Shown here in pieces: positions 1 to 64,000 of a stretch of DNA of 64,000 nucleotides. The stretch lies in the NCBI RefSeq assembly GCF_030269305.1, contig NZ_BSTC01000011.1:124001-188000 (forward strand), given 5' to 3'. Position 1 is the stretch's first letter, and each line of letters opens with the position of its first letter. Origin of the DNA: Kineosporia sp. NBRC 101731. GTDB lineage: Bacteria > Actinomycetota > Actinomycetes > Actinomycetales > Kineosporiaceae. The translations under genes were made by a program, and so were the position numbers. The notes below the pieces were generated by a model. The model did no database searches, had not been told where the DNA came from, and worked only from the letters and a program-made list of their open reading frames with translations.

Positions 1-570
1 CATCTGGACAACGGCAAGAACAGGACCGCGGCCCAGCAGATGGGCCTGAACGGCGTGCCTGTCCCCGGAAAGCAGGCACCTGTGGCGCGCAACCTTCGGG
101 CGTTCGACGAGGGCGCCCTGCAGGCGAGCATGGGCAACAGGAGCGGTGGCGCCTTCCCGGCGAAGCTCGCAACGATGGAAGCCCAGAAGGCCGAGGAGAA
201 ACTGATCCTGTGGGCTATCGGTCTGGCGGGGCCGAAGGCGGTCAAGCGGACGGCGTTCTCGGCGGCGTCGCTGCATTCTGCGGCGGCAATCATCGTCCGG
301 CAGAGCGAGCTTCCTGCAGTGACCGCGGAGGCGGTGGAGGAGTTCTTCGATGAGTGGCTGAACCCGAAGCGGCCGATCGTCAGCAAGGCCATCACGTGGT
401 TGAACGCCCTGGATCCCGGCACGTACACCAGCAAGCCGGGGCCCGCTCAGGTGGGGGCGTTGATCCGATCGTGGAACGACCACCGTGGAGGACATCGGTC
501 GCGGTCTGGTGTCGCCTTGCAGGGCAAGGACGGGAAGTGGATTCCGTTCCCTGACCAAATCGCTCCTTAA
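1..570 (+). CDS. hypothetical phage protein, 5'-truncated
   Basis: The frame is open from the first base of the window, so the true start lies upstream; the ATG at 40 is internal. The visible 189 residues are mostly helical and end in a basic, Gly-rich stretch and GKDGKWIPFP. I do not recognise the family. A ParB/Srx-like phage protein is possible from the opening HLDNGKNRTAAQQ, but this is weak. It heads an early operon whose next gene begins 2 nt after its stop. Confidence 0.6.
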   Translation, partial: HLDNGKNRTAAQQMGLNGVPVPGKQAPVARNLRAFDEGALQASMGNRSGGAFPAKLATMEAQKAEEKLILWAIGLAGPKAVKRTAFSAASLHSAAAIIVRQSELPAVTAEAVEEFFDEWLNPKRPIVSKAITWLNALDPGTYTSKPGPAQVGALIRSWNDHRGGHRSRSGVALQGKDGKWIPFPDQIAP

Positions 571-571
571 C

Positions 572-811
572 GTGCCCCGCCGGCATCCTCGCCGCCGTGT
601 TCCCCCGCCGCGCCGGACCAGTTGGTTGGTTTGCTCGAAGCGGTGCATGGACGAGGCGGAAGCTGGCCGAGTCCTGGCCCGGTACCGCGATCGCCGGGAG
701 CGTGGCTGGGCGGATCCAACGAGGCCGTACACGGCCATCTATGAGTGCAGCGTCTGCGGTACAGGCGTCTGGCATTTGACGACGAAACCACAAGGGGAGA
801 AGACGAAGTGA
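572..811 (+). CDS. small zinc-ribbon-like protein
   Basis: GTG start 2 nt after the preceding stop; 79 aa. A basic N-terminus is followed by CSKRC, then an AEAGRVLARYRDRRE helix and CSVCGTGVWHLT. This CxxxC...CxxC plus WHLT layout is common in short actinophage zinc-ribbon proteins. Its stop overlaps the GTG of the next gene (GTGA). The role is unknown; nucleic-acid binding would be a guess. Confidence 0.65.
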   Translation: MPRRHPRRRVPPPRRTSWLVCSKRCMDEAEAGRVLARYRDRRERGWADPTRPYTAIYECSVCGTGVWHLTTKPQGEKTK

Positions 812-1914
812 CAACGACTGAGGATGAGATCGTTCCGGACGACACGTCCGCGCTGGGTACACCGGTGGACACGGGGCCGGCCCGGATGATCCTGAAGGTG
901 TCGGCGCGCGACCTGCGGGCGGGCCTGACGTCGGTGAAGGAGCACCAGTCGCTGGATGACCTGCTCCCGGAGCTGTGCCGGATGCGGGCCTACGTGCGGT
1001 CGGGGAATCTGTTCCTCTCGGCCACGGACCGGTTCACGCTGGGCATGGCGTGTGTGTCCGTGTGGGAGAACGAGTACGACGATGACGGCGAGTTCTTCGA
1101 CCTGTCCCGGGTGCAGGTCGGCGAGATGCTGGCGATGTTCAAGGCGGGCAAGTCGTCAGACGACATCGCCGATGACTTCCTGGAGATCAGGGTGTCGGAC
1201 CGGTTCATCGTGGTGACCGATGTCGCGGGCATGATCCCGGGCAAGTCGGTGTCGTGGCCGCGGATCGAGAACGCCGACGGGTTCCCGAATCTGGTCGACA
1301 TGATGGGTCGGATTCAGGGCCTGGCCGGGACGGCGACCAGTAGCGCGATGCACACCAACGGGAAGATGCTCAAGCGGTTCGACGCGGCCACGAAGGTGTA
1401 CGAGAACGTCCTGACGATCCGTCCGACAGGCGAGAAGGCCGGGGCTTTGGCGATGGCATGCGGGGAGTCGTTCCGCGGCGCGCTGATGCCGGTGCCGCTG
1501 GCCGAGTTGGCGCTGGCCGAGTTGGAGGCGAACGACCGGGCGTGGGATCAGTGGCTTGGGGCCGTGGACATCGGTACGGGCGAGCTCCCGCCGATCGTGC
1601 CGGCCCCACGTGACCCGGAGCCCGACGTCGCCGAGGTCGAGGTGCTGGCCGGCCAGACGGACGCGGTCGAGGCCGCTGGTCTGGAGCTCCTGATCGCTGC
1701 GGCCGAGCTGGTGGTCACCGAGCAGTACTGCACGAAGGCGATGTTGCAGCGGAAGCTCCGGGTCGGGTTCGTGAAGGCCGCGGATCTCCTGATCGAGCTG
1801 GAGCAGGAGAACATCGTGGGCCCGGAGGCGGACGAGAAGTTCCCGGTGCTGGTTGCGGTCGAGGATCTGCCGGAGCTTCTCGCTGATCTGCGGGAGGGCC
1901 CGGCCAGCGAGTAG
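808..1914 (+). CDS. sliding-clamp-like protein with C-terminal FtsK gamma-type winged helix
   Basis: GTG at 808 with an AGGGGAGA ribosome site 8 nt upstream; 368 aa. Residues about 15-240 resemble a DnaN-type beta clamp: ILKVSARDLRAGL, the SATDRFTLG strand and a PRIENADGFPN segment. Residues about 290-350 match the FtsK gamma domain closely: LVVTEQ, MLQRKLRVGF, KAADLLIELEQENIVGP. That domain reads oriented octamers (KOPS) in chromosomal FtsK. A clamp-like body joined to a DNA-reading winged helix suggests a replication or partition factor tethered to specific sites. The clamp assignment is less certain than the gamma domain. Confidence 0.7.
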   Translation: MTTTEDEIVPDDTSALGTPVDTGPARMILKVSARDLRAGLTSVKEHQSLDDLLPELCRMRAYVRSGNLFLSATDRFTLGMACVSVWENEYDDDGEFFDLSRVQVGEMLAMFKAGKSSDDIADDFLEIRVSDRFIVVTDVAGMIPGKSVSWPRIENADGFPNLVDMMGRIQGLAGTATSSAMHTNGKMLKRFDAATKVYENVLTIRPTGEKAGALAMACGESFRGALMPVPLAELALAELEANDRAWDQWLGAVDIGTGELPPIVPAPRDPEPDVAEVEVLAGQTDAVEAAGLELLIAAAELVVTEQYCTKAMLQRKLRVGFVKAADLLIELEQENIVGPEADEKFPVLVAVEDLPELLADLREGPASE

Positions 1915-1920
1915 GAAGGT

Positions 1921-2059
1921 TGAGGCGCGCCCTTGTGTCGGTATCTGAAACCGCGAAAGTGGGATACGATCCGTCACGAGGGCGCGCTTCTGCGTCCGGA
2001 TAAAGCTGAAGGCCAGCGCTGGACACGCTGGCCCTCGGACCCCTTACACAGGAAGGGGG
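1921..2059 (+). promoter_or_regulatory. intergenic promoter/operator region with GGATACGATCC palindrome
   Basis: A 152-nt gap separates the clamp gene from the antirepressor operon. GGATACGATCC at 1962-1972 fits the imperfect palindrome GGATnnnATCC, which recurs near 7129 and at 12569 and 12607 in other operon-head gaps. A strong ribosome site (GGAAGGGGG, 2051-2059) precedes the next GTG. No convincing -35 box is seen. Confidence 0.45.
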
Positions 2060-2066
2060 TGTTGCC

Positions 2067-2456
2067 GTGCTTAACGCTACGGCCACTCCACCGCGCGTCA
2101 ACAAACGCCGATACAGTGGCACCTGCAACAGGTCCCGCGACTGGGCCGTCCACGAAACACTCGCCCACATCGCCCGTGGCGACAAGCCCGCAGACGTGCC
2201 GACACTGCTCGGCATGAGCTTGCCCGCCGTCTACGAGGCACTCCGCCGCTCCGGCGAGACCGACATGGCACGCATCATCCGCGAAGACCACCGCGACGCG
2301 GCCGAGTTTGATCCTGCCACGATCCGCACCATGGCCCAGCAGCGGCTCATCGAACGTGCCGAAGACGCACAGGCCGACGCCAACGAAGACCCGGCCCCCA
2401 CCGGCCGCTGGGTGAAGATGCCCTCCGGCGTCCGGAAGTGGGTGTCGGCACGATGA
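2067..2456 (+). CDS. small HTH-type DNA-binding protein
   Basis: GTG start after a strong GGAAGGGGG site; 129 aa. The centre (HETLAHIARGDKPADVPTLL, then GMSLPAVYEALRRSG) has the shape of a homeodomain-like HTH. The tail is acidic and then basic (GRWVKMPSGVRKWVSAR). It overlaps the antirepressor gene by ATGA, so both are probably co-translated. A regulatory role is inferred from fold and position only. Confidence 0.6.
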   Translation: MLNATATPPRVNKRRYSGTCNRSRDWAVHETLAHIARGDKPADVPTLLGMSLPAVYEALRRSGETDMARIIREDHRDAAEFDPATIRTMAQQRLIERAEDAQADANEDPAPTGRWVKMPSGVRKWVSAR

Positions 2457-3247
2457 CCCTCGCCGAAGCCAAGACGTCGCCGTTCGTCTTCAATGGCAGG
2501 GAAGTGCATGCCTTCAACGGCTCCGACGGGAAGCCGTGGTTCTGGGCGGCGGACGTCTGCCGCGAGCTCGAAATCAAGAACATCAGCGACGCCGTAGCGA
2601 GCCTTGATGGGGACGAAAAGGGTCTCGCCACTGCCGATACCCCTGGCGGCAGCCAGCAGGTTCGCATCATCAACGAGCCCGGCATGTGGTCTCTGGTTCT
2701 CCGCAGCCGCAAGCCAGAGGCGAAGGCGTTCAAGCGCTGGATCACACATGAGGTGATCCCCGTCCTTCGGGTGCACGGTGCGTACTCGATCCCGGGCCAG
2801 CGTCAGTCTCCCGTCCTGCCCAGCCGCCGGGAGCTGGCTCAGATGGTCATCGAGGTCGAGGACGCCCTAGCGGCGTCGGAGCAGAAGGTCGCCAAGCTCG
2901 AACCGAAGGCTGCATACGTCGACCGGGTAATCCTCGTCGAGGGCGATCTGTCGGTGCGGGACACGGCGCAGATCCTCAAGCGCGACCATGGTCTCGATGT
3001 TGGCGAGCATCGCCTCTTCGCCCGGCTGCGCGAGTGGAAGTGGATCGGCGCCGACCGTCGCCCCTACCAGCGGTACATCGAATGCGGCTGGCTCTCCGTC
3101 AAGGAACAGAGCTACGAGCACCCCAAGACGGGCGAGCGGACTGCCGCTTCTCCTCAGGTTCGCGTGACCGCCCGCGGACGCCTTGAAATCCACCAGCGAC
3201 TCGCGGCTGGCCAGACCGCCCTCGAACTGGAAAGCGGTGCTCTCTGA
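2453..3247 (+). CDS. phage antirepressor (BRO-N plus KilAC domains)
   Basis: The ATG at 2453 overlaps the previous stop; an in-frame GTG at 2438 would add 5 residues. 264 aa. Residues 10-105 form a BRO-N domain (VFNGREVHAF, WFWAADVCRELEI, ITHEVIPVLRVHGAY). A coiled linker follows, then a KilAC domain at about 150-255 (LSVRDTAQILKR, LFARLREWKWIG, VRVTARGRLEIHQRL). Such proteins relieve repression by phage repressors or act as DNA-binding regulators. Overlaps the next gene by 1 nt. Confidence 0.9.
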   Translation: MTLAEAKTSPFVFNGREVHAFNGSDGKPWFWAADVCRELEIKNISDAVASLDGDEKGLATADTPGGSQQVRIINEPGMWSLVLRSRKPEAKAFKRWITHEVIPVLRVHGAYSIPGQRQSPVLPSRRELAQMVIEVEDALAASEQKVAKLEPKAAYVDRVILVEGDLSVRDTAQILKRDHGLDVGEHRLFARLREWKWIGADRRPYQRYIECGWLSVKEQSYEHPKTGERTAASPQVRVTARGRLEIHQRLAAGQTALELESGAL

Positions 3248-4350
3248 TGTCGACGAACACGAAGATCGAATGGGCCACGAAGTCCTGGTCTCCCGTTCTT
3301 GGCTGCGACCGGGTTTCGCCGGGATGTGATGGCTGTTATGCCATCCGCACGGTCCACCGCCTCGCGCACAACCCGAGCCCGAAGGTCGGCCCGCTGTACG
3401 TTGATTTGACCGAGCGCCGGGATGGGCGCCTGGACTGGACGGGGAACATCCGCACGATCCCTGAACGCTTGAACGACCCAATCGAGTGGCGCAAGCCGCA
3501 GCGCATCTTCGTGAACTCGCAGGCCGACCTGTTCCACAAGGACGTGCCCCAAGACTTCATCGTCAAGGTGCTGGCCGTGATGGCCATGGCGCCCCAGCAC
3601 ACGTTCCTGGTGCTGACGAAACGCCACGCCCGCATGCGGTCAATCCTGTCGGACCCGGCATTGCAGGCGGACGTTCAGGCCGAGGTGCGTCGAATGCACG
3701 CCGACCGGGACTGGGGCGAGCCGTTGCAGAAGCGGTGGCCGCTGCGGAACCTGCATCTCGGCGTCTCGGTCGAGGACCAGCACTGGGCGGACATCCGTAT
3801 CCCTGCCCTGCTGGCCACGCCGGCCGCGGTTCGCTGGATCAGCGCTGAGCCACTTCTGGGGCCAATCGATCTCGATCTGCCGCGGTGTGACACCCATGGC
3901 CGGGATGAAATTCACGCCGACCAGAACGGTCAGCAGTGGTGCACCGACTGTTCCGCCGACGGGTTCGGCGGCGAGCTGTCTTACGGGCACTGGCTGACCC
4001 TTGACGGCGGCCTGGATGGCGTAATCGTCGGCGGCGAGTCAGGCCCGGCCGCGCGGCCGATGAACCCCAACTGGGCCCGCTCGCTGCGAGATCAGTGCGA
4101 CGAGTACGGCGTCCCCTTCGCCTTCAAGCAGTGGGGTGAGTACCGACCGCTTGCGATGGGGCCGCTGAGCGTTCGGGAAGAGACGACTCCCCGGGACGTG
4201 TGGATCGACAACGCTGGGACGGTTACTCCGAACGTCGATCCGTGCGTCGTCGAACTGGACGCCCGCGTCATGCGCCGCGTCGGGAAGAAGGCAGCGGGCC
4301 GACTGCTGGACGGGCAGCTCCACGACGAGTACGCGGCGGTGGCGGTATGA
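3247..4350 (+). CDS. Gp37/Gp68 family protein (DUF5131, radical-SAM-like cysteine motif)
   Basis: 367 aa, full length for the family. The N-terminus has WSPVLGCDRVSPGCDGCYA, a C-x5-C-x2-C cluster, followed by IFVNSQADLFH, FLVLTKRHARM and RWISAEPLLGPI. A second cysteine pair lies near residues 225-229 (WCTDC). The conserved GGESGPAARPM and FKQWGE segments complete the family signature. The cluster resembles iron-sulfur sites of radical SAM enzymes; the reaction is not established. Confidence 0.9.
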   Translation: MSTNTKIEWATKSWSPVLGCDRVSPGCDGCYAIRTVHRLAHNPSPKVGPLYVDLTERRDGRLDWTGNIRTIPERLNDPIEWRKPQRIFVNSQADLFHKDVPQDFIVKVLAVMAMAPQHTFLVLTKRHARMRSILSDPALQADVQAEVRRMHADRDWGEPLQKRWPLRNLHLGVSVEDQHWADIRIPALLATPAAVRWISAEPLLGPIDLDLPRCDTHGRDEIHADQNGQQWCTDCSADGFGGELSYGHWLTLDGGLDGVIVGGESGPAARPMNPNWARSLRDQCDEYGVPFAFKQWGEYRPLAMGPLSVREETTPRDVWIDNAGTVTPNVDPCVVELDARVMRRVGKKAAGRLLDGQLHDEYAAVAV

Positions 4351-4724
4351 AGGCCACCCGCACCGCCCGTAGAACGTTCTCCTGCGACATGCGCCGGGAC
4401 GTGTGCAATGGCATCCGGAAGGGCGTCCGCTACCAGTACGAGACGCTCCCGCCGGGCGGGGAGCTCGGGTTCGCGAGCTGGACTGTTTGGCGAGCGTGCA
4501 TGGCTTGCGTCGAGGACCGCCGCGAAGAGGGCTACCGGTGGATCCGGAACAACTACGGCGTGGATGCCTTTCACGGCGGCGAGGTCGCGTTCGATGGCCG
4601 GAATGGCTCGTTGGTCGGCACATTCGGCAGTCACCTGCTGGTCCTGCTGGACGGCGACGAGAAGCCCGTCCAGGTGCACCCACGTGACGCCGGCCTGGTC
4701 TACATGGTGGAGGCGACGGCATGA
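4347..4724 (+). CDS. hypothetical protein with cysteine pairs
   Basis: 125 aa from the ATG that overlaps the DUF5131 stop. FSCDMRRDVCNGI and CMACVEDRREEGYRW look like a split zinc site. The C-terminus is a beta-rich stretch (LVGTFGSHLLVLLDGDEKPVQVH). Family not recognised; coupled to the genes on both sides by 4-nt overlaps. Confidence 0.6.
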   Translation: MKATRTARRTFSCDMRRDVCNGIRKGVRYQYETLPPGGELGFASWTVWRACMACVEDRREEGYRWIRNNYGVDAFHGGEVAFDGRNGSLVGTFGSHLLVLLDGDEKPVQVHPRDAGLVYMVEATA

Positions 4725-5071
4725 CGAAGCTGATGCCGTACGAGATCAGTGACGACGGGCGAACACTTCTGATTCGCATGCCCAATGGTGACGGAATCCT
4801 GACGACGACGTTCCGCCGCGACGAGGGCATGCCGTGGACCGAACAGGACATCGTGGAGGCAATGGCCTCCGTGATGGCCAAGGTGAACATGGCGCCGGGG
4901 CAGGAGAACACCCACCGCCGCATCAAGGTCGGCCCGTACGCCATCTACGCGTCCCTCATGACGGGCCCGCCCACGTGGTGGGTGCCGCAGGTGTCGGTGA
5001 AGCGGGAATTCATGGTCGGGTGGCTTCGTGCCGCGCTGGCGATCGCGGTACGGCGAGAGGACGCCCTGTGA
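4721..5071 (+). CDS. hypothetical protein
   Basis: 116 aa, ATGA overlap with the previous gene. It opens with a beta-hairpin (YEISDDGRTLLIRM), then a helix and WWVPQVSVKREFMVGWLRAAL. No recognised motif, but codon use and coupling to both neighbours support it as real. Confidence 0.55.
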   Translation: MTKLMPYEISDDGRTLLIRMPNGDGILTTTFRRDEGMPWTEQDIVEAMASVMAKVNMAPGQENTHRRIKVGPYAIYASLMTGPPTWWVPQVSVKREFMVGWLRAALAIAVRREDAL

Positions 5072-5373
5072 CCCGCGTCCTCGACGGCACCCCATCCGTG
5101 CGCAACATGCACGGCACGTGGACCATCGAGCAGGCCGCCTGCATCCTCAACGCCTCCGGCCTGTACGTGACCGTCCGCGACCTCCACGCCGCGTTCCGCC
5201 AACACGGCTGGATCCGCGGCGCCCACGTCGACCGTGAAATCACCAGAGCCGCATGGACATACCTCGACCAGGACGCCGACCACCTCGTCATCACCGGCCC
5301 CGGGATCGCCGAAATCCACAAGCGGCTCGGAGGAACGAAACCCATCAAGGTGCACTGCCAGGTGATCCGGTGA
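5068..5373 (+). CDS. KilAC-like winged-helix protein
   Basis: GTG overlaps the previous stop; 101 aa. WTIEQAACILNASG, VTVRDLHAAFRQHGWI and VITGPGIAEIHKRLGG follow the order of the KilAC domain (HTH, FLRERGWI-like segment, terminal helix), here without a BRO-N domain. It could be a stand-alone DNA-binding partner or competitor of the full antirepressor at 2453. Inference from pattern only. Confidence 0.55.
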   Translation: MTRVLDGTPSVRNMHGTWTIEQAACILNASGLYVTVRDLHAAFRQHGWIRGAHVDREITRAAWTYLDQDADHLVITGPGIAEIHKRLGGTKPIKVHCQVIR

Positions 5374-5410
5374 GCGCCGGCCGACAGACCACGAACAGGG
5401 GAACAATCTG

Positions 5411-7054
5411 ATGCTTCGACTAAACGACTGGTTCTGCGGTGCTGGTGGGGCCACCCAGGGCGCACACACTGTCCCCGGGGTCGAACCCGTCCTCGCCGCC
5501 AACCACAACGAGCAAGCCATCGCCACGCACTCGGCAAACTTCCCGGACGTCGAGCACTTCAGAGGCGACATCAAGGACCTCGACGTGGCCGGGCACCCGT
5601 ACGCGGAGATCTTCTGGGCCTCGCCGGAGTGCACGAATTGGTCCGTGGCCAAGGGAAAGAAGGTCGACTACGACGGCAGCAAGCAGCCGGGTCTCTTCGG
5701 TGACACGGAGATCGAAGACGACGTCATGCGGTCCCGGGCGCTCATGCAGGACGTCATCCGCTACCTCGAAGGCATGGACCTCCGGCAGCAGCCCGTGCTG
5801 GCCGGCGTCGTGGAGAACGTGACGGACATTCGGAAGTGGGAGCACTGGCACGCCTGGCGGTCCCGGATCGAAAAAATCGGCTACCGGACCCGCCTGATCG
5901 CGCTGAACAGCATGCACGCCGAGTCGACCAGGGCACCCCGGGCCCCGCAGTCCCGCGACCGCCTGTACCTGGCCTACTGGCACACCAAGATCGGTCGCGA
6001 TCCCGACTGGGACCGGTGGCTCCGCCCGTCCGCGCACTGTCCGACCTGCGACCGTGACGTCGCGGCCGTGCAGTCCTGGAAGAAGCCGGGCACCGACATG
6101 GGCCGGTACCGGCAGCAGTACGTCTACCGGTGCCCAACCGTCTCCTGCCGTGGACAGATCGTCGAGCCCGTCTTCGTCCCGGCCGCTGCGGCCATCGACT
6201 GGACGCTGCCCGGGACGCGGATCGGCGACCGGGCCAAGCCGCTGGCGGACAAGACGCTCGCACGGATCCGGGCCGGGATCGAGAAGTACGCCCGGCCGAT
6301 CAGCCTGGAGGCCGCAGGCAACACGTTCGAGCGCCGCCCGGGCGTCCGGACCTGGCCGATGGACGAGCCGCTGAAGACGCTGCACACGTCGGCATCCAAG
6401 GCGCTGGCCGTTCCCCCGATGCTCATGCCCGCAGGCGGCACATGGAACGACACAGGACAGCCGCTCTCCCAGCCGATGCGGGCGCGCACCACCCGGGAGA
6501 CGGAAGGGGTCCTGGTTCCACCGCTTCTCGTGCCGGTCGAGGGGCGCGACGGTAAGCAGGCGGGCGCCGTGGCCGAGCACCTGCGGACAATGACGACCCG
6601 GAACGAGACAGGCCTCCTCATCCCACCGTTCATCACCGAGCTGCGCGGTGGCGGCTCCGATCACCGGCCCATCAGCGAGTCCCTGGCCACGATCACGGCG
6701 TCCGGGAACCATCACGGGCTCGTGACCATGCAGGCGTGGGCCGCGATGTACGGCTACGACAGCGGTGCGCTCCGCAACCACCACCAGATGCCGATGCCGA
6801 CTCAGACCACGGTCCAGGGCGACGGCGTGCTGACCGGCCAGGGCCTGCCCGCGGTCGAAGACTGTCTCTTCCGAATGCTCGAACCCCACGAGATCCACGC
6901 CGGTATGGCGTTCGTCCCGGGCTACATCGTCCTCGGCTCCAAGCGCGACAAGGTCAAACAGCTGGGCAACGCGGTCACCCCACCGGTGGCCGAGGTGCTC
7001 GTCTCAGCGCTCGTCGAGTGCATCAGCGGCGAGCCGATCGAGCGCGCAGCATGA
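5411..7054 (+). CDS. C5 cytosine DNA methyltransferase
   Basis: ATG after an AGGGGA site; 547 aa. Motif I DWFCGAGGATQG is at residues 6-17. The catalytic motif IV reads ASPECTNWS at about 70-78, keeping the cysteine but with PEC in place of the usual PCQ. Motif VI (VVENV) is near 132, motif VIII (QSRDRLYLAYW) near 180, and QLGNAVTPPVAE (motif X) near 516-527. A long insert between VIII and X includes CPTCDRDV, a probable zinc site, and the target-recognition region. No partner restriction enzyme is visible, so self-protection from host restriction or regulation is likely. Confidence 0.92.
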   Translation: MLRLNDWFCGAGGATQGAHTVPGVEPVLAANHNEQAIATHSANFPDVEHFRGDIKDLDVAGHPYAEIFWASPECTNWSVAKGKKVDYDGSKQPGLFGDTEIEDDVMRSRALMQDVIRYLEGMDLRQQPVLAGVVENVTDIRKWEHWHAWRSRIEKIGYRTRLIALNSMHAESTRAPRAPQSRDRLYLAYWHTKIGRDPDWDRWLRPSAHCPTCDRDVAAVQSWKKPGTDMGRYRQQYVYRCPTVSCRGQIVEPVFVPAAAAIDWTLPGTRIGDRAKPLADKTLARIRAGIEKYARPISLEAAGNTFERRPGVRTWPMDEPLKTLHTSASKALAVPPMLMPAGGTWNDTGQPLSQPMRARTTRETEGVLVPPLLVPVEGRDGKQAGAVAEHLRTMTTRNETGLLIPPFITELRGGGSDHRPISESLATITASGNHHGLVTMQAWAAMYGYDSGALRNHHQMPMPTQTTVQGDGVLTGQGLPAVEDCLFRMLEPHEIHAGMAFVPGYIVLGSKRDKVKQLGNAVTPPVAEVLVSALVECISGEPIERAA

Positions 7055-7250
7055 ACGTCGAGCAAGGGTCGGTCGTCTGGTAGCCACGCAATCAACCCAC
7101 GCCATCAGAGTTGGATCAGTAGCCAATGGGATAGGATCAGAAGCGGCTCAGAAACGAAACTGCGACCCCCTCATTCCTTGGCCGGAGCGGGGATCGCAGC
7201 TGAGGCACCACCGAGCAGGCCCATGTCCATGCACCACTACAGGAGGTCTC
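7055..7250 (+). promoter_or_regulatory. replication-operon promoter region with repeat motif and hairpin
   Basis: The 196-nt gap holds AGTTGGATCAG (7109-7119; same 11-mer at 12565) and TGGGATAGGATC (7127-7138), close to the TGGGATACGATC at 1960. TTGGAT and TAGGAT lie 15 nt apart, short but promoter-like. Downstream, CTGCGACCCC (7160-7169) pairs with GGGGATCGCAG (7189-7199), one bulge, as a leader hairpin. A strong AGGAGGT (7241-7247) precedes the next GTG. Confidence 0.5.
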
Positions 7251-7544
7251 GTGTCTGAGGCTAGCAACGCCCGCAATGCCCGCGCAGTAAGTGAGCCCAT
7301 TGAACGCGGGCAGGGGGTGAAACTCACCGAACAGCCCTACAGCCAGCACGACGTCGATCGTTTCCTGACCACCGGCACTGGCTACCTCGGGCCCGCCGAA
7401 CGTCGAGCAGTCATCTGGCGACTCCTCGAGGATGGCGGAACACCCGCAGGGGTCGCCCGTCGGGTCGGATGCTCCGCACTGACCGTGCGTCGAGCCCGCC
7501 AGGCCCTCATCGAGGCGCGCGGGGACATGGCGGTGGCGTCATGA
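7251..7544 (+). CDS. small HTH DNA-binding protein
   Basis: GTG 3 nt after AGGAGGT; 97 aa. A disordered N-terminus is followed by AERRAVIWRLLEDGGTPAGV and ARRVGCSALTVRRARQALIE, a classic helix-turn-helix. As first gene of the replication operon it may control it or the initiator. Overlaps the next gene by ATGA. Confidence 0.7.
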   Translation: MSEASNARNARAVSEPIERGQGVKLTEQPYSQHDVDRFLTTGTGYLGPAERRAVIWRLLEDGGTPAGVARRVGCSALTVRRARQALIEARGDMAVAS

Positions 7545-7786
7545 GTCAGCTCATCTTCCACGGCGCCTGTGGCCAGTCCTGGACCGGCCTGACTCGCGCG
7601 CACTGCTCGGGTTGCCACGAGGTCTTCGTCTCGTCGGGGTTCGACAAGCACCAGCGCATCAACGGCGGCAAGGTTACCTGCCTCCCGCCGGCCGACGTCG
7701 GCCTCATCGCCCGCGAAAAGCCCTGGGGCGTCCTGTGGGGGATGCCCGGTGGGTATTGGGATGACACCGAGGGCGGTGACGCATGA
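7541..7786 (+). CDS. FDXHR-type putative zinc-binding protein
   Basis: 81 aa from the ATG overlapping the previous stop. CGQSW...HCSGCHEVFVSSGFDKHQR...C is the layout of the short actinophage family named after its FDxHR motif (here FDKHQ). It ends in GMPGGYWDDTEGG. Zinc binding is inferred from Cys/His spacing; role unknown. Confidence 0.75.
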   Translation: MSQLIFHGACGQSWTGLTRAHCSGCHEVFVSSGFDKHQRINGGKVTCLPPADVGLIAREKPWGVLWGMPGGYWDDTEGGDA

Positions 7787-8421
7787 GCATTCGAAGTATC
7801 CCCATCGCCCTACAGCGTGACCCCGAGTTCGGCCGGCTTAGCATCGGGGCCCAGTGGGCATTGTTCAGCCTCACCGCGTCATTCGACCTGAAGGCGGACG
7901 GCGTAGCTGTGCTGACTGCGCGCCGCTGGTCGGGCACCTGGTCGACTCACGCCTCCGAGGAGGGCATCGTCTCAGCCCTTGCCGAACTGGAACTGTCGGG
8001 TTTTGTGAGGGTGGATGACGAGGAAGGCGAGGTCTTCCACGCGAAGTACTACGAGTGGCAGCGACTCGGGGCCCAGCCTCGCCGAGTAGCTGGCGCCTGG
8101 GACCTGCTCGCGAGGCGATCGCCCGTGATACGTGAAGTAGCCCAGGACACCCTGCTTGCCGAAGTGGCTCGGGCGAGCAAGAACGCCAAGCCGTTGGCCG
8201 AAGGTCGGAAGTCGGTCTTCGAGCGGGACAGCTGGCGCTGCGTTGCCTGCGGCTGGGGGTTGGGCGACGACATCCCCCTCACCGCCACGGGCCGCCCGCT
8301 GCACCGCGGCCTTGAGGTGGACCATGTCTTCCCGAAGTCAAAGGGTGGCGTGGATGGGCCGGAGAACTTCCAGACGCTCTGCACCTCTTGCAATTCCAGC
8401 AAGGGTGCGAAGCTCCGGTGA
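7783..8421 (+). CDS. winged-helix protein with C-terminal HNH endonuclease
   Basis: 212 aa. Residues 1-100 resemble phage replisome-organiser winged helices (SIGAQWALFSLTASFDLKADG, LAELELSGFVRVDD, YYEWQRLG). Residues about 147-212 are an HNH nuclease: RDSWRCVACG, the catalytic VDHVFPKSKGG and NFQTLCTSCNSSKG, with two CxxC zinc pairs. Same two-part plan as the gene at 31173. GTGA overlap with the initiator gene. It may nick near the origin or spread as a homing nuclease; not decidable here. Confidence 0.85.
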   Translation: MSIRSIPIALQRDPEFGRLSIGAQWALFSLTASFDLKADGVAVLTARRWSGTWSTHASEEGIVSALAELELSGFVRVDDEEGEVFHAKYYEWQRLGAQPRRVAGAWDLLARRSPVIREVAQDTLLAEVARASKNAKPLAEGRKSVFERDSWRCVACGWGLGDDIPLTATGRPLHRGLEVDHVFPKSKGGVDGPENFQTLCTSCNSSKGAKLR

Positions 8422-9434
8422 GCGCGCACCTACTCATCGTCGCTGGCTACATGGACATCCCGGAGAAGCACAAGCTGGCGCTGATGAAGATCTGCGACAG
8501 CGCCGATGACGGATCCAGGATCGGCTACCCGGGACTGGATGCCATTCGCGCATGGACCGGGGCTGCCAGGTCGCAGGCACTGGCCATCCTTGTGGACCTT
8601 CAGAAGTGGGGCCTGCTCATGCAGGTGGAGCAGGGGCACCGAGGTCGCCGCGCGTCCTACAAGGTGTTCCCGGACGCCGGCGACGAGAAGGGGTCGCTGT
8701 CGGTCCGACGGGGCGGAGTTTGTCCGGGGGCGGACGCGTTCAAGGGCAGCCCTGGCATCCCTAAGGAGGAGGAACTGGCGCACCGGCTGGCGTCGGCGGA
8801 CACGCGACGAGCGACTGAACGCAAGGCGAAAGGGTCCAGCCCAGACCGGACCCTTTCGGTTGCCAATGGGTCCAGCCCAGACCGGACCCATTCCGAGGTA
8901 AAGGGTCCAGCCCAGACCGGACCCTTTCTAGGCGCAAAGGGTCCGGCGCAGGGCGAGAAAGGGTCCGGAATTTTCGACAAAGGGTCCGGCCCAGACCGGA
9001 CCCCTTCGGTTCCTTACTTCGGAACTACTACTTCTTCACAAGCCGCTGACGCGGCTTGGGCTGACGACGAACCCAGCGACGGCCTCTTCGAAATCGCCCG
9101 CCCCGATCCTCCCGAAGCAGCCCCCGCCCAGGTTCTGGTGGCCGCCTACTGCGATGCGGTGGAAGCCAGTGGCGGCATGCACACCACGTCGATGCGCGGA
9201 GCTATCGGCCGCCATGTGAAGCGACTCATCAAGGATGACGGCATCGATCTGCCGGTGCTGCTCGTCGCAGTCCAACGCGCTGGCGCGGCCAGAGCCCGCG
9301 ACGTCGACCGCTTCCTCGGGGAAGCCCACGACACGTACGCGAAGAGCGACCAAGCACGCCGCGCAATGTTCGCCGCATGGGAACGACTCTCACACCCGGC
9401 GGCAACAGCAACCATCCGCCAGATTGGAGCCTGA
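8418..9434 (+). CDS. replication initiator / helicase-loader-like HTH protein
   Basis: GTG overlaps the HNH gene stop; 338 aa. The N-terminus (VAGYMDIPEKHKLALMKICD, ARSQALAILVDLQKWGLLMQ, GRRASYKVFP) is a winged helix as in phage initiators. Residues about 137-197 are low-complexity and encoded by a palindromic repeat array (8829-9006). A helical C-terminal domain (about 235-335) follows. Position just before dnaB, and repeats inside the gene, mirror lambda O with its internal origin. Confidence 0.75.
   Translation: MSAHLLIVAGYMDIPEKHKLALMKICDSADDGSRIGYPGLDAIRAWTGAARSQALAILVDLQKWGLLMQVEQGHRGRRASYKVFPDAGDEKGSLSVRRGGVCPGADAFKGSPGIPKEEELAHRLASADTRRATERKAKGSSPDRTLSVANGSSPDRTHSEVKGPAQTGPFLGAKGPAQGEKGSGIFDKGSGPDRTPSVPYFGTTTSSQAADAAWADDEPSDGLFEIARPDPPEAAPAQVLVAAYCDAVEASGGMHTTSMRGAIGRHVKRLIKDDGIDLPVLLVAVQRAGAARARDVDRFLGEAHDTYAKSDQARRAMFAAWERLSHPAATATIRQIGA
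8829..9006 (+). repeat. iteron-like palindromic repeat array, probable origin of replication
   Basis: Six AAAGGGTCC-type half sites start at 8829, 8865 (AATGGGTCC), 8900, 8936, 8958 and 8979. Four inverted partners (GGACCCTTT or near) start at 8848, 8884, 8919 and 8998. Paired copies share AGCCCAGACC or GGCCCAGACC between arms. Start spacing is 36, 35, 36, 22 and 21 bp. The less GC-rich stretch at 9010-9045 follows directly. Array inside an initiator gene followed by an easier-melting region is the lambda ori layout. Confidence 0.75.
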
Positions 9435-9436
9435 CC

Positions 9437-9886
9437 ATGAACCTCCCCGAAACGGCCCGCCTCTGTCGGGTCATTGCGCAACTTTCCCCGTCACAGAAGA
9501 TGGACGAGGAGACCCCGAAATTCTGGGCGGTGCCGCTGGGAGACATCGAGCTGCGTGAGGCGCTGGATGCCGCCGGCTCCCTGATCCGCCAGCAGCCCTA
9601 CATCGGCGTTCACGACATCTGCGCCGAGGTTGAGCGCATGCGCCAGGAGCGGGCCGCCGACAACCTGCCGGCCCCGAACGTGGACCCCGATGACGTCGTG
9701 GCGTATCTGGCCGAGCAGCGCGCCCTGGCCGCGGCTGACGTGAACGGGCGCCTGGACCGGGAGGCCTACGAGGCGGGTGGCTTCACGCTGACCGGCGCAG
9801 CGCCGTGGGTGGCTGCGGGCGAACTTCGACAGCATCGCCAGGTCGACGTGTCCCGCATCGGCGCCCTGCCGGGAGGCGCCCGGTGA
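9437..9886 (+). CDS. hypothetical replication-operon protein
   Basis: ATG 2 nt after the initiator stop; 149 aa. LPETARLCRVIAQLSPSQKMDEETPKFWA is followed by RQQPYIGVHDICAEVERMRQERAA, a pattern seen in short helical proteins between initiator and helicase genes of actinophages. It may assist helicase loading. GTGA overlap with dnaB. Confidence 0.6.
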   Translation: MNLPETARLCRVIAQLSPSQKMDEETPKFWAVPLGDIELREALDAAGSLIRQQPYIGVHDICAEVERMRQERAADNLPAPNVDPDDVVAYLAEQRALAAADVNGRLDREAYEAGGFTLTGAAPWVAAGELRQHRQVDVSRIGALPGGAR

Positions 9887-11262
9887 GCATCCACGAGATT
9901 CCCCGACAGTCGGACGGCTGGGACTTCGAGGCCCGCCGCCCGCCGCAGGATGTCGCGGCGGAGCGGTCGGTGCTGGGCGGCATGCTGCTGTCGAAGGATG
10001 CGATCGCTGATGTCGTCGAGCAGATCCGCGGCGTGGACTTTTACCGTCCGGCCCATGAGGCGATCTTCGATGCGATCGTCGGGCTGGAGAGTCGCGGTGA
10101 GCCGGCTGATGCGGTGACGGTGGCTGACGAGCTGAAGAAGCGCGGCGACCTGGACCGGGTCGGTGGCCCGGTGTACGTGCATGACTTGATCGCCGGTGTG
10201 CCGACGGCAACGAACGCGGGCTATTACGCGCGGATCGTCGCGGAGCGTGCCGCGTTGAGGCGCCTGGTCGATGCCGGGGCCCGCATCTCAGAGCTGGGCT
10301 ATGGCGGATCTGACGGCCGCGGAGGAGGTGAGACGAAGGGAATCATCTCCGAGGCGGTTTCGACGCTCCAGGGCGCCACCGAAGGCCGCTCCCGCGATGA
10401 ATACGTCCGGCTGTCGGAGATCCTGGGGCCAGCCGTGGACGAGGTGGAGGCGGCGAGCCATCGCGGCGCTTCGCTCACGGGGGTTCCGACGGGGTTCGCC
10501 GACCTCGACGCTCTCACCCATGGCCTGCACCCCGGGCAGATGATCGTGATTGCTGCCCGTCCGGCTCAGGGGAAGTCGACGTTCGGTCTAGACCTCCTTC
10601 GGTCGGCGTCGGTCAAGCATGGTCTGACGTCGGTGATGTTCAGCCTCGAGATGGGTCGCACGGAGATCGCGCACCGCCTCATCTCGGCGGAGTCTCGGGT
10701 TCCGTTGCAGAACATCCGCAAGGGGCAGATGCGCGAGCAGGACTGGACGCGCATGGCTGATGCGGTGCGCCGGGTGAACGGCGCCCCGTTCTTCGTTGAC
10801 GACAGTCCGAACCTGACCCTGATGGACATCCGGGCCAAGTGCCGGCGGCTGAAGCAGAAGCACGACCTGAAGTTCGTCGTGATCGACTACTTGCAGCTCA
10901 TGACGTCCGGCCGCCGGGTCGAGTCCCGTCAGCAGGAGGTATCTGAGTTCTCGCGTTCCATCAAGCTTCTGGCGAAGGAGCTCCAGGTTCCGATCGTCGC
11001 GCTGAGTCAGTTGAACCGTGGGCCGGAGCAGCGCAGCGACAAGAAGCCCGCGATGAGCGACATTCGCGAAAGTGGTTCTGTGGAACAGGATGCCGACGTG
11101 GTCATCCTCCTTCACCGTGAGGACGCGTACGAGAAGGAGCACAAGCGGGCGGGTGAGGCTGACTTCATCGTCGCGAAGCACCGCAACGGGCCGACGGACA
11201 CGATCACCGTGGCGTTCCAGGGCCATTACTCGCGCTTCGTTGACATGGCGCAGCCGTCGTGA
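9883..11262 (+). CDS. dnaB: replicative DNA helicase, DnaB family
   Basis: GTG start, 459 aa, full length. The N-terminal DnaB domain spans residues about 20-120 (AERSVLGGMLLSKDAIADV, VDFYRPAHEAIFDAI). The RecA-like core has the P-loop AARPAQGKSTF near 222-232, FSLEMGR (motif H1a region), Walker B VVIDYLQLM near 331, and SQLNRGPEQR...DIRESGSVEQDADVVILLHR. It should unwind DNA at the fork during phage replication. Overlaps the next gene by GTGA. Confidence 0.96.
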   Translation: MSIHEIPRQSDGWDFEARRPPQDVAAERSVLGGMLLSKDAIADVVEQIRGVDFYRPAHEAIFDAIVGLESRGEPADAVTVADELKKRGDLDRVGGPVYVHDLIAGVPTATNAGYYARIVAERAALRRLVDAGARISELGYGGSDGRGGGETKGIISEAVSTLQGATEGRSRDEYVRLSEILGPAVDEVEAASHRGASLTGVPTGFADLDALTHGLHPGQMIVIAARPAQGKSTFGLDLLRSASVKHGLTSVMFSLEMGRTEIAHRLISAESRVPLQNIRKGQMREQDWTRMADAVRRVNGAPFFVDDSPNLTLMDIRAKCRRLKQKHDLKFVVIDYLQLMTSGRRVESRQQEVSEFSRSIKLLAKELQVPIVALSQLNRGPEQRSDKKPAMSDIRESGSVEQDADVVILLHREDAYEKEHKRAGEADFIVAKHRNGPTDTITVAFQGHYSRFVDMAQPS

Positions 11263-11468
11263 ACCCCCGTCATACGGCCCAGCCGGCGCCGTGTCGTGGC
11301 CGTCGTGCTGCGTCGTCTGCCCCGCCGGTCGCTGAGGCCGTGTGTGGTGCTGTGGGCGCCTGCCTGGCTCTGGCCATGCTGGTGTCGGGCGGGTGGCTTG
11401 CGGTGGCTGCGCTGGTCGCTGTGGCGGTCCTGGTGGGGCTTGTTGCGGTGGTGGTCCGGTGGCCGTGA
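11259..11468 (+). CDS. small membrane protein
   Basis: 69 aa, GTGA overlap with dnaB. A basic N-terminus precedes a hydrophobic stretch from AVCGAVGACLALAMLV to VLVGLVAVVV, long enough for two membrane segments. Function unknown. Confidence 0.5.
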   Translation: MNPRHTAQPAPCRGRRAASSAPPVAEAVCGAVGACLALAMLVSGGWLAVAALVAVAVLVGLVAVVVRWP

Positions 11469-11716
11469 TTGCGTTGCTCATGTGGGCCCTGACGGTCGGC
11501 TATTGGCTGGGGCGTTGGCGGCCCTTGCGGTGGGCTCGGGACCGTACGGAGCGGTGGCTTCGCTGGGGCTGGCCGCGGTGGATGCCTTTGTGGCTGGTGG
11601 CGTTGACGTGGTCGGTTCTGCATCCGGTGCGCGCTGTTCGGGCTTGGCGGCACCGGCATGATCCGCCGCGGCCGAGGATGTCGACGGAGAGCTTGTTCAA
11701 GGGTGGTGGATCGTGA
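11465..11716 (+). CDS. small membrane-associated basic protein
   Basis: 83 aa from the GTG overlapping the previous stop. An N-terminal hydrophobic segment (VIALLMWALTVGYWLG) and a second (PLWLVALTWSVLH) flank Arg/Trp-rich sequence. No family recognised; probably works with the membrane protein before it. Confidence 0.5.
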   Translation: MIALLMWALTVGYWLGRWRPLRWARDRTERWLRWGWPRWMPLWLVALTWSVLHPVRAVRAWRHRHDPPRPRMSTESLFKGGGS

Positions 11717-12069
11717 TGCGGATTCTCGTTACGGGCTCTCGGGATTGGACCGATGAGGATGTCGTCTACGAGGCGCTGGTGACGTACTCGTTGCCGGGTG
11801 ACGTGATCGTGCATGGTGCGTGCCCGACGGGCGCTGATGCGTTCGCGGATCGGTGGGCCGTGTCGAACGGTCGGGCGGTCGAGCGGCACCCGGCGTTGTG
11901 GCGGGTGCACGGGAGGTCCGCTGGGCCGATACGGAACCAGCAGATGGTCGCGCGTGGGGCTGAGGTGTGTCTGGCGTTCCCGCTGGGTGTCTCGCGTGGG
12001 ACTCGCGGGTGCATGGCTATGGCTGGGGCTGCCGGGATTCCGGTCAAGATTTTCGAGGGGGAGCAGTGA
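11713..12069 (+). CDS. YspA/cpYpsA-related SLOG family protein (DUF2493)
   Basis: GTG at 11713 (or ATG at 11716); 118 aa. RILVTGSRDWTDEDVVYEAL, VIVHGACPTGADAFADRWA and RNQQMVARGAEVCLAFP give the Rossmann-like SLOG signature with GSRDW and the GxxxGAD loop. SLOG domains bind nucleotides or ADP-ribose-like ligands. Common in actinophage replication operons; ligand here unknown. Confidence 0.88.
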   Translation: MMRILVTGSRDWTDEDVVYEALVTYSLPGDVIVHGACPTGADAFADRWAVSNGRAVERHPALWRVHGRSAGPIRNQQMVARGAEVCLAFPLGVSRGTRGCMAMAGAAGIPVKIFEGEQ

Positions 12070-12566
12070 CGTTGACCCGCACCCGGCTCAAGCCTGGTCG
12101 CCGTGAGCTGACTGCGGCGCAGCAGGAGGGCTACGACGAGGTTCACGCCAGGTCCGCGCAGGTGACCCTGGCCGAGCTGCGGAAGGCTCGGGGTGCGGGG
12201 GAGGATGTCGAGGCCCGGGACGAGATCCTGGGGACGGGCCGTGGGGGTGAGTTCTCGCACCGCCGGGACGCTTCCGACTCGCAGGATCAGGACGGCGGAT
12301 TTCAGCCCTGGAACGGCTTGTGGGTCTCGCGTGCTGTGCACGATCTCCTTCATCGGGACTTCGCTTTTGCCCGTGCGGGTGGCTGGCGGTTGCGGTCGTG
12401 GGAGGACCCGAGCCTGGTTCCGGTGTGGCTCTCGCTGCCTTACCCCAGGTGGTGGTGGATTCGGCCGGCGCCTGATGGTGGCCCGCATTTGATTGTGGAG
12501 TGTGAGCGTCAGCCGACACGTCCTCGTCTGCCGTTTGAGTCATCCGTTCGACCCATGCCTGAATAG
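12066..12566 (+). CDS. HNH-like protein lacking zinc cysteines
   Basis: 166 aa, GTGA overlap. The central FSHRRDASDSQDQDG...WNGLWVS...VHDLLHRDFAFAR keeps the order of an HNH fold (xSHR, PxN-like, xxxH) but has no CxxC pairs. It ends the replication operon; the palindrome-bearing gap follows. It may be a degenerate or metal-minimal HNH nuclease; call is tentative. Confidence 0.5.
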   Translation: MTLTRTRLKPGRRELTAAQQEGYDEVHARSAQVTLAELRKARGAGEDVEARDEILGTGRGGEFSHRRDASDSQDQDGGFQPWNGLWVSRAVHDLLHRDFAFARAGGWRLRSWEDPSLVPVWLSLPYPRWWWIRPAPDGGPHLIVECERQPTRPRLPFESSVRPMPE

Positions 12567-12655
12567 TTGGATCAGATCCTACGAAGATGTTGCGCCATCG
12601 CTAGTGGGATGACATCCTATTGATGTCGGACCAAGAACTACTCGGGGGAGTAACG
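12565..12655 (+). promoter_or_regulatory. operon-head operator region with two GGATnnnATCC palindromes
   Basis: AGTTGGATCAG (12565-12575) repeats the 11-mer at 7109. GGATCAGATCC (12569-12579) and GGATGACATCC (12607-12617) are perfect odd palindromes 38 bp apart. GGGGGAG (12644-12650) is the ribosome site for the next ATG. Likely promoter and binding site of a regulator that also acts at 1962 and 7129. Confidence 0.5.
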
Positions 12656-12787
12656 ATGACCACCACCGCCAGCGAAACCATCCACACCTGCGGCGCACCG
12701 ATGCTCTTCCCCGGACAGGCACTCACCCCCTGCACAGCACCCGTCGCGTTCGACGGCGACCGCTGCGACGGACACGAGGGCTTCTGA
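12656..12787 (+). CDS. short Cys/His protein
   Basis: 43 aa, ATG 5 nt after GGGGGAG. HTCGAPM...PCTAP...CDGHEGF has three cysteines and two histidines in zinc-binding spacing. It is the first gene of the 12.6-16.7 kb operon, and its stop overlaps the next ATG. Confidence 0.55.
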   Translation: MTTTASETIHTCGAPMLFPGQALTPCTAPVAFDGDRCDGHEGF

Positions 12788-12951
12788 TGGGCGGCAACTG
12801 GTGGGACGACGCAGCGCACGCCGAAGCGTACGAGGCAGAGAGCGACTTCGACCCCCGGGAAGACGCCATCCCCGACCCCCGCGAACTCGCCACCCTGTCC
12901 GCCTGGGACACCCGCCCCGCCACGAACACCAGCACGGAGGTGCCGTTCTGA
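12787..12951 (+). CDS. short acidic protein
   Basis: 54 aa between two single-base TGATG overlaps. It opens MGGNWWDDAAHAEAYEAES and is Asp/Glu-rich throughout. Unknown family; tight coupling on both sides supports translation. Confidence 0.5.
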   Translation: MGGNWWDDAAHAEAYEAESDFDPREDAIPDPRELATLSAWDTRPATNTSTEVPF

Positions 12952-13211
12952 TGACGACGACCACACTGCCCGACACCATCCAGTCGCTCCTCATCCGCCA
13001 GATCGGCGCCGGGGACACCCTGGACGCCATCGGAACCCTCCAGATCGCGACCCTCGCGTTCGACGAGCTCGACACCCTCGACTGCGACTACCACCAGGGT
13101 CCCGTCCCGGCGGTCGACCTGGCCTGGTGCGACGCGTGCGTCTCGAACGTGTGCGAGTCCGAAAACTGCCAGCACGACCACGAAATCCAGCACGAAGGAG
13201 GGAACCTGTGA
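12951..13211 (+). CDS. hypothetical protein with zinc-like tail
   Basis: 86 aa, ATG overlapping the previous stop by 1 nt. The first half is helical (LPDTIQSLLIRQIGAGDTLD). The second half has CDYH...WCDACVSNVCESENCQHDH, a dense Cys/His cluster. Unknown function. Confidence 0.55.
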   Translation: MTTTTLPDTIQSLLIRQIGAGDTLDAIGTLQIATLAFDELDTLDCDYHQGPVPAVDLAWCDACVSNVCESENCQHDHEIQHEGGNL

Positions 13212-13621
13212 CCGACACCCTGACCCGCACCGACCAGCTCGTCCTGAACTGGTACACCGACCACAGTCCAGTCCCGCTCGGCGCGGACACTGTGTCCGGG
13301 ATCGACATGACCGCGGACCAGGCCGCCGCGGTGATCCGCGAGTGGGGGTACTCCAAGCGCAACGCTCGCGCCACCGACCCGTACACGGTCATCGCGACCA
13401 CCGTCGACGGCACAGGCCGCGAAACGATCTGGCGGGGCCGCCTCCCCGAGCTCGCCGAGAAGCACCCCAAGGTGAGCGCCCTCCTGGACGAGTGGGCGGA
13501 CCGTCCACTGTCGGTCGAGCAGCACCGTCTCCTCGGGATGATCCTGCGCTTACTCACCGACGGGCTGCCGGCTGACGAGGCCCTTAACGAGCTTCTAGCG
13601 ACCGCAAAGGTGGACTCCTGA
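13208..13621 (+). CDS. hypothetical protein
   Basis: 137 aa, GTGA overlap and a GGAGGG ribosome site. It contains DQAAAVIREWGYSKRNAR and a short helical repeat-like C-terminus (LADEALNELL-like). No recognised motif. Its stop overlaps the next ATG. Confidence 0.55.
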   Translation: MTDTLTRTDQLVLNWYTDHSPVPLGADTVSGIDMTADQAAAVIREWGYSKRNARATDPYTVIATTVDGTGRETIWRGRLPELAEKHPKVSALLDEWADRPLSVEQHRLLGMILRLLTDGLPADEALNELLATAKVDS

Positions 13622-14055
13622 TGTTTCCTCTGGCCAAGCGGTTCTGGACGCGCGTGGATGACGACACGGTCGTGGGGAACGCGTGGGGCCTGAACCCGAT
13701 CGCCATGCGCGTCCTTGACATCGACCCGAACAGTTCGCAGCCGCTCTCGCCCGCTGAGAGAGACGAGTTCATCCGCCTGTACCTGCGGTGGGCGAATCGC
13801 CTCGGGGACCCTGAGATGTCGCAGGCACAGCGGCGGATCATCGACTTCTGTCGCGCCGAGTACGCCGAGACCGGTCACTTCCCGGAGCCCGGCGAGATCG
13901 CGAAGAGCTTGTCCCTGGACAAGTCCACCGTTCACCTGGGCCTGAGGTTCTTCGCCGAGCAAGGAGTGATTGAAGCGTCAACGACGGGTACGCGCATCAA
14001 GCGGCGCATCCCCGACCCGCGCACTGCCGAGGAATTCGCGCAGGAACCGGCATGA
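13621..14055 (+). CDS. LexA-like winged-helix DNA-binding protein
   Basis: 144 aa. Residues about 65-130 (SQAQRRIIDFCRAEYAETGH, PEPGEIAKSLSLDKSTVHLG, LRFFAEQGVIE) match the N-terminal HTH of LexA-type repressors. There is no peptidase domain. Probable transcription regulator; ATGA overlap with the next small gene. Confidence 0.65.
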   Translation: MFPLAKRFWTRVDDDTVVGNAWGLNPIAMRVLDIDPNSSQPLSPAERDEFIRLYLRWANRLGDPEMSQAQRRIIDFCRAEYAETGHFPEPGEIAKSLSLDKSTVHLGLRFFAEQGVIEASTTGTRIKRRIPDPRTAEEFAQEPA

Positions 14056-14207
14056 GCTTCCTCGTCGCCTCCCTGGCCCTGTTCGCTGGCCTGACTCTCC
14101 TGGGTCTGGCCGCTACGTACATCCCCCTGCCGGAGTACTCGTTCATCGCCGGTGGAGTCCCGGTGCCGTACCGGGACGACCGAAGCACCACGCCCACCAC
14201 CCGCTGA
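14052..14207 (+). CDS. short single-pass membrane protein
   Basis: 51 aa. An N-terminal hydrophobic helix (SFLVASLALFAGLTLLGLAA) is followed by a Pro/Asp-rich tail. No lipobox. Unknown role. Confidence 0.45.
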   Translation: MSFLVASLALFAGLTLLGLAATYIPLPEYSFIAGGVPVPYRDDRSTTPTTR

Positions 14208-14285
14208 AACCCACCACACATTGCGTGTCCACGCCGTGGATGCGTACACCCTGCACGCCCACTTGAGAACGGGGAACGGCCAACC

Positions 14286-16274
14286 ATGGCAGATTTCAAG
14301 ACTTTCGCCGATGCGATCCACGAGCGGTTCACGGCGATGTCCGGGAGCGAGCTGTACGTCGTCGACGCCGAAGGCATCTGGTCGGCGTACCTCAGCGCGT
14401 TCCCGACGGGAAGCAACCCGATGTTTCGGGAGCGCACGGAGCACGACTGCTCGACGTGCCGGCACTTCGCCAGGAACGTCGGCAACGTCGTCGAGATCGC
14501 GGACGGCCAGCTGCGTTCGGTGTGGGGTGGGCTCGACCTGCCGGAGCCGTATCGCACGGTGTCCGCAGCGCTGGACGAGTACGTCACCTCCCGCCCGATC
14601 GTGGGCATCTTCCGAATGTCGGAGCCCAAGTACGGCACGCAGCAAACCCGATCCCTGGTCGGCGAGACGGTGGAGACGTGGAACCACTTCCACGGTGAGA
14701 TCGTCGAGCGGCACCGGTCCCGTGAGGTCGCGACCGTTCGGGGTGAGTTCCTGGCGTCGGTGCAGGTTTTCCGTCGCGGCCTGGAGGAACTGTCCGGCTC
14801 GGCGATCGATACCGTCGTGGACCTCATCGACAACAACTCGCTCTACCGCGGCGAGGAGCACATGCGGGCGGTCACCGGGTTCCGTTCGCTGCTGAACCAC
14901 TACAACCAGTTGGTCGGTGAGGCGCGGAACACGTACGTGTTCGCCAACGCGAGCAACCCGGCCGCCCGTTTCCGGAACACGGTGATCGGCACGCTGGTCC
15001 AGGATCTCTCGGAAGGCATGAGCCTGGAGGCGGCGGTCCGGAGCTTCGAGGCCAAGGTTGCGCCGGCGAACTACAAGCGGCCGAAGGCGTTGATCACTCC
15101 GGCGATGGTCGCGGACGCCATGAAGACGATCACCGCCCTGGGGATCGAGTCTTCGCTGGAGCGCAGGTTCGCGCACCTCGCCGATGTCGGCGTCAACGAC
15201 GTCCTGTGGGTCAACCGCGACGTGAGGCCGCAGATGAAGGACGGCAGCATCGCCGACATCCTCATGGCCGCGGCAACAACGGCGCCTCGGCGGGACGCGG
15301 CGGCCGAACCCATCTCGATCGCCGACTTCATGAAGAACATCCTCCCCGGCGCCACGGACGTCGACCTGCTGGTGAAGAACGCCAACGAGCCCAACTTCTG
15401 CAGCATCACCACCGGAGCCAACCCCGGTTCCCCGTCGATCCTGAAGTGGGGCAACGACTTCGCGTGGTCCTACGGCGGGAACGTCACCGACTCCATCAAG
15501 GAGAAGGTCAAGCGGGCCGGCGGGAATGTGGCGGGCAAGCTGCGGGTCAGCCTGTCCTGGTTCAACTACGACGACCTCGACATCCACGTGATCGAGCCGA
15601 ACGGCAACCGGATCTACTACGGCAACCGGCAGGACAAGCTGGACGTCGACATGAACGCTGGCGGTCGCTCGTCCCGGGAGCCGGTGGAGAACGTGTCGTG
15701 GACGTGGAACATCCAGGACGGCGACTACCGGGTGGAGGTCAACAACTTCGCCAAGCGGGAGACCGTGGACGTGGGCTTCGTCATCGAGACGGAGAGTGCC
15801 GGGGTGATCCAGAACTACCGGTACGACAAGGCGGTCCGCAACAACGAGACGGTCCCGGTCGGCGTGATGGCCGTGGAGGACGGAAAGATCGTCAAGTTCG
15901 CGCCCGGCAAGGACATCATCGGCGGTAGCGCCTCGAAGGACATCTGGGGCGTCCGCACTGAGGACTTCGTGAAGGTGAAGGCCGTCATGTACTCCCCGAA
16001 CTACTGGGGTGACAGCGAGGTCGGCAACCGGCACTACATCTTCGCCCTAGACGGCTGTGTCAACGACCAGCCGACCCGCGGGTTGTACAACGAGTTCCTC
16101 AAGGCCGACCTCGACAAGCACCGCAAGGTTTTCGAGGTTCTCGGCGACCGCACCAAGTGCGCGGCCGACCCGGACCAGATTTCCGGCCTTGGCTTCAGCT
16201 CGACATCCGGGGCGACTATCACCGCCAAGGTCACCAGCGGGGGCCGTCAGCGCCTCCTCGCCATCCAGTTCTGA
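14286..16274 (+). CDS. large protein with YfaP-like (DUF2135) beta domain
   Basis: 662 aa with an ACGGGGAAC site before the ATG. The first half is helical and holds EHDCSTCRHFARNVGN, a possible metal site. Residues about 415-505 (LRVSLSWFNYDDLDIHVIEP, LDVDMNAGG, WTWNIQDGDYRVEVNNF) look like a YfaP/DUF2135 beta-sandwich. The C-terminus is compact (GLGFSSTSGATITAKV). It pairs with the next gene 21 nt downstream. I have seen this two-gene pattern in unrelated phages, with no assigned function. Confidence 0.65.
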   Translation: MADFKTFADAIHERFTAMSGSELYVVDAEGIWSAYLSAFPTGSNPMFRERTEHDCSTCRHFARNVGNVVEIADGQLRSVWGGLDLPEPYRTVSAALDEYVTSRPIVGIFRMSEPKYGTQQTRSLVGETVETWNHFHGEIVERHRSREVATVRGEFLASVQVFRRGLEELSGSAIDTVVDLIDNNSLYRGEEHMRAVTGFRSLLNHYNQLVGEARNTYVFANASNPAARFRNTVIGTLVQDLSEGMSLEAAVRSFEAKVAPANYKRPKALITPAMVADAMKTITALGIESSLERRFAHLADVGVNDVLWVNRDVRPQMKDGSIADILMAAATTAPRRDAAAEPISIADFMKNILPGATDVDLLVKNANEPNFCSITTGANPGSPSILKWGNDFAWSYGGNVTDSIKEKVKRAGGNVAGKLRVSLSWFNYDDLDIHVIEPNGNRIYYGNRQDKLDVDMNAGGRSSREPVENVSWTWNIQDGDYRVEVNNFAKRETVDVGFVIETESAGVIQNYRYDKAVRNNETVPVGVMAVEDGKIVKFAPGKDIIGGSASKDIWGVRTEDFVKVKAVMYSPNYWGDSEVGNRHYIFALDGCVNDQPTRGLYNEFLKADLDKHRKVFEVLGDRTKCAADPDQISGLGFSSTSGATITAKVTSGGRQRLLAIQF

Positions 16275-16295
16275 CAACTATCAAGGAGAACGACC

Positions 16296-16697
16296 GTGAG
16301 CATCTTCGAGACCGCCACCCGCAACGCCTTCCGGTTCGACTCGAACCGGGGCCTGATTTCCACCGAGGACCTGTGGGATCTCCCGCTGGCCTCCAAGGCC
16401 GGGTTCGACCTCGACTCAGTGGCGAAGGCCGTCAACGACGAGCTGCAGTCGGCCAGCCAGACCAGCTTCGTCCAGACCGAGGCCGATCCCCGCAAGGGTG
16501 AGCTCGAGACCAAGCTCGAGATCGTGAAGCACATCATCGCGGTGAAGATCGCCGAGAACGAGGCCAAGCGCAACCGGGCGGCCCGCGCCGCCGAGAAGGA
16601 GCGCCTGCTGGGCATCCTCGCCGCGAAGAGGGACGACGAGCTCCAGGGCCTGAGCGCCGAGGAACTTCAGGCCCGGATCGCCGCTCTCGCGGACTAG
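16296..16697 (+). CDS. conserved phage protein of the MSIFETATR type
   Basis: 133 aa, AAGGAGA site. It opens MSIFETATRNAFRFDSNRG, continues LISTEDLWDLPL, then ELETKLEIVKHIIAVKIAEN and a charged coiled coil ending LSAEELQARIAAL. The N-terminal signature and coiled coil recur in diverse phages. Probably acts with the 662-aa partner upstream. A perfect hairpin follows. Confidence 0.7.
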   Translation: MSIFETATRNAFRFDSNRGLISTEDLWDLPLASKAGFDLDSVAKAVNDELQSASQTSFVQTEADPRKGELETKLEIVKHIIAVKIAENEAKRNRAARAAEKERLLGILAAKRDDELQGLSAEELQARIAALAD

Positions 16698-16708
16698 CGG
16701 CTGACTCT

Positions 16709-16735
16709 CGCCGCCCGGCCGATCTCCGGGCGGCG
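16709..16735 (+). terminator. hairpin terminator
   Basis: Perfect 10-bp stem CGCCGCCCGG / CCGGGCGGCG with a 7-nt loop, 11 nt after the stop of the 133-aa gene. No U-tract, as is common in GC-rich actinobacteria. Confidence 0.7.
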
Positions 16736-16781
16736 GGGGTGAACTTCTAGGCCAAGACCACAACCAGAAACGGGGTACGAC

Positions 16782-17168
16782 ATGGACAACCTGACGCTCG
16801 ACCAACTCGGCGACCTCCTCACGAAGGCAGCCGCTGAGGGCATCCGGATCGGCAAGGCCAGGACGGACGGCGACCACACGGATGCGGGGATCGCCGGGCA
16901 CATCCTGATGGAGGCCGGGCTGATCGGTTCGCAGGCCCAGTTCGACTGGCTCGGCGATCCGTTCCCGGCGGGTTTTCGCGGGACGGTCAAGGAGGCGGCG
17001 GGGGTTGTGCGCGGTGCCCATCCGGGTGCTGATGTGCAGGTTCTGTCGCCGCGCCTGGTGACTGTGATCGAGCAAAACGGCGACCAGGAGACGTTCCTCG
17101 GGCTCGACTCGGTGACCCGCCAGCACGCGGACGCCGGCGTGGTGGACGCGATGGGGGTGCAGCCGTGA
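16782..17168 (+). CDS. hypothetical protein
   Basis: 128 aa, first gene of a long run of small genes. A helical N-terminus (LTLDQLGDLLTKAAAEGIRI) is followed by a beta-rich half (VQVLSPRLVTVIEQNGDQET). Not recognised. GTGA overlap downstream. Confidence 0.55.
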   Translation: MDNLTLDQLGDLLTKAAAEGIRIGKARTDGDHTDAGIAGHILMEAGLIGSQAQFDWLGDPFPAGFRGTVKEAAGVVRGAHPGADVQVLSPRLVTVIEQNGDQETFLGLDSVTRQHADAGVVDAMGVQP

Positions 17169-17335
17169 GCGCGAGTCACCGCACCTCGGTTGACATCGTC
17201 GGTTCAAGCGCAGCTCCGGGCGGGTTTCTCGCCACCTGCGTCTGTGGCCTGAGGGGACGTGAAATGCCTTTCTACGACGAGGCGGAACAGCAGGGGCGCG
17301 ACCACGAAGACGAGATGACGGCGGCGGGAGCATGA
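17165..17335 (+). CDS. small hypothetical protein
   Basis: 56 aa from a GTG overlapping the previous stop. One CVCG pair (FLATCVCGLRGREM) and an acidic tail. The sequence resembles the short cytoplasmic proteins common in actinophage accessory runs. Its stop overlaps the next ATG. Confidence 0.5.
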   Translation: MSASHRTSVDIVGSSAAPGGFLATCVCGLRGREMPFYDEAEQQGRDHEDEMTAAGA

Positions 17336-17571
17336 GCCGCATCTGGCGCACCGGGGATGCCCCTCTGGCGCCGGGGACTCGGGTCCGGGCGCTGGTGGTC
17401 GAGAACGTGACGGCGGCTGTCCGGAAGTACGGAACGGTGGCCGAGCGACAGGGCCATGGGGCTGGGCTGCGCGTCGAATTCGGCAAGGAGATCGAGAGCA
17501 ACGACGGCTACTCGGATCGCGAGTGGTGGGTTGCCGAGGCAGAAGTACTCGACGACGGGGGAGAGCAGTGA
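17332..17571 (+). CDS. small hypothetical protein
   Basis: 79 aa, ATGA overlap. Beta-rich: GTRVRALVVENVTAAVRKYG, LRVEFGKEIESNDGYSDREW. SH3-like barrel is plausible. GTGA overlap with the next gene. Confidence 0.5.
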   Translation: MSRIWRTGDAPLAPGTRVRALVVENVTAAVRKYGTVAERQGHGAGLRVEFGKEIESNDGYSDREWWVAEAEVLDDGGEQ

Positions 17572-17891
17572 CCGAGAAGCTGTACCGGGCCGTCTGGCCG
17601 AACATCATGCGGCAGGCGAAGAGTGAAGTCGACGTCCGTGCCAAAGCTGCCGAGACCGGCGGTACGCCGCGCCTGGAAGTCGCCGAGTGGAAGCCTCTCG
17701 ACTCGGACGAGCCGACGGACATCGTCGACGAGGAGCGCGTCCGGAAGCTTCAGCGGTTCGCCGAGCTGGTCGGGCCGGTCGTCACGAACACTGCACTCCT
17801 CACCCTGATCGTCGACGAGGAGCGCCTGACCGAAAAGGAAGTCAGCGAACTGGTGGCTCTCACTGATGATCTCGGGGTGACGGCGAAGTGA
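17568..17891 (+). CDS. hypothetical protein
   Basis: 107 aa, GTG start. Mostly helical and acidic, with ERVRKLQRFAELVGPVVTNT and TEKEVSELVALTDDLG. No motif recognised. Confidence 0.5.
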   Translation: MTEKLYRAVWPNIMRQAKSEVDVRAKAAETGGTPRLEVAEWKPLDSDEPTDIVDEERVRKLQRFAELVGPVVTNTALLTLIVDEERLTEKEVSELVALTDDLGVTAK

Positions 17892-18163
17892 GCAGATACG
17901 CCTACCGGATCAAGCGCAGCGACGTAGCGTCGGTGCTCGTCGATTCCTGCATCATCGAGACGGCCGACAACCCGACCGTCCCGTTCCGCACATGGACGGT
18001 CTTCGATCCTGGCGCGAGGGAGACCTACCCCAGCTTCATGGGGGAGCAGATGCAACGCCTCTGTATCGGCTGTGGCGACCTGGGATGGGTCCGAGTTCAT
18101 GGCCACGAGGGCGACTGCGGGCAGGGCCAAGAGTGGGTTCCTGACTGGCTGGTGCCGTCGTGA
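17888..18163 (+). CDS. hypothetical protein with zinc-like motif
   Basis: 91 aa, GTGA overlap. The C-terminal half has CIGCGDLGWVRVHGHEGDCG, a CxxC...H...C arrangement typical of small zinc-binding proteins. Unknown role. Confidence 0.5.
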   Translation: MSRYAYRIKRSDVASVLVDSCIIETADNPTVPFRTWTVFDPGARETYPSFMGEQMQRLCIGCGDLGWVRVHGHEGDCGQGQEWVPDWLVPS

Positions 18164-18291
18164 TCCGCCGCGCCACGTGGGCCGCCTGGTCCGTGTTCTC
18201 GGTCGCCCTGGCTGTGGGATGGATGGCGTGGATCCGGGTCTTCGGTCGGCCGGCGAACCCGGGGAAGGGGTGGAGGCGCCTTACAGCCTGA
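18160..18291 (+). CDS. short membrane protein
   Basis: 43 aa from a GTG overlapping the previous stop. One hydrophobic segment (TWAAWSVFSVALAVGWMAWI) and a basic tail. Unknown. Confidence 0.4.
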   Translation: MIRRATWAAWSVFSVALAVGWMAWIRVFGRPANPGKGWRRLTA

Positions 18292-18509
18292 AGATCGACC
18301 CACCTGCAGGACGTGCGAGAAGCGTGCCGTGGCAGCGGTTCGGCGGGCCACCGGGGCATCCGGTGCTTAGCTCAGCTGAAGTACTCCGAGCCATGAAAGA
18401 GCTACGCCAGCAGGGCGTCACCAGCGGCAATCTGCACGACCGGCTAATGGGCGCCTGGATGGCCGCCACGGCCTGCGAATTCTTCGATGTAGACGAGACG
18501 GAAGGGTAA
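18270..18509 (+). CDS. small hypothetical protein
   Basis: 79 aa if the GTG at 18270 is used, overlapping the membrane protein by 22 nt; the start is uncertain. The well-formed part is LSSAEVLRAMKELRQQGVTS through MGAWMAATACEFFDV. Confidence 0.4.
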   Translation: MEAPYSLKIDPPAGRARSVPWQRFGGPPGHPVLSSAEVLRAMKELRQQGVTSGNLHDRLMGAWMAATACEFFDVDETEG

Positions 18510-18513
18510 GAGC

Positions 18514-18810
18514 ATGGACAACGACTGCGACCGAAAAATGGTCCGCGAGGCGCGGCTGCCCGATCGACTTCCCGTGGTCGAGCGCGAGAACTTCCCCTTT
18601 CGTCCGACGCGGCTGCGGGAGCAGATCGTGGACGGCGTGTATCGGGCGGAGTTCACGGGTCCGATGGTGGTCGAAGGTCGGGAGTGTACGGGCCTTGCAA
18701 GGTGGGCGTCGGACGACTCAAGTTTGGGCGAGATTCCCAGTACGGTGCGGGCATTCCTGGTTGGTGAGAGCGCGATGCGGAACTGGCTGGCCGGGGTGAT
18801 GGCTCCGTGA
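18514..18810 (+). CDS. small hypothetical protein
   Basis: 98 aa, ATG 4 nt after the previous stop with GGAAGGG upstream. Contains RLREQIVDGVYRAEFTGPMV and ends in a helix. Not recognised. Confidence 0.5.
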   Translation: MDNDCDRKMVREARLPDRLPVVERENFPFRPTRLREQIVDGVYRAEFTGPMVVEGRECTGLARWASDDSSLGEIPSTVRAFLVGESAMRNWLAGVMAP

Positions 18811-18926
18811 GCCTTCCCGCGCCGGAGCCCCCGGAGTACGACGACTTCGACGACGACCTGGACGACAGCTACACCGACGATGACGGCGCCGATCTGGCCT
18901 ACGAGGGGATGGGGTACGACGGATGA
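18807..18926 (+). CDS. very acidic micro-protein
   Basis: 39 aa between GTGA and ATGA overlaps. About half the residues are Asp/Glu/Tyr (YDDFDDDLDDSYTDDDGADL). This could be a DNA mimic or simply a coupled leader; too short to tell. Confidence 0.4.
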   Translation: MSLPAPEPPEYDDFDDDLDDSYTDDDGADLAYEGMGYDG

Positions 18927-19129
18927 TCATCAACGGCATCGACTACGAAGCTCGCGCCGCCGAACTCATCGCGGCCGGATCCAGCAACCCGAACGAGGAC
19001 GACGACACCGTGCTCGGCCGCCTCGTCTACTGCAACCAGCACCGCCGCGTACATGCGACCGGATGGTGCACCGTCAGCAACCTCGAAAAGGTCGCCATGC
19101 CTGCAAGCTGGACGGAGGCTGTGCTGTGA
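18923..19129 (+). CDS. small hypothetical protein
   Basis: 68 aa, ATGA overlap. IDYEARAAELIAAGSSNPNE then LVYCNQHRRVHATGWCTV, where CxxH and C may bind zinc. Unknown. Confidence 0.45.
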   Translation: MIINGIDYEARAAELIAAGSSNPNEDDDTVLGRLVYCNQHRRVHATGWCTVSNLEKVAMPASWTEAVL

Positions 19130-19317
19130 CCCGCCCACTGGACCAGGCCGACGTGGATGCCGTGCTGGAGCAGAGGTACGGCGTCGACATCCTCGATGCG
19201 GCCACGACGATGGAGAGCTTCGCAGCGAGATTCGAAGCCTTGTCGTGGCTCAACGCGGCCGTTGCTATCGGGTGGACGCCGCCCGCACGTGACGAGGAGG
19301 CCACCGATGCCCGGTGA
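19126..19317 (+). CDS. small hypothetical protein
   Basis: 63 aa, GTGA overlap. Helical (DQADVDAVLEQRYGVDILDA, FEALSWLNAAVAIG). Overlaps the next start by 11 nt. Confidence 0.45.
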   Translation: MTRPLDQADVDAVLEQRYGVDILDAATTMESFAARFEALSWLNAAVAIGWTPPARDEEATDAR

Positions 19318-19873
19318 CGTCGAGGCAGGACAGAGCGTGAGGGTTCTCGCCGAGAAGGACGGGCCAACCACCGGATGGACCGGCATGGTGACTCGGGCGC
19401 CCCATCAAGGAGTTGGAGCCGTCCATGCCTGGCATCCGTATCGGGGGCACATCGAGATCACCGACTGGGAGATCGTCCCGCTCGGTCCTATGGAGCCACC
19501 CGCTGCCCCCGTCCCATCTGCCATCGCAAGCGGTGATGAGGTGGAGCGCCTGACCGCCGAGTGTGAGGCCGCCCGTGCCACCGCCGCGAGTCTCGAAATC
19601 AACTGGGTGATGCTGCGTCAGCGGATTGTGGGCCAGCTCGCGACCACGTTCCAGGAGAGCGCTTACGAGCGCGTTCTGTCGTGGATGGATGAACTGCTCG
19701 AGCGGGCCGAGGGGGAGTCCGAACGCTATGTCCATCTTGCCCGCGAACTAGAGGGCCTGGCCGCGAACAAGGGCATGCCCGAGGGCGTCGTCAATCAACT
19801 GAAGCGAGGTGCGCTCGGCTTGATGATCCTTGCGTCCGGCTGGCACGAGGGGGAGGTGGGGGCTGGTGAGTGA
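19307..19873 (+). CDS. hypothetical protein, KOW/SH3-like N-terminus and coiled coil
   Basis: 188 aa from ATG 19307. Residues 5-65 look like a small barrel (GQSVRVLAEKDGPTTGWTGM, GHIEITDWEIVPLG). Residues 80-170 are helical with heptad-like charge. The binding target is unknown. GTG overlap downstream. Confidence 0.5.
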   Translation: MPGDVEAGQSVRVLAEKDGPTTGWTGMVTRAPHQGVGAVHAWHPYRGHIEITDWEIVPLGPMEPPAAPVPSAIASGDEVERLTAECEAARATAASLEINWVMLRQRIVGQLATTFQESAYERVLSWMDELLERAEGESERYVHLARELEGLAANKGMPEGVVNQLKRGALGLMILASGWHEGEVGAGE

Positions 19874-20270
19874 CGCTTTGATCATTGCGACGAGTGCGGT
19901 CAGCGGCGCAGGCATGTTCACCACGCGTCACTTCTGGGTGGATGAGGACGACTGTGAAGTGCCCCCTGGTGACCCACGGGCTTCGCATATGGACGTGATA
20001 ACCGCCCCGGACCCCGAGAAGTGCGCGCGTGTCGCGCTGGAAGCGGTTGGCTACGAGGCGCTCAAGGTAGAGCGTGACGCCCTGGCCGCCCAGCTCGACC
20101 AGTACCGGGCGTGGCTGGTGGAGATGCTCAACGAGTTGGAGGCAGTTCGGTTCGCTGCGGCCGGAGATAGGGACACGTCCGTGTGGTCCAACTGCGACTT
20201 CCAGCATCGGGTGCTGAGCCCAGCCCTCAAGCGCCTCGACGAGATCACGGGGAAGGGGGCTCCACAGTGA
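19866..20270 (+). CDS. hypothetical protein
   Basis: 134 aa, GTG overlapping the previous stop. The C-terminal coiled coil (KVERDALAAQLDQYRAWLVE) resembles the helical tails of neighbouring small genes, hinting at duplication and divergence within the run. Confidence 0.5.
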   Translation: MSDALIIATSAVSGAGMFTTRHFWVDEDDCEVPPGDPRASHMDVITAPDPEKCARVALEAVGYEALKVERDALAAQLDQYRAWLVEMLNELEAVRFAAAGDRDTSVWSNCDFQHRVLSPALKRLDEITGKGAPQ

Positions 20271-20572
20271 AGGTAACGCCGAACTACAACATCAGTCTTC
20301 CTGGGAACCTGGTTTACCGCCGCCGGGGGGACGTGCCACTGGGGGAACTCATGGGCATGGCCTATGGTCCGGACGACGCAAAGATGGTCGCCGCCGTGCT
20401 CAATGGCGAAGAGGTCTGGGAGCACGACCACTTTCCGCCCTATGCGTCCACCTGGTACGACGTGGAGGACTCTACGGGCGACCGGATCATCTCGCTGCGG
20501 AACCACCCAGATGCCGACCTGGTGGCACGGTTACTGAATTCCGCGAGAGTGAAGATCGCCGAGGATCTCTGA
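20267..20572 (+). CDS. hypothetical protein
   Basis: 101 aa, GTGA overlap and GGAAGGGGG site. YNISLPGNLVYRRRG, VAAVLNGEEVW and WYDVEDSTGDRIISLRNHPD. Mixed alpha/beta; family not recognised. Confidence 0.5.
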   Translation: MKVTPNYNISLPGNLVYRRRGDVPLGELMGMAYGPDDAKMVAAVLNGEEVWEHDHFPPYASTWYDVEDSTGDRIISLRNHPDADLVARLLNSARVKIAEDL

Positions 20573-20859
20573 TGGGCGACGTGGCTCACCTACGACAACC
20601 TCCACCGATTACTTCCGTCGACGGCCAACTTGGCCCGCTGGACTGCACGTGGCGGGTGGAGGCATCCAGCCCGGTGATGAGCCCACGCATCCAGGCCCGC
20701 GACTCCCGGGGCGTCCTGCGGTGCTCGCTGAAACTCGAGATGCTGGGCGGCGACCTGGATGCCGAGTCCGTTGCCCAGCTGCTCGCCAGGATCATCGGGG
20801 AGTACGAGCCCGGACCGTCAGCGCTCATGCTCGCGGCGATCGAGAGCGGGCAGATGTGA
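20572..20859 (+). CDS. hypothetical protein
   Basis: 95 aa, 1-nt overlap. A beta-rich half (LDCTWRVEASSPVMSPRIQA) then a helix (ESVAQLLARIIGEY). Unknown. Confidence 0.5.
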   Translation: MGDVAHLRQPPPITSVDGQLGPLDCTWRVEASSPVMSPRIQARDSRGVLRCSLKLEMLGGDLDAESVAQLLARIIGEYEPGPSALMLAAIESGQM

Positions 20860-21026
20860 GCCAGGCAGATGATCTCGTGGCCCGGTTCCGGAAGTGTGAG
20901 CTGAGTGCCGAGCAGCTTGTGGCTGAGATTGCTGCACTCACGCGGCCGGTCGTGGCCGTGAAGCCGGAAGCCGTGAAGCAGGCCGAGAGAGCGCTCTGGC
21001 GACTCAGAAGACACCTGGAGAGATGA
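20856..21026 (+). CDS. small helical protein
   Basis: 56 aa from GTG. ADDLVARFRKCELSAEQLVA and a basic C-terminal helix (AERALWRLRRHLER). Possibly nucleic-acid binding; unproven. Confidence 0.45.
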   Translation: MSQADDLVARFRKCELSAEQLVAEIAALTRPVVAVKPEAVKQAERALWRLRRHLER

Positions 21027-21220
21027 AGATGCCCGAACCCGACGCGTACGAGATCGAGACCGCCTGCATCGTCATGCACGATGCCTATGAGGCGGCGGCC
21101 GCCGAATCCGGCTGGGAGGCGCAGGAAGCCAGTCGCAAGCCCTGGGAACAGGTCCCGGAGTCCAATAAGGCGACCATGCGGAAAGCAGTCACCGCGCTGA
21201 TGCAGCACTTGGGCGCCTGA
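21023..21220 (+). CDS. small hypothetical protein
   Basis: 65 aa, ATGA overlap. YEIETACIVMHDAYEAAAAE, then WEQVPESNKATMRKAVTALM, a pattern seen in short phage proteins of unknown function that carry a W-x-x-(V/L)P-x-x-x-(K/R) core. Confidence 0.55.
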   Translation: MKMPEPDAYEIETACIVMHDAYEAAAAESGWEAQEASRKPWEQVPESNKATMRKAVTALMQHLGA

Positions 21221-21225
21221 CGGCC

Positions 21226-21381
21226 GTGATTTTTCTATTCGGCGGCACTCTCGCAGCGTGGATCTACATAGCGGTCGGATGGAAATACGACGAGAGCGAG
21301 TACGGGCACTGGTGGCCCGCCGTTCTCGTTGGTGCGCTGCTTGGTACGGCAGTCTGCGCCGGAATCATCTGGATCCACTAG
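21226..21381 (+). CDS. small two-pass membrane protein
   Basis: 51 aa from GTG. Two hydrophobic segments (IFLFGGTLAAWIYIAVG; AVLVGALLGTAVCAGIIWI) around a charged loop. A holin-like size, but no lysis gene is adjacent. Confidence 0.45.
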   Translation: MIFLFGGTLAAWIYIAVGWKYDESEYGHWWPAVLVGALLGTAVCAGIIWIH

Positions 21382-21432
21382 CAGAACTATCCGCTGATCC
21401 TGAGGTCAGCGTCGAGTCCAGCAAGTAGAGCC

Positions 21433-21468
21433 CCGTGGCCCGCCAGTGGGGAATCTGGCGGGCCACGG
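21433..21468 (+). terminator. perfect hairpin terminator
   Basis: CCGTGGCCCGCCAG pairs perfectly with CTGGCGGGCCACGG around an 8-nt loop. The 14-bp stem closes the 16.8-21.4 kb run. No U-tract. It also lies 17 nt before the next ATG, so it could act as a leader structure. Confidence 0.7.
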
Positions 21469-21485
21469 CCCAACCGAGGAGAGCA

Positions 21486-21962
21486 ATGAGCTACATGCGC
21501 GTCGATTTGAACACGCCTGCGATGACGCACACTTTCGAGGGGGCGCCCGTCTACCGAAAGCATGCCGAGGTGGCCATCGAGGAGGTGCCCGTGGGTACCG
21601 TCGTGGAGACAATCCTCGCCGACGGAACCGCCGAGACCACGCTGACCGCGACGGCCGAACGCTGCATCAAGGTCACCAACCCCGGCGGGGAGGTTTACCT
21701 GATCGAGAAGGCCAAGCGCGACGAGCGCTACGAGCACATCGAGGGCGATCGCTGGCGTGCCAGAGGTCGAGTCCACGCCTTCCGGAACCCCCACGGAAAG
21801 CCCGTTGTCATCGATGCGCCGTGGGGCGAACCGCAGTACGGCGGCACGGAGGTCATGTTCGCGGTGGCACTCGATGGCGGGGTCCTCGGATCGAACCGGT
21901 ACCTCATTGGCGGTGCCGAGTTCGCGGAGACGTACCGGGCCGAGGAGGACAAGACCGCATGA
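21486..21962 (+). CDS. hypothetical protein, PGDYG-like region
   Basis: 158 aa, GAGGAGAG site. Residues 85-150 (WRARGRVHAFRNPHGKP, APWGEPQYGGTEVMFAVALD, SNRYLIGGAEFAETY) resemble the PGDYG-type small phage domain, loosely. ATGA overlap with the next gene. Confidence 0.5.
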   Translation: MSYMRVDLNTPAMTHTFEGAPVYRKHAEVAIEEVPVGTVVETILADGTAETTLTATAERCIKVTNPGGEVYLIEKAKRDERYEHIEGDRWRARGRVHAFRNPHGKPVVIDAPWGEPQYGGTEVMFAVALDGGVLGSNRYLIGGAEFAETYRAEEDKTA

Positions 21963-22306
21963 CCGAGACGACCACGACCCCGCTCCACTTCGCCGATGCC
22001 GTGCCGCGAGAGAAGAACATGTGCGGCCACTTCGCGGGAATGGCCATGGCGCACCTGCATGCGTTCGACCGCGCGATCCTGGCGGGATCAACCCGAGGCG
22101 ACCGCCGGCAGGCATCCGACGCCCATCTCCACCCCGCCAATGCGGCTTTCGCTGCTGCGGCGGCCATCAAGGGCTGGGGGCCCAGGAAGATTAACGAGGC
22201 GCTGGCCTTCCCCGAGGGCATCCGGGAGTGGTGCTGCCAGTGGCTGACCGACGCCGGTATGGCGCCGGAGGACATCGGCCGGCTGACGTGGACGGTCGCG
22301 CGGTGA
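21959..22306 (+). CDS. hypothetical protein
   Basis: 115 aa, helical: CGHFAGMAMAHLHAFDRAIL, HPANAAFAAAAAIKGWGPRK, WCCQWLTDAGMAPEDI. No motif recognised. GTGA overlap. Confidence 0.5.
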   Translation: MTETTTTPLHFADAVPREKNMCGHFAGMAMAHLHAFDRAILAGSTRGDRRQASDAHLHPANAAFAAAAAIKGWGPRKINEALAFPEGIREWCCQWLTDAGMAPEDIGRLTWTVAR

Positions 22307-22557
22307 GCACGCCGCACATGGTCACGTTCGTTCACGACGGCAAGACGGTGACCATCCCGGACCCGCGTGACCCGCACGGTGTCGAGGACCGGCTACGAGG
22401 CGGAATGGCCACGCTGGACGACATGGTCTACGCGGCAACGGTGATGGCGGCGTACCGGGAGATGTTCAAGTGGCCCCAGCAGCGACGGAACCGGCTGATA
22501 CGGAAGATAAAGGAGGTAATGGGATGGCCGACGCCATTGGCCGGCGAGCTTGGATAG
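22303..22557 (+). CDS. small hypothetical protein
   Basis: 84 aa, GTG start. A beta hairpin (MVTFVHDGKTVTIPDPRD) and a basic helix (QQRRNRLIRKIKEVMG). Overlaps the next gene by 34 nt because that gene uses an internal strong ribosome site. Confidence 0.45.
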   Translation: MSTPHMVTFVHDGKTVTIPDPRDPHGVEDRLRGGMATLDDMVYAATVMAAYREMFKWPQQRRNRLIRKIKEVMGWPTPLAGELG

Positions 22558-23063
22558 CTCTTCACGGCGTGGACCGGGAGCATCAGATCGAGAGCGACCT
22601 CATCGATGCCCTGCATGAACTCGGCGAGAAGTACGGCGTGCACGTCGACTACGCGTCCGGGCCGCTATACGAGGACGGCGACCAGACGGACCGGGAGCTG
22701 GCCCTCTACAAGGACGCCTACGGGAAGCTGTCGTACGCGACTGGCGAGGCGCTCGGACGTGCACTCGGCTACCCCGCGCATGTCCCCGAGCAGACCGGTG
22801 GCAGCGCGGACGAGGTGTGTACGGGCGACAACACTCCCGAGACGCTGGCGGCCGAGGCTGCGGGGAAGATCCGGGAACTGACGGCGGAGCGGGATCGGTT
22901 GCGCAAGACCCTGCTGATGATCCGCGATGCCGTCCGTGATGCCGATCTGAGCGATGGTTCAGCTCGCGCGGCCGTTGGAGCCATCGCCGCGTCCGTGGAG
23001 GGTTTGAGCGACGAGACGATTCGACGTGGACAGGTCATTCACGAAGGGCTGGAAAGTGACTGA
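22524..23063 (+). CDS. hypothetical protein with C-terminal coiled coil
   Basis: 179 aa. AGGAGGT (22511-22517) 6 nt upstream fixes the ATG. The middle is helical; the C-terminal half (AAEAAGKIRELTAERDRLRK) is coiled coil. Unknown role. Confidence 0.5.
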   Translation: MADAIGRRAWIALHGVDREHQIESDLIDALHELGEKYGVHVDYASGPLYEDGDQTDRELALYKDAYGKLSYATGEALGRALGYPAHVPEQTGGSADEVCTGDNTPETLAAEAAGKIRELTAERDRLRKTLLMIRDAVRDADLSDGSARAAVGAIAASVEGLSDETIRRGQVIHEGLESD

Positions 23064-23511
23064 CGTGCCTGACTCCTGGACGATCCGAGTCTGCCGATCA
23101 TGCCGTGAGGTGGTGACGGTCCCGCCGTACTGCTCCCACGGCGCGGGTGTGCCGGCCGATCGGATGCTGGTCGGGGACTGGTGGGTGTGGGTGGAGGTCA
23201 TGGACGCCGAGCCTGTGCATCGTCTGCTGCGGATGCTGGCGTCGGCTGCGGCCCGGTATGACGCTCGGGTGCCGGGGATTGGCCAGTACTCGGAGCTGGT
23301 GCCGTACTTGAGCGCTGCTGACCTGGTGGCGAATTCGGAGCGGCCGGGGCGGACGGATGCTCGGGTGGTTGAGGAGCTTGACGCGATGCGGGGGCTCCTG
23401 GTGGACGTGCTGCGGGTGCTGGAGTCTCCGGCGCCTCGTGACGGCCTGGATGTGGCCCTGGCGCCTCGTGCGGGGGATGTGGCGGTCAGGGTGCGGGAGA
23501 TGCTGGGCTAG
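23056..23511 (+). CDS. hypothetical protein with zinc-like N-terminus
   Basis: 151 aa from GTG 23056 (GTG 23065 also possible). VCRSCREVVTVPPYCSHG gives CxxC...CxH. The rest is helical. It ends convergently with the RHH gene, overlapping it by 4 nt. Confidence 0.5.
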   Translation: MTDVPDSWTIRVCRSCREVVTVPPYCSHGAGVPADRMLVGDWWVWVEVMDAEPVHRLLRMLASAAARYDARVPGIGQYSELVPYLSAADLVANSERPGRTDARVVEELDAMRGLLVDVLRVLESPAPRDGLDVALAPRAGDVAVRVREMLG

Positions 23512-23696
23512 ATCTCTCGCTTCGGCGGTCGCTCTGGCAGTTCCGCCCCGTCGCGGCGAGCGAACCAGGCCCAGAGCTGGCGTGTGATTGCAGACCGGTC
23601 TGCTCCCGATGCTTTCGCTGCGGCGTCGAAGTCGCTGATGAGCTCGTCGTCGACTCCTCGGATGACTCGCTGCTTGTGTGCGTGCTGGTTGGCCAT
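23508..23696 (-). CDS. ribbon-helix-helix DNA-binding protein
   Basis: 62 aa on the minus strand. QRVIRGVDDELISDFDAAAK and GADRSAITRQLWAWFA give the strand-helix-helix pattern of Arc/CopG-type repressors. It is divergent from the DUF262 gene, and two palindromes sit between them, so autoregulation of the pair is likely. It is also antisense-overlapping with the gene at 23056 (4 nt). Confidence 0.75.
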   Translation of the reverse strand: MANQHAHKQRVIRGVDDELISDFDAAAKASGADRSAITRQLWAWFARRDGAELPERPPKREI

Positions 23697-23711
23697 GGGG
23701 AAAGTTTCGCA

Positions 23712-23763
23712 GGTGGGTTGCCACCCCGGCAAGAGTGGTGCATAGTTGGGGTGGCAAGCCACC
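23712..23763. promoter_or_regulatory. twin palindromic operator of the RHH/DUF262 divergon
   Basis: GGTGGGTTGCCACC (23712-23725) and GGTGGCAAGCCACC (23750-23763) are near-identical palindromic 14-mers 38 bp apart, in the 78-nt gap between divergent genes. RHH repressors typically bind pairs of such sites. Confidence 0.65.
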
Positions 23764-23777
23764 CGTGAACAGGAGTG

Positions 23778-24350
23778 ATGGCAGTGGAGACGTTGCAGAC
23801 CTTGGCCCCGATCCGCCGGATCTCGGTGTCGACGTTCAACAACCGCATTGACTCGATCGCGCACTACGACACGGCAGACTTCGGTCTCGACATGGATCAG
23901 CCGTACCAGCGTGGCCACGTCTGGGGCTTAACCCGGCGTCGAAATCTCATCCGGTCATTCCTTCTGGGTGTGCCGATTCCGTCCCTCATCATCAACAACC
24001 GGTGGGAGGCGAAGTTCAGTCACCCCGGGTGGGACGAGAAACGCTGCAACTCTCACGCCGTCATCGACGGCAAGCAGAGGTGCACGACGATCCTGATGTT
24101 CATGCGCGGCGAACTGGCCGTCCCTGCCTCTTGGTGGACCACCGAGCAGTTCGACATGCCCGCCACGATCGAGACCGACGACGGCTTGTATGTCGACTGG
24201 AACGGGCTGACCCGGCAGGGGCAATTTCGATTCCGCGACCGCACGATCGGCGTCGCCGAGGGCCAGTTCTCGACGCTGGCCGAGGAGCAGGCCGTGTTCG
24301 ACCTCGTGAACTTCGGTGGGGTCGCTCAGGGCGAGACCGACAACGTCTGA
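23778..24350 (+). CDS. DUF262-domain protein (GmrSD N-terminal-like)
   Basis: 190 aa from ATG 23778; a GTG at 23784 has better spacing to AGGAG. DMDQPYQRGHVWG, RNLIRSFLLGVPIPSLI and HAVIDGKQRCTTILMFMRG match the DUF262 (ParB-like) core with its conserved QR...W and DGxQR motifs. In bacteria DUF262 is the nucleotide-using part of GmrSD modified-DNA restriction systems; here the HNH half (DUF1524) is absent. Exclusion of other phages or control by an RHH antitoxin-like partner are possibilities. Confidence 0.8.
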   Translation: MAVETLQTLAPIRRISVSTFNNRIDSIAHYDTADFGLDMDQPYQRGHVWGLTRRRNLIRSFLLGVPIPSLIINNRWEAKFSHPGWDEKRCNSHAVIDGKQRCTTILMFMRGELAVPASWWTTEQFDMPATIETDDGLYVDWNGLTRQGQFRFRDRTIGVAEGQFSTLAEEQAVFDLVNFGGVAQGETDNV

Positions 24351-24381
24351 ACCCCAAGCCAACCGAGCAGGAGGAAGTGCC

Positions 24382-24543
24382 GTGAGCGAGCACGAGGCAA
24401 CCGCAACCCGTCAGACGCACGGCCTGCGCCTGTGGCGTCCAGGCTGCACCTGTGGCTGGACGAGTAACGAGCAGGCCGACAGTGAGCGCCGGGCCCTGCG
24501 GATCGCCCGTGAAGAGCACGCCACCGGCACGTCCACCGACTGA
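24382..24543 (+). CDS. small Cys-containing protein
   Basis: 53 aa from GTG with an AGGAGGA site. GLRLWRPGCTCGWTSNEQ then a helix with AREEHA. Such short CxC/Wxx proteins are common in actinophages; function unknown. Confidence 0.5.
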   Translation: MSEHEATATRQTHGLRLWRPGCTCGWTSNEQADSERRALRIAREEHATGTSTD

Positions 24544-24563
24544 CCGAGAGCAAGGAGAACCCG

Positions 24564-24815
24564 ATGACCACCGCAACGCTCCCATGGGAGCCGGCCGACG
24601 TCCGCGCGGTCGACGATGAGCCGCAGTCGTTCATCTACCGTGGCCGCATCTACGTCGTCCGAGCGATCCACTTCGGGTGGCTCGAGGACAACGCCCGCGC
24701 GTTCCGGGTGACCGCCTCGACCGGGCAGGGAACCGGCGGCGCGGAATACGAGCTGCAGCAGGGTAGTCCGTGGCGTGTGCGTGAGGTTGTCAGTGGCGAT
24801 ACCGGGGAGGGCTGA
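24564..24815 (+). CDS. small hypothetical protein (DUF6504-like?)
   Basis: 83 aa. PQSFIYRGRIYVVRAIHFGW and a basic-Trp C-terminus resemble the DUF6504 type (WRGRxYxV). Tentative. A bidirectional terminator lies about 100 nt downstream. Confidence 0.5.
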   Translation: MTTATLPWEPADVRAVDDEPQSFIYRGRIYVVRAIHFGWLEDNARAFRVTASTGQGTGGAEYELQQGSPWRVREVVSGDTGEG

Positions 24816-24918
24816 GATGGGCAGCATTTCCACCCGCCACCGGATGGCGGGGCTCCCTTCGCGCGGTGCGTCGTGCGGCCAGGGAAGCGCGTCAGCTACG
24901 AGACGGCCGGATGACGAA

Positions 24919-24948
24919 GCCCCAGCCTCGGAGGGATGAGGCTGGGGC
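24919..24948. terminator. bidirectional hairpin terminator
   Basis: Perfect 11-bp stem GCCCCAGCCTC / GAGGCTGGGGC with an 8-nt loop. It lies between plus genes ending at 24815 and the minus unit ending at 24959, so it can serve both. Confidence 0.75.
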
Positions 24949-24958
24949 CGATCTTGGG

Positions 24959-25093
24959 TCAGGCCGACCGCTGGCGGGGGATGTACTCGAGCTGGAGCGC
25001 AGCCCTATCGACGAAGTCCCGGAAGATGTCCTCGGGGTGTGTCTCGCCGGAATCATTGCTGATGACGATGCGGCGCCCGATGCGGTGGATCAT
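24959..25093 (-). CDS. small conserved-looking protein, start unclear
   Basis: 44 aa from the minus-strand ATG at 25093: MIHRIGRRIVISNDSGETHP, DIFRDFVDRAALQLEYIP. The same frame stays open and protein-like upstream (HRIIQVGGIWW) into the end of the lipoprotein gene with no ATG, GTG or TTG. Either the short form is made or it is joined to the lipoprotein frame by a frameshift. A terminator follows 11 nt after its stop. Confidence 0.45.
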   Translation of the reverse strand: MIHRIGRRIVISNDSGETHPEDIFRDFVDRAALQLEYIPRQRSA

Positions 25094-25178
25094 CCACCAG
25101 ATGCCGCCGACCTGGATGATGCGGTGGCAGCCGGGATCTTCCTGGCCGGGAGGGATCGGGAGGACAGATTCGGACCGG

Positions 25179-25457
25179 TCATCGCCCGGTGGACGGCTCC
25201 GCAGTGACGCTGTCGGGCGGGCGATGCACGCTCATGCATCCGGCGTACGTGTGGTCCGGATTGATGGATGCGCCCGGCTGCGCGGTGGCCGTCACCGTGC
25301 GCGCCCGGTCGGGGCAGGCGGTTGTCACCGGGGAGACCGCTGGCCTGGACGGGCTGGCGTCACGATCGCCGCATCCGACCAAGGCGATGATCGACAGGCC
25401 GATCAGCGATACCGCTCGGATGTCGTGGATGGTGCGCTGCATCAGCCTGTTTGTCAC
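25179..25457 (-). CDS. small secreted lipoprotein
   Basis: 92 aa. A hydrophobic signal (AVSLIGLSIIALVGCGD) ends in the lipobox LVGC; the mature part is short and Pro/Thr-rich with a second cysteine. Stand-alone small lipoproteins on temperate phages are sometimes superinfection-exclusion factors; that is only a possibility here. Transcribed away from the nuclease gene. Confidence 0.6.
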   Translation of the reverse strand: MTNRLMQRTIHDIRAVSLIGLSIIALVGCGDRDASPSRPAVSPVTTACPDRARTVTATAQPGASINPDHTYAGCMSVHRPPDSVTAEPSTGR

Positions 25458-25625
25458 CGCGCGTGTATATCAGCGCTGAGTCGTCAGACGGAAGCATCGA
25501 TGGTCATTGCCTGCAGTGCCTGGTCGGCGAGCAGGCACTATTTCGCTATGATTTTGCACTCATTGCGACGATTGTCCATTTGCGGAAATCTGGAGCTTCT
25601 ACCGGAAGCGATCTAGAAGGACCTC

Positions 25626-26888
25626 GTGACAACCAGACGCCCCATGTTCCTGATGGCTCCCCTCGCAGCATGCCTCTTAGCCCTAATCAGCGTTTGCGTA
25701 GCCCCGTCAGCGCAAGCGGACGAGGTCCCCGACCCTAGGGCCGATTGTGTGCGGGTCACTCTCGACGGTCGTGAAGTCTGCGCCGTCTTCACCGTCGAGG
25801 CCGACCCCGACGCGGAGGAGATGGTGAAGCGCAGAGACGCCGCGGTCGCGGCCGAGGCTTCTCTAGATGCCACCGACGCTGAGATTTCCGCAGCTGTGGT
25901 CGACGTGCCCAAGATCTGCATTGATTCAGCCAAGGACATCACTCTGAAGTACAACCGTACCAACATCTGTTACGCCGGGCTTGGAGAGTTTTCCTTCGTC
26001 GACCTCACCACCTGGGAGGAAATTGGGCACATCAAGTTCAACTTTTGGCAGTTCAGCATTCTCGACCGCCTCGATTTGACCTTCAGTAACCATTGGGAGG
26101 TCATGCCCTACTACATGACCGGTGCCGCCGTCGGCGCGCAAATGGTCGCGTCCGCGTCCTGCAACTCCTACTGTTCTCTGGCAGCGGGAGGTGGGACGGC
26201 AAAGTCAAAAACCATGGCCATAGACAAGCTCGTGCGCTGGGAGACTAAGGCCACGTCGAAGGTCGCCGCCAGTAAGGTTTCGAAGTACAACAAGGTGGAT
26301 TGGGCCGCGCAGATCCTGCCCATCGGCGGCACCCCGTCCGAGTACTTCCCGACCGTGAACAAGAACATCCGTTGTGACCGAACGCTGCCCGGGCATAAGA
26401 AGGGTGGCTGCGTTGTAGCCAGTTTCGTACCCACAATCACCTTCGCAGAAGCTGATTACCCGCAGTACTACAGCCATGTTCTTCGGTCCATCGGCAATGG
26501 TTCTCCCAGTCGCCTGACCCGGATGGCCAACGCCTCGCTCAAGAAGAAGAACGGCTCGAAAGCCTGCCCCTCGCACTGGCCGCGGCCCACGATCGACCAC
26601 GAGTGCGACGAGTTCCCGATGCGTTCGACCTATGAAGGTGCTTACACCGCGGCGGGCCAGGACGCGAACGGCGACTGGAAGGGTACGGCCATCGGGCGTA
26701 CGTTCAAAGGATGCGGCATCACGGCGCTGAAGACCGGCACCGTTCCCGGAGCCCAATGGAGCTCGTGCATGATTGACAAGGACCAGAACCAGGCGGCGGG
26801 TCAGAAGGTTAAGAACTTCTACCTGCAGCAACGACTCCTCGACCGCGATCCGTACAAGGTGGCACTCAAGGCCAAGGCCGCCCAATGA
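25626..26888 (+). CDS. secreted NucA/NucB-type deoxyribonuclease
   Basis: GTG start, AGAAGGA site; 420 aa. A Sec signal peptide (MFLMAPLAACLLALISVCVA, cleavage near AQA-DE). A unique middle region, then residues about 300-415 with the NucA/NucB signature: IDHECDEFPMRSTYEGAYTA and KVKNFYLQQRLLDRDPYKVA. Family members are secreted or surface DNases. GC-content falls and leader spacing around it suggest an accessory cargo gene. Overlaps its partner by ATGA. Confidence 0.85.
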   Translation: MTTRRPMFLMAPLAACLLALISVCVAPSAQADEVPDPRADCVRVTLDGREVCAVFTVEADPDAEEMVKRRDAAVAAEASLDATDAEISAAVVDVPKICIDSAKDITLKYNRTNICYAGLGEFSFVDLTTWEEIGHIKFNFWQFSILDRLDLTFSNHWEVMPYYMTGAAVGAQMVASASCNSYCSLAAGGGTAKSKTMAIDKLVRWETKATSKVAASKVSKYNKVDWAAQILPIGGTPSEYFPTVNKNIRCDRTLPGHKKGGCVVASFVPTITFAEADYPQYYSHVLRSIGNGSPSRLTRMANASLKKKNGSKACPSHWPRPTIDHECDEFPMRSTYEGAYTAAGQDANGDWKGTAIGRTFKGCGITALKTGTVPGAQWSSCMIDKDQNQAAGQKVKNFYLQQRLLDRDPYKVALKAKAAQ

Positions 26889-27412
26889 ACGCAGAGATCA
26901 TCGAGGCCGACGACCACATGTTCGTGATCCTGCCTGAGGGTGAGCTCCTGCCTGAAAGCAGACCGCCTCGCGAGGAGATCAACGGCTTGGCTGACTGTTT
27001 CGAGGGGTGCGTCGTCATTCAAACCGGCATCGCCACCGGATCCGTCACTGTCACGGCCGAGTTTCTCGATGAAGCGCCGGATCCCGATGGTACCGACCCC
27101 GATGATCTGGACCGCTGGGACGACGTGGTCGAGGTCAGCGTGCACCTGCCGGTACCCGGTGCCCGGATCCGGGCGTTCGAGGACGAGGGCCCCGAGGACT
27201 GGCCAGACGTCAATCATCAAGGGCCCGGTTGGTACCGTCTTCGCGTCTACTGCCGGGGCCGGGACACCGAGATCGATGCCACCGTGGATGAGTCACAAGA
27301 GCGATACCAGATCGTGGTGTGGCCTGCCCCGCAAACGCTTCCGGTCATGCTGCGGGTGACCGACCGCGTCGGACGGAGCATGCGCCGCAAGGCCTCCAGG
27401 GCGTCCGCCTGA
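26885..27412 (+). CDS. ComJ/Nin-like nuclease inhibitor (probable)
   Basis: 175 aa, translationally coupled to the NucA/NucB gene. DDVVEVSVHLPVPGARIRAF, GPGWYRLRVYCRGRD and RYQIVVWPAPQ follow the ComJ pattern (xYRxxxYaRG...exyxxxxWPa). ComJ (Nin) inhibits NucA in Bacillus. So it likely protects the producing cell. Ends before a double terminator. Family call from pattern and context, not alignment. Confidence 0.55.
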   Translation: MNAEIIEADDHMFVILPEGELLPESRPPREEINGLADCFEGCVVIQTGIATGSVTVTAEFLDEAPDPDGTDPDDLDRWDDVVEVSVHLPVPGARIRAFEDEGPEDWPDVNHQGPGWYRLRVYCRGRDTEIDATVDESQERYQIVVWPAPQTLPVMLRVTDRVGRSMRRKASRASA

Positions 27413-27449
27413 GGATTTCTGATGCAGGCGGAACAGCGCCAATTATTGC

Positions 27450-27476
27450 GCTGAACTCGGGATGGCCCGGGTTCAG
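27450..27476 (+). terminator. hairpin terminator (first of two)
   Basis: GCTGAACTCGGG / CCCGGGTTCAGC with a 4-nt loop; one G-U wobble in a 12-bp stem. Confidence 0.6.
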
Positions 27477-27538
27477 CCCGGAGGAGCTCCGGAGCCGGAT
27501 CGACGCGCTCGGCTGGCGCCCGACGCCCGCAAACGACG

Positions 27539-27568
27539 AAAACCCCCGGTGCGCCGCCGGGGGTTTTT
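27539..27568. terminator. strong bidirectional rho-independent terminator
   Basis: AAAACCCCCGG / CCGGGGGTTTT, 11-bp stem with a T run after it on the plus strand and an A/T run on the other side. It closes the nuclease operon and the minus gene 27584-27883. Confidence 0.9.
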
Positions 27569-27583
27569 CGTTGTCCGTGGCCG

Positions 27584-27883
27584 TCAGATGCCAGTGATCT
27601 CCGTGGACATGCGGGGCGCCGGCACGTACGGGCCCCACGCTGCGACCGAGTCAGCTGCCAGGCGCAGCCACGACGGGAGCGGCACCCGGCCCTCGTGCAT
27701 GGGGCGCACCCAGGGCCCGTCGGGGGAGTCGACGACCTGGACGGTGATCCCCTCGACCTCGATCGGCTCGGACTCGCACCAGGATTCTCGGAGGTCGCTG
27801 CCGTCGTCGGGGGAGCCGATCAAAGCGTGGCCCGCGGGATCGCCGCAGAAACCGGTGTGCTCGTGTCTGGTCGTCGTCTGCAT
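27584..27883 (-). CDS. hypothetical protein
   Basis: 99 aa from the minus ATG at 27883, with GAGGGG 6 nt upstream; the longer form to 27937 is less likely. FCGDPAGHALIGSPDDGSDL, EGITVQVVDSPDGPWVRPMH. Not recognised. Divergent from the XRE region, with a dyad upstream. Confidence 0.6.
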   Translation of the reverse strand: MQTTTRHEHTGFCGDPAGHALIGSPDDGSDLRESWCESEPIEVEGITVQVVDSPDGPWVRPMHEGRVPLPSWLRLAADSVAAWGPYVPAPRMSTEITGI

Positions 27884-27921
27884 CGACTGCCCCTCACCGC
27901 CCCCACCATCATGAGGACTGT

Positions 27922-27950
27922 TTGACAAGGCCACCATCTAAGCGTGTCAA
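27922..27950. promoter_or_regulatory. TTGACA-n17-TGTCAA dyad
   Basis: TTGACA (27922-27927) and its exact complement TGTCAA (27945-27950), 17 nt apart, give a -35-like box on each strand in the gap between the minus gene and the XRE regulator. Possible divergent promoters or an operator; good -10 boxes are not evident. Confidence 0.4.
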
Positions 27951-28133
27951 CTACTTGTACGTAGCGTCACACGCCCGAATCCAGCCAACGGGCCGGTTTA
28001 GGGGACGGGTGTTCGTGGGATGACGGGACCACACAGGTGGCCAACGCCAGCATCTCTGGCGCTCTCACCATGCAGTGGCAAGAACGCCAGCGGGGGCATC
28101 CCCCACCACCACGACACACCTACCGTCCCCGGC

Positions 28134-28373
28134 ATGGCCGTCCGCGACGTCATCGCACGGGCCATCGCCGGCGAACGAACTGCACAGGCACTCACCCAAG
28201 CCGACCTTGCGGCACGGGCTGGCGTCAGTCCAGGCATCCTGGCCCGCATCGAAGCTGGCACGCGCGAAGTAACCCTCGACGAACTCCTACGGCTCGCCCA
28301 GGCGCTCGACGTGACCGGATCAGACCTTCTGCGCAAAGCCAGCCCGCACGACCGGGCCCGCTTCGGTCTCTAG
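28134..28373 (+). CDS. XRE-family HTH regulator
   Basis: 79 aa from ATG 28134. TAQALTQADLAARAGVSPGI, LARIEAGTREVTLDELLRLA is a textbook Cro/CI HTH. An in-frame ATG at 28020 would add a proline-rich N-terminus that does not look native. It ends tail-to-tail with the next XRE gene: the CTAG at 28370-28373 supplies the TAG of both genes. Confidence 0.8.
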   Translation: MAVRDVIARAIAGERTAQALTQADLAARAGVSPGILARIEAGTREVTLDELLRLAQALDVTGSDLLRKASPHDRARFGL

Positions 28374-28621
28374 CCGTCCAGGCCCATCGCCCGCGACTCG
28401 CGGGCGCTCACACGCCGCAGCAGATCCCACACGGTGCAGTCCAGCGCTTCGCACAGCTCAGGGATGTCCTCCGTGTACAGCGGACGCACACCGGTCTCGA
28501 TCGCACCGACCGTCTGCCGGGACCAGCCCATCCGACGCCCCAGTTCCGTCTGGGACATGCTCGCGGCGGCGCGTTCGGCCGCGATGGCACGACCGACCGC
28601 CAGGCGCGTTGAGCTACTCAC
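28370..28621 (-). CDS. XRE-family HTH regulator
   Basis: 83 aa from the minus GTG at 28621. MSQTELGRRMGWSRQTVGAI, ETGVRPLYTEDIPELCEALD, then TVWDLLRRVS. Resembles short YdaS/YozG-type Cro/CI proteins. The opposite, overlapping arrangement with the gene at 28134 is unusual. A palindrome 53 nt upstream may be its operator. Confidence 0.8.
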   Translation of the reverse strand: MSSSTRLAVGRAIAAERAAASMSQTELGRRMGWSRQTVGAIETGVRPLYTEDIPELCEALDCTVWDLLRRVSARESRAMGLDG

Positions 28622-28673
28622 CCCACGCAAGCTGCCAGCGGCGCATGCAATCGGCCGATCTACACGGCGAAAC

Positions 28674-28688
28674 GCCAGGATTACTGGC
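28674..28688. promoter_or_regulatory. palindromic operator candidate
   Basis: GCCAG-GATTA-CTGGC, a perfect 5-bp inverted repeat upstream of the minus XRE gene and of the plus gene at 28824. Confidence 0.45.
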
Positions 28689-28759
28689 ATTATGCAAGCC
28701 ATCCGGAGCAGCGCACCTGTACGCGGAGCCGCAGCGCCGCCCCGGAGATCCCGGGCAAG

Positions 28760-28801
28760 CCCCGCCCCGTCACCGGACACGACTCCGGAGGCGGGGCGGG
28801 G
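28760..28801 (+). promoter_or_regulatory. long leader hairpin
   Basis: CCCCGCCCC (28760-28768) pairs with GGGGCGGGG (28793-28801), and inside it CCGGA (28773-28777) pairs with TCCGG (28784-28788). It lies 22 nt before ATG 28824, so may be an attenuator or translational control element. Confidence 0.45.
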
Positions 28802-28823
28802 AAGCTCCCACGGAAGGGACGCC

Positions 28824-29099
28824 ATGGTCGAGCTCGTCGCAGGCCCAGCAGGCGGCCTCACAGCGCCCGGGACGACCACGGCGGACGTCGTATGGGTCCG
28901 CGTCCAGCCAGGGCCCGACGGCAGCCCACAGCCCGTCCACCACGCCGGCCAACTCGTCTACCTGCGGCCCGGGGAGTACGTCCAGGACATGAACCCCGAC
29001 TGGATCGCCTACACGCGCCGTAGAGACGGCACCTGGCGATACCGGCCCTGGCCGCGACCACCCGCCCAACACCCACGCCGCGACATCCGGCAGACATGA
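28824..29099 (+). CDS. small hypothetical protein
   Basis: 91 aa, GGAAGGGA site. TADVVWVRVQPGPDGSPQPV, YLRPGEYVQDMNPDWIAYTR, then a Pro/Arg-rich tail. Not recognised. Converges with ssb over a hairpin. Confidence 0.5.
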   Translation: MVELVAGPAGGLTAPGTTTADVVWVRVQPGPDGSPQPVHHAGQLVYLRPGEYVQDMNPDWIAYTRRRDGTWRYRPWPRPPAQHPRRDIRQT

Positions 29100-29102
29100 G
29101 GG

Positions 29103-29138
29103 AGCCCTCGGGACCGCAGGCGCGGCAAACCGGGGGCT
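29103..29138. terminator. hairpin between convergent genes
   Basis: AGCCCTCGG (29103-29111) pairs with CCGGGGGCT (29130-29138), one wobble. It sits between the stop at 29099 and the ssb stop at 29154. Confidence 0.5.
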
Positions 29139-29153
29139 TCCACGTTCCTGAGG

Positions 29154-29645
29154 TCAGAACGGCGGCGAGGCATCCCCACCGAACCCGGCACCCGCCGGGG
29201 CAGCAGACGCCCAGGGGTCGCCGGAGGGCTGGCCGTTCGACGGCTGGGAGCCGCCTGACGAGCCTCGACCGGAACCACCACGCTCGGCTTTCACGACCTT
29301 CGCCGTGGCGTACTTGAGGCTCGGGCCCAGCTCGTCCACCTCGAGCTCGACGACCGTGCGCTTCTCGCCTTCCTTGGTGTCGTACGTCCGGGACTTCAGC
29401 CGGCCCGTCACGATCACCCGCGAACCGCGGGTCAGGGACTCGGCGACGTTCTCGGCGGCCTCGCGCCAGACACTGCACCGCATGTACAGCGTCTCGCCGT
29501 CCTTCCAAGAGTTCGACTGCTTGTCGAACGAGGATGGCGTCGAAGCTACGGTGAAGTTCGCGACGGCCGCGCCGGAGGGAGTGAACCTCAGCTCCGGGTC
29601 GTTGGTGAGGTTCCCGATCAAGCTCAAGGTCGTATCGCCGGCCAT
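29154..29645 (-). CDS. ssb: single-stranded DNA-binding protein
   Basis: 163 aa, AGGAGGAA site. The OB-fold domain covers residues 1-110 ([60 protein letters not shown]). A Gly/Ser-rich linker ends in DASPPF, a recognisable version of the SSB tip that docks partner proteins. It should coat ssDNA in phage replication. Last gene of a minus-strand operon. Confidence 0.95.
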
Positions 29646-29722
29646 AGTTCCTCCTGGTTACGTTCGACCAATCTTCATGGTCAGACCCCAGGATATCTTG
29701 CGCCACCGACAGTTTCGGGGAT

Positions 29723-30031
29723 CTAGACGTCCACCGACGGCTCGAACATGTCCTGCGGCCACGGCTGCACCGACACCGACGTCAGCACCACCACATCGGA
29801 CACCCGATCCAGGCGCCCCTCGACAGCGGCTGCCCCAAACCGTGACGGCCACACCACCGCCCGATACCCTGGATGCCCTGCCGCCGGAAGACCATCGAAG
29901 TCCGCCGCGAACAGCTCCTCCACGGGCATCAACTCGACCAGCTCGAAGTCCGTGTCCGGGACCATGCCCGACGCGACCAGCGCCCCCAGCATCAGCCGGT
30001 ACTCCGGCGTCCGAACCACCTGCCGCCTCAC
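29723..30031 (-). CDS. hypothetical protein of the SSB operon
   Basis: 102 aa; start overlaps the upstream gene stop (ATGA). RTPEYRLMLGALVASGMVPD, TDFELVELMPVEELFAADFD. No recognised fold; likely expressed with ssb. Confidence 0.55.
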   Translation of the reverse strand: MRRQVVRTPEYRLMLGALVASGMVPDTDFELVELMPVEELFAADFDGLPAAGHPGYRAVVWPSRFGAAAVEGRLDRVSDVVVLTSVSVQPWPQDMFEPSVDV

Positions 30032-30348
30032 GAAGCCTCGCGGGCCTCCGCATAGGCGCCATCCAGCCGGTCCAGCAGCCGCTCAACCACCGTACGCACC
30101 GGCGCCGGGAAGAACTCCAGGTCGCCCCGGTCCCGCAGCACCCCGGGCCGCTCCCGGTACCAGGCGCGCATCTCCGGCGACGGCAGCGCCTCCACCTGCT
30201 CGGGGCTCAACCAGCCCAGCCCAGACCCCGGGAACGGCAGCTCACGGCCCGACGCGCGCACATCCGCCAGCCGCTCGGCGGCCTCCACCGGCGTGGCATC
30301 CGCGATCATCGCCCGCCACTCCGCCGGCGTCATCCGCTTCCCGTCCAT
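30028..30348 (-). CDS. hypothetical protein of the SSB operon
   Basis: 106 aa from the minus ATG at 30348. MTPAEWRAMIADATPVEAAE, RASGRELPFPGSGLGWLSPE, FFPAPVRTVVERLLDRLDG. Unknown family. The longer open frame to 30579 lacks coding character. Confidence 0.55.
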   Translation of the reverse strand: MDGKRMTPAEWRAMIADATPVEAAERLADVRASGRELPFPGSGLGWLSPEQVEALPSPEMRAWYRERPGVLRDRGDLEFFPAPVRTVVERLLDRLDGAYAEAREAS

Positions 30349-30461
30349 GCCCAACCCCCAGGTCTCGACTGCCGTCCAGCGTACGACGAGGCACCGACAA
30401 GCATGGGCAGAACGGCACTCACTGAGCGTCGAACAGGCGTCCACGCACGGTAGGGTTAGGG

Positions 30462-30491
30462 ACGGCCCCGGAGCTGTAACTCCAGGGCCGT
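30462..30491 (+). promoter_or_regulatory. leader hairpin before the GIY-YIG/HNH pair
   Basis: ACGGCCC-c-GGAG pairs with CTCC-a-GGGCCGT around ctgtaa: an 11-bp stem with one C/A mismatch, 88 nt before ATG 30580. A TAGGGT box (30451-30456) just upstream could be a -10. Candidate attenuator or 5' UTR element. Confidence 0.45.
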
Positions 30492-30579
30492 CGACACCGA
30501 ACCACCCGACTAAGGAACTGGCTCGGCGGCACCAGTCTGACACGGTGCTGTCGCGCTCCGGCATCTGGAGCAACCACAA

Positions 30580-31176
30580 ATGAGCACTCCGACTCTCGCT
30601 CTACTACCCGACCTCATCGGTCGTGACGAGTGGACTAGGCAATGCAAGGCCGAGCGCGGCCTCAGGACTTCCTCCAAGCTGATTTGCCTGTTGCTCGCCG
30701 ATTGCTGGGACGAAAAGCGTGACCCGGAAGCGCCGATCACCATCCCCATGGGCGAGCTGGGCAAACAGGGAAGCCTGTCTCGTGCGGCCGTCTACCGGTC
30801 GATACGAGAGATCGTCGACCTTGGCTACATTGCACAGATGAGCGCGCCGCGACAGCATCGCGCGCCGACGTGGCGCCCTCTCGTCCCCGAGCAGGCTGCG
30901 GCCGTGGCTGCCGAGTTGAAGCGACGCCGTGACGCGTCGCCCGGCGTCGTCTACTACCTACTGATCGGCGATTACATCAAGGTCGGGTACACGGCGGACC
31001 TGAACAACCGCCTCAACAGCTACCCGCCAGACACGCAGGTTCTGCACTCCCACCCGGGGACGCTCGACGACGAGGCCGACACGCACGTAAGCCTTCGCCC
31101 GCACCTGGCCGCCCGTCGCGAGTGGTATCTCGCCAGCCCTGAACTGCTCGCTGCCATTGAGGAGATGAAGGCTTGA
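30580..31176 (+). CDS. winged-helix protein with GIY-YIG (T5orf172/MUG113-like) nuclease domain
   Basis: 198 aa. Residues 1-95 are a winged helix (ICLLLADCWDEKRDPEAPIT, SRAAVYRSIREIVDLGYI). Residues about 120-195 (VVYYLLIGDYIKVGYTADLN, NRLNSY, REWYLASPELLAAI) fit the T5orf172 variant of GIY-YIG with the KVG core, Arg and terminal EW. TTGA overlap with an HTH-HNH gene of parallel design. Confidence 0.8.
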   Translation: MSTPTLALLPDLIGRDEWTRQCKAERGLRTSSKLICLLLADCWDEKRDPEAPITIPMGELGKQGSLSRAAVYRSIREIVDLGYIAQMSAPRQHRAPTWRPLVPEQAAAVAAELKRRRDASPGVVYYLLIGDYIKVGYTADLNNRLNSYPPDTQVLHSHPGTLDDEADTHVSLRPHLAARREWYLASPELLAAIEEMKA

Positions 31177-31772
31177 GCGCGACGGTGCCAGGCCAGCGCA
31201 CCGACGCCGAGATGGAGGCGGCCCTCGGGGTCGTCCTCAATCACTGCACGGCCCGCAGCACAACGAAGGTCGTCTGCATGATCCTCGCCGCCACATCGGA
31301 GCCACCGACCATCGCCGAGATCGCCGACATGGCGAACGTACACGAGCGCGGCGTTCGTCGGGCGCTCCGGGAGCTTGAAGAATCAGGTGACATCCGCCTT
31401 GTCGAGCGCTCCATACGTGGTCGCCCGAACGTCTACGAGATCGCCTTGCAGTGCCTGCCCGGATGCCGGGGCGCCGACCATGTGATTGAGCCCGAGAGGA
31501 GCGCCAAGGCGAAGGGCAAGGCGGTGATCTCGCCCAGCCTGCGCCGCAAGGTCCACGAACGAGACTTCTACCGGTGCCTGGGCTGTGGGACGCATCTTGA
31601 CCTCACATGCGACCACGTCATTCCGGAGAGCCGCGGCGGGAAAACGGAGCTCGACAACCTCCAGACTCTGTGCATGCCGTGCAACTTGGACAAGGGCGTT
31701 CTGAGCCAAGATGAATGGAGTGCTCGACGGGCAGCGCGGGCCATCGCCCCGCAGCTCACCTTGCCAGCCTGA
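31173..31772 (+). CDS. winged-helix protein with HNH endonuclease domain
   Basis: TTG start overlapping the previous stop (GTG 31185 possible); 199 aa. IAEIADMANVHERGVRRALR and LEESGDIRLVER form the wHTH. RDFYRCLGCGTHLDLTCDHV, IPESRGG, LDNLQTLCMPCNLDKG form a complete HNH with two CxxC pairs. A bidirectional terminator follows. Confidence 0.9.
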   Translation: MSATVPGQRTDAEMEAALGVVLNHCTARSTTKVVCMILAATSEPPTIAEIADMANVHERGVRRALRELEESGDIRLVERSIRGRPNVYEIALQCLPGCRGADHVIEPERSAKAKGKAVISPSLRRKVHERDFYRCLGCGTHLDLTCDHVIPESRGGKTELDNLQTLCMPCNLDKGVLSQDEWSARRAARAIAPQLTLPA

Positions 31773-31786
31773 CCCTCGTCACGCGA

Positions 31787-31819
31787 AGGCCCCGCCCGGT
31801 ATCGATCCGTGCGGGGCCT
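31787..31819. terminator. bidirectional hairpin terminator
   Basis: AGGCCCCGC / GCGGGGCCT, perfect 9-bp stem with a 15-nt loop between the convergent HNH and lipoprotein genes. Confidence 0.7.
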
Positions 31820-31833
31820 CGTCGCAGGTGCTG

Positions 31834-32520
31834 CTAGTCCGGCAGCCGACTCATGGAAGCTCGCACCAGCTGTTCCAGCTCGCCGCCCGGCAGCGGCGTC
31901 GCCGAACCTGTCGACATGAACCGGATGGTCGCGCCACGCACCGCCACGTACACCGAGTCGTCGGTGTACGTGTTCCCGTCCGTCCAGACGATCGTGTCCC
32001 GGACCGCGATCGAGTCTTCCCCGAAGGCCGGGAATGACACCTCGCTTATTCGATGCTTCTCCGTGCCCTGGTCGTTCGTGAACGTGAACTTGCCACAATT
32101 GCCCAGGTGCTTACGCAGCTGGTCCAGGCGCCAGGATGCCGACTTGCCCTTCACGCGGTAGACGCGCTGCGAGAACGACGACGCGAACACGCTGCTGCCA
32201 TCAGTGAAGACGGCGACGGCGAGGTCTTCGGTCGGGAACCTGGCGGGAGTCGTGAGGACCCACTCGCATGCCTTCGGGCGCACCGTCCAGTCGAAGCCGC
32301 TCTCGCCCTCAGGGACTGAGCCCCACCCGGACGGCAGGTCCTTCACGCGGACAAGCATCGCCCTGGCCTGCTTGCGCGTCAGCGGCTCAACCTTGGCCGG
32401 CGCCGATGCTTCCTCGGCCGCCTCGGCGGCAGGGCGAGTCGATGGGGCTTCCGGCGATGCGGAACAAGCAGCAAGGAGCAGGGCCGCAACCGCGGTGATC
32501 GAGAGTATGCGCACCCACAC
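31834..32520 (-). CDS. secreted lipoprotein
   Basis: 228 aa, GTG at 32520. Signal with lipobox LLAAC at residues 15-19, an Ala/Glu-rich linker, then a domain (LTRKQARAMLVRVKDLPSGW, ACEWVLTTPARFP, GKFTFTNDQGTEKH) like the PknH-sensor-like/DUF lipoproteins of Streptomyces. Probably on the cell surface; may be host-derived cargo. Confidence 0.7.
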   Translation of the reverse strand: MWVRILSITAVAALLLAACSASPEAPSTRPAAEAAEEASAPAKVEPLTRKQARAMLVRVKDLPSGWGSVPEGESGFDWTVRPKACEWVLTTPARFPTEDLAVAVFTDGSSVFASSFSQRVYRVKGKSASWRLDQLRKHLGNCGKFTFTNDQGTEKHRISEVSFPAFGEDSIAVRDTIVWTDGNTYTDDSVYVAVRGATIRFMSTGSATPLPGGELEQLVRASMSRLPD

Positions 32521-32562
32521 AGGCTGCTGGCTACCGATGCGTAGGGTTCGAGAACCGGTGAA

Positions 32563-33366
32563 CTACTCGATCGGGATCAGGTACTCGAGCTCGTAGCGGT
32601 CTGCGGCTATGACGATGTCGCACGTCTCCACAGGCTTCTCTCCGGCCATGTGTGTCCTCTGGATCACGATGACCCACACGTCCTCCGGGATGGCCAACAG
32701 GCGCCGTTCCTCGGCCGTTGAAGGGCGCGTCTTGATGCCCTCCCAGATCGCGTCGACATGGACGCCTATCAAGTCCATGCGCGCCACAACGCCAGCGCCT
32801 GCACCGGTGCCAACCTCGGGCTCTTCGATGTCCGTGCCGCCGACGAGAGCCACGGGCTCCCAGGACTCGGAAAGCTGTATGGGCTGCCCGTCAGCCACCC
32901 ACCGATACGACGTGTGCATGACGGGGTCGCCAGGGCCTATTCGCAGTCGGTGTGCGATCTGCTCGCTTGCCCGCTCCTGAACTGTCTTCGGCGTGGGGGA
33001 GAACGTGGGCCGTACGCCGGCCGCGGTCGCGTCACGCCACAGCGGCGACGTGAGCCCATCTGGCCGCGGTGCCCGCTTGTAGCGATCCGACCGACGCACG
33101 ATCACGGCTGGCTTCTCGCGGACGAACGTCCCTCGTCCTGGCCTGGTGTCGATGAGGCCTTCGCTGCGAAGGATGTTGAGTGCCAGCCGGACGATCGGCC
33201 GTGGTCGCCCGAACCAGTCTGCGAGGGACTGCTCGGACGGTATGCGTGCCCCCGGCGCGAGCTCGCCATTGGCTATCTGTGCCCGTAGGGCGGTCGCGAT
33301 GACTACGTGCTGAGGGTCGTCTGGGGCCACATCTTCGAAGTTACTGGACGCGGTTCCCGCTGGCAC
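32563..33366 (-). CDS. GntR-family repressor (KorSA-like)
   Basis: 267 aa from the minus GTG at 33366; the open frame runs on to 33483 but upstream residues look non-native. Residues 15-85 hold the GntR wHTH (VIATALRAQIANGELAPGAR, IPSEQSLADWFGRPRPIVRL). The C-terminus is UTRA/HutC-like (HTSYRWVADGQPIQLSESWE, YELEYLIPIE). In pSAM2-type elements a GntR protein represses transfer functions. Divergent from the Xis-like gene with AGTACCGGT repeats between. Confidence 0.85.
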   Translation of the reverse strand: MPAGTASSNFEDVAPDDPQHVVIATALRAQIANGELAPGARIPSEQSLADWFGRPRPIVRLALNILRSEGLIDTRPGRGTFVREKPAVIVRRSDRYKRAPRPDGLTSPLWRDATAAGVRPTFSPTPKTVQERASEQIAHRLRIGPGDPVMHTSYRWVADGQPIQLSESWEPVALVGGTDIEEPEVGTGAGAGVVARMDLIGVHVDAIWEGIKTRPSTAEERRLLAIPEDVWVIVIQRTHMAGEKPVETCDIVIAADRYELEYLIPIE

Positions 33367-33368
33367 TA

Positions 33369-33472
33369 ACCGGTACTGCCCAGTCTTTGAGATCTTCCCC
33401 GTAAATCGTGCTCTCGTATTGACCGGTACTAACCGCAGCGCTAACTTCAATGTCACGCAGTGATCGCACTGC
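33369..33472. promoter_or_regulatory. GntR/Xis divergent control region
   Basis: ACCGGTACT occurs at 33369-33377 and 33422-33430, 53 bp apart. The first overlaps the upstream edge of the repressor start. A palindrome, GCAGTG-ATCG-CACTGC, lies at 33457-33472 before the Xis-like gene. Likely operators of the GntR protein controlling both directions. Confidence 0.55.
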
Positions 33473-33509
33473 ATGCACTGCAAGTGACGACACGAAGGGA
33501 CGGCCGAAC

Positions 33510-33713
33510 GTGACGGAAGACCTCTCCACCACGCAGGTCGCCAGGCAGCACGAGGTCCACCCGACCACCGTCCTGCGCTGGATCGCCTCCGGAGAGCTCG
33601 ACGCCACCTGGGTCGGCCGCCGACTGCGCATCAAGCAAGCCGACGCGGACGCAATGCGCCGCCCGGTCACCCAGCAGCTCACCATCACCGGCTCCACGGG
33701 GGAGACGACATGA
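33510..33713 (+). CDS. excisionase/MerR-type HTH protein
   Basis: 67 aa, CGAAGGGA site. LSTTQVARQHEVHPTTVLRW, IASGELDATWVGRRLRIKQA is the Xis/HTH_17 pattern (wing GRRLRI). Could be an excisionase; no integrase is in the window. First gene of the transfer operon. Confidence 0.8.
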   Translation: MTEDLSTTQVARQHEVHPTTVLRWIASGELDATWVGRRLRIKQADADAMRRPVTQQLTITGSTGETT

Positions 33714-33856
33714 CCCAGGACCAGCAGGCCACCCAGTACGAGTGGCAGGCCCGGCGCACCGCGCAGGCCGAACGCGAACGCCAGCGGCTCCGTGACATGC
33801 GGGAAGTCCGCGAGGCCGCGCACCAGGCCGCCGAAGCCGCAAGGGGGCAGCGATGA
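33710..33856 (+). CDS. short charged helical protein
   Basis: 48 aa, ATGA overlaps at both ends. Almost entirely Gln/Arg/Glu/Ala helix (RRTAQAERERQRLRDMREVR). Unknown. Confidence 0.45.
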   Translation: MTQDQQATQYEWQARRTAQAERERQRLRDMREVREAAHQAAEAARGQR

Positions 33857-34095
33857 GCGACGAGACCCAGACCGCCACCTGGCTCATCGGGCAGGGCGAA
33901 TACAGCGACATGCGCATCCACGGAACCTTCACCGGCACCCAGCACCAGGCCGCCGAACTCGTCGCCGACCTCGAACAGTCCCGCCGCCGCGTCGACTACG
34001 ACGAGACCGTCACCCTCGTCGGGGACGCCTACTGGTACACCGAGACCACCGTCATCGCCAGCGCCGCAGACATTCTCGCGGTCAGCAAGTCGTGA
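33853..34095 (+). CDS. small hypothetical protein
   Basis: 80 aa. TWLIGQGEYSDMRIHGTFTG, HQAAELVADLEQSRR, TVTLVGDAYWYTETTV. Alpha/beta; no motif known. Coupled to both neighbours. Confidence 0.5.
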   Translation: MSDETQTATWLIGQGEYSDMRIHGTFTGTQHQAAELVADLEQSRRRVDYDETVTLVGDAYWYTETTVIASAADILAVSKS

Positions 34096-34259
34096 ACCTC
34101 AACGACCTGCACCCCCTCGCCATCGCCTGCGCTGAAATCCGCCACGAGGCCGAGGTCAGCGACACGACCGGCAGCCGCCAGGCGTGGGACGACGCCGTCA
34201 GCGTTCTCGGCCAAGACATCGCCGCCCGACAGGTCACGGCCGCAAGGGGATGGATCTGA
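34092..34259 (+). CDS. small hypothetical protein
   Basis: 55 aa from GTG. LNDLHPLAIACAEIRHEAEV, then a helical end. 1-nt overlap with the next start. Confidence 0.45.
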   Translation: MNLNDLHPLAIACAEIRHEAEVSDTTGSRQAWDDAVSVLGQDIAARQVTAARGWI

Positions 34260-34510
34260 TGGCCACCTGGACCCCCACCCAGATCACCCCGTACGACGAC
34301 GACACCGCAACGGAGTCCATCGGGATCGGGAACATCGCGATCTGGGGCGCCCGCATCAACGGCGCCGTCCGCGCCTACATCGGCAACGGGCACAGCACCA
34401 CCAGGCACACGACAGCCGCCCTGCGTGACTTCGCCCGGCAGGCCCTCGCTCTCGCCGACGCCATCGACGCCGAAGCCGCCCGCAAGACCCTCACGGAGGC
34501 CGCCACGTGA
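34259..34510 (+). CDS. small hypothetical protein
   Basis: 83 aa from ATG. TATESIGIGNIAIWGARING, AALRDFARQALALADAID. Coupled by GTGA to a proline-rich micro-protein. Confidence 0.5.
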   Translation: MATWTPTQITPYDDDTATESIGIGNIAIWGARINGAVRAYIGNGHSTTRHTTAALRDFARQALALADAIDAEAARKTLTEAAT

Positions 34511-34593
34511 ACCCCTGGATCACACCCGGGAAGAACGTCCGCCCGGCACCACCACCGCCCCCGCCCGCACCGAAGAAAGGCTGGTTCCGATGA
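34507..34593 (+). CDS. proline-rich micro-protein
   Basis: 28 aa between two 4-nt overlaps. It holds an uninterrupted run of Pro with one Ala (PAPPPPPPPAP) and ends KKGWFR. May be a coupling ORF for the membrane protein that follows, or a short anchor. Confidence 0.35.
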   Translation: MNPWITPGKNVRPAPPPPPPAPKKGWFR

Positions 34594-35093
34594 ACGCCGC
34601 GATCGTCTTCCCCGTCATCCTCCTCAGCTGGTTCGTCGGGCATCACGTCGGCGACCACCTCATCCAGACCGACCGGCAGGCCCGCGAAAAGGGCGGTGCA
34701 CACGGACACGGCGCGTGCCTGTCGCACGTCGCGACGCTCACCGTGACCAAGCTCGTGCTCCTCGCGGAAGCGTTCACTGCGCTCGACCTGTGGGGCACAA
34801 CGACCACGTGGGCGCTCCTCGCCGGCGTCGCCCTCGACGCGGTCACCCACTACTGGGCCGACCGCCGCCACACCCTCGCGACATTCTCCGAGCTGACCGC
34901 GAAGGGGAACTTCTACCGCCTCGCCCCGCCGCTGGGTGGCGCGCACCTGATCGATCAGTCCTGGCACCTGGCCTGGCTGTTCGTCGCCGCGCTCATCGCC
35001 GCCACCGGCAGCTTCGCCCTCCTGGCCACCGCAGCAGCAGCTTTCGCCGCCATCGCCGCCACCGTCTACCTCTCCCAGAAGGAGACCGTCTGA
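34590..35093 (+). CDS. DUF3307-like membrane protein
   Basis: 167 aa. HHVGDHLIQTDRQAREKGG, SHVATLTVTKLVLLAEA and DAVTHYWADRRHTL fit the DUF3307 pattern (GDHLLQT...K...H; DxxxHyW). About four membrane segments. Frequent in actinobacterial mobile elements; role unknown. Confidence 0.7.
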   Translation: MNAAIVFPVILLSWFVGHHVGDHLIQTDRQAREKGGAHGHGACLSHVATLTVTKLVLLAEAFTALDLWGTTTTWALLAGVALDAVTHYWADRRHTLATFSELTAKGNFYRLAPPLGGAHLIDQSWHLAWLFVAALIAATGSFALLATAAAAFAAIAATVYLSQKETV

Positions 35094-35368
35094 TGTTCGC
35101 CCGCAACCAGGCCACCGCCGGACGAGAAATGCGCGAAGGTCTCGCCGACATGCCGGAGCCGACGACGGTCACTGTCGAAATCAGCGTCACCCACACCGGC
35201 AGGTTCGGCGCACCGACCAACCGCGTCTCGAAGCAGGAACGTGACTACGTCGACGAGCACCCCGTCACCACGTACCGCCGACTGATCGCCGAGCACCTGC
35301 CCCGCATCGAACAGTCGCTCATCGCAATCCACGGTGACCCTGACGAGGTGCAGAAGGCAGCCGGCTGA
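35093..35368 (+). CDS. hypothetical protein
   Basis: 91 aa, 1-nt overlap. TVTVEISVTHTGRFGAPTNR and YRRLIAEHLPRIEQSLIAIH. Not recognised; coupled at both ends. Confidence 0.5.
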   Translation: MFARNQATAGREMREGLADMPEPTTVTVEISVTHTGRFGAPTNRVSKQERDYVDEHPVTTYRRLIAEHLPRIEQSLIAIHGDPDEVQKAAG

Positions 35369-35583
35369 TGCTCATCACCCGCGAAACCGTCGCCCAGTAC
35401 ATGGGAAGGCGTGACGTCTCGTGGTGGCTGTGCAGGCGCTGCGGGATCGGTGACGCCACACCCCGCCAGTTCCGTTCCCTAGAAGTCGAGCGTGAGCAAG
35501 CCACCAGTCACGAAGTGTCGTGCCCGGGCCGCCTGCTGGCCACGTCGTCAACACACCCGAGTAACCCGGCGGTGCAGCCGTGA
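35368..35583 (+). CDS. small zinc-like protein
   Basis: 71 aa. VSWWLCRRCGIGDATPRQFR with a later C gives a CxxC...C pattern. Unknown role in the transfer operon. Confidence 0.45.
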   Translation: MLITRETVAQYMGRRDVSWWLCRRCGIGDATPRQFRSLEVEREQATSHEVSCPGRLLATSSTHPSNPAVQP

Positions 35584-35798
35584 ACAAGGCCTACGTCGGC
35601 GCCGCGCTCCTGGCCGCGATCCTCCTCGGCCGGCACATGCCCGCCCTGCCCGTGTGGGCGATCATCCCGCTCGGTGTTGTCGGTCTCGCCCTGGTCGTCT
35701 ACATCGTCCGCATGGGTGTCCGGCAGGACCGCGACCGGGCAGAGCACTTCGGCTGGGACCAGGCGGCCGACGAGCAGCCCGAGGAAATCCCCGCGTGA
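35580..35798 (+). CDS. small membrane protein
   Basis: 72 aa. Two hydrophobic segments (AYVGAALLAAILLG; WAIIPLGVVGLALVVYIV) and an acidic tail. Small membrane proteins in this position of conjugative modules are often spread (Spd) functions. Confidence 0.55.
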   Translation: MNKAYVGAALLAAILLGRHMPALPVWAIIPLGVVGLALVVYIVRMGVRQDRDRAEHFGWDQAADEQPEEIPA

Positions 35799-36010
35799 AG
35801 CTCACCCTGGCTCTCTCCCTCTTCATCTGGGCCCAGTCGCTCATCGTCTGGTGGGCCATCACCAAGATCCGGCCCACAAAACCCCTCGACTACGCCAAGC
35901 CCGAACCACCCGAGCAGGACCCGCCCGACGAAGACGACGACCCAGAACCCGAACCCGCCGAACCCGGACCCGACTACGGCACCCAAGCAGATTGGACCCT
36001 CGCCCGATGA
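35795..36010 (+). CDS. small membrane protein with acidic Pro-rich tail
   Basis: 71 aa from GTG. One membrane helix (LALSLFIWAQSLIVWWAI) then a Pro/Asp/Glu tail. Probably inserted in the membrane with a cytoplasmic or outside acidic arm. Confidence 0.5.
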   Translation: MKLTLALSLFIWAQSLIVWWAITKIRPTKPLDYAKPEPPEQDPPDEDDDPEPEPAEPGPDYGTQADWTLAR

Positions 36011-36327
36011 ACGCCACCATCGCCGCCATCGGCGCAGGGATCGCCGTGACCGCCGGAATCCTCGCGGCCACAACAGTGAGCGAACCCGCCGCCGCGGCCC
36101 AAATCATTCAGCCCGCCCAGGCCGCAGCCCCGAACCCGGGCCTTCCCACCACGGTCAAGCCGTGCGTCACGGGCTCGCCCTACCAGGACTGCGTCACCCG
36201 CGCCGAAGCCCGACGGCAGGTCGAAGCCGCCGGATACACGTGGGCCCAGTTCCTCTCGATCAGCACCGACCGGCCCGAGTACGAACAGATCTTCGTCGAC
36301 CTCACCCTCGACGGCCTCGCCGACTGA
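36007..36327 (+). CDS. small secreted protein
   Basis: 106 aa. Signal-like N-terminus (TIAAIGAGIAVTAGILAATT, cleavage near AAA-AQ). The mature part has two cysteines (VKPCVTGSPYQDCVT). Could be a cell-surface factor in mating. Confidence 0.55.
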   Translation: MNATIAAIGAGIAVTAGILAATTVSEPAAAAQIIQPAQAAAPNPGLPTTVKPCVTGSPYQDCVTRAEARRQVEAAGYTWAQFLSISTDRPEYEQIFVDLTLDGLAD

Positions 36328-36346
36328 CCCACCCGAAAGGCACACC

Positions 36347-36802
36347 GTGAGAATCGCAAACAAGGCCGCCGCGCTGGCCCTCACCGCAGGATCCGTCCTG
36401 ACCGCAGCGCCCGCCCACGCCGAAACCACCCAGCACCTCTCCCTGTCCTGCACCAGCGGCGGGACCACCGTCCGCGTTGCCTTCGACTACATGACAAACG
36501 GCTACACGGTCCGCTACTGGAACGCCGCCTGGACCACCACCCCGGAAACCAAGCTCGACCGAATCGACCTCTCCCAGAACCCCTGGGCCGGCAACAGCTC
36601 CTACCAGACGTGGTGGGCCAAGGGCGGCAAGCCCTCCACCCACGACGACGTCAAAGCATCCGGTAGCAAGACCGGATTCATCACCAGCGTTCAGGCCGGC
36701 CACGACGTCCCCGACATCCGCGTCCGCCTGCGCGTGTGGGGCGGCAAAGGCAAGACGACCGGGTCCTGCCGCACCTCCAGGCCGCTGCAGTTCACCTCCT
36801 GA
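36347..36802 (+). CDS. secreted protein
   Basis: 151 aa, GTG start. Signal MRIANKAAALALTAGSVLTA with cleavage at AHA-ET; beta-rich mature domain with two Cys (LSCTSGG...GSCRTSRP), probably disulfide-linked. Unknown family. Confidence 0.6.
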   Translation: MRIANKAAALALTAGSVLTAAPAHAETTQHLSLSCTSGGTTVRVAFDYMTNGYTVRYWNAAWTTTPETKLDRIDLSQNPWAGNSSYQTWWAKGGKPSTHDDVKASGSKTGFITSVQAGHDVPDIRVRLRVWGGKGKTTGSCRTSRPLQFTS

Positions 36803-36815
36803 GCGCCCCCTGAAC

Positions 36816-36852
36816 GCCGTGCCGTCTCTCACCCGCCGAGCGGCGGCACGGC
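36816..36852 (+). terminator. hairpin terminator
   Basis: GCCGTGCCG / CGGCACGGC, perfect 9-bp stem with a 19-nt loop, just after the secreted protein gene. Confidence 0.6.
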
Positions 36853-36889
36853 CCTCACCCTCCAAGCCCTCTGACCGAAAGGACATCCC

Positions 36890-37090
36890 GTGATCACCCC
36901 CGGTGCGGTCGTACTGCTGGCAGTCACTGGCTGGATGCTCTACACCGGCCGGCGCGTCGTCGCGGGCCTCCTCCTCGGCGTCTTCCTCGGCTCCACCGAA
37001 GCCGGCGCCGCACTCATGGAAACCGTCAACACCGTCTCCTCCAGCCTCGCCGACGCCATCGCGAGCATCTACGACTCGATCGTCAAGTGA
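36890..37090 (+). CDS. small membrane protein
   Basis: 66 aa, GAAAGGA site. Membrane helix AVVLLAVTGWMLYTGR..VAGLLLGVFLG, amphipathic C-terminus. GTGA overlap with the large Gly-rich protein. Confidence 0.5.
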   Translation: MITPGAVVLLAVTGWMLYTGRRVVAGLLLGVFLGSTEAGAALMETVNTVSSSLADAIASIYDSIVK

Positions 37091-39156
37091 CGACCGCCGA
37101 AGCGGAAACCACCGCACCCGACTGGGGCACGCCCGAACCCGCGGGCATGCAGCCCGTCCCGCAGACCGAAGATGACGACGGGGTCCTCGACGACATCGAG
37201 GAAATGGTCGCCGACGTCAAGCGCCTCATCATCGCCGGGCCCGTCGCCGCGATCACCGCCCTCGACGCGACCGCGATCACGGGTAGCGCGTCCTGGCTCG
37301 CCGCCGGGCCCGCTGGTCTCGCGATCGCCGGCGGCACCACCGCAGCAACGGCAGCCGTCGGGTACGCGGCACACCGCGCACACCAGAAAGAGAAGGCAGC
37401 CAAGGAAGGCAAGCCCGACCCGAAAGCCGTCACCAGCGCACTCAAGCAGGCCGAGAAGGCACGGACGCAGGCCGAGAAAGCTCGCGCCAAGACCGCCCGC
37501 CAGACCGCCCGCAACCGCGCCACCGGTCTCGGCAACAAGGCTGGCTGGCACGCGACCACCGGCCGCGGCGCACTGTCCGGCCTGTCGATGCCGTCCCGTG
37601 GCGCCCGCAAGGGCCCCGCTGGTTTCTCCCTGCCGAAAGCTGGCGGCGGAAGCCGGGGGAGTGCCGGGACCAGTCGCACCGGAGCAGCAGCGGCAGGCAA
37701 GGGCGCGATGCGGGGCAGCAAGCCGTCCTCGCCGCTGTCCCGTGGCGCCGGTATCGGTGCTGGGAAAACTGGGCCCGGCAAGCCCGGCGCCGGGATCGCG
37801 GGCAATGGTGTCGGTGCCAAGACCGGTTCCCGGTCGGCTGGTCTCGGGATGCCGACGGCGAAGGGCTCGCCCAAGTCAGGTGGGGGCGGATCGTCGAGCC
37901 GTGGCGGTAGCCGCAGCGGCGGATCGGGTCTCCTGTCTCGCCCGGGATCCTCCGGCGGTGGGCTCTTCGGTCGCAAGGCAGGAGCCTCCGGGTCCGGTCG
38001 AGGTGCCGCTGGCAAGGGGCTCTTCGGCGGCGGATCGACGGCCGGCCGATCGGGTGCTGGCGGCAGCAAGGGCGGCGGTCACGCCAAGGGCGCCGGCGGG
38101 TTCGGCACGAAGGCTCGCGGTGGGGGAGCGCACCGCACTGCCCGTGGACCTCTGGGCCGCCTCCGGAACGCAGTCACCGGGCGGAAGAACGCCAGCGGCA
38201 GCAAGACCGGCACCAGCGCAGCCCGAGGCAAGACGGGCGCGAACACTCCAGCGAAGTCTTCTCGTCTCGGCCGCGCGGTTAGTCGGGTCGCCGGACCCAA
38301 GAACGCCGCCCGGCTGGGAAAGGCCGTCGGGGGAGCGAAGCGGGTAGCTGGTGCAGCCAAGCGCGGCTACCAGACCGGCCGGGCCGCCATCCGCGGCGCA
38401 GCATCAGCCCGCGGCAAGAGCCCCATGCAGATCGCTCGCGCAGCAGGTGCCGCCATCGCCCGCCAGCAGGCCAAGCACGGCCAGAAGACGGGCAAGAAGA
38501 TCGGCCGGATCGGGAAGTTCAGGCGCCGCGTCACCCGGACCGCCCTCGCACTCGGCCTCGCTGGGAGCGTCGCCGCCTGGCGGGGCATGCGCACCAGCGG
38601 TGCCTGGATGAAGTGGCTCGCGTTCGCGGCCGTCCTGCGCGCTTTCGGCAAGGAGATCCCCGACAACCCCCGCGTCGCCCGCGACAAGAAAGAAGCCAAA
38701 AAGCGCCGCCAGCAGGAAGAGCTCGACAACCCGCCCGTCCGCGACACCGTCAACCAGGGCCCCGGCCCTGCCCTGAACGAAACCGAAAGGAGCACCGCCG
38801 CGATGAGCGCATTCGCACTCCAGCTCAAGGCGAAGGCCGACGAAATGGTCTCCCTCGCCTCCAGCTACACCCCCGAAGGCATGGTCCAGTGGGGCGAAGA
38901 CATGGCCGGCCTCGAGGAAGTCCTGGCCTCTGTCGCCTCCGTCATCCAGGTCCTCCAGCAGGGCACCGACCAGCTCCCCATCGACCCGGCCGTCCGCAAC
39001 GCCATCGAGCCCGTCATCTCGTGCCAGATGTCCACCGCGTCGACCGCCGGTGAGATCAGGAACGTGTTCGAGATCGTCCACGCCGCCGAGCTCGAGCGCC
39101 TGCGGAACCCGCGGCCGAACGAGGCCATGTGGGACACGGTGAACAACCAGGCATGA
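37087..39156 (+). CDS. large basic Gly/Ser/Ala-rich membrane protein of the transfer module
   Basis: 689 aa. An N-terminal hydrophobic stretch (residues about 50-98), then about 350 residues of low-complexity Lys/Arg/Gly/Ser, a second hydrophobic part near 495-520, and an ordered C-terminus (MSAFALQLKAKADEMVSLAS...). This layout recurs next to TraB-type translocases in Streptomyces elements. The basic region could bind DNA, envelope or the translocase. Its ATGA overlaps the translocase. Confidence 0.6.
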   Translation: MTTAEAETTAPDWGTPEPAGMQPVPQTEDDDGVLDDIEEMVADVKRLIIAGPVAAITALDATAITGSASWLAAGPAGLAIAGGTTAATAAVGYAAHRAHQKEKAAKEGKPDPKAVTSALKQAEKARTQAEKARAKTARQTARNRATGLGNKAGWHATTGRGALSGLSMPSRGARKGPAGFSLPKAGGGSRGSAGTSRTGAAAAGKGAMRGSKPSSPLSRGAGIGAGKTGPGKPGAGIAGNGVGAKTGSRSAGLGMPTAKGSPKSGGGGSSSRGGSRSGGSGLLSRPGSSGGGLFGRKAGASGSGRGAAGKGLFGGGSTAGRSGAGGSKGGGHAKGAGGFGTKARGGGAHRTARGPLGRLRNAVTGRKNASGSKTGTSAARGKTGANTPAKSSRLGRAVSRVAGPKNAARLGKAVGGAKRVAGAAKRGYQTGRAAIRGAASARGKSPMQIARAAGAAIARQQAKHGQKTGKKIGRIGKFRRRVTRTALALGLAGSVAAWRGMRTSGAWMKWLAFAAVLRAFGKEIPDNPRVARDKKEAKKRRQQEELDNPPVRDTVNQGPGPALNETERSTAAMSAFALQLKAKADEMVSLASSYTPEGMVQWGEDMAGLEEVLASVASVIQVLQQGTDQLPIDPAVRNAIEPVISCQMSTASTAGEIRNVFEIVHAAELERLRNPRPNEAMWDTVNNQA

Positions 39157-41348
39157 GTACCGCGACCGAGACCCGCACCCCGGGCGCGGCCACCGTGCCG
39201 CGCCCGGCCAAGGGCAAGAAGGAAGAAGCGCCGGCGCCCAAGCGGGTCGAGGTCGACTGGACCACGTGGCGGCACGGCCCGATCGCCGCCCCGGTCAACG
39301 CAGGCGGTGCGCTGGCCGCAGCTGCTCTCATCGGGCGAATCACCGAAGTGGCTCCCGCGTGCGGGATTGGCGTCGGTCTGGCCGCCGCGGTCGGCGTGAC
39401 CGTCCGTGCCGCGATGCGCGACATCAGCCCCGCCGGTCTCGCCGCACGCGCCACCTGCTGGACCGCCGCCGGTGGCTGGCTCACCTGGGCCCTGGCCGGC
39501 GCACCCTGGCCGACCGCCGTCGGCACGCTCATCGCCGGGACCATCGGCGCGGCCCTCGCAGCGCCCGAGTTCGCCGACCACGAGACCCGGGTGAAGGCCC
39601 GCGAGAAGCAGGCCCAGGACGAGGCCGTCATCACCGAGGCCAAGATCGCTGCGAACAAGGCCCTCGCTGATTTCGGCGCCGAGTGGGATGCCCGCATCGC
39701 CCGCGTCTGCAAGGTCCAGGGACTCAAGATCGTCGGCGTTCAGCACTGGCCGTCCGGTGTCGGATACGACCTCGAGGCGCGCCTGCCGTCCGGTGGCGTG
39801 ACCCGCCAGCAGCTCGACCAGTACCTGCCCGGCCTCGCGACCGACGTGCCCCTACCCAACGGGTGCGGCATCGAGATCGAACCCGGCAAGGACCGCGGTC
39901 ACATCATTTTCAAGGTCTCGACGGTCGACACGACTGCCGAAGCGATCCCGTTCCCCGACGACTACTCACCCATCAGCCTCAACGACCTCCTCGCGGTCGG
40001 CATGCACAAGGGCGGCGCCCTCGCCCTCATCGACCTCCTCAACAGCAGGGCGTTCATCGCCGGCCAGATCGGGTCCGGGAAAACGAACCTGCTGCAGGTC
40101 ATCAACGCGATGATCGCCCGCTGCACGGACGCGCTGAACTGGCACATCGACCTCAACGGTTCCGGCATGAGTTCGCCGTGGCTCCTGCCGTGGCTCGACG
40201 GCGAAATGGACACACCCCCCATCGACTGGGTCGCGCCCACCGTCGACGAAGCCGTCCGCATGATCCACGCGGCCATCCGCATCGCGAAAGCCCGCAAGCA
40301 GGCCTACAAGCGGCTCATGCGCAAGCTCAACGTCGACAAGCTCACCATCAGCCCGGAGATCCCCGGCATCGTCATCACCCTCGACGAAGGCGCCGAAGCG
40401 ACCGCAGCGAACCGCGGCGACAACCGCCTCGCGACCGGCCTCGAATCGCTCATCACGATCAGCCGCGCCGCGCGCCTCGCGATCGTCCTGTCCAGCGTCC
40501 GCGGCACCAGCGACCTCGTGCCCGCAGCGATCCAGGCCCAGGCCGGAACGAAGATCGCCATGCGTCCCTCCGACGCAGCCGAAGCCGCGTACGTCCTCGG
40601 CTGGGACTGCCAGAAGCTCATCGACGAAGCAGCCACCCCCGGGTCCGGTCTCATCCGGCAGCCCGGCGCCCCCATGCGATCCCTCGTCGCCTACCGGCTG
40701 GAGCCGGACCAGATCGAGGCCATCTCCAAAGCCACCATCGCCCGCCGACCCACCCTCGACGCTCCCTCCGCCCAAGCGGCCGGGGACGACTACACCAACC
40801 GCTGGGCCCGCTTCGGCGCCTGGCTCCAAACCCAAGGAGAAGAAGCACCGATGCCACCCACACCCCGCACCCCGAACGACCCCGCCCCGAGCCAGCCGAC
40901 CAAGCTGCCCGAGCTCGACGACAAGTACAAGGGCCCGGGTGGCATGGCCCGTGCCCAGCAGGACATGAACGACGCCCTCGAGAAGGCGAAGGAACGGGCC
41001 CGCGAAGTCCAGGCCGAACGCGACCGCGCCGCCAACGAGCCGCAGATCGAGAACAGGCCCGCCGCCGGCGTGGACCCCACGTTCGAAGAGATCATCGCCA
41101 AGTCCTGGACCGCGAACGAGCCCGAACTCGAGCAGCCAGCTCCGCCCAGCAGCGACCGCAGCGAACACATCCGCCGCATCCTCAAGCGGGCCGGCGCCGA
41201 GGGCATGCACTGGAAGGCGATCGTCGCCGACCTCGGGAAGGTCGGCATCACCACATCGAAGGCGACCGTGTACCGCGACTTCGATGCCATGGACGACGTG
41301 ATGCGCGTCCGTGACGGCGTCTACGCGATCAAGCCGGACCCTGCCTGA
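39153..41348 (+). CDS. FtsK/SpoIIIE-type conjugative DNA translocase (TraB/TraSA-like)
   Basis: 731 aa. Two or three membrane segments at residues about 48-140, P-loop FIAGQIGSGKTN near 300-312, Walker B IVITLDEGAEA near 405, and a winged helix at about 665-725 (IRRILKRAGAEGMHWKAIVA, KATVYRDFDAM). This plan matches actinobacterial TraB proteins that pump double-stranded DNA between hyphae and read clt repeats with a C-terminal wHTH. A repeat array follows within 100 nt of its stop. Confidence 0.85.
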   Translation: MSTATETRTPGAATVPRPAKGKKEEAPAPKRVEVDWTTWRHGPIAAPVNAGGALAAAALIGRITEVAPACGIGVGLAAAVGVTVRAAMRDISPAGLAARATCWTAAGGWLTWALAGAPWPTAVGTLIAGTIGAALAAPEFADHETRVKAREKQAQDEAVITEAKIAANKALADFGAEWDARIARVCKVQGLKIVGVQHWPSGVGYDLEARLPSGGVTRQQLDQYLPGLATDVPLPNGCGIEIEPGKDRGHIIFKVSTVDTTAEAIPFPDDYSPISLNDLLAVGMHKGGALALIDLLNSRAFIAGQIGSGKTNLLQVINAMIARCTDALNWHIDLNGSGMSSPWLLPWLDGEMDTPPIDWVAPTVDEAVRMIHAAIRIAKARKQAYKRLMRKLNVDKLTISPEIPGIVITLDEGAEATAANRGDNRLATGLESLITISRAARLAIVLSSVRGTSDLVPAAIQAQAGTKIAMRPSDAAEAAYVLGWDCQKLIDEAATPGSGLIRQPGAPMRSLVAYRLEPDQIEAISKATIARRPTLDAPSAQAAGDDYTNRWARFGAWLQTQGEEAPMPPTPRTPNDPAPSQPTKLPELDDKYKGPGGMARAQQDMNDALEKAKERAREVQAERDRAANEPQIENRPAAGVDPTFEEIIAKSWTANEPELEQPAPPSSDRSEHIRRILKRAGAEGMHWKAIVADLGKVGITTSKATVYRDFDAMDDVMRVRDGVYAIKPDPA

Positions 41349-41445
41349 CAGTCGCTGACACCGCCAGGCGTCTCACACTGTCACAGTCAGCGCCACCGGG
41401 GGGTGGCATCCACTGTCACCGCACAGCCACCCCCCTCTGACCTGC

Positions 41446-41530
41446 TGAGACGCTGAGACGAGACGCCCATGAGACATACCTGAGACAGCAATGAGACGCC
41501 TCATGAGACGAGGCCTGAGACGACAGAGAC
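41446..41530 (+). repeat. TGAGAC repeat array, candidate transfer recognition locus (clt)
   Basis: TGAGAC occurs at 41446, 41454, 41470, 41481, 41492, 41504 and 41516, with partial copies at 41460 and 41525. The last five full copies are spaced 11-12 bp, about one helical turn. Flanking trinucleotides vary (CGC, GAG, ATA, AGC, CGC, CGA). The array lies between the translocase stop and the ATG of the next gene, where TraB recognition repeats are known to lie in Streptomyces elements. Confidence 0.65.
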
Positions 41531-41538
41531 CACACCCC

Positions 41539-42567
41539 ATGACGACGACACCAATCAACGGCGGATGGATGCTCCCGCCCGGCGAAACCACACCCCTCCG
41601 GGCCCCCACACCGTCCTCCGACAAGACCTGGCGCCGCGTCATCTGGGTCGCCGCGATCTCATCCATCGTCGTCATCCTCATCTGCATGGCCGTGTGCTTC
41701 GCCGCCGCCTACCGCTTCACGTACACCGCCGGATTCGACACCGTCTGGATCGACACCGGCGCCCGGCAGGTCCGGCCCGCGCACCTCGTTCCCCTCACCC
41801 TCGACCTGACCGTCCTGGTCGCCTACCTCGCCCGCCTCGCCCTGACCGGCCGGCCATCTGCCGCCTACGCGACCCTCGTCCTCGTCATCTGCTCCGCCGT
41901 CACCATCGCCGTCCAGGTCACCGACGGCTGGATCACCGGAACCGACGCCGACATGGCTGGCGCCGAACTCTGGGCCCGTGTCCTCATCCACGGCTGGCCT
42001 GCCGCCCTCATGGCCATCACCGCACACCTCCTCATGCTGATGCTTCACGCCCTGGGCTACCTCGTGCCGCCCGCGTACGCCACCACCCAGCGGCTCCCGC
42101 TGCTGACCCGCGCCGGGCGGTCCCTCGCCCAGCTCGCGGCGGACATCCGCGGCGTCATCCGAGCCGCCAAGCGAGGCGACATGGACCGCGACATCCGCGA
42201 GGACACGCGACCGGACGCGCCGGCAGAGAACCATCCGGACGCCCAGCCGGACACCCTCCCGGACACCGCAGCAGACACGACCGAGGCCACCCGGCCAGAC
42301 ACCGCACCCGACACCGCACCCGACACGCAACCGGACGCCGAAGAAGACACAGACGCTGCCACCGAGGCAGACACGGGGCCGGACATCGGCCCGGACAAAC
42401 TGCAGGTCATCCCCAAGATTGCTGCCCGGCTCAGCCTCAAGGAACGCCGCATCGTCGACGCGTGGATCACCGGCGACATCACCCAGGCCGAGGCCGCCCG
42501 GAAGGTCGGCAAGACGCCCCGCACGATCAGTCGCTGGGTCGAGCGCGCACCAGCGAAGTCGGCGTGA
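41539..42567 (+). CDS. DUF2637-like spread membrane protein with C-terminal HTH
   Basis: 342 aa from ATG 41539; ATG 41491 lies inside the repeat array and encodes Arg-rich sequence. Four membrane segments (residues about 30-185), a degenerate Pro-Asp-Thr repeat (PDTAPDTAPDTQPD), then an HTH (LSLKERRIVDAWITGDITQA, RKVGKTPRTISRWVER). DUF2637 proteins accompany conjugative transfer in Streptomyces (spread). 4 nt from the next gene. Confidence 0.7.
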   Translation: MTTTPINGGWMLPPGETTPLRAPTPSSDKTWRRVIWVAAISSIVVILICMAVCFAAAYRFTYTAGFDTVWIDTGARQVRPAHLVPLTLDLTVLVAYLARLALTGRPSAAYATLVLVICSAVTIAVQVTDGWITGTDADMAGAELWARVLIHGWPAALMAITAHLLMLMLHALGYLVPPAYATTQRLPLLTRAGRSLAQLAADIRGVIRAAKRGDMDRDIREDTRPDAPAENHPDAQPDTLPDTAADTTEATRPDTAPDTAPDTQPDAEEDTDAATEADTGPDIGPDKLQVIPKIAARLSLKERRIVDAWITGDITQAEAARKVGKTPRTISRWVERAPAKSA

Positions 42568-42571
42568 CCCG

Positions 42572-43423
42572 ATGCTCACCAAGTCACACGCGCCGAGCGG
42601 CACCCTCGCCGGCCAACTGGCGGCCCTCACCCTGGCGCCCCTGGATCCTCGCCCGTCCGTCGTCCTCGCCCTCGTGGCCGGGGCGACGGCGGGCGCGCTC
42701 CTCCCGGACACCGACCACCACTCGTCCAGCCCGGCCCGCATGTGGGGTCCGGTCACCCAGGTCCCGTGCGCGTGGATTGGCCGGGCCGCGGGCGGGCACC
42801 GGGAATGGACGCACGACGTGTCCCGGGGTGCACCGATCGGGTTCGCCGGGGCCTTCCTGCTCTGTCTCGTCGCGCCCCTCCTCGCCGGGGCAGCCGGGGC
42901 GTGGCACTGGCTCGACGTCCTGTCCGACGGCCTCGGCGCCGTAGCGATAGCCCTCGTCACCGGGCTGGCATTGATCGGTGTCGACGCATGGTGCGCGTGC
43001 ATGCAAGACGTTCGCCCGCCCAGGTGGCTGTGCCGCCTGCTCCGAGTCCGGTACTCATCGTTCCGTTGGCCCCGCATCGACGCCGGCACCAACGCCGCGC
43101 TGTCCTGGCTCACCGCCCTCGCCGTCGTCGGCACCTACCCCGGCGGGCTCCCGGTCACGGTCATCGCAGCGATCGTCGGGGGAGTCCTCATCGGAGTTCC
43201 CGCCGGGATCGCCGGAGACGCATGCACCCTGTCCGGCGTCCCGTGGCGTGGCCAGGACCGGCACCTGCTCCCGTACGGGTGGCGCATCCGCACCGGGTCC
43301 GACGTGGAGACCAAGGTCCGTGTGCCCATTCTCATCGCCGTCACGCTGCTCGCGTGGGTGCTCATCGGGCACCCCGGAACCGAACTACTCACTCAACTCC
43401 CAGACGCTCAAGCGTCCCGCTGA
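42572..43423 (+). CDS. YdjM-like membrane-bound metal-dependent hydrolase
   Basis: 283 aa. GALLPDTDHHSSSPARMWG and RAAGGHREWTHD carry the conserved DxDH and GGHRxxTH metal motifs; five or more membrane segments. In Streptomyces mobile elements this gene often follows tra/spd genes. Reaction unknown. Confidence 0.8.
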   Translation: MLTKSHAPSGTLAGQLAALTLAPLDPRPSVVLALVAGATAGALLPDTDHHSSSPARMWGPVTQVPCAWIGRAAGGHREWTHDVSRGAPIGFAGAFLLCLVAPLLAGAAGAWHWLDVLSDGLGAVAIALVTGLALIGVDAWCACMQDVRPPRWLCRLLRVRYSSFRWPRIDAGTNAALSWLTALAVVGTYPGGLPVTVIAAIVGGVLIGVPAGIAGDACTLSGVPWRGQDRHLLPYGWRIRTGSDVETKVRVPILIAVTLLAWVLIGHPGTELLTQLPDAQASR

Positions 43424-43435
43424 AAGGATCACGCC

Positions 43436-43861
43436 ATGCGCACCGTCTACGAACTCTGGACGCAGCCCACCGGCCGCGGCTACACGCTCACCAGCGAACA
43501 CCCGACCGAGGCCGAGGCCCTCGCTGCCGCCGGGCTCCCCGCGGACGCCCCGCTGTCCCGCGTCGAGAACCGAGCCATCCCGCAGCCCACCGCCGAGCAG
43601 GCAGCGGCTAGCAGCTACGTCCCCGCCGACCTGTTCATTGCCGCCGAGCGTCGCCCGGACACCGATACAGACCGCGTTGAACTCGCCCTCGAACTCCTCT
43701 ACGAATTCGGCCAGACCGATGGCGACCACCACCAGAAATGGATCAACGACCAGCTCGTCCGGATGCTCACCGGCGACGACTACGAGGGCTGGGTCGAGGA
43801 CTACCAGGCTGGCGAGGACGGACCCGAGACGTACTCGTGGGACGAAGGGATCGCGCCGTGA
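43436..43861 (+). CDS. hypothetical phage protein
   Basis: 141 aa, AAAGGA site. The second half (ELALELLYEFGQTDGDHHQK, WINDQLVRMLTG, GPETYSWDEGIAP) is a widespread phage motif (QxDGxHHkxWxxDQxxRxL...WDxGxxP). Function unknown. GTGA overlap. Confidence 0.7.
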   Translation: MRTVYELWTQPTGRGYTLTSEHPTEAEALAAAGLPADAPLSRVENRAIPQPTAEQAAASSYVPADLFIAAERRPDTDTDRVELALELLYEFGQTDGDHHQKWINDQLVRMLTGDDYEGWVEDYQAGEDGPETYSWDEGIAP

Positions 43862-44175
43862 CCCGCTGGGAGACATTCGAGGACTGCGGCGAGATGCCCG
43901 GCGGCTGGTGGGCGGAGTTCCTGCCTGCTCTCCGCGCCCACGGCATTGAGCCTGAGACGGTCGGTGAAGACGCCGTACAACTCCCGTGGCCCGACCTCGA
44001 CGAAGGCGAAGAGATGTGGGCCGGGTGGGGAATCGACCCCGACAAGATGTGGCTCGTCCGTCACCCCGGCACTTGGGCCAAGAGCCGCGACGGACAGATC
44101 GTCCAGGAAGAACCAGTCGACCGCGCCGACCCAGAGCAAGCCGCCGGGTGCATCGCCGAATGGATGCCCAAGTGA
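43858..44175 (+). CDS. hypothetical protein
   Basis: 105 aa. WETFEDCGEMPGGWWAEFLP, EGEEMWAGWGIDPDKMWLVR; Trp-rich. Not recognised. Confidence 0.5.
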   Translation: MTRWETFEDCGEMPGGWWAEFLPALRAHGIEPETVGEDAVQLPWPDLDEGEEMWAGWGIDPDKMWLVRHPGTWAKSRDGQIVQEEPVDRADPEQAAGCIAEWMPK

Positions 44176-44435
44176 CAGACGAGACCCGCATCGGCGACCT
44201 CACCGCGACACCCGGCCCGGACGGCTGGACCGCCACCCGCGCCGGCCGAGACCTACCCGGCGTCTACGACAGCGTCGAGACCGCGATCGCCGCCACCCAC
44301 CTCACCCCTCAGGCCCTCCTGCAGGCCGCGGTCGAAGCGACCGATGAAGGCCGCCCCATCGCCATCGAGGACATCGAGGTCGCCCGCATGGTCGACCAGG
44401 CCCCACCCCTGAACCTCGACGACGCCACGGAATGA
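44172..44435 (+). CDS. hypothetical protein
   Basis: 87 aa, GTGA overlap. IGDLTATPGPDGWTATRAGR, then helical with acidic end. Unknown. Confidence 0.5.
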   Translation: MTDETRIGDLTATPGPDGWTATRAGRDLPGVYDSVETAIAATHLTPQALLQAAVEATDEGRPIAIEDIEVARMVDQAPPLNLDDATE

Positions 44436-44442
44436 TGGCCGC

Positions 44443-44631
44443 ATGAGCGACACCGAAGCCACCGAAGCCCTCGGCCCCATGTGCAAGAACTGCGGACACC
44501 GCGGCGGGAAACACCGCCCCGCACACCCCATCGTCGACAAGGAAGCCTGCCCCGGCGCCAAGTACGACCCCGCAGACGTCGCCATCTACCAGGCAGCCAA
44601 CCCCGACGACAGCACAGAATTCCCCACCTGA
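44443..44631 (+). CDS. small zinc-finger-like protein
   Basis: 62 aa. PMCKNCGHRGGKHRPAHPIV, CPGAKYDP gives CxxCGHxxxxH...C. Short zinc-finger proteins of this type abound in actinophages. Confidence 0.5.
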   Translation: MSDTEATEALGPMCKNCGHRGGKHRPAHPIVDKEACPGAKYDPADVAIYQAANPDDSTEFPT

Positions 44632-44696
44632 GCCTGGGCGCTGCACCCGCCGCACAATCCAGCCCGTCCCGGAGCGCCGCCCGGCACCATGACTTG

Positions 44697-44834
44697 GTGA
44701 TCGAGGAAGGCCTTCACTGGCTCCCAACCCCTCCACCGCACGCCGGGTTGATCGGCCTCGCCCTCATGGCCGCCGCACCAGCCCTGTGGGGCATCGACCA
44801 GCTGGTGCAGCGATTCCGGGGACGAGCGCGCTGA
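44697..44834 (+). CDS. short membrane protein
   Basis: 45 aa from GTG. LIGLALMAAAPALWGIDQLV helix and an Arg-rich tail. Otherwise 44632-44964 shows only a weak repeat of gc-rich sequence and no further gene. Confidence 0.4.
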   Translation: MIEEGLHWLPTPPPHAGLIGLALMAAAPALWGIDQLVQRFRGRAR

Positions 44835-44964
44835 CCTGGCGCTACCGTGACGGCTCCTGAGCGTTCGAGGTTGCCCCCTCCGAACTGTTCGGACAGCACC
44901 ACCTCGGCCCCGGCCTCACGACCATCTCACCCCACGTGACCGCCGGGGCCGAAGGATGTGGCCG

Positions 44965-45171
44965 TCAGCCGGTCCACTTCGGCACGCCGAGCACACGCTC
45001 CAGTGCGGCCAGGGCCAGCTCCAGCGTGACGCCCTCGCCGGCTGCCCAACGGTGATCCGCGCCCCGGGGCAGCACCGGCAGCTGAGCCACCCACGTCGTG
45101 CCGTCGAACAGGATCTCCAGCTGCTCGCCCTCGGCCGCGTAGGCCAAGAGCGCGACGAACCGCTCGTTCAT
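44965..45171 (-). CDS. small hypothetical protein
   Basis: 68 aa from the minus ATG at 45171; the frame is open to 45321 and starts further upstream are possible. FVALLAYAAEGEQLEILFDG and TLELALAALERVLGVP. Not recognised. The lone minus gene in this stretch. Confidence 0.5.
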   Translation of the reverse strand: MNERFVALLAYAAEGEQLEILFDGTTWVAQLPVLPRGADHRWAAGEGVTLELALAALERVLGVPKWTG

Positions 45172-45365
45172 CAAGTCGACGTACCGCCGCGTGGGCCGGT
45201 GTTCGCGGGAGGCTATACGTTCACCGTTCACCAGCCCCCGGAACACCGCCCGACGCTTCACCCAGTCGGCGGAACCGCCACGCCGAACCAGCTCGCTACC
45301 GTGGCCAGCGGGTCGCACCACACCTGGCCGTCCGGCGCCGGCCAGGCACTCGCACCAGGAGCACC

Positions 45366-45710
45366 ATGCCCGCCGTTCCCCGGATTCTCCGCGCTGTCCC
45401 CGGCCCCGAGATCATCGCGCTCGACGATCCCTTCCCGGTCATCGCGATCCTCCACTGGCAGAGCCTGCGCACATGCCAGCCCGCACACGCATGGGCCCTC
45501 GCACACTCCGACCACCCCACTCGAGGACGAGCAGTACTCACCCACTGGGCCACCCACAACGGCACCCACACCGACTGGATCCGCCGCGCGGACATCGTCC
45601 AACCCGGGGGCACGATCGTCGCCACACGCCGCATGGAATGGGAAGACCCACCACGGCTCGACCCCGTCACGCTCCCGGCCCCGCCCAAACCCGCGGCATG
45701 CACTCCATAG
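45366..45710 (+). CDS. hypothetical protein
   Basis: 114 aa, AGGAG site. RAVPGPEIIALDDPFPVIAI, LHWQSLRTCQPAHAWALAHS, WIRRADIVQPGGTIVATRRM. A regulatory or packaging helper is possible from position before the terminase genes; unproven. Confidence 0.5.
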   Translation: MPAVPRILRAVPGPEIIALDDPFPVIAILHWQSLRTCQPAHAWALAHSDHPTRGRAVLTHWATHNGTHTDWIRRADIVQPGGTIVATRRMEWEDPPRLDPVTLPAPPKPAACTP

Positions 45711-45812
45711 GCAACGCCTCTCGAAGCAGAGGATGCGGCTATCAACGGCGTACGCTGCACGGATGGCCTTCACTCCCTCATGCCATGACACCAGCCCCGG
45801 AAATGGCACGCC

Positions 45813-46448
45813 GTGACAGAACCCAACTACTGCGGCGGCAGGAAACGTGACGGTTCTGGTGAGACCTGTCGGCGGCCCGCTGGCTGGGGCACCGATCACG
45901 TCGGTATTGGATCTTGTAAGTTGCACGGCGGGTCAATGCCGAACCACAAGGTCGCCGCCCGCAAGGAGAAGGCCCGCCGCGCCGTCCTCGAGTTCGGCCT
46001 GGAGCTCGACATCTCGCCGGCTGAGGCGCTCCTGCAAGAGGTCCGGCGTTCCGCTGGTGTCGTTGCTTGGCTGGGTGAGCAGATTCACCAGGTCGTCGGC
46101 GAGGATCCTGCGTCGCTGATCTGGGGCACGAAGTCGGAGACCAGGCAGACGGGCCGTACCGCCGAGGGGCCGGTCGATACGACGACGACCGCCGAGGCCG
46201 CGGCGGTGAACCTGTGGTGGGAACTCTGGTCGAAGGAACGCGCCCACCTGATCAAGGCTGCTGCTGCCGCGCACGCTGCCGGTGTTGCCGAGCATCAGAT
46301 TCGGATCGCCGAACAATTCGGGGAACGCATGGGCCAGCTCATGATGCGGTCCCACGAGGACGCTGGGCTCAACCTGGGGGAGAGCGAGATGCGCCGGCTC
46401 ATGCAGGCTGTCGCCGCGAACCTGCACATCCTGGAAGGGGCGGCGTGA
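45813..46448 (+). CDS. terminase small subunit-like protein
   Basis: 211 aa from GTG. The zinc-like head (YCGGRKRDGSGETCRRPAGW, SCKLHGG) is followed by a helical body (FGLELDISPAEALLQEVRRS, GVVAWLGEQIHQVV, LWWELWSKERAHLIKAAAAA). This is the layout of actinophage small terminases. It would select DNA for packaging. 4-nt overlap with the next gene. Confidence 0.65.
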   Translation: MTEPNYCGGRKRDGSGETCRRPAGWGTDHVGIGSCKLHGGSMPNHKVAARKEKARRAVLEFGLELDISPAEALLQEVRRSAGVVAWLGEQIHQVVGEDPASLIWGTKSETRQTGRTAEGPVDTTTTAEAAAVNLWWELWSKERAHLIKAAAAAHAAGVAEHQIRIAEQFGERMGQLMMRSHEDAGLNLGESEMRRLMQAVAANLHILEGAA

Positions 46449-46759
46449 CGTTCGACGAACTCGTGCGGTCGATGACTGTGGACGGGGTTACTGCTGTCCC
46501 GGCTGCGGACGGCCAGGTTCAGGGTGACCCGATCGCTGACCTCACGGCGTGGGCGGAGAAGCTGCGTCGGGCCCGGCAGGTGCTCGTGTGTGAGCCGCAC
46601 CGTGAGGCTGCCGTTCGTGAGGCGGTCGCTGCCTTGCCGTGGGCTGCGTTGTGCGACGTCCGGTCGTCGGATCTGTGTCCGCAGGGTCAGGTTCTGGTGC
46701 TACCTGAGGCGGAGCCCGTGACGTACGTGCCTGCTCTGAACTGGCGGTGGGCGCCGTGA
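46445..46759 (+). CDS. hypothetical protein
   Basis: 104 aa, GTGA overlap. LTAWAEKLRRARQVLVCEPH, EAVAALPWAALCDVRSSDLC, LVLPEAEPVTYVPALNW. Family not recognised; probably virion-operon related. Confidence 0.5.
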   Translation: MTFDELVRSMTVDGVTAVPAADGQVQGDPIADLTAWAEKLRRARQVLVCEPHREAAVREAVAALPWAALCDVRSSDLCPQGQVLVLPEAEPVTYVPALNWRWAP

Positions 46760-46989
46760 CTGTTCGAGAAAGTCGGTCCTATCAAACGGGCTACAGCAGC
46801 TCTCACCTGAAAGATGTACCCGACTTCCCGGACTGCCGCGCCCAGGTCCACGCCGCTATGGCCTCGACCCCCACCGTCTCCGGCGTTCGCCTCCTCGCTC
46901 AGCGCAGCGAGTACCCGCTCGTCATCCCGAACCGCCACGCACGCGACATGATCCGGCGCGGCCTCGCCAACCCTGAGGACTTCACGTGA
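46756..46989 (+). CDS. small hypothetical protein
   Basis: 77 aa from GTG. VPDFPDCRAQVHAAMASTPT, RLLAQRSEYPLVIPNRHARD. Unknown; coupled at both ends. Confidence 0.5.
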   Translation: MTVRESRSYQTGYSSSHLKDVPDFPDCRAQVHAAMASTPTVSGVRLLAQRSEYPLVIPNRHARDMIRRGLANPEDFT

Positions 46990-47123
46990 TCGACTGTCCC
47001 AACCGTTTCTGGACCAACGACACCGAGTCCGGGGCCGTCGACAGGTACGTCTACTGCGCCCTCGCTGGAGGTCACGAGGGACCGCACGAGGGGGCGCTCA
47101 AGTGGGAGACCGAGGATGACTGA
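46986..47123 (+). CDS. small Cys/His protein
   Basis: 45 aa. DCPNRFW...YCALAGGHEGPHEG has the CxLxxxHxGxH motif seen in short phage zinc proteins. Overlaps the next start by 8 nt. Confidence 0.5.
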   Translation: MIDCPNRFWTNDTESGAVDRYVYCALAGGHEGPHEGALKWETEDD

Positions 47124-47412
47124 CCCCGCTGGCCTCTGGCCTGCCCCCGGTCGCGACGATGCCCGGAAGCTCGAGGACGAGCCCGACACTGGTGTCTTGA
47201 GCGACCCGATGAAGGCGGCCTCGTGGTGGACCGTGGAAATCCCGGACGGCGCATCCAAGGTGCATGTCACGCTGAAGTTCGGTTGGGGAGATGGCGACCT
47301 CAGTTTTCTGGCCTCGGCGAGCCATGCGACTCGCCTAGGCGAGAAGCTCATCGCCGCAGGGAAGGCTCTTGAACAACGCGTGGAAGAAGCGATGCAGGAC
47401 CGGGAGAACTGA
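47116..47412 (+). CDS. hypothetical protein
   Basis: 98 aa. DPMKAASWWTVEIPDGASKV, LASASHATRLGEKLIAAGKA. Mixed fold, no known motif. Confidence 0.5.
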   Translation: MTDPAGLWPAPGRDDARKLEDEPDTGVLSDPMKAASWWTVEIPDGASKVHVTLKFGWGDGDLSFLASASHATRLGEKLIAAGKALEQRVEEAMQDREN

Positions 47413-47413
47413 C

Positions 47414-47713
47414 ATGGATCTCCGCTGCCCCCGCTGTGGTGCCGCCGTCGAAGCCGAGATCGTCGACACCACCAGCTACGCCGTCGAGATCACCTGCACC
47501 AGCAAGAGGGCGTGCGGAGCCGAATGGGATGCAGACGGGTTCGAGAAGCAGCCCGAACCCGAACCGGAGCCGTGCGAACACGAGTGGCTGTCGCTGGGCC
47601 CGGAAAGCAAGTATCTACGGTGCGTCCACTGCGGAACCGTCAACCAGGACCGGGGCGACGGCACACCCGTGCACGTGTTCCGGCCCGGGCAAGGGTGGTT
47701 CGAGCGCACGTAG
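47414..47713 (+). CDS. double zinc-ribbon protein
   Basis: 99 aa. LRCPRCGAAVEAE...CTSKRACGAEW and, at the end, HEWLSLGPESKYLRCVHCGT, two zinc ribbons. Located directly before the late leader of the terminase. Could bind late regulatory nucleic acid; inference only. Confidence 0.6.
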   Translation: MDLRCPRCGAAVEAEIVDTTSYAVEITCTSKRACGAEWDADGFEKQPEPEPEPCEHEWLSLGPESKYLRCVHCGTVNQDRGDGTPVHVFRPGQGWFERT

Positions 47714-47757
47714 GATGATTCCGGGGTTGGGGCCGATTCGTCGTCCCCGGAGCTCGC
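47711..47757 (+). promoter_or_regulatory. late-gene leader, copy A
   Basis: TAGGAT (47711) is a -10-like box. Exactly 12 nt after its first base begins GGGGTTGGGGCCG (47723). TCCGGGG (47720-47726) pairs perfectly with CCCCGGA (47745-47751), and the ribosome site GGAG (47749-47752) is partly inside this stem, 5 nt before ATG 47758. Same layout at 49381 and 59998. Confidence 0.7.
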
Positions 47758-49365
47758 ATGCCCTACAACGCCGACGCGTTCATGGCCGGCTTCGAACGGG
47801 GCATGCGCGGGAAGGACTGGCGGCAGCGGCCGTATCCGGGCCCGCTCGACCTCCTGATGAACCTCGACAAGACGTACGTCGAGACGCCCGGCCTGCGGCT
47901 GTTGTCTGATGAGCTGGTCGCTGCAACAGTCGAGCGTGAGACCACGATCAACCCCGCCTACTTGGCGATCTCCATGGGGCCCCAGGAAGGCAAAAGCTCG
48001 CTTGTAGCAAGGGCTTACCCGCTGTGGTTGCTGATGCGGGACCCGGACCTGCGGCTCATGGTCATCTCCTACGACGATCAGTCGTCCGTGCGGTGGGGCC
48101 GGTCCATGAAGCAGGCGCTGTCCGCACACTCCGGGGCGCACCCGCTGAACGGCATGAACGTCAACCTGTCCCTGCGTCACGGGTCCGAGGCCGTCAACAA
48201 CCTTGAGATCGACGGGTACAAGGGCGGCCTCGTGTGCGTCTCTCTCAAGGGGGGTATCACCGGCAAGCCCGCCGACGTGATCATCCTCGACGACGTCGTG
48301 AAGGACCGACAGACGGCCCGATCGAAAGCGTTCAAAGAGCTCTGGAAAGACCAGTGGCAGACCGCGATCACGTCGCGACTGTCCGCCGAGTCCCTCGTCG
48401 TCATGGACCACACCCGCTGGACCGAGGACGACCCGATCGGCCAGCAACTCACCGAGAACGGCGACCGGTGGCGGTACGTCAACGTGCCCGCGATCGTCGA
48501 GTCCCGGCCCGTCGGGCCCGGCGAGACACCGGTCCCCGTCAGCGACCCTCTCGGTCGGCAGGAAGGCGAATGGCTGATCTCTGCCCGTGGCCGGACCCCG
48601 GAGCAGTGGCGCCGCAAACGAGCCGACGTCGGCGAGGCAGACTTCTGGGCGCTCTACCAAGGGTCGCCGTACCCGGCGTCCGGTGGCCTGTTCAAGAAGA
48701 ACACGTTCCGGTTCTGGAAGGCGACCGGCGACCCGTGGCACATCGAGATGCCCGGCCGGTCCGCGCCGGAAGTCGACCTCGGCAACTGCATGCGGTTCAT
48801 GACCGTTGACCTCGCCGCGAGCTTGCGCACGTCCGCTGACTGGACCGTCGCTGCCGTGTGGGCGATCGCGATGTCCGGCGAGCTCCTCATGCTCGACCTA
48901 CGCCGCGAGCAGGTCGACCCGACCGACCACTGGGACAAGGTCGTCGCGCCGCTCTACTCGTACTGGCAGTGCCCGATCTACGTCGAAGCGACCCAGCACG
49001 GGTACGACCTCGTGTACACGGCCGCCCGCGAAGGCGCCCTCATCGAGAAGCTCGAAGCGGACACCGACAAGTTCACGCGTGCCGTCCCCGCGAGCCGCCG
49101 CATGGGCCAGGGACAGATCCTGTTCCCGCCCGCCGCACACTGGTTCGCCGACTTCCAACAGGAAGTTCTCGGCTTCCCGACCGCCTCACACGACGACCAG
49201 GTCGACGTCCTCGCCTACGCCCACCGCGTGCGCGGCGCGATCTGGGTCCCACAGCCGGACGCCACGCAGTCGCAAGCCATACGGGAAGCCGCCCTCCCAC
49301 CGACCGCGGCCCCGGATCCGGCGTTCGGTTGGCCGGCCGCCGACATCGGGTCTGCGCCGCTGTGA
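47758..49365 (+). CDS. terL: terminase large subunit
   Basis: 535 aa. ATPase part: P-loop-like MGPQEGKSSLVAR near 73-84 and Walker B ADVIILDDVV near 175-184, then VMDHTRWTEDDPIG. Nuclease part: MTVDLAASLRTSADWTVAAV near 345 and HDDQVDVLAYAHR near 475, acidic residues of an RNase H fold. It translocates and cuts DNA into the procapsid. Started by the shared leader; portal and capsid genes do not follow, tail-like genes do. Confidence 0.92.
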   Translation: MPYNADAFMAGFERGMRGKDWRQRPYPGPLDLLMNLDKTYVETPGLRLLSDELVAATVERETTINPAYLAISMGPQEGKSSLVARAYPLWLLMRDPDLRLMVISYDDQSSVRWGRSMKQALSAHSGAHPLNGMNVNLSLRHGSEAVNNLEIDGYKGGLVCVSLKGGITGKPADVIILDDVVKDRQTARSKAFKELWKDQWQTAITSRLSAESLVVMDHTRWTEDDPIGQQLTENGDRWRYVNVPAIVESRPVGPGETPVPVSDPLGRQEGEWLISARGRTPEQWRRKRADVGEADFWALYQGSPYPASGGLFKKNTFRFWKATGDPWHIEMPGRSAPEVDLGNCMRFMTVDLAASLRTSADWTVAAVWAIAMSGELLMLDLRREQVDPTDHWDKVVAPLYSYWQCPIYVEATQHGYDLVYTAAREGALIEKLEADTDKFTRAVPASRRMGQGQILFPPAAHWFADFQQEVLGFPTASHDDQVDVLAYAHRVRGAIWVPQPDATQSQAIREAALPPTAAPDPAFGWPAADIGSAPL

Positions 49366-49380
49366 CCCGGCGTCATCCTC

Positions 49381-49425
49381 TAAGCTGTAGGCGGGGTTGG
49401 GGTCGACTGGTACCCGGAGTCACCC
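49381..49425 (+). promoter_or_regulatory. late-gene leader, copy B
   Basis: TAAGCT (49381), 12 nt to GGGGTTGGGGTCG (49393), then ACCCGGAG. Here the stem is shorter: GGGT (49394-49397) with ACCC (49412-49415). The changed bases are still paired. GGAG (49416-49419) is 6 nt before a TTG start. Confidence 0.65.
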
Positions 49426-50259
49426 TTGGCACGAAATGTGTTCTCCCCGACGGACGACTCTTACGTCCGTGACTTCCTCGGCCGCCCCGTCGCCGGTGTC
49501 CCCGTCAAGGTGTTCACCGCCCGGACAGGCGGCACCCAGATCACCGACCTCGTCGCGGTCGACGACGCAGGGAACCTCGGCGCCGCGATCCCCAGCGGGA
49601 TCCTCGTCAGCGACCGTGACGGCCTCATCCCCGCGTTCGCCGGCCCCGATGGTGGCCCGGTCGCTGTGTGGGTCAACACCGGCCAGGGAGGCGTCCGCAA
49701 CCTGTTGCGCGCCGACTCGACCGGAGGCGGTGGGGGAGGCGGCACCCAGTTCACCAGCGTCCTCGGTAAGAGCTCAGGGACCGTGACCGGCGCCGACATC
49801 GTCGCCGATACCACCGTTAGTGGCACGTATGCCCAGAGGTGGCAGCCCGCAACGGCCTACACGGCGAACCAGATCGTGCAGCTCCCGGACGGAAGCTACG
49901 GCTCGGCGAAGGCCAACCACACGTCGCCCGGCTCGTTCGCCGCATCGGCCTGGAACAGCATCAACCTCGCCGCCGGGTCGGATGCCTGGCTGAAGCAGCA
50001 CGGCTCGAACATCGACGGGCTGATCGTCGGCGCGATCACCCGTGACAGCAACAACGCTGCGACCGGCGCCGGCATCGTGTGGCCCGACGGCACGACCGGC
50101 ACGTACGCGGCGACCACGGTGTCGAGCGCGTTCGTGGGCGCTGTGGACGCCTACACGGTGACGTACGCCGGGGCCGTTACCAAGACCGTGACCCAGCCCG
50201 CGGTCGCCCGCAACGCCAACGGGGCCGTCACCAACCGGCCCGCGATGACGGTGAGCTGA
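49426..50259 (+). CDS. tail fibre protein with shared N-terminal module
   Basis: 277 aa, TTG start. Residues 1-85 (FLGRPVAGVPVKVFTARTGG, TQITDLVAVD, PSGILVSDRDGLIPAFAGPD) are paralogous to the start of the gene at 63240. Gly-rich hinge (GGGGGG), then a WQPATAYTANQIVQLPDG carbohydrate-binding-like stretch and a beta-rich end. The shared module is probably the particle anchor. 2 nt from the next gene. Confidence 0.65.
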   Translation: MARNVFSPTDDSYVRDFLGRPVAGVPVKVFTARTGGTQITDLVAVDDAGNLGAAIPSGILVSDRDGLIPAFAGPDGGPVAVWVNTGQGGVRNLLRADSTGGGGGGGTQFTSVLGKSSGTVTGADIVADTTVSGTYAQRWQPATAYTANQIVQLPDGSYGSAKANHTSPGSFAASAWNSINLAAGSDAWLKQHGSNIDGLIVGAITRDSNNAATGAGIVWPDGTTGTYAATTVSSAFVGAVDAYTVTYAGAVTKTVTQPAVARNANGAVTNRPAMTVS

Positions 50260-50261
50260 CC

Positions 50262-51401
50262 ATGGGAATCCTTGACGCGCCGGGCGTGACCCGGACAGAC
50301 CTGGCCAGCTACACCCCGACGACGAAGGCCGGAGTATCGAGCCTGGAGACCCAGCGCGCTGGGGCCTTGCGCCCGTTCCATGCGGCCCTGGGGGGCCGGA
50401 ACTCCGGCAGGGTCGACTGGCTCGCCATCGGTGACTCGATCTCCGAGGGGGCATCGGCCGGGGCATCGTCGGCCCGGTACCTGACCCGCACCTGGAACAG
50501 CCTGCGGACAGCGTTCCCCGCGACCGGCGTAGTCGGCGGCGAGGGTTTCGTCCCGGCCCGAAAGGGCAATGCTGCCGCGGGGAACAACGCCGTGGAGACG
50601 TGGTCGGTCACGGCCGGTACGGTCACGAACGATGACTCCATCGGCTGGGGCGGCCGGTCCGTTTCCTTCGGGACCGGCGTCACGCTGAGCCGCACGGTCG
50701 TCGGCACGTCCCTCGACCTGTGGTTCACCGGCAACCCATCCTCCGGGACCGTCGCAGTCTCGGTCGATGGGGGCGCCGCCACCACGATCGTGACAGCCAT
50801 AACGCCCGTGCAGGAGCGAACTCCATCACGGGTCAGCCTCGGTGCGGCCGGGACCCACACGGTGACGATCTCGCACTCCGCGGGCGGCACCGTCTACTTC
50901 GGTGGATCCACGGGCTACAACGGAGACGAGTCCGCGGGCCTGGTTCTCACCGAAGCGGCCCACTGGGGCTGGAACACAACTACTTACAGCGCAGCCATCG
51001 GCTACTTCGGGCAGCGAGTGGCTCGGCTTCAGCCGTCCCTGGTGACCATCGCGCTGCTGACCAACGACGTGATCGCCAACCAGCCGAGCGTCTACAAGAC
51101 CAACCTCTCGACGCTGATCTCGACGATCCGCACCAACTGCACGATCAGCCCGAGCATCGTGCTCACGTCGATGTTCGAGCGCACGGACACCGCGCCTCTG
51201 TCCCCGTGGGCGAATTACCTTGCCGCGCTGGGGGAACTCGAGGCGTCGGACCCGCTGATCTCGTGGTTCGACTGGGGCGTCCGGATGGGCCCGGCGACCC
51301 CGAACACGTACGGCCTGATCAGCGCCGACAACGTCCACCCGACCGCGAAGGGGCACGGGATGATGGCTGATTCCCTGACCCGCTTCCTGATGCCCCGGTG
51401 A
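50262..51401 (+). CDS. SGNH-hydrolase-type tail protein
   Basis: 379 aa. Starts MGILDAP, like two later genes. WLAIGDSISEG is block I (catalytic Ser), a beta-sandwich insert follows (residues about 135-235), LLTNDV is the N-block, and ADNVHPTAKGH is block V (Asp/His). SGNH enzymes deacetylate or de-esterify sugars; as a tail protein it would trim host surface polysaccharide. Confidence 0.8.
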   Translation: MGILDAPGVTRTDLASYTPTTKAGVSSLETQRAGALRPFHAALGGRNSGRVDWLAIGDSISEGASAGASSARYLTRTWNSLRTAFPATGVVGGEGFVPARKGNAAAGNNAVETWSVTAGTVTNDDSIGWGGRSVSFGTGVTLSRTVVGTSLDLWFTGNPSSGTVAVSVDGGAATTIVTAITPVQERTPSRVSLGAAGTHTVTISHSAGGTVYFGGSTGYNGDESAGLVLTEAAHWGWNTTTYSAAIGYFGQRVARLQPSLVTIALLTNDVIANQPSVYKTNLSTLISTIRTNCTISPSIVLTSMFERTDTAPLSPWANYLAALGELEASDPLISWFDWGVRMGPATPNTYGLISADNVHPTAKGHGMMADSLTRFLMPR

Positions 51402-51411
51402 CGGTGATCTG

Positions 51412-52653
51412 ATGGGACTCCTCGATCCTCCCGCGCTGAGCCCGACTGCGGCAGCGAACCAGTACCCGCTGTCCAAGCTCGGCGTATTCGTGCCGGTCGG
51501 CTGGGGCCAGCACTGGCGCACCGCACGGGCAGCCGGGGCCGCGGGCACCAAGCTCGCCAAGGTCGCTGTCTACGGCGACTCGATCGGACACGTCTTCCCC
51601 AGCAATTTGGAAGACAAGACGTACCCCGGCCGGATTCAGACCGCGCTGCAAGCCAAGTATGGCGACGGCGGCGGCGGGTTCTTCAGTGCCGGCTACACGC
51701 AAGGCCAGTTGAGCTTCAGCAACGCCGCATGGCTGGCCGATGCCGACAAGCTCGCCACGATCACAGGGACCTGGTCGGCTGGCCCCGCGTCCGGACCCGG
51801 CCAGCGCATGATTCAGAGCTCGGCCGACGGGTCGACCTGGACCAAGCGGGTACGGGGAACAACCGTCGGCGTGTGGGTGGCCGTCGTGACCTCCGGTGCG
51901 GCGGGCGTCTTCTCGGCGACAGTCGACGGTGGCGCTGCCATCCCCATCACCTCCCTTGCTGCCTACGACGGTTTCAACAAGGTCACCCTCGCCACTGGCC
52001 TGACGAACACGTGGCACACCATCGTCGTTACCAAGACGGGCACCACAAACGCCTACCTCAACGGGGCCTGGGGCGAGAACAGCACTGGTGTCATCGTCGA
52101 GAACTACTCCGCGTACGGTGCGCTGAGCACCAACGTGGGTGGCGGAAACTTCGGCAATGTCAACGATCTCGGTCGCCCGGTCCCGCTCTCGGGCGGCAAG
52201 TACAACTCCAGCGACCTGTTCATCTACGCGATGTGCGCCAACGACGCCAACGGCGGAGCAACGACGCCCGACGCCTACGTACAGAACGTCGAAACAGCCC
52301 TGCGGTACGTGCGGATCAGTCAGCCAGCGAACAACCCAAGCTGGAACATCGACCGCAACGGCAAGACCGACATCATCCTTTTCCAGCCATTCGCAGGAAA
52401 CTTCGACAGCCAACTCCCTCGTCTGGCACCTCAGTACACGCAGCGCATGTTCGGCTTGGCCCACCAGTACGGCGCTGCGATAGTGACGGCGGCCCCGCTC
52501 TGGCAGAACTCATGGTCGGTCGCCCAAGCCGCTGGCGTGTGGTCGACCGTCCTCGGCTCTACCCCGGGTGGCTCCGGGACTGACTCCGTCCACATCTCTG
52601 ATATCGGAGCGCAGGCGTACGCCGACCAGCTGCTCCAGGTCATCGACTCCTGA
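51412..52653 (+). CDS. SGNH-hydrolase-type tail protein
   Basis: 413 aa. MGLLDPP start. VAVYGDSIGHVFP is block I; beta-sandwich insert (residues about 125-225); YAMCANDANGG carries the Asn block; DSVHISDIGAQAYADQLL gives the Asp/His block. Same architecture as the previous gene but only weakly alike in sequence, so an older duplication or separate acquisition. Confidence 0.8.
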   Translation: MGLLDPPALSPTAAANQYPLSKLGVFVPVGWGQHWRTARAAGAAGTKLAKVAVYGDSIGHVFPSNLEDKTYPGRIQTALQAKYGDGGGGFFSAGYTQGQLSFSNAAWLADADKLATITGTWSAGPASGPGQRMIQSSADGSTWTKRVRGTTVGVWVAVVTSGAAGVFSATVDGGAAIPITSLAAYDGFNKVTLATGLTNTWHTIVVTKTGTTNAYLNGAWGENSTGVIVENYSAYGALSTNVGGGNFGNVNDLGRPVPLSGGKYNSSDLFIYAMCANDANGGATTPDAYVQNVETALRYVRISQPANNPSWNIDRNGKTDIILFQPFAGNFDSQLPRLAPQYTQRMFGLAHQYGAAIVTAAPLWQNSWSVAQAAGVWSTVLGSTPGGSGTDSVHISDIGAQAYADQLLQVIDS

Positions 52654-52664
52654 GGAGAACCACC

Positions 52665-52880
52665 ATGGCTAAGACGACGCCGCAGGAAGATGATGCCCGG
52701 CGGATGGCGGTGCTCGGCTGGACGGCGCACCTCACCGCACTGCCGCTCGCTCCCGCCGTGGACGACCCGGCCGGGTACGTGCGTGGCCTGCTCCCGCCGG
52801 ATGCCCCGTCGTGGCTGGTCGAGGGCGTCACCGACGGTGTGCGCATGTACCTGCCCGCCGTCGCCCCGGACGGCTCCTGA
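52665..52880 (+). CDS. small hypothetical protein between spike genes
   Basis: 71 aa, GAGGAGA site. ARRMAVLGWTAHLTALPLAP, WLVEGVTDGVRMYLPAVAP. Could be a tail assembly chaperone or spike-associated subunit; no signature. Confidence 0.5.
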   Translation: MAKTTPQEDDARRMAVLGWTAHLTALPLAPAVDDPAGYVRGLLPPDAPSWLVEGVTDGVRMYLPAVAPDGS

Positions 52881-52883
52881 CCC

Positions 52884-54656
52884 ATGGGAGTCCTTGAGCC
52901 GCCGTCGATGCCGCTGGTCACGACCGGCATCGCGGCATGGGCGCCCGGCGTCAGCCTCGAGCAGGGACAGGTGCTGCGCGGCCCTGACGGGGACCTCATC
53001 CGCCGCACGGCCGCAGGCGGAGCGGCAGCAGGGTTCTGGGGCAGCGCCGAGCAGGTCAAGTACGCGCGCATCCAGCGCGGCAGCTTCACGGTGAACGTGA
53101 AACACCACGGCGCCGCAGGTGACGGCTCGACGGACGACAGTGCGGCGTTCGCTCGGGCCATGGGTGCCCTGCTGGGGACCGTCAACGTGTCGGCGTTCCC
53201 GACCAGTGGCAGCCAGGTCAGCAAGTTCTGCCTGGAGATCCCGCCGGGCGAGTACTTGATCACGCAGCCAGGCGCGCTTCTGAACGCCGCCAGCGGGGCC
53301 CGGTTCACCGGCCTGGCGATTCGTGGTGCGGGTCAGGACGTCACCAGGATTCGCTTCGCCCCCACCGACCCAGGTCCTACCGGTTCCGCGTACCTCGCCG
53401 TGAACAACGACAAGGCATCCATCCTCCAGATCGAGGGCATCACCTTCTCATGCTCAGTCGCTAACGCTTCGTTCATGCAGTCAATCTCGAACGGCATCAG
53501 CAACTACTCGTTCCGCGATTGCCGGTGGGAAGGTTCCTGGCGTTGGGGTTTCAGGCTCACGGGCACCAACACGAACAGCGAGTTCACGTGGTCGAAGTGC
53601 ATGGTCTCTGGATCGTGGACGTCCTTCCTGTCCATTCCGTCCGAGGCCGAGGGCGGGAATGATCAGTTCCTGAACTATGACTTCTTCACGTGCTCTGTGT
53701 TCCTGACTGCCGGTGACTTCGTCGACCTGCAAATGGGCGGGAACGTCAACATCTGGGGTGGCTCCTACACCTTTGGCGGCGACGGAAGTACCGTGCAGCG
53801 CCTGCTGTCCCTGCGCGGCAACGTCCACGGCTCCGGCGTCTGTCGTGCTCTGGTCGCCGGCGCCCGACTCGAGATCAAACATGCTCTCTCGCAGGCCGTG
53901 TACAGCGAATGGAACGGCGGATCGATCCTCTTCACCAGCGTCGACATGGCGGCCCTCGCACCCTACGTGCCTGCTTCGACAGTGACGGCCGAGTTCCGTC
54001 ACTCCGCCGGCCCAGGGCCGAACATCGCGTGGCAGTCCTGCAGCCTCATGGGGCAGCACAAGTACGCGGTCAGTAACTCCGGTGGCGCCTATCCACGGGT
54101 CGCCACCTACAGAAACTGCGACATGTACCAGCACGCCCACGGCGCCGACATGATCGTCTACGACGAGGCCGGCACCATCACCTCCCGTGGCGCCTACCCG
54201 CAGATCACCTTCGACGGATGCCGGACCATGCAGCCGAACGGCAACCAGTACGCCGTCGACTGCACACTCAACTGGGACGCGGCGAGCAACGCGACCAGCG
54301 GACGCGAACGGATCCTGCAGCTTTCCGACTCCTACGGCCCGCCTACCGCCGGCGGATCCTGGACGGTTCAGCTTCCGCTGGGCGCCGTCATCAGCAAGGT
54401 CGTGTTCGACCGGCCATCCAGCGGAGGCGGCTACGCAGGCACGTCGTGGTCTTACGTGATTACAGACGGCGCATCGACGAGCGTCGCCACCTACTCGCCA
54501 GGATCACCGTGGAACGCGGGTTTCCACTCCGAGATTGCCGCCTGGCGGAAGCTCGACACCAGCGCGAAGCGCACCCTGACCCTCACGGCGACCGGGATCA
54601 CCGCCAACGAACCCACCGCCAACCTCGCCAGGGTGCTCGTCTACTACATCACCTGA
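52884..54656 (+). CDS. beta-helix tail spike (pectate-lyase-3 fold)
   Basis: 590 aa. MGVLEPP start. Residues about 70-155 carry the Pectate_lyase_3 opening: VNVKHHGAAGDGSTDDSAAF, LEIPPGEYLITQPGALLNAA, IRGAGQDVTRIRF. Repeating short strands continue to about 470, then a beta-sandwich end. Such trimeric spikes bind or cut capsular or cell-wall sugars. The converging minus gene overlaps its last 153 nt. Confidence 0.8.
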   Translation: MGVLEPPSMPLVTTGIAAWAPGVSLEQGQVLRGPDGDLIRRTAAGGAAAGFWGSAEQVKYARIQRGSFTVNVKHHGAAGDGSTDDSAAFARAMGALLGTVNVSAFPTSGSQVSKFCLEIPPGEYLITQPGALLNAASGARFTGLAIRGAGQDVTRIRFAPTDPGPTGSAYLAVNNDKASILQIEGITFSCSVANASFMQSISNGISNYSFRDCRWEGSWRWGFRLTGTNTNSEFTWSKCMVSGSWTSFLSIPSEAEGGNDQFLNYDFFTCSVFLTAGDFVDLQMGGNVNIWGGSYTFGGDGSTVQRLLSLRGNVHGSGVCRALVAGARLEIKHALSQAVYSEWNGGSILFTSVDMAALAPYVPASTVTAEFRHSAGPGPNIAWQSCSLMGQHKYAVSNSGGAYPRVATYRNCDMYQHAHGADMIVYDEAGTITSRGAYPQITFDGCRTMQPNGNQYAVDCTLNWDAASNATSGRERILQLSDSYGPPTAGGSWTVQLPLGAVISKVVFDRPSSGGGYAGTSWSYVITDGASTSVATYSPGSPWNAGFHSEIAAWRKLDTSAKRTLTLTATGITANEPTANLARVLVYYIT

Positions 54657-55871
54657 ACCACCCCCAGTGGCCACGAGCTGATAAGCGGCGATCAGGGCGA
54701 CGGGCACATAGAGATACCTGTCCGTGAGCTGGTTTTCAATGATGCCGACTCCGAGCCAGATGATTGTGCTGCTCAAGAGGACGGATATGTGAGGCCTCTC
54801 GGGTCCGCGAAGGCGCCAAGCGACGCGCAACATGCCGCCGAAGTAGGCGGCGCACCCAAGCCCCAGGATGATTCCGCCCGAGGAAAGCATCTGTAGATAG
54901 ATGCTGTGCGATGAGGTGATGTAGTCGATTCCTATTCCGTCAATCGGCCTCGTTTGAATATCGAGAATGGCCTGGTCCCGGTATTCGAGTCTCCCGACGT
55001 CGCTCGCCTCTCCGGCTGCGCCGAAACGCATCAGGGGAAGCCAGAGAGCCTTGATCGGCGGCAGATCCATGACGATGACGATCAGGACGAGTAGCGACGA
55101 GAGGCGCAGGAGGGTTCGGCGATCGCGGGCGGCCAGCAGCACGGACAGCAGGATCGCGACGACGTAACCAACCTGCGAGCCCCTTGAGCCCGAGGCCACA
55201 ACACCGATGCCGAGGGCCGCCAGCAGGAAGGAACCTGCAAAGCGCGATCTGCCCAGCAGGTAGAGGGCAACCGGCGTAGCTAAGGCACATCCGACGCCCA
55301 TGTTGTTAGCGTGTGACTGTAGGCCATTCTGGCGGCCTGACGTGTTTACGAACTCGACGAAGTTCACGCCAATCTGAGTTACCCCGAGCATGTCCGAACC
55401 TGCGATAAGCGCGGAGATTGCAGCCCCCAGCGCCCAGGCCCACATGAGGTACCCGAGGTATCGCTCACGTCGGCGCCCGAGGAATATCACCAGCATGGGG
55501 AGCATGAAGAAGGCAGCCAGCCACTGGAGGCCGGTGATGACTTGCGTGGCGTTCGCCTGTGGAGGGCCACCGCGCGAGAAGATGTAGCTGGGGTCTGTGG
55601 GAAGCCAGACATGAGTGGACATGCTGGTGATGACCGCGACGGTACCGACCCATACCCATCGAGGAACGCTAAGAGGCGTCCGCGTGCTGATGGTTTCGAT
55701 ACCAAGCATGAGAGCGGCTAGCGTCAGGAACACGTCGCAGAGCATCAGGGGGCCGGCCCGCAGGCCTCCCCACGTGCTGGTGAGAGCAAAGGCCAGCATT
55801 GGCAGCATGGCGAAATCGGTGAGGGTGCGTCCTGGATTATTGGGCCCTGCGAGTCGATGGGTGGTAGTCAC
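54504..55871 (-). CDS. O-antigen ligase/polymerase-like (Wzy/WaaL type) membrane protein
   Basis: 455 aa in the open frame; the family-like part ends near residue 401 (LYVPVALIAAYQLVATGG) and the last ~50 residues are antisense to the spike gene, so the natural C-terminus may have been replaced. GTG start overlaps the small upstream gene (GTGA). About ten membrane helices and the large loop with RLEYRDQAILDIQTRPIDGI, ITSSHSIYLQMLSSGG typical of Wzy_C. Lower GC than neighbours. Confidence 0.75.
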   Translation of the reverse strand: MTTTHRLAGPNNPGRTLTDFAMLPMLAFALTSTWGGLRAGPLMLCDVFLTLAALMLGIETISTRTPLSVPRWVWVGTVAVITSMSTHVWLPTDPSYIFSRGGPPQANATQVITGLQWLAAFFMLPMLVIFLGRRRERYLGYLMWAWALGAAISALIAGSDMLGVTQIGVNFVEFVNTSGRQNGLQSHANNMGVGCALATPVALYLLGRSRFAGSFLLAALGIGVVASGSRGSQVGYVVAILLSVLLAARDRRTLLRLSSLLVLIVIVMDLPPIKALWLPLMRFGAAGEASDVGRLEYRDQAILDIQTRPIDGIGIDYITSSHSIYLQMLSSGGIILGLGCAAYFGGMLRVAWRLRGPERPHISVLLSSTIIWLGVGIIENQLTDRYLYVPVALIAAYQLVATGGGSGDVVDEHPGEVGGGFVGGDPGRREGQGALRAGVELPPGGNLGVETRVPR

Positions 55872-56077
55872 CGGGAACCTCGCCTAGACCGAATCGCAGT
55901 GATGACCGTGCCGGTCTCGCGGGCAAGGAAGGCGAACGCCGAGATGGCGATGCCGGTGCGCTCGTAGATGCCGATGGCGTGACCCGCGCGGCCCGGCTCG
56001 AGGAGCTGCTGTAGCAGCCACCCTGCGACGAGCCCCACGATCATGACCTTGACCCAGGTGTCCATGTGTACGTCCAT
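55868..56077 (-). CDS. small membrane protein coupled to the polymerase-like gene
   Basis: 69 aa. One clear helix (VMIVGLVAGWLLQQLL) and a second weaker one (GIAISAFAFLARE), Arg-rich end. Translationally coupled to the O-antigen-polymerase-like gene. By analogy to phage D3-like conversion it could modulate a host polymerase, but a holin is equally possible. Confidence 0.5.
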   Translation of the reverse strand: MDVHMDTWVKVMIVGLVAGWLLQQLLEPGRAGHAIGIYERTGIAISAFAFLARETGTVITAIRSRRGSR

Positions 56078-56249
56078 CGGTACCCCCTCGCAGCGGCCCC
56101 CTTGACCGCAACCACCCAGTTTCCCCGGGCCGGTAAACCCCCGGGTCCTACTTGCCAGTTGTGGGGTGTTTGGCCGACGGTCTGCATGGCCGGGCGTCTG
56201 AGGTCGAGATGCAGGGCGGGCTATTGCAAGGACGAGCTGGCAACTCCCT

Positions 56250-57371
56250 TTATGAGTTGATGTGCCCGTGGCCCACAGGGTGAACTTCAGGAACCGTCCG
56301 CGAGTGAAAGACCCTGGCTACTAGACGATTGAATTGGCGCTGGCCAACTACTTCGACCAGGTAGGCCGCCAGCAGAAGCACGGGGAGACATAGTCCGAGT
56401 AGGACCCACCACTTTCCCGAGGCGACCCCCCAGCGCACCAGGATTGGGTAGTGGAGCACGTAGATTGCATAGGAAATCGGAGCGATCGGCGCGAAAGGAC
56501 CTATGGTAACTCGGAAACCAATCCACCCAAGTTTGCTCCAGGCCACGGTCATGACGGCAAAGACTGTTCCTGTGGCGAAATGCCGAAACGTCAGCACCGG
56601 GTACAGACCGAATCCACGAGGTCCTTCCAGCACGATCGGAATGGCCGCCGCAATGGACATGGCGGTAAGGCAGGCAAGTGGCTTCCCACATCGACGCCAT
56701 GTCAGCGCGCCGTCCTCTACCCACACGCGGGCCAATTCGAGTCCGGCCCACCAGATCACCGCGTAGCTGGCGACAAGGAGGATGTGGTTAGGATGCGCGA
56801 GGTAGGCAAGCCAGGCCAACAGCGAAACCAAGGTCACGGCGGGCAGCTGATGCTGCCGGGGGACCCATCGGTATGTGGGCCAGAAGAGCAGGTAGAACCA
56901 CCACTCGTATGACAAGGACCAGAGGGGCAGGTCGCCGAGGAACGTACCGATCCAAGTACCCGGCTTCGTCGACCCATCGTCTTGAAGCATGGCCAGGTTG
57001 CCCAACAGCTGACCGAAGCTGAACTGGTCTACCAAGGCACCTGTTGCAGCAGCGACAATCGCGCTTACGATCAGTGCAGTCGCAAAAGGAAAATAGATTC
57101 GGCGGAATCGATGCTCGAAGTAGGTTCCGAAGCTCTGCCCCGGTCGGTTCTGGGTGGCTAGATAGATCACGGCGCCGGACATCAGGAAGAAAATGATGAC
57201 CGCCTCCTGGCCAAACCGGAAGGGCAGCCCCACAAGCGCCGGTGGATTCAGCGCGAGTACCACGTGCGTAGCCGCGACGTAGACCGCAGCCATGCCACGT
57301 AACGCGTTCAATCCAGGAATATCGATCTTCGCGAAAGGTCTGGACGTGCGAGCGGCGGGCGCATCAAACAT
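56250..57371 (-). CDS. acyltransferase-3 family membrane protein
   Basis: 373 aa from the minus ATG at 57371 (the TTG at 57422 is an alternative). GLNALRGMAAVYVAATHVVL has the family RGxAAxxVxxxH; about ten membrane helices; FRRIYFPFATALI and SLSYEWWFYLLFW are family marks. It likely O-acylates a surface sugar. Lower GC than flanks and opposite strand to the spike genes, suggesting moron origin. Confidence 0.88.
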   Translation of the reverse strand: MFDAPAARTSRPFAKIDIPGLNALRGMAAVYVAATHVVLALNPPALVGLPFRFGQEAVIIFFLMSGAVIYLATQNRPGQSFGTYFEHRFRRIYFPFATALIVSAIVAAATGALVDQFSFGQLLGNLAMLQDDGSTKPGTWIGTFLGDLPLWSLSYEWWFYLLFWPTYRWVPRQHQLPAVTLVSLLAWLAYLAHPNHILLVASYAVIWWAGLELARVWVEDGALTWRRCGKPLACLTAMSIAAAIPIVLEGPRGFGLYPVLTFRHFATGTVFAVMTVAWSKLGWIGFRVTIGPFAPIAPISYAIYVLHYPILVRWGVASGKWWVLLGLCLPVLLLAAYLVEVVGQRQFNRLVARVFHSRTVPEVHPVGHGHINS

Positions 57372-57488
57372 GGGTGGAAGTGTGTCTGACAGGGGCGCTG
57401 GGACGTAGCCCAATGCGCGCAACGTCGGGTGATCGTCCGATGCGCCAGGACTCCTATTGGTCGCCCACCAATGGCGAGCTGGCCTCCG

Positions 57489-57665
57489 TCAGATGACGAC
57501 ATTCACCACCTCGGGGTCTCGGGCGCACATCGCACACCACCGCTCACCCGCCCGCACCGCCTCGGTCGTCAGATCGGCGTGGCAATTTCTGCATCGCCAC
57601 TTCACTGTCCGCACGTAGATCCAGTGGCGGGTGAGGAACACTCGAAGAGGGTGGCGAATCTTCAC
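57489..57665 (-). CDS. small zinc-ribbon protein
   Basis: 58 aa from the minus GTG at 57665. WRCRNCHADL and WCAMCARDP give two CxxC pairs. Unknown; different strand and context from the phage zinc ribbons. Confidence 0.5.
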   Translation of the reverse strand: MKIRHPLRVFLTRHWIYVRTVKWRCRNCHADLTTEAVRAGERWCAMCARDPEVVNVVI

Positions 57666-57920
57666 AGGCGCAGCTTCGCTGAACCCCGCGAACCACCGGG
57701 TGCTACCGGTTGGTTGTGGTCCGTTTAGCCGATCCGGACATGGTCCCGATCTGTCGACACCACGGCATGACGGACGATCAGATCGCAGCAGGCCTCCAGT
57801 GGTGGCGTGAACAGCCAGACGATCGGCGGCTATCACTGTCCAGCCCCAACCCCATGGACGGCGCGACCGACCTGACGGATGAGGAAAAGGGGGAACCGAT
57901 CGGGCATGTTCGTGCGGCCA

Positions 57921-58885
57921 TCATTCATTGAGGGTTTTCCAACCTCCTCAGGAGTTAAGGATCAAGACCTGAACCGCGTTCACCAGGCGCGTTGCGTGAG
58001 CCGGGCTGGAGCGGATCTTCTGAAGGATCCGCCAGTTCTTGAGCTCGGCGTTGGCTCGCTCGCCCGGAGCGCGCATCTGTGAGATCGACGTGTTGACGGC
58101 CTTTTGGCCAGTCGAAAGCTCACGACGAACGAACAGACGCGAGCCCGGGTCACGACGCACGCGGCGGAACGGCGCCCGGATCGTGGCCCCGGCACCGATG
58201 TAGGCCGTGTCGGCAAACGTCGTCACGCCGGCCTCGGCCAAGGCTGCAGGGATCGCGTGCTGCCGGGCGGCACCGGCATCGTGGCGGGCGCCGGGCAGGG
58301 CCGGTGACGCCCAGATCAGCCGGCCTGCTGGATCGGCGATGACCTGCACGTTCACCCCATGGGCCTTGTGCTTGCCCGAGTAATAGGCGCGATCGCCCTT
58401 CGACGCCATCGCCACCCGGTCGATCCGCAGCAGCGTGCCGTCCAAGCTCACGTAGGCCTTCTTCAACGCCGTCTCGATCGCCTGTTCCAAGGTCGGGGCG
58501 AGAGCAGCCAGAACCTCCATTCCCTCGCGCAGATAACGGTAGGCCGTGGTCGTGCCGACCCCGAACCCGACCGCCAGGTCATGGTAGGTCTCGCCCTTCC
58601 TCACATGAGCCAGGACCATCAAAGCCTGCTGGCCAGAGGACAACACGCGCCACCGACTCCCGATCCGCTGCCTGTGAGTGCGCAGCGCGTTCGTAATGAA
58701 CCGCAAGCCCTGGGTGGACACGTTCATCCCCGAACGATAGACAAGCACACGGAACTCCTGGTGATGGATCTTGATCTCGACAATCGCGATCCCACCAGGG
58801 GTTTCTTCATGTTCCCGCCACCGCCACGTGCACCCTTACCGCCTCCGTGACCCCTGTGGCTCAGGAGGATGGAAAGGGCTCATTG
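57921..58885 (-). mobile_element. IS5-like insertion sequence
   Basis: About 965 bp with one minus-strand transposase. Ends carry an imperfect inverted repeat: CATTGAGGGTTTTCC... (57926-57951) against the complement of 58860-58885, 20 of 26 positions alike. GGCCA flanks both sides, a likely 5-bp target duplication; the left end has five extra bases before the repeat, so the exact edge is uncertain. Confidence 0.7.
57948..58748 (-). CDS. IS5-family transposase (DDE_Tnp_4 type)
   Basis: 266 aa, GTG start (ATG 58727 possible). HTH: SSGQQALMVLAHVRKGETYH, DLAVGFGVGTTTAYRYLREG. DDE core: AYVSLDGTLLRIDRV (first Asp), GVTTFADTAYIGAG (second Asp), GERANAELKNWRIL (Glu). Intact, so the insertion may be recent and active. 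Confidence 0.88.
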   Translation of the reverse strand: MLVYRSGMNVSTQGLRFITNALRTHRQRIGSRWRVLSSGQQALMVLAHVRKGETYHDLAVGFGVGTTTAYRYLREGMEVLAALAPTLEQAIETALKKAYVSLDGTLLRIDRVAMASKGDRAYYSGKHKAHGVNVQVIADPAGRLIWASPALPGARHDAGAARQHAIPAALAEAGVTTFADTAYIGAGATIRAPFRRVRRDPGSRLFVRRELSTGQKAVNTSISQMRAPGERANAELKNWRILQKIRSSPAHATRLVNAVQVLILNS

Positions 58886-59115
58886 GGCCACTCGGTGGCT
58901 GAACCTGACCGCCGAGCAGAAGACTTCACAGATCAACGCGGACAGCCTCCAGGCCTTCGTTGATGGCCCTCTAGAGCGCGCCTGCATCCGCTGGGCCGCC
59001 GAGGACAGCGAGCCGGGTTCACGGTGGAGGCCCTGACTCGAACCTAACAGCGACGAGGCCCATAGATCTGGTGCACAGCGTTCAGCCGGCCAGCGAACGG
59101 TCCGAACCATCGAGC

Positions 59116-59325
59116 ATGGATAGCGACACTAAACCCACGAACTGCGACGTGGCGGAGACCGCTGCTCAACTCTCGGCCTCAACCCATGAAAAGCTGCTCT
59201 GGCCGGCTCGCGTACAGATGGCCCTTAGCATCATGCATAACACGTCCGAGTGCACGAGGGCCTTGAGCAGCCGGTGTGCCATGTGCCCCTGGCGCGAGAG
59301 CAACCTTGCCGCACCCATCGACTGA
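59116..59325 (+). CDS. small protein with CxxC-W motif
   Basis: 69 aa from ATG 59116. STHEKLLWPARVQMALSIMH and SSRCAMCPWRES. No clear ribosome site; a remnant is possible. The stretch 59326-59535 that follows shows no further gene, only a GGGGGTTCCCCCC inverted repeat near 59493. Confidence 0.4.
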   Translation: MDSDTKPTNCDVAETAAQLSASTHEKLLWPARVQMALSIMHNTSECTRALSSRCAMCPWRESNLAAPID

Positions 59326-59535
59326 CCCGGGCATAGCTGCGAGGGTGCCCTGGCGCCCCGCTGGGACGCGTGTCCCGTACCGTGCCGCGGGGGCAGATGA
59401 TGCGGGCTGGTGGGTGTGACCGAGGTGTTGGGCCCGCCGCACGTACATCGTTTAGCTGAGACAGCTACTCACGCGTTCGGCCTTGCCTGCGGGGGTTCCC
59501 CCCTGTGGTGACGGCGCGGCGCCTATCGTCCAGAT

Positions 59536-59835
59536 ATGGGTGACGTACTGGACTTTGTGGAGCTGACTCGGGGCTGCCCGCCGTTCGCTATCTCGCTTCC
59601 TGCCTCCGGCCCTCCCTTGCTCGCGGTGGGGACAGAGTCGGGCCTGCGCGAGATGCCCATCAGCGACCCAATCCGGCAACTCCTGGACTCCCTGGACGAC
59701 GTAACCACCGTCAGGGACGCCATGAGCCAGCTGGGCGTCCTCGTGGCCGCAGAGCTGCGGGCCACGCAGGTTGCCGGACGCCGGGCCCGGCTGGGCCCAG
59801 CCAATGCGAGTCTGCCGCTGTCTAACGTCAGCTGA
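59536..59835 (+). CDS. hypothetical protein
   Basis: 99 aa. FVELTRGCPPFAISLPASGP, REMPISDPIRQLLDSLDDVT, then a helical half. Not recognised. Followed by two hairpins before the next late leader. Confidence 0.5.
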   Translation: MGDVLDFVELTRGCPPFAISLPASGPPLLAVGTESGLREMPISDPIRQLLDSLDDVTTVRDAMSQLGVLVAAELRATQVAGRRARLGPANASLPLSNVS

Positions 59836-59840
59836 CCCCG

Positions 59841-59878
59841 GGTGGCCCCGGCCGTATCCCTCCATCGGCCGGGCCACC
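59841..59878 (+). terminator. hairpin terminator
   Basis: GGTGGCCCCGGCCG / CGGCCGGGCCACC, 13 bp with one bulged C and an 11-nt loop, 5 nt after the stop at 59835. Confidence 0.65.
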
Positions 59879-59933
59879 AACCGAATGGACTTCGGCCCGG
59901 TCGAGAGCCATCCTGGGTGAGCCTTGCGAGCAG

Positions 59934-59957
59934 AGCCCCGGCCTGATGGTCGGGGCT
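59934..59957 (+). terminator. second hairpin terminator
   Basis: AGCCCCG / CGGGGCT with a 10-nt loop and TTC following; just before the leader of the large fibre gene. Confidence 0.6.
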
Positions 59958-59997
59958 TTCGCATGTCCGGGGAGCGGACCAGCAGCCCCGCATACGC

Positions 59998-60042
59998 GAT
60001 ACTGGGACCGGGGTTGGGGCCGGTGGTCCCCGGAGCGCACGC
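59998..60042 (+). promoter_or_regulatory. late-gene leader, copy C
   Basis: GATACT (59998), 12 nt to GGGGTTGGGGCCG (60010), then CCGGGG (60008-60013) paired with CCCCGG (60028-60033). GGAG (60032-60035) overlaps the stem, 7 nt before GTG 60043. Matches copies A and B in order and spacing. Confidence 0.7.
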
Positions 60043-63000
60043 GTGCCCTACACCCCGTACTACCCGACGTGGCGGGACCTCCCCAACCAGACCACACCCC
60101 TGATCGCCGCGGCCCTGAACCACATGGACGCCGGGATCGCGGCAGCCATGACCGCCGCCGAATCCGGCACGGGTGGAGCAGGCGGCGGATACACCGTCGT
60201 CCCCGGGCTCGCCCTGAACGGGACCGCCGCGACCCCGACCGATGACGCCCTGGCGATCCAGGCCGCGCTCGAGCTCGTCGAGGACGGCGAGACCGGCGGG
60301 CACCTGTACGTGACAGGCCCGGCCGGCGCGACAGGGTTCCTCGACTCGACGATCACGATCTCGGCGTCCGGGACGACCCTCGAGTTCGACCCGGCCATCC
60401 AGTGGCTTCACGGCCCGAACTACCGCCTGCGCCCGTGGGGTGTCATCCCGGAGACCCCGACGGCGAACCCGGCGAAGCCCGCTCTGGTGCAGGACGCCGA
60501 CGCGGGAGACACCGTCCTGTACGTCGACCAGATTCCCTCCGACTGGGTCGCGGGCATCTACGTCGGTATCCGGGGGAAGCGGACCGCGTCAGGGTCGGTC
60601 CCGGACTCTGAGATCCACCACAGCTACGTGACGGCGATCAACACGACCGCGAAGACAATCACTCTCGCGGACCCGCTCCCGAAGGAATACTTGGTCACCT
60701 GGGACACCACGTGGAGCAACAAAAAGTCTCAGGTCACGAAGGTCATTCAGGCGCGCCTCACCGGGACCCCAGAGATCGGCGACACCGTCCTCGAGATCGA
60801 GGACACCAGCATCTTCGCGAAGAACGATTGCCTGCAGATCCTCGACGACGTCCACACTCTCGACGACGACGGCACCCCTAGGACAGGGAACTTCGCGCAC
60901 AAGGAAACGAACGTCATCGTCGAAATCGTCGACGGGACAACACTGAAGCTCGCCGCACCCCTGCAGCACAACTATGTGCCGGGGGAGGCGGGGCGCGTGC
61001 AGAAACTCGACGTCCTGCGCGATGTCCAGGTCCGCGGTCTGCGCCTGAAAGCGAAAGCGCAGATGGTCGACGGATCTCACGCAATCGAGGTCAGGTACGC
61101 CCTCAACACGCACATCATCGACACGCACATCGAGGGCACCGGCGAGGGCGGCGTGTCCTGGTCGGGCCACGCGATCCGGCTCACCGACAGCCTGTTCTGC
61201 TCGGCGCAGCGGGGCCGGATCGCGAACCCTTCCCTGGTCGTGGCCGGCCGCGGGTATGGCGTCAGTTTCTACGGGTCGACGTCGTGCTGGGTGCAGGACT
61301 TCGCGATCTCTGGCTGCCGACACTCTGTGCTCTGGTTCAACGGGTCTGCCGTGTGTGAGGCCCGCGGTGTCATCTCGACCGACGCGCGGATCAGTGACTT
61401 CGACTGGCACGGCGCCGACGAGCAGCGCAACCGGACCATCGGGTGCACAGCCCGCGGCGGAACCCGGCGCACCGAAGACAGCTCGAACCGGTCGGCGTGG
61501 AAGTGGGGCAACCCATCCCAGCGTCCCGGGCCGCGCGCGAACCAGGCCATCGACTGCCTCGTCGAGAACTACCACGGCACTGCGGTCGACATGCTTCCCG
61601 ATGGCGCCGACAACCTGTGGCAGGGCATTGTCCGCGGCGCCCGCGTCGGTATCAAGGTCGCGCCGAACCCGCAGAACAACACGATCACGCAGGCCGGTTT
61701 CACCGTCCGCGATTCAGAGTTCTACGACGTCATCGCGCCCCTGGAACTTCAGGGCGGCCCGAACACCGTCATCTCCGACTTCACCCTCGACACCGTGCGG
61801 TTCGAGCGGTGCGGGCCCCTTCAACTCGTCAACGTGACCCGCCCACGCCTGACCCGGGTAACCGTCCGGGAGCCTGCCGACAGCGGCTGGCAGATCATGG
61901 CGTGGGGGTGCGCGGGCATCCAGATCCACGACTGTGACCTGTCCGGCGCCGGGAAAGGCATAGCGCTCACCGGGTCCCCGGACGCCCGCGTCACCGGGAA
62001 CATCCTCCACGACCTGACCGGCGCGGTCTGGCACGACGGCGGCGGGAACACCGGCGCCCTGTTCCGCTCCAACGAGATCCACCCCGGGACCGGCACATAC
62101 ACGCGGACCGGCACAGCCAGCACGAGCATCACGCAGCAGGCCATGACCGACGGCGGCACCGAGAGCATCGGCACGGCACGGACCGGGACCACGTACGTCG
62201 ACCCCGAGGACAGTATCGGCAGCGACGGTTCCACGCCCCCCGGCACCGGCGGTGGTGGCACCCCGGGAACACCGGGCGTCATGCCGTTGATCGGCCGGTC
62301 CGGGAAGGCGTGGAACTCGGGCGTTGCCCGCTGGGACTCTGGGACACCGAACTCCAACATCGCCCTCGCGAACGAATTCGGGAACTGGCGCGGCCGGCCC
62401 GTGGACGGGTTCCTGCACTTCCCGCCCCGGCAGACGTGGGCGGACATTCACGCGATCCCATCCGGGTGGGCGGCCTGGCCCGGGTACATCATCAATTCGC
62501 TTCCCCCTCAGCCCGAGACGGAAGGCGGCGGATCGAACGCGGCGACCGCGGCCGGGACCAACAACGCCCGCTGGACCGCGTACGGGACAGCCCTGGATGC
62601 GGCCGGCCTGAACACGAACCGGTACGTGATCCGGTGCGGGTGGGAATGCAACGGGTACTGGTTCAAATGGAGCTGGGGTGATGAGTCCGGCGCGCAGACC
62701 CCGCAGAACAGCGTCGCGTCGTACCAGCAGGCCATCCAGAACGTGTCCACGTCCACGAAGTCCACGGCCCCGAACATCCTCATCGACGTGTGCCTCAACC
62801 GCGGCAGCAAGCGGGCCGGGGTCACGTGGCAGCAGGTCATGGACCCGATGCTCCCGTACATCGACATCATCAGCCTTGACCACTACGACTGGTACCCCGG
62901 GCAGACCAGCTTGTCGCTGTGGAACTCCGCGCGGGGCCAGCAGCCAGGTTTCGCGGACCTGCGGACCTATCTCGCGGCGAACGGGAAGAAGCTCGGCGTC

Positions 63001-63240
63001 CCCGAGTGGGCGCTCATCAACGCTTCTGGCGGCGCCGCGGGCAACGGCGGCGGTGACAACCCGTATTTCATCGAGAAGATGCACGACGAGTTCGCGCAGC
63101 TCGCCGCGGACGGCCTCCTCGCCTATGAGGGCTACTACGAGGAAGCCGGCGGTCCGCCGACCTTGCAGCACCGCATGATGACGGGCCAGTACCCGGCCGC
63201 GGCCGGCGCGTACCAGTCCGCGGGTCGGTGGGGTTCCTGA
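60043..63240 (+). CDS. large tail spike: beta-helix fused to GH-A (GH26-like) glycoside hydrolase
   Basis: 1065 aa, GTG. Residues about 50-120 resemble a pectate-lyase-type opening (DDALAIQAALELVEDGETGG). A right-handed beta-helix region runs to about 700 (IHDCDLSGAGKGIALTGSPD). After a GTGGGGTPGTPG hinge, residues about 750-1060 are a TIM-barrel hydrolase: YVIRCGWECNGYWFKW (acid/base Glu) and GVPEWALIN (nucleophile Glu). It should bind and cut a host polysaccharide, mannan-like for GH26 relatives. Confidence 0.8.
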   Translation: MPYTPYYPTWRDLPNQTTPLIAAALNHMDAGIAAAMTAAESGTGGAGGGYTVVPGLALNGTAATPTDDALAIQAALELVEDGETGGHLYVTGPAGATGFLDSTITISASGTTLEFDPAIQWLHGPNYRLRPWGVIPETPTANPAKPALVQDADAGDTVLYVDQIPSDWVAGIYVGIRGKRTASGSVPDSEIHHSYVTAINTTAKTITLADPLPKEYLVTWDTTWSNKKSQVTKVIQARLTGTPEIGDTVLEIEDTSIFAKNDCLQILDDVHTLDDDGTPRTGNFAHKETNVIVEIVDGTTLKLAAPLQHNYVPGEAGRVQKLDVLRDVQVRGLRLKAKAQMVDGSHAIEVRYALNTHIIDTHIEGTGEGGVSWSGHAIRLTDSLFCSAQRGRIANPSLVVAGRGYGVSFYGSTSCWVQDFAISGCRHSVLWFNGSAVCEARGVISTDARISDFDWHGADEQRNRTIGCTARGGTRRTEDSSNRSAWKWGNPSQRPGPRANQAIDCLVENYHGTAVDMLPDGADNLWQGIVRGARVGIKVAPNPQNNTITQAGFTVRDSEFYDVIAPLELQGGPNTVISDFTLDTVRFERCGPLQLVNVTRPRLTRVTVREPADSGWQIMAWGCAGIQIHDCDLSGAGKGIALTGSPDARVTGNILHDLTGAVWHDGGGNTGALFRSNEIHPGTGTYTRTGTASTSITQQAMTDGGTESIGTARTGTTYVDPEDSIGSDGSTPPGTGGGGTPGTPGVMPLIGRSGKAWNSGVARWDSGTPNSNIALANEFGNWRGRPVDGFLHFPPRQTWADIHAIPSGWAAWPGYIINSLPPQPETEGGGSNAATAAGTNNARWTAYGTALDAAGLNTNRYVIRCGWECNGYWFKWSWGDESGAQTPQNSVASYQQAIQNVSTSTKSTAPNILIDVCLNRGSKRAGVTWQQVMDPMLPYIDIISLDHYDWYPGQTSLSLWNSARGQQPGFADLRTYLAANGKKLGVPEWALINASGGAAGNGGGDNPYFIEKMHDEFAQLAADGLLAYEGYYEEAGGPPTLQHRMMTGQYPAAAGAYQSAGRWGS

Positions 63241-64000
63241 TGGCCCGCCGCATCTTCTGGCCCGGCCGCGACTCGCTCACCCTGGACTGGTTCGGGACTC
63301 CCGTCGCGCAGTCCAGGGTCCGCATCTGGACCGCGGCGCACGGCGGCACCCAGATCACGGACCTGCGGTACGTCAACGCGGACGGCACCCTCGCCGGCGT
63401 CGTGCCGGGCGGCGTCCTGGTCTCCGACTCTGACGGCCTGATCCCGGCGTTCGCCGGCCCTGACGGCGGTAAGGGGACTGTGTGGGGCGACCACGGCCCG
63501 GCCGGAACACGCCTGGCCCTGGCCGCCGAATCCAGCAGCAGCGGGGGCGGGGGACCCGTCACCCCCGGGTCTGTCGCTGTCACGGACCTCGCGTTCGATC
63601 CGGCCACCCAGGTAGAGCTCGACGCTGAGACCGCGGCCCGGGCCGCCGCTGACGTCGCTGCCGCCGTGGCCGTCACCACACAGATCACCAGCCAGCTCGC
63701 TTCCCGAGCTCCAGCTCTGCACGCGGTCCAGCACGCGGCGGGTGGCACTGACCCGGTCACTCTTACACAGGCGCAGATCACGGGCCTCGTCGCTGCCCTG
63801 GGCGGGAAGGCTGACCTGATCGCCGGGGTCGTCCCGTCCGCGCAGCTCCCGGCGCTGGCGATCACCGACGTGACTCCGGTGGCCAGCCAGGCAGCGATGC
63901 TCGCGCTCACCGCGCAGCGTGGCGACGTCGCGGTCCGCACGGACACCCTTCGCACATACATCCTCTCGACCAATAGTCCCGGGACGCTGGCGGACTGGCT
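63240..64000 (+). CDS. tail fibre protein, 3'-truncated
   Basis: 253 aa visible; continues past the window. MARRIFWPGRDSLTLDWFGT, AAHGGTQITDL and PGGVLVSDSDGLIPAFAGPD repeat the module at 49426. Then an Ala-rich helix, HAVQHAAGGTDPVTLTQAQI, and VASQAAMLALTAQRGDVAVR, common in actinophage fibres. ATG overlaps the previous stop by 1 nt. Confidence 0.8.
   Translation, partial: MARRIFWPGRDSLTLDWFGTPVAQSRVRIWTAAHGGTQITDLRYVNADGTLAGVVPGGVLVSDSDGLIPAFAGPDGGKGTVWGDHGPAGTRLALAAESSSSGGGGPVTPGSVAVTDLAFDPATQVELDAETAARAAADVAAAVAVTTQITSQLASRAPALHAVQHAAGGTDPVTLTQAQITGLVAALGGKADLIAGVVPSAQLPALAITDVTPVASQAAMLALTAQRGDVAVRTDTLRTYILSTNSPGTLADW

Follow-up and report, generated by a model that had tools for sequence, protein, structure and literature searches.

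The window analysed here, a 64,000-nucleotide stretch of the Kineosporia sp. NBRC 101731 genome, contains three late phage genes that open with a shared leader, and the question it raises is whether that leader acts as a promoter, as a structured RNA, or as both. A preliminary description had read it as a late promoter with a translation-control hairpin. The three copies lie where that description placed them. Each begins with a hexamer (TAGGAT at 47711, TAAGCT at 49381 and GATACT at 59998), six bases 3' of which stands GGGGTTGGGG(C/T)CG (at 47723, 49393 and 60010), with (C)CCCGGAG next; the GGAG is followed after 5, 6 and 7 bases by the start codons ATG (47758), TTG (49426) and GTG (60043), respectively. 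The exact 13-mer GGGGTTGGGGNCG occurs three times in the window against 0.06 expected, a count reached by none of 100 shuffles. With up to two mismatches the excess is weak (30 versus 19.0, and 2 of 100 shuffles reach 30). The full pattern including the CCCGGAG arm was found three times in the 8.26-Mb genome, all within the window, and the control gave none.

All three copies are on the forward strand. In copy A, the -10 hexamer (47711-47716) precedes the conserved start block GGGGTTGGG (47723-47731, predicted +1 to +9) and a predicted hairpin (47729-47748; GGGG...CCCC, inner CGA/UCG) that abuts the GGAG ribosome site (47749-47752). The gene, with its ATG at +36, encodes the terminase large subunit (47758-49365; PHROG 38, E 3.1e-74; Pfam Terminase_6N and 6C). 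Copy B has its hexamer at 49381-49386, the same block by alignment at 49393-49401, a possible weak hairpin GGGT...ACCC at 49400-49415, GGAG at 49416-49419 and a tail/fibre-like gene starting with TTG at +34 (49426-50259; weak matches to PHROG 27064, of unknown function, and 11373, tail). In copy C, the hexamer (59998-60003) and the aligned block (60010-60018) are followed by a predicted hairpin GGGGCC/GGUCCC (60016-60030), GGAG (60032-60035) and a tail-spike-like gene with a GTG at +34 (60043-63240; PHROG 7458, E 7.7e-13). The arms CCGGGG/CCCCGG that had been proposed for A and C need to be shifted: the outer arm CCGGGG starts at -2, so it would not lie wholly in a transcript from the first G, and the second G-run, from +7 onward, is the likelier 5' arm. 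The compensatory GGGT/ACCC pairing suggested for copy B is not part of the lowest-energy predicted fold, which pairs other partners, and this makes B the weakest of the three.

The window holds part of a prophage in which terminase, portal, head protease, scaffold, capsid, major tail and tape-measure genes follow in order. Copies beyond the window end were found by reading onward, with coordinates kept on the window scale: at the portal gene (69530), inside the head-protease gene (73551), at a small gene (78482), at the major tail protein gene (80337) and at a 44-codon ORF just 5' of a lysis-like gene (88687). At least eight copies are present in this Kineosporia-group prophage. A weight matrix from seven sites scored six of these at 30.7 or higher, with the next best in 104 kb at 11.8; since the six are training sites, the scores show consistency only. 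The protease-internal copy scored just 9.3.

A prophage of the type strain Kineosporia babensis JCM 31032 (terminase 63%) has nine counted copies, eight of them at homologous genes; a match at 44037 (GGGGTTCGGCCCGCC), for which no gene start was found, was set aside uncounted. The two prophages also share a large FtsK/SpoIIIE-like gene (window 39129-41348, + strand; 79% identical in K. babensis), and a GntR/UTRA-type regulator (32563-33483, - strand) faces a small HTH gene (33450-33713, + strand), with K. babensis counterparts at 71% and 67%; this pair is a possible lysogeny switch. Eight uncultivated phage records also carry the leader, giving ten phage records in all. One of them, a 51-kb record (m3; terminase 64%), has six copies. 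Three are present in L215, a fragment whose portal protein is 50% identical; one of them (L215-K) is without a verified gene. Among 94 loci whose products include a relative of the tail, terminase or portal protein, these two records alone were positive, which indicates that the leader marks one phage group and not all relatives. A capsid protein search gave 12 loci, one being the 51-kb record itself. Among the 11 others, which were scanned, six (L264-L269, capsid 56-58% identical) have the protease-internal copy. Five of these six have the portal copy, a contig end cutting off the portal start in the sixth, and three have the tail-protein copy, two others being contigs shorter than 10 kb. That scan applied two criteria together and gave no copy passing both in L229 and L271-L274. 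Homologous leaders therefore stand before the same genes in relatives, namely terminase, spike, portal, the protease-internal start and the major tail protein.

The pattern TANNNT-N6-GGGGTTGNG matched six times in 18 genomes, five times in this prophage and once in the K. babensis prophage (reversed control, three). A relaxed motif gave 11 matches on the plus and 2 on the minus strand in this region, 8 and 1 in K. babensis, and 5 and 1 in the 51-kb record. From a separate search, a pair of minus-strand matches with one mismatch in this region, and the K. babensis matches at 44661 (+) and 27049 (-), were set aside as non-leaders. For the phages Soos, Sonali, WinkNick and KaiHaiDragon, the parts examined contained zero or one match to the relaxed motif per record, and 21 intergenic gaps of Soos, among the nearest cultured phages, show other promoters by eye. 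TANNNT-N6-GGGGTTGGG matched in 11 of 394 genomes sampled from the class, more than once only in this genome; that pattern is too strict and would miss most copies of distant relatives, so the scan sets no limit on the range. Three matches of the strict pattern in IMG/VR were all judged chance on reading, as were, by eye, those outside this prophage among the five matching genomes of 148 relatives. A looser pattern gave 101 stretches, and none of the 111 loci followed up, including those from other scans, was leader-like. De novo word counting was dominated by coding-bias words and gave no motif, and Rfam had no match at the gathering score in 124,000 bases from four sources.

Alignment of 39 leaders gave a common anatomy: a -10 box, a pyrimidine at -1, GGGGTYGRG from +1, and then the hairpin. 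Position -11 is A in 28 and -7 is T in 31 of the 39, -1 is C or T in 38, and +1 is G in 35. Positions +3, +4, +5, +7 and +9 are invariant (G, G, T, G and G) and +6 is T in 25 and C in 14, an invariance partly built in by anchoring the alignment on GGGGTYGRG. No search selected on the base at -1, whereas some of the leaders came from searches that required a loose -10. A pyrimidine at -1 with a purine at +1 fits a normal bacterial transcription start. For 15 leaders of the two prophages that came from searches not using the -10, a [TCG]A...T box lies 6-7 bases upstream in 12 (8 of 11 without four eye-picked ones); such a box is seen at 4% of random positions and ahead of 6-7% of other G-runs. 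Among the nine K. babensis copies, three (C', G' and H') are without a -10 at this distance, and no -35 was seen in 26 leaders. Eight short leaders (A, B, C, D, F, A', B' and F') have their start codon at +32 to +36; in relatives it is found as far as +52, and in the major tail protein leader at +86 here and +83 in K. babensis. Perfect stems of at least 8 occur upstream of 2 of 22 copies versus 5% of 400 controls, and no terminator claim is made on these counts. By eye, terminator-like stems stand before C, F, C' and F'.

Evidence for the hairpin comes from the matching of its arms. In an arm-swap test, the 5' arms (+7 to +13) were paired with the 3' parts (+14 to +36) of other leaders. Thirteen leaders of the two prophages, picked neither by eye nor by fold (E, E', I' and H, picked by eye, were excluded), had a mean fold of -11.5 versus -9.7, and 4 of 50,000 permutations were as good. 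A second set comprised ten leaders of the newest phages, at the portal or the protease-internal site, for which motif, -10 and gene start were the sole selection criteria; its values were -11.6 versus -7.3, with 0 of 50,000. The two sets combined also gave 0 of 50,000. Larger sets included selected leaders: 17 leaders, some selected, gave 0 of 20,000 (68 for this prophage alone and 2 for K. babensis alone), and 26 leaders, some fold-selected, gave 0 of 50,000, whereas controls taken from the flanks gave 13% and 99%. The 39 leaders gave 0 of 50,000, and by position 0 for protease-internal, 122 for portal and 75 for tail-protein leaders; this test and the tail-protein one are partly selected because the L264, L267 and L269 tail-protein copies had surfaced by a fold below -9. 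Among the earlier additions, m3-D, m3-E and L215-E came from a scan requiring a fold of -6 or lower, L215-D was first noticed when reading upstream of the portal gene, and the other m3 copies and L215-K were eye-picked from lists requiring a loose -10. The L268 copy, a near-duplicate of that in L266, was excluded from swap tests.

Most short leaders are predicted to form one short stem, which begins at +6 to +9, a range to which the search was limited and which is thus not independent. Compared with their own dinucleotide shuffles, short leaders had z above -1.5 in 10 of 11 cases and above 0 in 7 of 11, so support for the hairpin rests on arm matching and not on stability. The hairpin is weak in copy B, m3-F and L267-E (-4.0), and automatic alignments misplaced the 3' arms. 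A generic search for a hairpin plus ribosome site in the 94 relatives' loci gave 27 matches on the plus and 21 on the minus strand, so this layout alone is uninformative. Strong hairpins of differing sequences were also seen just 5' of ribosome sites, a short way after the terminase match, in other uncultivated phages (L164 at 5960, L196 at 1480 and L209 at 2239). The arm matching is strong evidence, at the level of sequence comparison, that the hairpin is kept by pairing while its letters change across distant phages.

The copy inside the head-protease gene (73551-74220, window scale) comprises a leader and, in frame with the protease, a start codon from which a scaffold-like product of 211 codons would be read. 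Of all the positions, this one shows the element most clearly. Its stem is GAGGCC/GGCCUC here, GGGACAUCC/GGAUcGUCCC in K. babensis, GGGAUGCA/UGCAUCCC in the 51-kb record and GGGAUCCG/CGGAUCCC in L215 and others, in each case with the ribosome site within a few bases and then the in-frame start. In all ten records the element lies within the open frame, which extends 317-503 codons upstream and 170-211 downstream, and similarity to the protease was found on both flanks in the seven records tested (L215 and L264-L269). Across the ten records the encoded amino acids vary and the GGGG block falls in two different reading phases, which points to selection on nucleic acid and not on protein; from these comparisons, selection at this copy most likely acts on the RNA. 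In phage lambda, the scaffold Nu3 is made from an in-frame start within the head protease gene C. The arrangement here resembles C/Nu3 in having such a start and a scaffold-like product, and differs in that a promoter-like box and a leader hairpin come with the internal start.

The major tail protein leader (80337-80425, window scale) is longer and predicted to be multi-branched, also in K. babensis and the 51-kb record. In each of the three phages for which it was folded, its fold is better than that of its shuffles (z -2.1, -3.2 and -3.3). Besides extra stems it has a predicted closing helix, GGGGUUG/CAACCCU in this prophage and GAGGUUG/CAACCUC in K. babensis, in which the tag pairs with CAACC bases a little way ahead of the ribosome site or start. 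The automatic alignment of these three leaders was poor.

How the hairpin and the ribosome site are placed differs between copies. Of the 33 leaders not belonging to the tail-protein group, 20 have, on our reading, the site no more than about 6 bases 3' of the stem; the site is inside an arm or the loop in A', F' and I' of K. babensis and in J of the 51-kb record (m3-J), and about 70 bases away in the major tail protein leader. Across 20 leaders, the predicted exposure of the site runs from 0.02 to 0.80, so hiding of the ribosome site is not a shared property. Of the preliminary reading, the repeated promoter-leader and a covarying hairpin are thus retained, and covering of the ribosome site as a general rule is given up.

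What the copies have in common is a 5'-terminal tag followed by a stem, and for this reason we prefer a function of the 5' end of the RNA, be it in protecting the message, in presenting the ribosome site or in being recognised by a factor. The elements of this prophage and of the wider phage group are, as far as sequence comparison can tell, probably late promoters whose tag and hairpin work as 5'-end RNA, a reading we hold with moderate confidence. Typically a TANNNT-like -10 box is present and no recognisable -35, and transcription would most likely start from the first G of GGGGTYGRG. The late mRNAs would then share the 5' tag GGGGUYG and, directly after it, a hairpin whose sequence varies and whose end, in many of the copies, adjoins the ribosome site; the start codon would come 32-52 bases into the message, or 83-86 in the major tail protein leader of the two Kineosporia prophages. 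Tag and hairpin may keep the 5' end folded and the ribosome site presented, and a phage or host factor probably recognises them, with the outcome that late operons would be expressed strongly and together. No conserved candidate for such a factor was found among the proteins scanned. We suggest more tentatively that there may be a clade-wide recognition code for late messages, made up of the RNA tag GGGGUYG, a hairpin kept by pairing, a putative reader factor, and the protease-internal copy for the scaffold message.

The main rival is that the nascent 5' hairpin acts on RNA polymerase, modifying or pausing it for terminator read-through, an effect that the put RNA of HK022 has on early genes with no protein needed, or for loading of a late antiterminator. 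The element's place at the predicted 5' end, with its stem from +6 to +9, would suit such a role, as would its variable relation to the ribosome site and the multi-branched leader of the major tail protein. Against it, most short leaders have one short stem and not two, ribosomes would cover the element because start codons follow directly after it, and no antiterminator gene was identified. We consider this nascent-RNA explanation unlikely, while ranking it first among the alternatives to the 5'-end RNA function.

Somewhat more doubtful is an occlusion switch, in which the hairpin would hide the ribosome site until a factor or late condition releases it, or would silence read-through RNA from upstream while leaving the late transcript open; the former version has a precedent in Mu Com acting on mom mRNA. 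The four leaders with the site in an arm or loop are consistent with this, and when 40 upstream bases are added, exposure falls by over 0.2 in five of 20 leaders (A, F, B', m3-E and L215-E). The same addition raises it by that much in two and changes it by 0.2 or less in 13, and exposure computed from +1 already covers the whole range given above. A candidate factor could be a 114-aa zinc-ribbon protein encoded just before copy A (47369-47713, + strand), which weakly resembles Mu Com (Pfam Com E 0.0018, 18.1 bits, cut-off 22.9). Its best Pfam match, however, is DUF7577, a domain of unknown function, and while it has a counterpart in K. babensis (45% over 47 residues), there was no significant match in the 51-kb record.

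Less probable again is a DNA-level element, whereby an activator or a phage-specific polymerase holoenzyme reads GGGGTYGRG and the hairpin is secondary. GGGGTYGRG is indeed the most constant part, with six of nine positions above 90% in the 39 leaders (in an alignment anchored there), and the missing -35 would fit. Yet the arms vary in sequence and loop length and still match, and a DNA site read by sequence needs no such matching. Chance or G+C-rich composition, to which the common two-mismatch matches in the window and the ordinary folding of single leaders could point, is very improbable in view of the exact counts, the whole-genome and reversed-pattern controls, the arm-swap results and the positional conservation in ten records.

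The signal described here comes with a predicted start, a tag, and a hairpin with strong arm matching in ten phage records. These, with one copy lying inside a coding frame, make the promoter and RNA roles separable. In the open-access literature, subscription papers being outside the search, no description of the leader element was found. Repeated phage motifs before genes, such as SAS and the Cluster EC motif, are already in print, with roles that are proposed only in the parts of those sources available to us.

Among known systems, the put RNA of HK022 is likewise a structured RNA at the start of phage operons (PMC9378689). It is about 70 nt long with two stem-loops, and, according to the available portion of that source, it differs in having two copies, in early operons, and no link to a ribosome site (PMC9378689). 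Its two stem-loops are not matched here, given the mostly single stem of the short leaders and the multi-branched fold of the major tail protein leader. Mu Com/mom offers a phage zinc-finger protein with a hairpin near a translation start, and differs, in the section consulted, in concerning one gene and not a genome-wide series (PMC6483171); the zinc-ribbon protein of this prophage is linked to Com by no more than a weak resemblance below the cut-off. The SAS of Cluster K phages, GGGATAGGAGCCC, is described in the accessible text as part of the ribosome-site region, usually 3-7 bp ahead of the start codon, and as confined to that half of the genome which carries non-structural genes. Like SAS/ESAS, the leader is a short repeat before many start codons of one phage, with GGG...CCC ends; for SAS/ESAS, the promoter appears to lie in the linked ESAS and a role in translation has been proposed, so far as the text available goes. 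Unlike SAS as described there, the leader begins 32-52 bp upstream, is found at structural genes such as terminase, portal and tail genes, and contains a hairpin that covaries. With up to two mismatches, the SAS consensus was absent from the window (2.0 expected), as was the Cluster EC motif TAGaCTcTaGGTgTaAgC with up to three, whose sequence is unrelated. That 18-bp motif of the Microbacterium phages Quhwah and KaiHaiDragon is reported, in the excerpts seen, in 12 copies 21-30 bp before starts (PMC7302621, PMC9224216); the Cluster EC terminase is a distant relative, at about 30%. Its layout is similar to that of the leader, with a -10-like beginning (TAGACT there) and conservation that extends further, though the leader hexamer stands at least 44 bp before the start. 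In KaiHaiDragon (L262/L263), TTAGAC, apparently a -35, lies about 25 bp upstream of 9 of 12 copies, so the EC motif looks like an ordinary -35/-10 promoter, and its arm-swap result is marginal (600 of 20,000; mean fold -4.8). On what these sources give in their available parts, we found nothing described that comes nearer to the leader than SAS and the Cluster EC motif.
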